Positions 1 through 15,684 of a stretch of 15,684 nucleotides of DNA are shown here, piece by piece. Below the pieces are notes generated by a model. The model saw only the letters and a program-made list of their open reading frames with translations, was not told the origin of the DNA and did no database searches. This stretch comes from Candidatus Bathycorpusculum sp. Its GTDB lineage: Archaea > Thermoproteota > Bathyarchaeia > Bathyarchaeales > Bathycorpusculaceae. Location: assembly GCA_009779045.1 (NCBI GenBank), contig WREZ01000006.1, positions 1 through 15,684 of the forward strand. The letters run 5' to 3'. Every line of letters begins with the position of its first letter. Position 1 is the first letter of the stretch. The translations under genes were made by a program, and so were the position numbers.

Positions 1-47
1 CTATATTGGTTATGTCTGAAAATGTGGGTGGGGTTTTGGGTTGTTGT
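1..47. other. Non-coding edge after prephenate dehydrogenase gene
   Basis: These 47 bases lie downstream of the last gene of the minus-strand aromatic operon. The plus strand is G/T-rich, so the minus strand is A/C-rich. I see no start codon, stable hairpin or oligo-T run on the minus strand that would mark a terminator. Whether the operon continues to the left cannot be judged from this window. Confidence 0.5.
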
Positions 48-923
48 TTATTCTTCGGTTGATTGTAGCATACGGTACATTGTTTCGTAGCTTTTGCTAT
101 AGTTGTTGTCGGTTTTGGCAAGTTTTGTTCGTAGTCGTTCCATTCTTGCCATGATTTCGGTGGTGTTTTTGTTTTTCATTAGGTCTAGCCATGTTTGGGC
201 GTTTTGGATGAAGTGTTCTTCTATGTTGCTTAAGTTTGATAGTTTGGTTTGTATATTTGCGTATATGTCGGGGGTTTCTTGTGCGGTGGCTTCGGCTAGG
301 GTGAAGAGCATGCGGTATGTGGTGCCGGCAAGTTTTTTAGATTCAGTGAAATTTTTTTGTTCTAGTAGTGTTTCGCAGGTGACTAAGCCTATGAATTGTG
401 GTAGTCCTAAAATTATGGACATAAGTTCGTCGTGTTTTTGTGGGGTCATGATGAAGACGTTGGCGCCTTCTTTTTCAAGCCATTGTTTGTATTTTTCTGC
501 AGTTTTTTCTTCTTGTTGATTAGTTGGGGTGAGTACATAGGCTTTATGTGTTACGCCATTGCTGCCGGGGCCAAATACTGGGTGAGTGCCTAAAACTGTT
601 GCGTCTTTGATGTATTGGTGCATGATGTTAACGGGGTGTTCTTTTATGGAGCAAATGTCCATTATTACTTGTTCTTTATGGGTGAAGGGTGCAATGGTTT
701 TGATTATTTCTTCAAAAGAGGATATGGAAGTGCAGATAAGAATGTTATCTGCGTTTTGTACTGCTTTTTGAAAATCTGTAGTTGTTTCAATTTGCAGTTC
801 TTCTTTGAGTTTAGCCATTTTCTCAGCACTACGGCTGGCAAGAATTACGGTGTCGCCTTTTTCTTTACAGAATTTGGCAAACCATAGGCCCATTTTTCCT
901 GCGCCAAGAATGGCTGTTTTCAT
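48..923 (-). CDS. tyrA: Prephenate dehydrogenase (TyrA family)
   Basis: This 291-residue protein probably oxidises and decarboxylates prephenate (or arogenate) on the way to tyrosine in the cytoplasm. The N-terminus is a Rossmann fold with the loop GAGKMG at residues 7-12. The second strand ends in SRS (30-32) with no acidic residue, which suggests NADP rather than NAD. The family hallmarks follow: Ser92 in CSIKEH, the catalytic-histidine motif THPVFGP with His114, and HDELMS near 164-169 leading into the helical dimerisation domain. There is no obvious ACT domain and no fused chorismate mutase, since a separate mutase gene lies two genes upstream. It is the last recognisable gene of the operon and starts at an ATG one base after the aminotransferase stop. 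The family is clear; choice of prephenate or arogenate, and of cofactor, is inference. Confidence 0.87.
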   Translation of the reverse strand: MKTAILGAGKMGLWFAKFCKEKGDTVILASRSAEKMAKLKEELQIETTTDFQKAVQNADNILICTSISSFEEIIKTIAPFTHKEQVIMDICSIKEHPVNIMHQYIKDATVLGTHPVFGPGSNGVTHKAYVLTPTNQQEEKTAEKYKQWLEKEGANVFIMTPQKHDELMSIILGLPQFIGLVTCETLLEQKNFTESKKLAGTTYRMLFTLAEATAQETPDIYANIQTKLSNLSNIEEHFIQNAQTWLDLMKNKNTTEIMARMERLRTKLAKTDNNYSKSYETMYRMLQSTEE

Positions 924-924
924 T

Positions 925-2004
925 CTATTTGGGGGCCTCGCAGATTTTATCTAACCCCTCCTCTATCTCATTGTCTGGTGCGGTTAAGCTTATGCGGAAA
1001 TGTTCTCTGTAGTCGCCAAAGCTTGTGCCTGGTGCTACTGCTACGCCGCTGTCTAAGAGGCTGAGAGTGAATTTTTCTCCGTCTAAGCCTTCTCGTTTAG
1101 GGAATACATAGAAGGGTGCATCTGGTTGGGTGAATTTGAAGCCTGCGGCGCCTAGTTTTTTGCTTGCAAGGTCTGCACGTTGTTTGTATTTAGCTTTAAT
1201 GTTTTCTGCAATTTGTTCACGTAACTCTAAACCTTTCATTGCGGCTTCTTGGATAAATACGGGTACATTGTTGAAGGTGATTTGGTTTAGTTTAGTTACT
1301 TGATCAATAAGCATTTTGTTTGCTATTATGTAGCCAACACGCCAACCTGTCATAGTGAACGTTTTGCTAAATCCATTGGAGAGAATATGTTTAGAATCAG
1401 CACCATAGTCTAGAATGCTTTTGGTTTTGTTAAAAGCGATCGCGCCGTAAACCTCATCGGAGAGTACAATTATGCCTTTTTTGTTGGCAATTTCAACAAT
1501 GCCGTCAAGTGTTTTATCATCCATAATTTTGCTTGTTGGATTGTTTGGGTTATTTAAAATAATCATTCTAGTTTCGCTATCTACTAGACTTTCAAGTTGG
1601 TCTAAGTCAACTTTCCATCCTGTTTCCATTTCTGTTTTAAGCAGTTTAGTTTGGGCGCCAATGCTTTTAGCAATTAAATCATAAGCGGTCCAATATGGTG
1701 TGGGAATAATTACGTTGCCTCCTTTTTGCATGGTTAAAAACATAGTGCTAAAAATGGCCCATTTTGAACCTGGGGTAATTACTACGTTTTCTGCTTTAAC
1801 ACCATGTATTTCAGCAATTTTTTGACGTAGTTTAAGCTCACCATAGGAAGAGGCATACTTAGTTTTACCTGCCTTCATTGAAGCATAAGCTGCTTCAACA
1901 ATTTCAGGTGGTGTAGCCATATCGGGGTCACCGAGGTTTAATCGAATTATCTTTTTGCCTTCGCTTTCTAGTTTTAATGCTTTCTCATTTATCTCATATA
2001 GCAT
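925..2004 (-). CDS. Class I/II PLP aminotransferase, probably aromatic or aspartate type
   Basis: This is a fold-type I, PLP-dependent aminotransferase of 359 residues. The substrate region LNLGDPD lies at 23-28, and NNPNNPT at 151-157 holds the cofactor asparagine (Asn155). Asp183 and Tyr186 sit in SDEVY, the Schiff-base lysine is Lys214 in GFSKTFTMTGW, and Arg337 in FRISL is the carboxylate-binding arginine. It is slightly short at the N-terminus compared with family members of about 380-400 residues. No earlier start is available in frame, and GGAGAG lies 9 bases before the ATG, so this start is sound. Its position between chorismate mutase and prephenate dehydrogenase suggests it transaminates prephenate, phenylpyruvate or hydroxyphenylpyruvate. 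Sequence alone does not exclude aspartate aminotransferase activity. Confidence 0.85.
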   Translation of the reverse strand: MLYEINEKALKLESEGKKIIRLNLGDPDMATPPEIVEAAYASMKAGKTKYASSYGELKLRQKIAEIHGVKAENVVITPGSKWAIFSTMFLTMQKGGNVIIPTPYWTAYDLIAKSIGAQTKLLKTEMETGWKVDLDQLESLVDSETRMIILNNPNNPTSKIMDDKTLDGIVEIANKKGIIVLSDEVYGAIAFNKTKSILDYGADSKHILSNGFSKTFTMTGWRVGYIIANKMLIDQVTKLNQITFNNVPVFIQEAAMKGLELREQIAENIKAKYKQRADLASKKLGAAGFKFTQPDAPFYVFPKREGLDGEKFTLSLLDSGVAVAPGTSFGDYREHFRISLTAPDNEIEEGLDKICEAPK

Positions 2005-2033
2005 AAAGAATGACTCTCCGTTAAGAGTTCCTT

Positions 2034-2294
2034 CTACTTTTGAATCTCAATGCACATATTAACTATTTCGCGATAAAGCAACTCAATTTGTGCAGGTTTC
2101 AACCCAAATTCAATAGCTCTATCTTTTACTTTACTGAAAACCTCTTGTTCCCTACTCTTATCAAGTATAGGTAAGCCCTGTTGCTTTTTGTATTCGCCGA
2201 TTTTCCGGCAAATATCAACGCGCATACTTAACGCTTTTAAAATTTGGGCATCAATCTCATCTATACGTTCACGTAATGCCTGAATATCTTCCAA
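2034..2294 (-). CDS. aroQ: Chorismate mutase, AroQ class
   Basis: A small all-helical enzyme of 86 residues that converts chorismate to prephenate, the branch point toward Phe and Tyr. It aligns with the E. coli mutase domain at a constant offset of three. Arg8, Arg25, Lys36, Asp45, Arg48, Glu49 and Gln85 match the known active-site residues Arg11, Arg28, Lys39, Asp48, Arg51, Glu52 and Gln88. Ser84 of E. coli is Cys81 here. It stands alone, fused neither to a dehydratase nor to a dehydrogenase. The start codon is TTG at 2294, with GAGGT at 2306-2310, 11 bases upstream; no ATG exists nearby because the aroC stop lies six bases before. The family call is firm. Confidence 0.92.
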   Translation of the reverse strand: MEDIQALRERIDEIDAQILKALSMRVDICRKIGEYKKQQGLPILDKSREQEVFSKVKDRAIEFGLKPAQIELLYREIVNMCIEIQK

Positions 2295-2300
2295 ACTCTA

Positions 2301-3440
2301 CTACAACCTCTCTTTTTTACTATTATTATTTTTATCTTCAAAAAATACTCTGGTAATGTGTCCTGCACGTATCAGATGATCCACCAGAGTTACCGCGGCC
2401 ACTGCTTCAATAGCTGGTACAGCCTTAGGTACAACACACGGGTCATGTCTACCATTCACGTTTAACGTGACATTTTCCATGGTTAACAAATTAATCGTTT
2501 TTTGCTCTCTACTAATAGACGGTGTAGGCTTAATTGCCACTCTCATCGTAATCGGCATACCACTGCTTATGCCTCCAAAAATGCCGCCTGCATTATTTGT
2601 AACTGTCTCAACTTTGCCATCCTTTACTGTGAACTCATCGTTATTTTGAGAACCAAACATTTCTACCGCAGCAAAACCCGTGCCAAATTCTACACCCTTC
2701 ACCGCAGAAACCCCAAACAATGCCTTAGCTAGATCAGCATCTAAAGCATCAAACAATGGTTCCCCAACACCTGCAGGCACATTAAAGGCAACACATTCCA
2801 CTATGCCCCCTATACTATCACCCATATTTTTAGCCGCAACAATAGCCTCCTCCATTTTTTCGGCACAAACAAGATCTGGGCATCTTGTAGCAGCAATGCT
2901 GCGATTTTTGCGAATTTCAACAGCGCTGCTAAACTTTTTTTCAGACTTGACTTTACCTATAGATACGGTGTAAGCTAAAACATCAATGTTATATCTATTC
3001 AAAAGTTTTTTAGCAATTACACCTGCCATCACAAGTGCCACTGTGACCCGTCCCGAAAATCTTCCCCCACCTCTATAATCATTAAAACCCCCATAACGGA
3101 CACAAGCTGGATAATCACAATGCCCCGGCCTTGGCAAATCTCTAATTTTATCATAATCAATAGACATGATTTCCTTATTATCCACAGTTATCGCGATAGG
3201 CGCACCCGTAGTTTTACCATTAAAAACACCACTTAAAATTTTAGCAGTATCTTTTTCAATACGAGCTGAAACAATCTTAGGTTGCGCTGGAATTCTCTGG
3301 TCAAGTTCTTCTTGAAAATCCTCCTCAGAAATTGACAACCCCGCTGGACAGCCATCAATAAGTACACCCACAATTTTACCATGGCTCTCTCCAAACGTGG
3401 TTACAACGAATTCTTTACCTAACGAGTTTCCCGCCAACAA
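2301..3440 (-). CDS. aroC: Chorismate synthase
   Basis: This enzyme turns EPSP into chorismate by a 1,4-elimination that needs reduced FMN; the last step of the shikimate pathway. The 379-residue length is normal for the family. The N-terminal signature GESHG (17-21) carries His20, RPGHCDY (104-110) carries the second catalytic His107, and the glycine/arginine loop YRGGGRFSGR spans 122-131. That loop is closer to the archaeal RGGGxFSGR form than to the bacterial RGGGRSSAR form. The gene starts at TTG, with AGGAG six bases upstream, inside the last 26 bases of aroA. Translation therefore probably depends on that internal ribosome site and on coupling. A second TTG is the next codon and could also serve. 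Confidence 0.95.
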   Translation of the reverse strand: MLAGNSLGKEFVVTTFGESHGKIVGVLIDGCPAGLSISEEDFQEELDQRIPAQPKIVSARIEKDTAKILSGVFNGKTTGAPIAITVDNKEIMSIDYDKIRDLPRPGHCDYPACVRYGGFNDYRGGGRFSGRVTVALVMAGVIAKKLLNRYNIDVLAYTVSIGKVKSEKKFSSAVEIRKNRSIAATRCPDLVCAEKMEEAIVAAKNMGDSIGGIVECVAFNVPAGVGEPLFDALDADLAKALFGVSAVKGVEFGTGFAAVEMFGSQNNDEFTVKDGKVETVTNNAGGIFGGISSGMPITMRVAIKPTPSISREQKTINLLTMENVTLNVNGRHDPCVVPKAVPAIEAVAAVTLVDHLIRAGHITRVFFEDKNNNSKKERL

Positions 3441-4719
3441 TTTCCGCTCCTATACTTGATAAATCAGTATAAAACGACGGATAAGACTTTCTGATACATT
3501 CCGCATTTTTCACTATAGTTTCTCCATTTGCCCGTAAAGCCGCAACAGAGCAAGACATAGCTATTCGATGATCATTACATGGATCAATGGTTGTCCCATG
3601 AAGTTTACAGGGCCCCTTAATGGTTAAACTTGAGTCATCCATACTAATTAAGGCCCCCATCTTTGTTAATTCTTTATAAACAGTGACTAACCGATCAGAC
3701 TCTTTAAATCTTAACCGTTGAGCATTAAAAATCTTTGACTCCCCCTCCGCATAGCAAGCCAAAACTGCACAAATTGGCACAAGATCAGGAATATCTTTCA
3801 CATCAATATCAACCGCCTTCAACAAGACTCCCTCACCTTTAACCCCCACCCACTGCTCATTAATTTCCATATTAACCCCCATCTGTTTAAGGACATCTAA
3901 AATCGCTTTGTCACCTTGCTTTGTTTGGTAATTCAGATTGTTTATTTTTACATTTGAGTTGGTGATGGCTGCTGCAGCTAAAAGAAACGCTGCCGACGAA
4001 AAATCACCCGGCACTTTACAGTCAACCTGCCTAAAGGACTGACTACCTAAAACATGGATATCACGATAATCCTCACTTATTTGTACTTCAATATGGTGCT
4101 GAGCGAGAACTTCTTGAGTCATTTTAACGTAATCTTTAGACTCAAGTGGAGTTGTAATTTGTATTTCAGTGTCCGCCTTAGCCATTGGGCAAGCAAACAT
4201 TAACCCACTAACAAATTGACTACTAACATCACCACGAATACTGGTCTTTCCACCCGCTAAACCCTTGCCCTCGACAACTATAGTTTGTTGTTTTTCTATC
4301 TGTTTTGGATAAGCTTCTACATTAAGCATTTTAAGACTTGAAAGCAAAGGCTCAATTGGTCGGCGACTAAGTGAGCTAGATAATAGAAATGATGTTTGTC
4401 CTATAGCTAAAGCGGCGATAGGGATCATAAACCGTAGGGTTGCACCTGATTCACCGACATCTATTGCCTCATTTGTAGCCTTTAACTTGTCTGTACCTTG
4501 AACTGTCCAATGATTTTTATCCTGATGTACTTGAGCGCCAAGAGCCGTGATTGCCCGAAAAGTGGCTTGTGTGTCTTCTGATAAAAGCGGGTTTATAATT
4601 TTTCCTGAACCTTTGGAAAGTGCAGTGGCTATAAGCATGCGTTGTGTGTAGGATTTTGATGCTGGTGCGGTTAAGATGCCTTGTAAACTATTTACCGGTT
4701 TAACAGTTATGTTGGCCAT
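3415..4719 (-). CDS. aroA: 3-phosphoshikimate 1-carboxyvinyltransferase (EPSP synthase)
   Basis: It transfers the enolpyruvyl group of PEP to shikimate-3-phosphate. The protein has 434 residues, close to the family norm, and shows the two-domain inside-out barrel hallmarks. Lys22 and Arg27 lie in PASKSYTQR, GESGATLRF is at 89-97, GDVSSQF at 163-169 and DLVP at 312-315. LRFKESDR (336-343), DHRIAM (383-388) and Lys411 complete the substrate-binding set. Nothing essential appears missing. The ATG start overlaps the preceding shikimate kinase stop by one base (TAATG on the minus strand). The 3' end overlaps aroC by 26 bases, which implies coupled translation of the two consecutive steps. Confidence 0.95.
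   Translation of the reverse strand: MANITVKPVNSLQGILTAPASKSYTQRMLIATALSKGSGKIINPLLSEDTQATFRAITALGAQVHQDKNHWTVQGTDKLKATNEAIDVGESGATLRFMIPIAALAIGQTSFLLSSSLSRRPIEPLLSSLKMLNVEAYPKQIEKQQTIVVEGKGLAGGKTSIRGDVSSQFVSGLMFACPMAKADTEIQITTPLESKDYVKMTQEVLAQHHIEVQISEDYRDIHVLGSQSFRQVDCKVPGDFSSAAFLLAAAAITNSNVKINNLNYQTKQGDKAILDVLKQMGVNMEINEQWVGVKGEGVLLKAVDIDVKDIPDLVPICAVLACYAEGESKIFNAQRLRFKESDRLVTVYKELTKMGALISMDDSSLTIKGPCKLHGTTIDPCNDHRIAMSCSVAALRANGETIVKNAECIRKSYPSFYTDLSSIGAEIVGGKLVR
3447..3451 (-). promoter_or_regulatory. Ribosome binding site deciding the TTG start of aroC
   Basis: On the minus strand AGGAG stands six bases before TTG at 3440. It lies inside the aroA reading frame. It fixes the start of aroC because no ATG or GTG fits the conserved family N-terminus (AGNSLGKEF). 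Confidence 0.65.
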
Positions 4720-5594
4720 TATGTAAGCACCCTGGCTTTTTCATGGTTTAAGTTTGTTTGTATAATTTCTCCTTCATAAGTTTGCCAAACTGCTTTAACT
4801 TGTTCTATATAGTCTTTGGATACGACAGCGGTGGTTGTAGGTCCTTTGCCGCATAATCCTGCTGCTTTTGCTCCAACATTTAGAGCATCTATAGCGATTT
4901 TGTCATCGAATCCTAACATAGCTGAATAGCATTGGCCATTTAATGTTAACGCTTCCCAATGTAGTCCATTTAAAGCCATGTTGTAGGCTGTCTCAATTTG
5001 GGGTTTAAATGAAGAAAAATTGCTAATGTCTGTATTTATGGTGTAAATTTTTTTAGGTGGGACTTGAAATAAAACTACATAGTCATCAGTTAGTGCTTCT
5101 CGTTTTACAAGTTTGTAATTCAAGTTGTCAGTGATAACTAAGTCGCCAAAGTATGATGCGCAAGCGTCATCAAATGCGCCTGTGATGGTGACTTTTGCTT
5201 CAAATGCTGCTAAAACGCCTAATTTTACAATTTCTATATCTTCCAAAGATTCGTCTAACGCGCCTAATGTTGCAAGAATAACTGCGTTAGCAGCTGTGCT
5301 GCTGCTTTTTAGTCCTCTAGCAATGGGAATATTGCTCCAGGTTTTAACTTTTGCGCCTAATTCTTTTTCTAGTTTGAAGTGTTTGAGAACTGCTAATATG
5401 GCTCTTTGAACTAAAACAGGGTTCTCTCCTTGGTCAGGTGTAATTTCTGTTTCAATAATTTGTGGTTCATTGGTTATTTTTACGTGTGCTTTAGTGTAGA
5501 GATTAACGCCGAAAGCTGCTCCTTTCTTAGTTGCCATGGCATTAACAATTGTTGCCGCCCCATGAGCTAACGCTGTTGCTTCCATAGGTCTCAT
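4719..5594 (-). CDS. aroK: Shikimate kinase, archaeal GHMP type
   Basis: It phosphorylates shikimate at the 3-OH using ATP. This is the archaeal enzyme of the GHMP kinase superfamily, unrelated to the P-loop shikimate kinase of bacteria. The phosphate-binding loop IARGLKSSSTAANA lies around 91-104, and a glycine-rich C-terminal motif (AAGLCGKGPTTTA) is near 240-252. At 291 residues the length fits. The ATG at 5594 overlaps the aroE stop as ATGA. A second Met at codon 4 is a possible alternative, but the ATGA overlap favours the first. The assignment rests on fold motifs plus a position between aroE and aroA, where a shikimate kinase is required. Confidence 0.93.
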   Translation of the reverse strand: MRPMEATALAHGAATIVNAMATKKGAAFGVNLYTKAHVKITNEPQIIETEITPDQGENPVLVQRAILAVLKHFKLEKELGAKVKTWSNIPIARGLKSSSTAANAVILATLGALDESLEDIEIVKLGVLAAFEAKVTITGAFDDACASYFGDLVITDNLNYKLVKREALTDDYVVLFQVPPKKIYTINTDISNFSSFKPQIETAYNMALNGLHWEALTLNGQCYSAMLGFDDKIAIDALNVGAKAAGLCGKGPTTTAVVSKDYIEQVKAVWQTYEGEIIQTNLNHEKARVLT

Positions 5595-6460
5595 GCAATT
5601 TGCACCCTGCCCAGTTGTTCTAAGGCAGCTTTTCTCATAACTTGTACCGGCGCTTTATGTCCTGTCCAAATTTCAAACGCTGCTGCTCCTTGATAAATTA
5701 ACATTTCCACTCCGCTTATCACCTTAGCGCCTGCTGCTTTAGCATCTTTAATAAGTCGAGTTTCAAGCGGATTATAAACTATATCCATAACAGTTAAGTC
5801 AGGTCTTAAACAATCTAACGCAATTAAGCTTCTCTGATCTGTGTTGTTTTTCATTCCAACAGATGTTGTGTTAAGTAAAATGTCTGAATTGCTAATTTTC
5901 TCTCCAATAATCTCTGGTGAGAGTGAGTTTACAATGATTTTTTTGCCAAACTTGTGTTTTAGGGTTTCTGCTAACTTTTCTGCCACTGAGACTGTGCGAT
6001 TAAGAACGACAAGTTCTTCTACTTCTTCAATTAGTGTGTGGGCTATTACTCGTGCTGCTCCACCCGCTCCAAGCATTAACACCCGTTTCCCGTGGGGATT
6101 TGCTCTGTTTTTTTTAAGTGCTTCAAGAGCACCTATACCATCAGTGCTATATCCAAAAAGTTTGCCCTCTTTGCAGTGGATGGTATTTACAGAGTTTAGG
6201 TATTTAGCAGTTTCATCAACCCAATCTAAATGCGGTATTACAGCTTCTTTATGAGGCATAGTAACACTCAAACCTAGCATACCTAAAGCCCTTATTCCTG
6301 CTAAAGCATTAGCAACCTCTGAAGGTTTTACCATAAACGCTGTGTAAACAGCATCTATATTTAGCGCGTTAAATGCTGCGTTTTGTATTACAGGACTTAA
6401 CGAATGCTCTATTGGATCACCGATAACTGCACAAACATGTGTTTTTCCTGAAATAGTCAC
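5591..6460 (-). CDS. aroE: Shikimate dehydrogenase
   Basis: It reduces 3-dehydroshikimate to shikimate with NADPH. The 289-residue protein shows the full pattern: HSLSPVIQN (19-27) with the substrate-binding serines Ser20 and Ser22, VTMPHK (66-71) with catalytic Lys71, and NSVNTI (89-94). STDGIG (105-110) carries Asp107 of the catalytic pair. The C-terminal NADP domain has GAGGAARV (131-138) and NRT (154-156), the usual NADPH-selective signature. The start is GTG, two bases after the aroD stop, with only a weak ribosome binding site, so translation is probably coupled to aroD. In some bacteria aroD and aroE are fused; here they are adjacent but separate. Confidence 0.95.
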   Translation of the reverse strand: MTISGKTHVCAVIGDPIEHSLSPVIQNAAFNALNIDAVYTAFMVKPSEVANALAGIRALGMLGLSVTMPHKEAVIPHLDWVDETAKYLNSVNTIHCKEGKLFGYSTDGIGALEALKKNRANPHGKRVLMLGAGGAARVIAHTLIEEVEELVVLNRTVSVAEKLAETLKHKFGKKIIVNSLSPEIIGEKISNSDILLNTTSVGMKNNTDQRSLIALDCLRPDLTVMDIVYNPLETRLIKDAKAAGAKVISGVEMLIYQGAAAFEIWTGHKAPVQVMRKAALEQLGRVQIA

Positions 6461-6462
6461 AG

Positions 6463-7140
6463 TTATTGCCTCAATAAAGAGTAGGCCGTTCTCATGTCAT
6501 TTATGCTTATTTGTCCAGGTGCAGTTTCACTACCCTGTTCTAAAGCGGCAAAAGTGAAGAATGCTCCAAAAACTGGTGAAAGTAACCGGGAGATCCTGCC
6601 TTGTTCACCCATACAGAAGCATACCAGATGTGTTTTAGCCGCGTTTTCTGAAATAAAATTAAGCACAGTTAGGTTATCCTGTGTATTTTTAGCGGTGCTA
6701 ATTATTTTACAAACATCCGCTCCACTACTTTTTTCTTCATTTAAGATACGATGCATTTCTTGAGTGTTAAATGCGCCATCAAATTTGTGAAAAGAAACAA
6801 TAGTTTTAACGTTAAGTTCTTTTAAATCGCTGATTTGTTCTTTTAATTTTAAATTTGTTAAATCTAAATCGACATATTGGAACCCATTTTTTGCAGCGTC
6901 TATTAAAGTCTGCCAATGTTGTATTTGTGTTCCAGTAAAACTGCCTCTCTCACTTGGTAACTTGTTTGTGGCAATAAGAGGAATTTTAGTCGAAGCTGAA
7001 AGGTCACTAAATTTTGGGGTTTCAAAATTATCTAAGCGAATTTCAATAAAGTCTGCTTTAGCTGCCTCAGCTTTCTCAATTAGGGCTAATGCTTCCTTGT
7101 TGGTTTTTGGTTTTACTGAAACGCAAATGTTAGGTGTCAT
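6463..7140 (-). CDS. aroD: 3-dehydroquinate dehydratase, type I
   Basis: It dehydrates 3-dehydroquinate to 3-dehydroshikimate through a Schiff-base intermediate. At 225 residues it is a normal archaeal type I enzyme (TIM barrel). Glu33 and Arg35 lie in EIRLD, catalytic His118 in SFHKF, the Schiff-base lysine is Lys145 in DVCKI, and Arg182 with the APGQ loop (207-210) closes over the substrate. The ATG overlaps the stop of the DHQ synthase gene as ATGA. It sits directly between the enzymes that make its substrate and use its product. Confidence 0.93.
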   Translation of the reverse strand: MTPNICVSVKPKTNKEALALIEKAEAAKADFIEIRLDNFETPKFSDLSASTKIPLIATNKLPSERGSFTGTQIQHWQTLIDAAKNGFQYVDLDLTNLKLKEQISDLKELNVKTIVSFHKFDGAFNTQEMHRILNEEKSSGADVCKIISTAKNTQDNLTVLNFISENAAKTHLVCFCMGEQGRISRLLSPVFGAFFTFAALEQGSETAPGQISINDMRTAYSLLRQ

Positions 7141-8150
7141 TTTTCAATCACTGTTTCGTCAGGTACACTAACACCGAAGTGTCTGCCGCCTTTTGCGGTA
7201 AGATGAACTATTACTTCATCACCCGGCTTAAGTTCGGTGACTGGTTTAGAGCCATTAGGCATAACTACACGTATAGTCTCTGCATTTTGCAGTATAGTTT
7301 TAATTAATTTATCTCCACTCTGTGCTTCGATAAGGATTAGTGGTCTAATTTCAATTTTTATTCTACCTACATTGGTTTTGCGTGTTTTGCCATCTTGTCT
7401 AATAATTACTACTTCATCGCCAGCTTTGAGTTCTTGAAGATATCGTGTAGTTTGTAAATTGCCTAAAGTATACATAGACAAAGAGCCTGCATTAACTCTA
7501 AATGGTCGTGATGCAACATATGGGTTTTCATGGACTTCTGCTTCTACTAAAAATAACCCTGCGCTCTGGCTGCCAACAAGTATGCCATCACCTGGAGCCA
7601 TTAAATCACAGGTGTCAACACATACACGCGCGCCATTACCAATTGGTTTAGTGGAAATAATTTTTGCAACTGCCATTTCAAGTTTTAACGCTTCAGGTTT
7701 AACAATTGCAACAGTTTTCAGGATCTCTTCTAAATGAGTAGACCTAAGTAGTACTCCATCGGTGCCTAACTCTAAAGTTTCAAGAGCAACTTTTGCCTCT
7801 TCAGCATTAGTTACCTCCGCAATTAGTTTGCTCTTTCCATTAATGCGTGCAATAAGATTCTCTAACGGGATAACTCTCCAATTTGTAGTGCTAATTAACA
7901 AATAACTTGCACCTCTTTCGGCTGCTTCAACAATCATATTTTCTGTTGATTTATCTGAGATACAAATTCTTAGAATTTTACCCTTAACTTCTAAACTTTC
8001 AAAACTTGAGACTGTCGGCGACAAAATGGGGTGTTCTTGTTTTAATGCTATAAAACTGGCTGTGTCTCTTTCAACTATTACATCGCCGTATTGGTTAATA
8101 AGATCTGTTGGTGTGTTTTGTTTGCTGGTTTCTATCCAGAGTTCTTTCAA
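7137..8150 (-). CDS. aroB': 3-dehydroquinate synthase II (archaeal type)
   Basis: This 337-residue protein matches the archaeal family, known from Methanocaldococcus MJ1249. That enzyme oxidatively deaminates and cyclises 2-amino-3,7-dideoxy-D-threo-hept-6-ulosonate to 3-dehydroquinate with NAD. It is unrelated to bacterial AroB. The best-conserved stretch is the central block around 174-206 (RVCVDTCDLMAPGDG then GSQSAGLFLVEAE). A region rich in the GDEV type of turn follows, with IRPLILIEAQ near the C-terminus. The start is TTG at 8150, overlapping the stop of ADH synthase as TTGA, and GGTGA stands six bases upstream. Partnership with the ADH synthase just upstream is the defining arrangement of the archaeal route. 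Confidence 0.92.
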   Translation of the reverse strand: MKELWIETSKQNTPTDLINQYGDVIVERDTASFIALKQEHPILSPTVSSFESLEVKGKILRICISDKSTENMIVEAAERGASYLLISTTNWRVIPLENLIARINGKSKLIAEVTNAEEAKVALETLELGTDGVLLRSTHLEEILKTVAIVKPEALKLEMAVAKIISTKPIGNGARVCVDTCDLMAPGDGILVGSQSAGLFLVEAEVHENPYVASRPFRVNAGSLSMYTLGNLQTTRYLQELKAGDEVVIIRQDGKTRKTNVGRIKIEIRPLILIEAQSGDKLIKTILQNAETIRVVMPNGSKPVTELKPGDEVIVHLTAKGGRHFGVSVPDETVIEK

Positions 8151-8938
8151 GGTGTTTCACCGAGAATTTTTTGTGCTTGCTCTATAGATGCCCCTTTATG
8201 TACAATAGCTGAGAGTGCTTTAACAATTAAAGCTTGGTTGTTCCATTGGAATATGTTGCGTCCCATTGAGAGTCCAGCGGCGCCTGCTTTTATGGCGTCG
8301 TTTGTGGTTTGTAGTAGTTCTTCTACAGATGTACATTTTGGTCCGCCCGCAATGAGGACTGGTACAGGGCAGCTTTCTGTAACTTGTTTAAATGTCTCTA
8401 CTGTTCCTGTATAGTTAGTTTTTATTATGTCTGCTCCTAGTTCTGCGCCAATTCTAGCTGCATGAGCTACTACTTCAAGGGCATGTTCATCTGTGATTTT
8501 TGGTCCTCGAGGGTACATCATGGCAAGGAGGGGTAAACCGAATTTTTCGCATTCTTCAGCTACTTTTCCAAGAGTTGACAGCATTTTATCTTCTTCTGGG
8601 GCGCCTACGTTTACGTGTACAGCAACTGCGTCAGCGCCAAGTCGTGTAGCTTCTTGTACGCTGCAAACTTGAACTTTGTTATTCATGTTTGGATTAAGAT
8701 TTGATATGCCGTTAAGCATTACGATTAATCCTGTGCCTGTGGCGTCAACGTTTTTTGCGATGCCTTTGTGAACAAGAATCGCGTCAACACCGCCTTTAAT
8801 AAGTTGATCAATTGTCTGTTGCATGTTAGTGATGCCACAAATTGGTCCAATAGTTACTCCATGATCCATGGGAACAATTATTGTACGGTTGTCTTGTTGC
8901 ATGATTTGTTTCATTCGTCTATTTTTACCTTGATTCAC
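8147..8938 (-). CDS. aroA': 2-amino-3,7-dideoxy-D-threo-hept-6-ulosonate synthase
   Basis: This DeoC/FbaB-type aldolase of 263 residues joins aspartate semialdehyde to the dihydroxyacetone-like part of 6-deoxy-5-ketofructose 1-phosphate, the first committed step of the archaeal aromatic route. Catalytic residues correspond to those of MJ0400: Asp25 in VPMDHG, Tyr142 in MMYPRG and the Schiff-base Lys173 in IIKTNYTG. The Tyr-Lys spacing of 31 residues is the same as in MJ0400. The phosphate-binding segment AGGPK is at 197-201 and MGRNIFQ lies near the C-terminus. The start is probably GTG at 8938, because the following GKNRR segment fits the family N-terminus; Met9 is an alternative. A fructose-bisphosphate aldolase role is unlikely given the neighbours. 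Confidence 0.92.
   Translation of the reverse strand: MNQGKNRRMKQIMQQDNRTIIVPMDHGVTIGPICGITNMQQTIDQLIKGGVDAILVHKGIAKNVDATGTGLIVMLNGISNLNPNMNNKVQVCSVQEATRLGADAVAVHVNVGAPEEDKMLSTLGKVAEECEKFGLPLLAMMYPRGPKITDEHALEVVAHAARIGAELGADIIKTNYTGTVETFKQVTESCPVPVLIAGGPKCTSVEELLQTTNDAIKAGAAGLSMGRNIFQWNNQALIVKALSAIVHKGASIEQAQKILGETP
8157..8161 (-). promoter_or_regulatory. Ribosome binding site deciding the TTG start of DHQ synthase II
   Basis: GGTGA on the minus strand lies six bases before TTG at 8150, inside the end of the ADH synthase gene. It matches the archaeal anti-Shine-Dalgarno sequence well and supports a TTG start that would otherwise look doubtful. Confidence 0.65.
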
Positions 8939-8952
8939 GTTATTCCATATCC

Positions 8953-10197
8953 TTATTGTGTTTTCAATGAATTTTTAATGAGTTCTAATGCTTTTTCTTT
9001 CTCGTTCCAATCTACAAACAACAAAATACTTGAAGTAATAGTCAATATGCCTGAAATGTTGATGCCTGCGAGTCTTAGGTCTTCGCTGATTTTTCCGATA
9101 ATGCCATGTGTTTCTTCAAGACCTACTCCGCTGGTTTGGATAAAGGATAGATCTTTTTTTACTGCCATAGCAATTGTTTCTTTGTTATCTACTGTAATTT
9201 TATGGATTTGGTCAAAAAGTTCTGAGATGTTGTCTTTTTGATTTATGTAAAATATGATGGAGTTTGTGTTCATTGACATGCCAAGTAATGTGGTGTGTTG
9301 TCTGACTTTTTCAAACATTTCCATTATGATTTTAGTGTTATTTGAAATGCCTTCTCCGATAACTGTTATTTCGGCAACAGGTGTTAAACTGGCGATTTCA
9401 GCATCAAGCTCCCATGATAATGCGTCTTTGATTAGAGTGCCTGGCTTGTTTAGGTCATCATGTTTATTGCTCATAACTTTAACATCAATATCCTTTGGTT
9501 TATATTTAAGGGCTTTACTGTGAATAAATTTGGTGCCAGAATCAGCTAAACCCACTAAAGTGTTAACGTTAATTTCTGGCAAAAGTTTTGGGTTTTGAAT
9601 AATTTTAGGATCGCTTGTCATGATACCCTCTGCGTCTGTGACAAGTATAATTTGGTCAGCTCCTATGCTTTCTCCTATGATGAATGCTGTTGTGTCACTT
9701 CCGCCTCTGCCTAGAGTGGTTATTTTGCTTTCTCTAGTTTTGCCTACAAAGCCGGCTATCACAGGAATTATTCCCTGCTCAACAAGTGGAAGAACATGGC
9801 CCTTGATGTTTTTGTTGCATTCTTCAATGTTTGGGTTCGCGTTTTGAAAGACATCGTCAGTAATTATGGGCCATTTATCGTCCATAGGATCAAAATAGCA
9901 TGTATTAACTCCATTATTGCGCAATGCCGCAGTAAAAATACGCGCGCTTGTGCGTTCTCCCATGGACAAAATATCGTCTAATTCGCATTTAGCCAGCTTA
10001 CCGTTTGAAGTATTTTTAGCTGTAGCTAAGAGTATGTCAGTGGTTTTACCCATGGCTGAAACTACGATCACCATTTTGGTGCCTCGTTTAACCTCTGAAA
10101 CCGCCGTCATTACAGACTTTAGTAGTTTTTCAGGGTCAGCAAGACTTGAACCACCAAATTTAACCACAATTTTTTTACCAGATTTTACATTTTCCAT
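8953..10197 (-). CDS. lysC: Aspartate kinase with C-terminal ACT domains
   Basis: It phosphorylates aspartate, the first step to aspartate semialdehyde. Kinase motifs are KFGGSS (13-18), SMGERTSA (78-85), TLGRGGSDTTA (161-171) and VTDAEGIMTSDP (186-197). Two ACT regulatory domains follow, at about 274-345 and 350-414; the second contains GIIGKISEDLRLAGINI. The 414-residue length suits a monofunctional enzyme with no homoserine dehydrogenase fusion. It is the first gene of the aro operon, 14 bases before ADH synthase, which consumes aspartate semialdehyde. GGTG lies seven bases before the ATG. Lysine here is made through aminoadipate, so this kinase need not serve lysine. Its ACT ligand could be a different amino acid, which is inference. 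Confidence 0.93.
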   Translation of the reverse strand: MENVKSGKKIVVKFGGSSLADPEKLLKSVMTAVSEVKRGTKMVIVVSAMGKTTDILLATAKNTSNGKLAKCELDDILSMGERTSARIFTAALRNNGVNTCYFDPMDDKWPIITDDVFQNANPNIEECNKNIKGHVLPLVEQGIIPVIAGFVGKTRESKITTLGRGGSDTTAFIIGESIGADQIILVTDAEGIMTSDPKIIQNPKLLPEINVNTLVGLADSGTKFIHSKALKYKPKDIDVKVMSNKHDDLNKPGTLIKDALSWELDAEIASLTPVAEITVIGEGISNNTKIIMEMFEKVRQHTTLLGMSMNTNSIIFYINQKDNISELFDQIHKITVDNKETIAMAVKKDLSFIQTSGVGLEETHGIIGKISEDLRLAGINISGILTITSSILLFVDWNEKEKALELIKNSLKTQ

Positions 10198-10215
10198 AAT
10201 TTTACACCATTACAC

Positions 10216-10247
10216 GCCCAGAACATCCAAACTTGTCAGTTCTGGGC
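10216..10247 (-). promoter_or_regulatory. Perfect 9-bp hairpin or dyad before aspartate kinase
   Basis: GCCCAGAAC (minus strand 10247-10239) is followed after 14 bases by GTTCTGGGC (10224-10216), a perfect inverted repeat. The first base of the stem is the last base of the TAG that closes the aromatic-rich leader ORF. The stem ends eight bases before the GGTG ribosome site of aspartate kinase. No oligo-T follows it, so it is not a standard intrinsic terminator. It could be an attenuator hairpin in the leader RNA or, if transcription starts nearby, a DNA operator with arms about two helical turns apart. Confidence 0.6.
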
Positions 10248-10306
10248 TAATCATAAAAACGATAATAAAAACCGTATTCGAAGCTATGTTTTTGTGTTTC
10301 CTTCAT
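10247..10306 (-). CDS. Putative Phe/Tyr-rich leader peptide of the aro operon
   Basis: The minus strand reads MKETQKHSFEYGFYYRFYD and then TAG. Codons 9, 13 and 17 are Phe and codons 11, 14, 15 and 18 are Tyr, giving seven aromatic codons among ten, with no Trp. Both TTC and TTT, and both TAC and TAT, occur. An ATG at 10327, in frame, would give a 26-codon version, with AAGGT ten bases before it. The stop codon touches a 9-bp hairpin, and aspartate kinase begins 49 bases after the stop. Such a layout is what amino-acid attenuators look like in bacteria. The operon ends in chorismate mutase, an aminotransferase and TyrA, so Phe and Tyr fit as signals. The alternative is chance coding by a T-rich promoter; I cannot tell which from one sequence. 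Confidence 0.45.
   Translation of the reverse strand: MKETQKHSFEYGFYYRFYD
10262..10272 (-). promoter_or_regulatory. Alternative proximal TATA-like element for the aro operon
   Basis: The minus strand here reads GTTTTTATTATC-like sequence, which could act as a TATA box. A start near 10240 would then fall inside the 9-bp dyad, making that dyad an operator. This reading excludes the leader-peptide model, because the same bases are the Phe/Tyr codons. Confidence 0.25.
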
Positions 10307-10338
10307 GTTAATGTTAGGATTTACCATTTTGCTTCGAA
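10277..10338 (-). promoter_or_regulatory. Upstream inverted repeat bracketing the leader start codons
   Basis: TTCGAAGC (minus strand 10338-10331) and GCTTCGAA (10284-10277) form an 8-bp inverted repeat with a 46-base spacer, extendable by one G-U pair. In RNA the spacer holds both candidate leader ATGs, and the 3' arm is the Ser8-Phe9-Glu10 codons of the leader ORF. Translation of the leader would melt it. TTCGAA is itself palindromic, so paired protein-binding sites are an alternative. Confidence 0.35.
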
Positions 10339-10362
10339 CCTTAAGAGTGGTTGTAGCCAAAA

Positions 10363-10377
10363 AAATATAAGCGTTTC
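10363..10377 (-). promoter_or_regulatory. Distal BRE/TATA promoter candidate for the aro operon
   Basis: On the minus strand CGAAACGC is followed by TTATATTT (10370-10363), resembling an archaeal BRE plus TATA box. A start about 25 bases downstream, near 10341, would give a leader of about 145 bases that includes both inverted repeats and the aromatic-rich ORF. The adjoining run of seven T (10365-10359) could also end the lrp transcript. Confidence 0.4.
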
Positions 10378-10515
10378 GGGGGCAGATAATAAATTAAAAC
10401 GTTATTTGCTTAATAATTAATAATATGTTGATGTGTGAAAAGTTTTATGGTGTTGTGTTTGTTGTCTTTGTGTATTGGTAGTTTGTTTGGGTTTATTGTT
10501 TGCTGTGGTGTTTGT
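10378..10515. other. Non-coding spacer between regulator gene and aro leader
   Basis: This is the upstream part of the 318-base gap between the Lrp-type gene and aspartate kinase. Next to the lrp stop (about 10424-10515) the plus strand is almost entirely G and T: 54 of 60 bases at 10441-10500. Farther left it is AT-rich, with AAACGTTA at 10397-10404. I see no tRNA, small RNA motif or convincing gene in it. Confidence 0.5.
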
Positions 10516-10926
10516 TTAGATGTTGCGTAGGACTATCATGGTGTTGGTTTTTGTTATGCCTTCTACTCTTCGTATTTTTTCTATGCATTCGTTGACTTCG
10601 ACTACGTTTATGCCGCTTATGACTACGATGATGTCGTATTCGCCTGTTACTTCGTATATGGTTTCTACGTTGGGGATTGTTTGTATGTGTTTTGTTACTT
10701 CTTGTGTGGGGTAAGCGGGGTTTACGGTTAGTAGTGTTATGGCTTCTGCGCCTTCATTTACGTTGACTTTTATTGTGAATTTGCGGATTATGTTATCGTC
10801 TGTTAGGGTTTTGATTCTTTTTCTAACGGCGCCTTCGGATAGGCTGATTTGGTTGCCGATTTCGGCGTAGCCTGCTCTTGAGTCGTCTTTTAGTGTTTTT
10901 ATGATTTTTTTGTCTGTTTCGTCCAT
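10516..10926 (-). CDS. Lrp/AsnC family transcriptional regulator (LysM-like candidate)
   Basis: A 136-residue DNA-binding protein of the feast/famine family. The N-terminal winged helix-turn-helix covers about 1-55 (DETDKKIIKTL then LSEGAVRKRIKTL). A C-terminal ligand-binding RAM domain at about 63-136 contains VTGEYDIIVVI, where such proteins bind amino acids between dimers. It is transcribed divergently from lysW with 236 bases between the starts. In Sulfolobus the Lrp-type protein LysM regulates a lysW cluster, so a similar job is a reasonable inference, as is autoregulation. It also lies upstream of the aro operon in the same orientation, 318 bases away, so it might control that too. GGATGA stands three bases before the ATG. 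Confidence 0.88.
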   Translation of the reverse strand: MDETDKKIIKTLKDDSRAGYAEIGNQISLSEGAVRKRIKTLTDDNIIRKFTIKVNVNEGAEAITLLTVNPAYPTQEVTKHIQTIPNVETIYEVTGEYDIIVVISGINVVEVNECIEKIRRVEGITKTNTMIVLRNI

Positions 10927-10951
10927 TTGTCATCCTGTAGTGTGGCGTCTT

Positions 10952-10961
10952 GTTTAAATTT
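10952..10961 (-). promoter_or_regulatory. TATA-like box for the Lrp-type gene
   Basis: The minus strand reads TTAAATTTAA, 26-35 bases before the ATG. A start about 25 bases downstream would place the 5' end at or just before the start codon, giving a leaderless or very short leader transcript. A weak dyad (GTACT 10972-10976, AGTAC 10991-10995) lies just upstream. Confidence 0.4.
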
Positions 10962-11011
10962 AACGTTTTCGGTACTGTAACTGCTTGGAAAGTACGTTTA
11001 TCGTTTTTTTG

Positions 11012-11057
11012 TTATGGTTTTTTGTTGTGTTTTTGTTTTTGTTTTATGGTTTTTTGT
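11012..11057. repeat. Two 14-bp direct repeats, 32 bp apart, in the lrp/lysW divergent region
   Basis: TTATGGTTTTTTGT occurs at 11012-11025 and again at 11044-11057, starting exactly 32 bases apart, about three helical turns. They lie in a T/G-rich stretch between the two divergent promoters. A regulator-binding role is possible, but low sequence complexity makes coincidence more likely than for a mixed sequence. Confidence 0.5.
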
Positions 11058-11066
11058 GCCATTTGG

Positions 11067-11094
11067 AACATTTGTTTGGTGGCCTGTAACATTT
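11067..11094. repeat. AACATTT direct repeats, 21 bp apart, upstream of lysW TATA
   Basis: AACATTT occurs at 11067-11073 and 11088-11094, two helical turns apart, ending 11 bases before the TATA-like box of the lys cluster. This is where an Lrp-type activator or repressor would be expected to bind, though no known consensus was matched. Confidence 0.4.
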
Positions 11095-11105
11095 ACGTCA
11101 TAACG

Positions 11106-11113
11106 TTTAAAAG
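11106..11113 (+). promoter_or_regulatory. TATA-like box for the lysW cluster
   Basis: TTTAAAAG, preceded by CATAACG, fits an archaeal TATA element. A start about 25 bases downstream, near 11136, would leave a leader of about 27 bases containing AAGTGA (11150-11155), seven bases before the lysW ATG. Confidence 0.45.
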
Positions 11114-11162
11114 ATACCCTATTTTATTAAACCGTTCATTTCAAATAAAAAGTGAATAAATA

Positions 11163-11363
11163 ATGACAAACTCTACAAATCCAAATACCTTCAAAGCAAA
11201 ATGTCCCGATTGTGATGCAGAACTAGAAATATCCTCTGACACAGAAGTAAGTGAAATCGTTAGTTGCTCTGGATGTGGTCTTGAGCTTGAAGTAAAGAGC
11301 ATTAGAGACGGTTGCGTAGACCTGCAAGAATTAACTATCGAAGGCGAAGACTGGGGAGAATAA
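11163..11363 (+). CDS. lysW: Amino-group carrier protein LysW
   Basis: A 66-residue acidic carrier protein. Its C-terminal glutamate forms an isopeptide bond with the amino group of alpha-aminoadipate (or glutamate), so that later enzymes act on a protein-bound intermediate. The N-terminal zinc knuckle has Cys14-Pro-Asp-Cys17 and Cys35-Ser-Gly-Cys38, and the C-terminus is the diagnostic EDWGE (62-66). The length matches other archaeal homologues, and it carries about ten extra N-terminal residues compared with Thermus LysW. It opens the cluster lysW-X-Y-Z-J and should be made in excess over the enzymes. The call is firm; whether the cargo is only aminoadipate or also glutamate is open. Confidence 0.95.
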   Translation: MTNSTNPNTFKAKCPDCDAELEISSDTEVSEIVSCSGCGLELEVKSIRDGCVDLQELTIEGEDWGE

Positions 11364-11386
11364 CCAGTTAATAAACAAGAATCCTG

Positions 11387-11394
11387 TTTTATAA
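11387..11394 (+). promoter_or_regulatory. Possible internal promoter before lysX
   Basis: TTTTATAA in the 64-base lysW-lysX gap lies about 34 bases before the lysX ATG, a fair distance for a TATA box. It could let lysX and the downstream genes be expressed independently of lysW. It could equally be chance in AT-rich DNA. Confidence 0.2.
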
Positions 11395-11427
11395 CGATGT
11401 CAATTTTTGAAAGGAAAATTTAGCGCG

Positions 11428-12606
11428 ATGAGCATCGCTCTTCTTTATGAACGTTCAGAAAATGATGAAGCGGGCATAAAGCACACTGCGCAACAGCTTG
11501 GAATAGACCTAAATTTTATACCCTTTCGTAAAATAGCTCTAACAATATCAAAAGAAGGGTTTACCGCTAAAACTAAAGGTAAAGACTATACTGACGTTTT
11601 CAATCAAACTGTTGTTGTGCTTAATCGTGCGCAAAGTAAAAATCGGCGTCTTCAAGCCTCATATATTATGGAAGCGCTTGGTAAAAAAACCTTAAACACC
11701 AGCCAAGTGGAATTTACCTGTTACAGCAAACTGCGTACTCTGCTAAAACTTTGGAAAGCAGGCCTGCCTGTTCCTAAAACTGTATTTGTGCCCTGTGATG
11801 CTTCTGATTTTATGAAAAACCACAGAGAAATTCACAACGAAAACGACATAGCTGACCTATTTCAAGCAGAAATTCCCATTGACGACGGTATAGTAATCAA
11901 GGCAGATGCTGGAACCCATGGCAAAATGATTATGCTCTCAAAAACCCGTGAAGAACTCATAGATAATATAAAAAAAACAAAACCAAACATTATAAACCCC
12001 ATAGGCGTTGTCGCTCAAGAATTAATTAACAAATGGTTCTATGATTTGCGTATAATAGTTTACAAAGAGAAAGGTAAACAAGCGATTTGTCATAATAAGG
12101 CGTTGGCGCGGGCGGGGTTTAAAGATTTTCGCACGAATACTTTTCTTGGGAATTTGGTGTTTGAAGCTAACCTGCCTACAAATGTTCTTGATTTGGCCGT
12201 CAAATGTGGTAATACTTTAGGTGAGGGTAATGATGCTTGGATCTTTGCTCTTGATGCTATGGTCAATGTTTCTGATAAGCATGTAGATGAAGCTTTTATA
12301 AAGGCGCAGCTTGATTTTGCGGCGCAGGAGTATTTGCCTGTGCAAAAAGTAAAGGCAGCTGAGACGCGTTTGACGGATTTTTCTGCTTGGAACACAAAGT
12401 TAGAGCAGGCTTTTAGTATGTACGCAAACTCTAGTTCTTACCAGAAAGTTAAAAATGTAATTGATGAAAATATTGCAAATAATAGAGATGCTCTTGTGTT
12501 TCATGAGGCGAATTCCTGTCCAGAGTTTTGGGAAAACACCCGACTTGTAACAGGTTTAAATGTGGCAGTTCCGCTCTTAAAAACTGCTCAAAGTCTAATA
12601 GACTAG
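11428..12606 (+). CDS. lysX: LysW ligase LysX (ATP-grasp), with a large insertion
   Basis: An ATP-grasp ligase that couples the amino group of aminoadipate to the LysW C-terminus. From the ATG at 11428 it has 392 residues, against about 280 for Thermus LysX. Homologous landmarks are the N-terminal ALLYERSENDE, CYSKLRTLLKLWKAGLPVPKT, the nucleotide-binding VIKADAGTHGKM, AQELINKWFYDLRIIV, and FRTNT in the substrate loop. Metal ligands fall at Asp276 (ALD) and at Glu360 and Asn362 (HEANS). About 84 residues separate Asp276 from Glu360, where Thermus has about 11. The extra part looks helical and polar. AAAGGA lies 12 bases before the ATG; a TTG at 11407 would add seven residues and fits the family less well. 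A second substrate (glutamate, ArgX activity) is possible. Confidence 0.88.
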   Translation: MSIALLYERSENDEAGIKHTAQQLGIDLNFIPFRKIALTISKEGFTAKTKGKDYTDVFNQTVVVLNRAQSKNRRLQASYIMEALGKKTLNTSQVEFTCYSKLRTLLKLWKAGLPVPKTVFVPCDASDFMKNHREIHNENDIADLFQAEIPIDDGIVIKADAGTHGKMIMLSKTREELIDNIKKTKPNIINPIGVVAQELINKWFYDLRIIVYKEKGKQAICHNKALARAGFKDFRTNTFLGNLVFEANLPTNVLDLAVKCGNTLGEGNDAWIFALDAMVNVSDKHVDEAFIKAQLDFAAQEYLPVQKVKAAETRLTDFSAWNTKLEQAFSMYANSSSYQKVKNVIDENIANNRDALVFHEANSCPEFWENTRLVTGLNVAVPLLKTAQSLID

Positions 12607-12638
12607 TAGTAGCTCAAGTTGAGGAGAAGAAACAAGCT

Positions 12639-13694
12639 ATGATGAGAATAGGAATAATAGGTGGTTCCGGATATGTCGGTGGAGAACTTTTACGTTTGTT
12701 ACTTTTACATCCACATGTAGATGTAACTATGGTTACCTCACGTCAGAGTGCAGGTGAATACATTTTCAATATACATCCGAATCTTCGTGGTTTAACTCAA
12801 CTCAAATTTGTACAGCAAAATATATCTGAGCTTCAAGAGAGTTGTGATTTAATCTTTACAGCAACTCCTCACGGGGGTTCAGTGGATCTTGTTCCCAAGC
12901 TTCTTGAGGCGGGTCTTAAAGTTATAGATATGAGTGCTGATTTTCGTTTAAAAAATCCAAATGGGTATGAAACATATTACGGTTGGAAACACACTAATTT
13001 TGAATTGTTAAACGAAGCTGTTTATGGTCTGCCTGAGCTTCATCGTGAAGAAATCAAAAACGCCAAAATAGTTGCTTGTCCTGGTTGTATGGCTACAAGT
13101 GCCATTTTAGGTTTGGCGCCTCTAGTTAAGTCTGGACTTGTTGATGTTGATAAAATTATAGTTGATCTCAAAGTTGGCAGCTCCGGTGGTGGTAGTAAAC
13201 CCACTTCTACAGCGCATCATCCTGAACGTTTTGGTGGTGTGCGTCCATATCAGGTTACTGGGCATCGTCACATAGCTGAAGTAGAGCAAGAACTCTCTAT
13301 CTTTAGTGATCAGCCGGTAAAAATCGGTTTCACACCCCACGCTGTTAACATGGTACGTGGCATATTGGCAACAATATACACCTATCCCAAACAGTCAATA
13401 ACCAATAAAGATCTCTGGAAAGCTTTTCGTGGTATGTATGGAACTGAGCCCTTTATACGTCTTGTAAAATATCAAAAAGGTCAATTTCAACTTCCAGATC
13501 CTAAATTTACTCTTGGCACAAACTTTTGTGACATAGGCTTTGAAATTGATGAACACACCAATCGTCTTTTAGTGTTCTCTGCAATTGATAATATGTGTAA
13601 AGGGGCTTCTGGACAAGGTGTTCAATGTCTTAACTTGCTTATGGGGATAGATGAAACCACAGGCCTTAAGAGCACTGGTTTCCATCCGATGTGA
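12639..13694 (+). CDS. lysY: LysW-aminoadipyl-phosphate reductase LysY (ArgC-like)
   Basis: It reduces the phosphorylated LysW-bound intermediate to a semialdehyde with NADPH. The 351-residue protein begins with the Rossmann loop GIIGGSGYVGGELL (5-18). The catalytic cysteine is Cys150 in ACPGCMATSA, the loop LKVGSSGGGSKPT spans about 177-189, and TGHRHIAE (207-214) holds the active-site histidine. A much longer in-frame reading exists from 12528, but it runs through the end of lysX. GAGGAG at 12621-12626 and the conserved N-terminus fix the start at 12639, or at the adjacent ATG at 12642. The homologous reaction in arginine synthesis is that of ArgC; the neighbouring lysW and lysX point to the carrier-protein version. 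Confidence 0.92.
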   Translation: MMRIGIIGGSGYVGGELLRLLLLHPHVDVTMVTSRQSAGEYIFNIHPNLRGLTQLKFVQQNISELQESCDLIFTATPHGGSVDLVPKLLEAGLKVIDMSADFRLKNPNGYETYYGWKHTNFELLNEAVYGLPELHREEIKNAKIVACPGCMATSAILGLAPLVKSGLVDVDKIIVDLKVGSSGGGSKPTSTAHHPERFGGVRPYQVTGHRHIAEVEQELSIFSDQPVKIGFTPHAVNMVRGILATIYTYPKQSITNKDLWKAFRGMYGTEPFIRLVKYQKGQFQLPDPKFTLGTNFCDIGFEIDEHTNRLLVFSAIDNMCKGASGQGVQCLNLLMGIDETTGLKSTGFHPM

Positions 13695-13698
13695 TATT

Positions 13699-14508
13699 AT
13701 GTTGTTAGTAATTAAAATGGGTGGAAGCATCCTAAAAGAAGGCGCGTCAAGTGATCTTGTAGCTGACTTAAAAGAGGTAACTAAAGAGCACAGTGCTGTT
13801 CTTGTTCATGGTGGGGGTGTAGAAGTAACTGATATTGCTTCCAAATTGGGTAAAGAGCAAAAATTTATAATGTCTCCTGAAGGTTTTCGTAGTCGTTATA
13901 CTGATAAAGAGACTGTTGAAATTTACACCATGGTTATGGCCGGTAAGCTCAATAAACAAATTGTTTTGTCTCTTCAAGCTAAAGGTATTAATGCTGTGGG
14001 TTTAAGTGGTCTTGACTCTGGTATTCTTAGGGCAGAGCGTAAAACTAAACTTGTAGCTGTTGATGAACGTGGGCGCAAAAAAGTAATCGACGGTGGTTAC
14101 ACAGGTAAAATAACTCATGTAGACACTAATCTTCTTAGTTTGTTGCTTGAAAAAAATTATTTGCCTATTGTTACCCCTATTGCTCTTAGCTCAGACTATG
14201 ATCCTCTTAACGTGGATGGTGACAGGACTGCTGCTATCCTTGCGGGGGCTTTGGGCGCGGATAAATTAATTATGTTAACTGATGTTGAAGGTTTGCTTCT
14301 TAAGGGTGAGCGTGTGTCAAAAATTACTGCTACCGAAGTTAAAGAGGTTCTGCCCAAAATTGGTGGTGGTATGAGCACTAAGGTGCATGCTGGTCTTGAA
14401 GCGCTCAGTCAGGGGGTTAAAGAAGTTCTTGTAACTTCAGGAACTATTAAGCAACCTATAACTTTAGCTTTAAATCACAAAGTTGGTACAGTGATAACTA
14501 GTGAATGA
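13699..14508 (+). CDS. lysZ: LysW-aminoadipate kinase LysZ (acetylglutamate kinase family)
   Basis: It phosphorylates the free carboxylate of the LysW-bound aminoadipate (or glutamate). The 269-residue protein has the amino acid kinase fold: IKMGGSIL with Lys6, HGGG (37-40), GFRSRYTD (62-69), NVDGDRTAA (171-179) and LTDVEGLL (193-200), with a final GGGMSTKV (222-229). The SRYTD segment is the form I associate with LysZ rather than with bacterial ArgB. The ATG lies four bases after the lysY stop. A longer reading from 13651 would overlap lysY by 44 bases and adds nothing conserved. Use of one kinase for both lysine and arginine cannot be excluded. Confidence 0.92.
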   Translation: MLLVIKMGGSILKEGASSDLVADLKEVTKEHSAVLVHGGGVEVTDIASKLGKEQKFIMSPEGFRSRYTDKETVEIYTMVMAGKLNKQIVLSLQAKGINAVGLSGLDSGILRAERKTKLVAVDERGRKKVIDGGYTGKITHVDTNLLSLLLEKNYLPIVTPIALSSDYDPLNVDGDRTAAILAGALGADKLIMLTDVEGLLLKGERVSKITATEVKEVLPKIGGGMSTKVHAGLEALSQGVKEVLVTSGTIKQPITLALNHKVGTVITSE

Positions 14509-15684
14509 ACAAGAAATAATGGATATTGAATCTCTTTATTTGGCTAATGTTTTTTCTAAAAAGCCCCTAGTTTTTACACGTGGTAAGGGGGCTTTGTTGT
14601 GGGATATTAACGGTAAAGAGTATATTGACTGTGCAAGCAGTTATGGTGTAGCTGCTTTAGGTCATTGTCATCCAAAAATTGTAGCTGCTATAAAAACGCA
14701 AGCAGAGCAATTAATTACTCTTCATAGTTGTTACTATAATGATAAGCGTGCTGAGTTTATTCAAAAACTTGTTAGCATAACGCCTAAGGGTCTCAATAAA
14801 GCGTTTTTGTCAAACAGCGGTGCTGAATCTGTAGAATGTGCTTTAAAGCTTGCTCGCAAATCAACAGGTAAACCTGAGATTATAAGCATCATGGGTGCGT
14901 ACCACGGTAAAACCATGGGTGCGCTTTCTTTAACTTGGGATAAAAAATATCGTGAACCCTTTATGCCTCTTATACCTGATATTAAACATGTTGCACCTGA
15001 CAACCCTGAGAAAATCCGAGAAGTGATAACTGATAAAACTGCTGCCGTAATCATGGAACCCATTCGTGGAGAAGGTGGTATACGTGTTCCCTCTGACAAT
15101 TATCTCCAACAAGTACGAGAAATATGTAGTGAAAAAGGGGTTTTGTTAATTTTTGATGAAGTGCAGACAAGTTTTGGGCGTACAGGAAAATTTTTTGGTT
15201 GCCAAAATTGGAATGTAACTCCTGATATTATGTGTCTTGCTAAACCCTTTGCGGGAGGGTTGCCTATAGGTATCACTGTTGCCCGCGAAGACCTTATGTC
15301 AACCTTAAAAGTAGGTGAGCATTCAACAACTTTTAGCGGTAGCCCCATAGTATGTGCTGCAGGTTGTGCTGCCCTTGATGTTTTAATAGATGAAGATCTA
15401 GCCGGTAAAGCAGCAGTTAACGGGCAATATTTTAAATCACAGCTTGAAGAGGTGGCCTCTAAACATAAAATCGTCAAAGAAGTACGTGGTTTAGGATTAA
15501 TGCTTGGTGTGGAGCTTCGTTATGATGTTTATGGAGTGATACTGAAGGCTTTAAGCAAGGGTGTTCTTGTTATAGACGCCGGTAGAACGGTAATACGCAT
15601 TCTTCCACCCTTGGTTATTAGTAAAGAACAAATTGATCAAGTGATTAAAGTGTTAGATGAGGCTTTAGGAGACGAGGAAAATGA
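14501..15684 (+). CDS. lysJ: LysW-aminoadipate semialdehyde aminotransferase LysJ, 3' end beyond window
   Basis: A class III PLP aminotransferase that transfers an amino group from glutamate to the LysW-bound semialdehyde, giving LysW-lysine (or LysW-ornithine). Counting from the ATG at 14519, landmarks are SNSGAES (98-104), GAYHGKTMGALS (126-137), EPIRGEGG (180-187), FDEVQTSFGRTG (212-223) and LAKPFAGGLPIG (240-251) with the Schiff-base lysine at 242. The GTG at 14501 overlaps the lysZ stop and has GTGAT five bases upstream, so I prefer it; it adds six residues. The frame is open to the last base, at about 394 codons, nearly full length. The window ends in ATGA at 15681, where the next gene, usually lysK, may begin. 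Confidence 0.9.
   Translation, partial: MNEQEIMDIESLYLANVFSKKPLVFTRGKGALLWDINGKEYIDCASSYGVAALGHCHPKIVAAIKTQAEQLITLHSCYYNDKRAEFIQKLVSITPKGLNKAFLSNSGAESVECALKLARKSTGKPEIISIMGAYHGKTMGALSLTWDKKYREPFMPLIPDIKHVAPDNPEKIREVITDKTAAVIMEPIRGEGGIRVPSDNYLQQVREICSEKGVLLIFDEVQTSFGRTGKFFGCQNWNVTPDIMCLAKPFAGGLPIGITVAREDLMSTLKVGEHSTTFSGSPIVCAAGCAALDVLIDEDLAGKAAVNGQYFKSQLEEVASKHKIVKEVRGLGLMLGVELRYDVYGVILKALSKGVLVIDAGRTVIRILPPLVISKEQIDQVIKVLDEALGDEEN

Follow-up and report, generated by a model that had tools for sequence, protein, structure and literature searches.

Does the short open reading frame (ORF) ahead of an archaeal aromatic amino-acid operon let ribosomes report phenylalanine and tyrosine supply, or does T-rich DNA there merely read as Phe and Tyr codons? 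The question arises from 15,684 nt of Candidatus Bathycorpusculum sp. (contig WREZ01000006.1, positions 1 to 15,684), here called the window, for which an initial annotation had proposed a leader ORF acting as a candidate attenuator. The relevant features of the window are as follows.

10363..10370, minus strand: TATA box TTATATTT, behind CCGAAACGC, the predicted operon promoter (sequence, and TATA spacing in aligned relatives)
10338..10340, minus strand: predicted transcription start, at about 10340 (from the TATA spacing)
10340-10331, minus strand: GGTTCGAAGC element (sequence)
10331..10338, minus strand: hairpin A 5′ arm TTCGAAGC, at the predicted transcript 5′ end (alignment of 46 loci)
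10247..10327, minus strand: leader ORF MVNPNINMKETQKHSFEYGFYYRFYD, 26 codons plus TAG (sequence and relatives)
10277..10284, minus strand: hairpin A 3′ arm GCTTCGAA, within the ORF at Ser-Phe-Glu (alignment)
10253..10282, minus strand: Phe/Tyr codon cluster FEYGFYYRFY, putative control codons (conserved in kind across families)
10249-10247, minus strand: leader stop codon TAG (sequence)
10239..10247, minus strand: hairpin B 5′ arm GCCCAGAAC, its first G being the last base of the stop codon (sequence, alignment)
10216..10224, minus strand: hairpin B 3′ arm GTTCTGGGC (sequence, alignment)
10205..10208, minus strand: GGTG, a Shine-Dalgarno-like site (sequence), assigned by its position to aspartate kinase
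8953..10197, minus strand: aspartate kinase, the first gene of the operon, ATG at 10197 (NCBIfam models)
48..8938, minus strand: remaining aromatic-operon genes, from ADH synthase to prephenate dehydrogenase (NCBIfam, Pfam)

Leader ORF and operon

The leader ORF lies where it had been placed, 49 nt before aspartate kinase, and seven of ten consecutive codons are indeed Phe or Tyr. Two lengths had been offered for it. The 26-codon version (ATG at 10327) stands as the conserved form and the 19-codon start falls, since aligned relatives start at about 10327; in relative L013 the start is GTG, at about the position of this ATG. The ORF begins ∼13 nt downstream of the predicted transcription start. 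The perfect hairpin described as abutting the stop was found as a stem of 9 bp with a 14-nt loop (10247-10216), an exact repeat expected 0.00 times in shuffles.

The Phe/Tyr run alone is not rare. Among the 361 ORFs of at least 10 residues in the window, six, the leader included, have at least six Phe/Tyr per 10 codons, and the five others of similar kind speak for the view that this is T-rich promoter or 5′-end DNA reading as Phe/Tyr by chance. It is because the leader is conserved among relatives, and not because of the run alone, that we take it to be more than chance. Rfam covariance models (Rfam 15; riboswitch, T-box) gave no match at gathering score in the window.

The content reported for the operon, from aspartate kinase to prephenate dehydrogenase and including chorismate mutase and an aminotransferase, is matched by family models. 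The first gene is recognized by the NCBIfam aspartate kinase models (best E 1.6e-109), with the broad model TIGR00657 above its cut-off, and its named relatives are from Candidatus Bathycorpusculum and other Bathyarchaeia. Positions 48..8938 hold genes for ADH synthase, DHQ synthase II, DHQ dehydratase, shikimate dehydrogenase, archaeal shikimate kinase, EPSP synthase, chorismate synthase, chorismate mutase, an aminotransferase and prephenate dehydrogenase. ADH synthase was found within ∼2 kb behind the kinase in nine of ten distant loci checked, the exception being L258. Family models also place a LysM-like regulator of the Lrp family next to the operon (10516-10926, minus strand) and a divergent LysW/LysX-type cluster near it (11163-12606, plus strand).

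Distribution among kinase loci

Orthologous kinase loci (107) were sampled from the genus, family and order, from other orders of the class and from other classes of the phylum. At each, the best ORF ending 30–190 nt before the kinase anchor was taken, and Phe and Tyr were counted in its last 14 codons. Kinase matches G100:C77, G124:C184, G005:C11, G057:C74, G075 and G080, being short, partial or weak, were left unfetched, as were six matches in family f35; ten from f24 and one from f13 were added later and are outside the 107.

A score of at least six was reached at 83 of the 107 loci, other classes of the phylum included, although these loci share descent and the counts are not independent. 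Among dinucleotide shuffles 0.4% scored as high, and among random real windows 1.0%. No Phe/Tyr leader was found by the same rule at 20 paralogous aspartate kinases of the same clades (0/20), which also counts against chance reading of T-rich DNA. Prephenate dehydratase loci (30) gave no score of six, all scoring at most 4, and no obvious leader ahead of the gene.

Low scorers numbered 24. Five score 5 (L010, L069, L165, L179 and L181). The rest were grouped by eye: L187, L188 and L189 score 3 or 4 yet have a shorter aromatic leader, thirteen are of the frameshift-site type described below, and L178, L180 and L182, from other classes, have neither leader nor frameshift site (3/107 loci).

A covariance model of the leader RNA matched once per genome in 36 of 90 genomes, each of these matches lying by coordinates just upstream of the aromatic-operon kinase. 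Training sequences account for 35 of these; G122 (family f6, E 5e-4) was outside the training set. No further copies of the leader were found, there being one match per matching genome, in a search whose filters lose weak matches.

Coding evidence

If the stretch were merely T-rich DNA, codons for Leu, Ile and Val should be frequent in it. The tails are 49% T, as that explanation would have it, and this composition predicts 24% Phe+Tyr and 33% Leu+Ile+Val. The last 12 residues of 82 leaders instead contain 61.2% Phe+Tyr (32.5% Tyr, 28.7% Phe) and 1.9% Leu+Ile+Val, with 1.5% Trp. The other two frames of the same tails give 11–12% Phe+Tyr and 38–55% Leu+Ile+Val. The annotators' own objection, that a T-rich promoter merely reads as Phe/Tyr, is strongly opposed by this frame-specific bias, and the TATA box is a separate element upstream. 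Chance reading of T-rich DNA is already largely refuted, and we give it a next to negligible probability.

Relatives keep the frame, the stop and the aromatic bias while third positions vary (TAC/TAT, TTC/TTT in conserved columns), so that the frameshifts or internal stops which would have spoken against a coding leader were not encountered. Over the first eight codons of the conserved tail, pairwise single changes are 1312 synonymous and 1057 non-synonymous. This gives a rough omega of 0.12 over 47 tails, a value that is not tree-corrected and whose first three codons overlap hairpin A arm 2. The stop codon in 49 loci is TAA in 35, TAG in 11 and TGA in three.

Coding conservation could also mean that the product itself acts, as a small protein or a nascent-chain arrest peptide, with codon supply not being sensed. 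The end SF[DEG]Y.FYY is conserved in most of family f1, which speaks for such a product, but its SFxY part coincides there with hairpin A arm 2. Between families the Phe/Tyr content is kept and the order is not, and the N-terminal half varies in length and sequence (the N-terminal part of the leaders has 4% Phe+Tyr). We regard an acting peptide as unlikely.

Promoter and hairpin A

The RNA alignment comprises 46 of the 52 f1 loci fetched; the other six, L058, L059, L061, L071, L072 and L073, whose leaders differ in sequence, are outside it. The TATA centre is 26–29 nt upstream of GGTTCGAAGC and hairpin A in all 46 aligned loci. A transcription start downstream of 10306, which would have told against the leader, is at odds with this spacing: the predicted start, at about 10340, is upstream of the ORF. 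The leader is thus predicted to sit on the transcript between the promoter and the first structural gene.

Hairpin A pairs TTCGAAGC with GCTTCGA inside the ORF in the f1 alignment. Seven of its pairs are formed in 99.7% of cells (46 loci), the changes being mostly one-sided wobbles in an almost invariant sequence with little true covariation. The duplex energy has a median z of −0.8 and falls below −2 in only 11 of 81 loci. We keep hairpin A as a predicted element, on alignment evidence, in family f1 only.

Hairpin B and the stem at the stop

A perfect stem of at least 8 bp starting at most 7 nt from the first base of the stop was found in 72 of 82 leaders, versus 26% of dinucleotide shuffles. 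Against mononucleotide shuffles, the median z of the fold energy downstream of the stop is −2.9 (83 leaders, including L068, which contains N, whose z is not meaningful and which was left out of the 82- and 81-locus sets). The position of the first paired base was rejected as a measure: it is at most 7 nt from the stop in 81 of 82 leaders, but also in 74% of shuffles, and so is uninformative alone.

In the 46 f1 loci the nine pairs of hairpin B are formed in 96.9% of cells. Helices A and B together have nine cells changed on both sides, versus 1.5 in shuffles; the helices slid by 1–3 columns give 0–7 such cells, with only 24–46% of cells paired. From the alignment, the covariation is real but modest, and much of both helices is invariant.

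Such invariance could have another cause. The arms (GGTTCGAAGC, GCTTCGA, GCCCAG, CTGGGC) might be sites for a DNA- or RNA-binding regulator, the ORF being secondary; the 46 loci show hardly any variation in arm 1 or in the outer stem of hairpin B, and the LysM-like regulator at 10516-10926 is encoded just upstream. This regulator, however, adjoins the LysW cluster and was found at only seven of 30 genus loci (at most 1.5 kb upstream covered, some loci being shorter). In other families the arms are unrelated in sequence (judged by eye for the stem), yet the Phe/Tyr cluster and the abutting stem stay. Regulator sites as the primary element are very improbable to us, though the invariant arms may still have a role in binding a protein.

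No T-run follows hairpin B in the window. A run of at least four T within 12 nt after the stem occurs in seven of 82 leaders, all in genera other than that of the window. These leaders (L058, L059, L065, L070, L161, L169 and L191, with 4–5 T) resemble a bacterial-type terminator, so that a few lineages may use a hairpin-plus-U signal. A terminator formed by a U-run within the hairpin B loop was also considered and rejected, since neither the window nor some of the relatives has such a run (by eye). We saw no competing pairing in the window, nor is pairing of arm 2 with arm 3 or 4 conserved in the 46-locus alignment (by eye). Competition for the hairpin B 5′ arm might come, in family f6, from an arm lying ahead of the ATG (by eye).

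Proposed mechanism

Sequence comparison establishes the leader ORF, its codon bias and conservation, its restriction to the aromatic operon, the stem at its stop and its position relative to the predicted promoter. We hold with fairly high confidence that this element serves the aromatic amino-acid operon as a ribosome-sensing leader, reading the supply of Phe- and Tyr-tRNA. The candidate-attenuator reading is supported overall, and the word attenuator is used here in a presumptive sense. That the leader is translated, that ribosomes stall on it and that starvation turns the operon on is what we infer from this arrangement.

The transcript would begin at the 5′ arm of hairpin A, and a ribosome would initiate the leader ∼13 nt in. 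It would then meet the Phe/Tyr cluster, which ends at the stop, exactly where hairpin B begins. With ample charged Phe- and Tyr-tRNA the ribosome would reach the stop and cover the 5′ arm of hairpin B, and hairpin A could refold behind it. With either tRNA short it would stall in the cluster, where it would cover, or have passed, arm 2 of hairpin A; hairpin A would be held open and hairpin B left free. Two ribosome positions would thus give two opposite RNA states, of which the starved one would raise operon expression.

Candidates for the output step were tried and rejected. For masking of the Shine-Dalgarno site by hairpin B, the mean unpaired probability of the kinase start is 0.478 with B free versus 0.493 with its 5′ arm covered (81 loci, the most upstream ATG being chosen as kinase start). 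By ribosome position, the predicted accessibility of the kinase start is 0.438 with the ribosome stalled versus 0.449 at the stop (82 loci), no predicted difference. The fold of the window suggested that the U-rich cluster might pair with the kinase start, which is A-rich, but over 82 loci such pairing has a median z of 0.0 versus shuffles. In the last two tests the start nearest to 60 nt after the stop was chosen.

Because no effect on the kinase start site is predicted, our guess is that the stalled ribosome would block either early termination of transcription or cleavage of the RNA, of the aCPSF1/FttA type, within the U-rich leader. A stalled ribosome could shield the U-rich cluster, since archaeal aCPSF1/FttA-dependent termination acts at U-rich tracts according to the accessible part of PMC7515710; the leader is like the targets of that termination in being U-rich RNA that a ribosome could shield. 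A regulated, codon-dependent case of aCPSF1/FttA action was not seen in the accessible portions of the open-access literature searched.

Comparison with known systems

Bacterial leader-peptide attenuators (pheL, trpL, hisL) are short ORFs in which end-product codons are dense and which a hairpin follows. The leader described here is like them in its dense end-product codons (83/107 loci; 61% Phe+Tyr) and in the hairpin after it, and it is predicted to lie, as they do, between promoter and first biosynthetic gene. It differs from them in being archaeal, in that the window has no T-run behind the hairpin, and in a hairpin A that starts at the predicted 5′ end of the transcript; antiterminator pairing was not seen in the window. 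An intrinsic terminator (hairpin plus U-run) is absent in the window and was found in seven of 82 leaders. The pheL leader is mentioned in the accessible part of PMC5009743.

In translation attenuators of the ermC type, hairpins upstream of the main gene change when a ribosome stalls on the leader, as described in the available sections of PMC10219788. Our element likewise has a leader and hairpins ahead of the main gene, with stalling proposed. In contrast to the ermC type, hairpin B of the window leaves the kinase ribosome-binding site uncovered and predicted accessibility is unchanged; a main-gene ribosome-binding site hidden unless the ribosome stalls is not predicted over the 82 loci.

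For archaea, attenuation by upstream ORFs is mentioned in general terms in the part of PMC10219788 available, and a 2021 paper states, in its accessible part, that no transcription attenuation is known there (PMC8448881). No description of an archaeal leader peptide or codon-dependent attenuator was apparent in the portions of open-access literature that the search returned. Such a leader, shared by families and classes of a single phylum, would demonstrate that in archaea, too, ribosomes report amino-acid supply to biosynthetic operons. It would also be a concrete, testable system for archaeal transcription–translation coupling without a bacterial hairpin terminator.

Putative +1 frameshift sites

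Another explanation of the leader is that starved ribosomes slip +1 in the Phe/Tyr cluster and go on translating, past hairpin B, as far as the kinase start, in the manner proposed below for the hisG-type sites. In its favour, the sequence TTT TAT is a natural +1 slip site, and in 39 of 82 loci the +1 frame ends between −20 and +15 nt of the chosen kinase start (the most upstream ATG). In 11 of 13 f6 loci, however, this frame closes 10 nt beyond the first base of the stop codon, and in 12 of 51 f1 loci it does so within 34 nt, and no kinase frame is favoured (25, 26 and 31 of 82). Slipping from cluster to kinase start is not general across the 82 loci, and we rate it a slim prospect at cluster-bearing loci, for which stalling remains our reading.

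Sites of another layout were found at other genes. At trpE, a mini-ORF (e.g. ATG GGG AAT CGC CTT TGG) overlaps the gene in 32 of 34 loci (L095–L124 and L192–L195), with trpE in the +1 frame behind NTT-TGG. Of these sites 28 were found by script and four more by eye, one of the four with a GTG start; the G000 locus, cut by a contig end, and two G021 fragments were left out. In 23 of the 28 script-found loci no start codon (ATG, GTG or TTG) precedes the site in the trpE frame (exceptions L095, L104, L105, L113 and L123). Loci L117 and L122 have no NTT-TGG site and have an ATG in the trpE frame. From this arrangement the trpE site is a candidate for a +1 frameshift under Trp starvation.

At hisG, leaders with two serial His sites (GAT-TGC-GTT-CAT ... 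GAT-TGC-CTT-CAT) were found in 23 of 29 loci scanned, all of the genus (L211–L236 except L225, L229 and L234; L207 was not scanned). The corresponding locus in the genome of the window is:

L218, G000:C44, ∼6555-6569, minus strand: hisG leader with serial His sites

In all 23 loci that have the motif, a +1 slip at the first site leads into the frame of the second, and the frame after both slips ends −11 to +10 nt from the hisG start. With the intervening stretch shuffled, the frame reaches the start in 7%, versus 20 of 20 real loci. In ten genus genomes a degenerate pattern gave 23 matches, 19 of them at trpE or hisG, while the other four look like chance; the reversed pattern gave five matches.

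Families f13, f22 and f24 have the kinase without a Phe/Tyr-cluster leader, and their sites carry Phe and/or Tyr codons (L155, L156, L158–L160, L162, L163, L168, L170, L171, L174, L185, L186 and L196–L206). MGGHLYWH or MGGNLYWH is the reading at all ten f24 loci added later. At six loci whose kinase start is separate, the +1 frame stops no more than ∼25 nt from that start. Many f22 and f24 loci have a GTG in the kinase frame and so do not need frameshifting. Sensing of Phe/Tyr at the aromatic operon appears to be kept though the device differs, because the lineages without the cluster carry Phe and/or Tyr at putative frameshift sites in the same place.

We take these sites to resemble the RF2 site. 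They would consist of a purine-rich stretch, a few nt, NTT and then a codon for the product of the pathway: Trp at trpE, two serial His at hisG and, in other lineages, Phe and/or Tyr at the aromatic kinase. On starvation the ribosome would slip into the frame of the enzyme, or into one running to its start codon. We consider it reasonably probable that Bathyarchaeia and other Thermoproteota have a general codon-hunger control of aromatic and histidine synthesis that uses two interchangeable ribosome devices, the hairpin leader and RF2-like +1 sites. If so, programmed frameshifting would serve as an amino-acid sensor.

TGTAC palindromes and a TATA box (often AAGCCTTAAATA) were also seen by eye upstream of trpE in many of L095–L124, an arrangement reminiscent of a TrpY-type operator.
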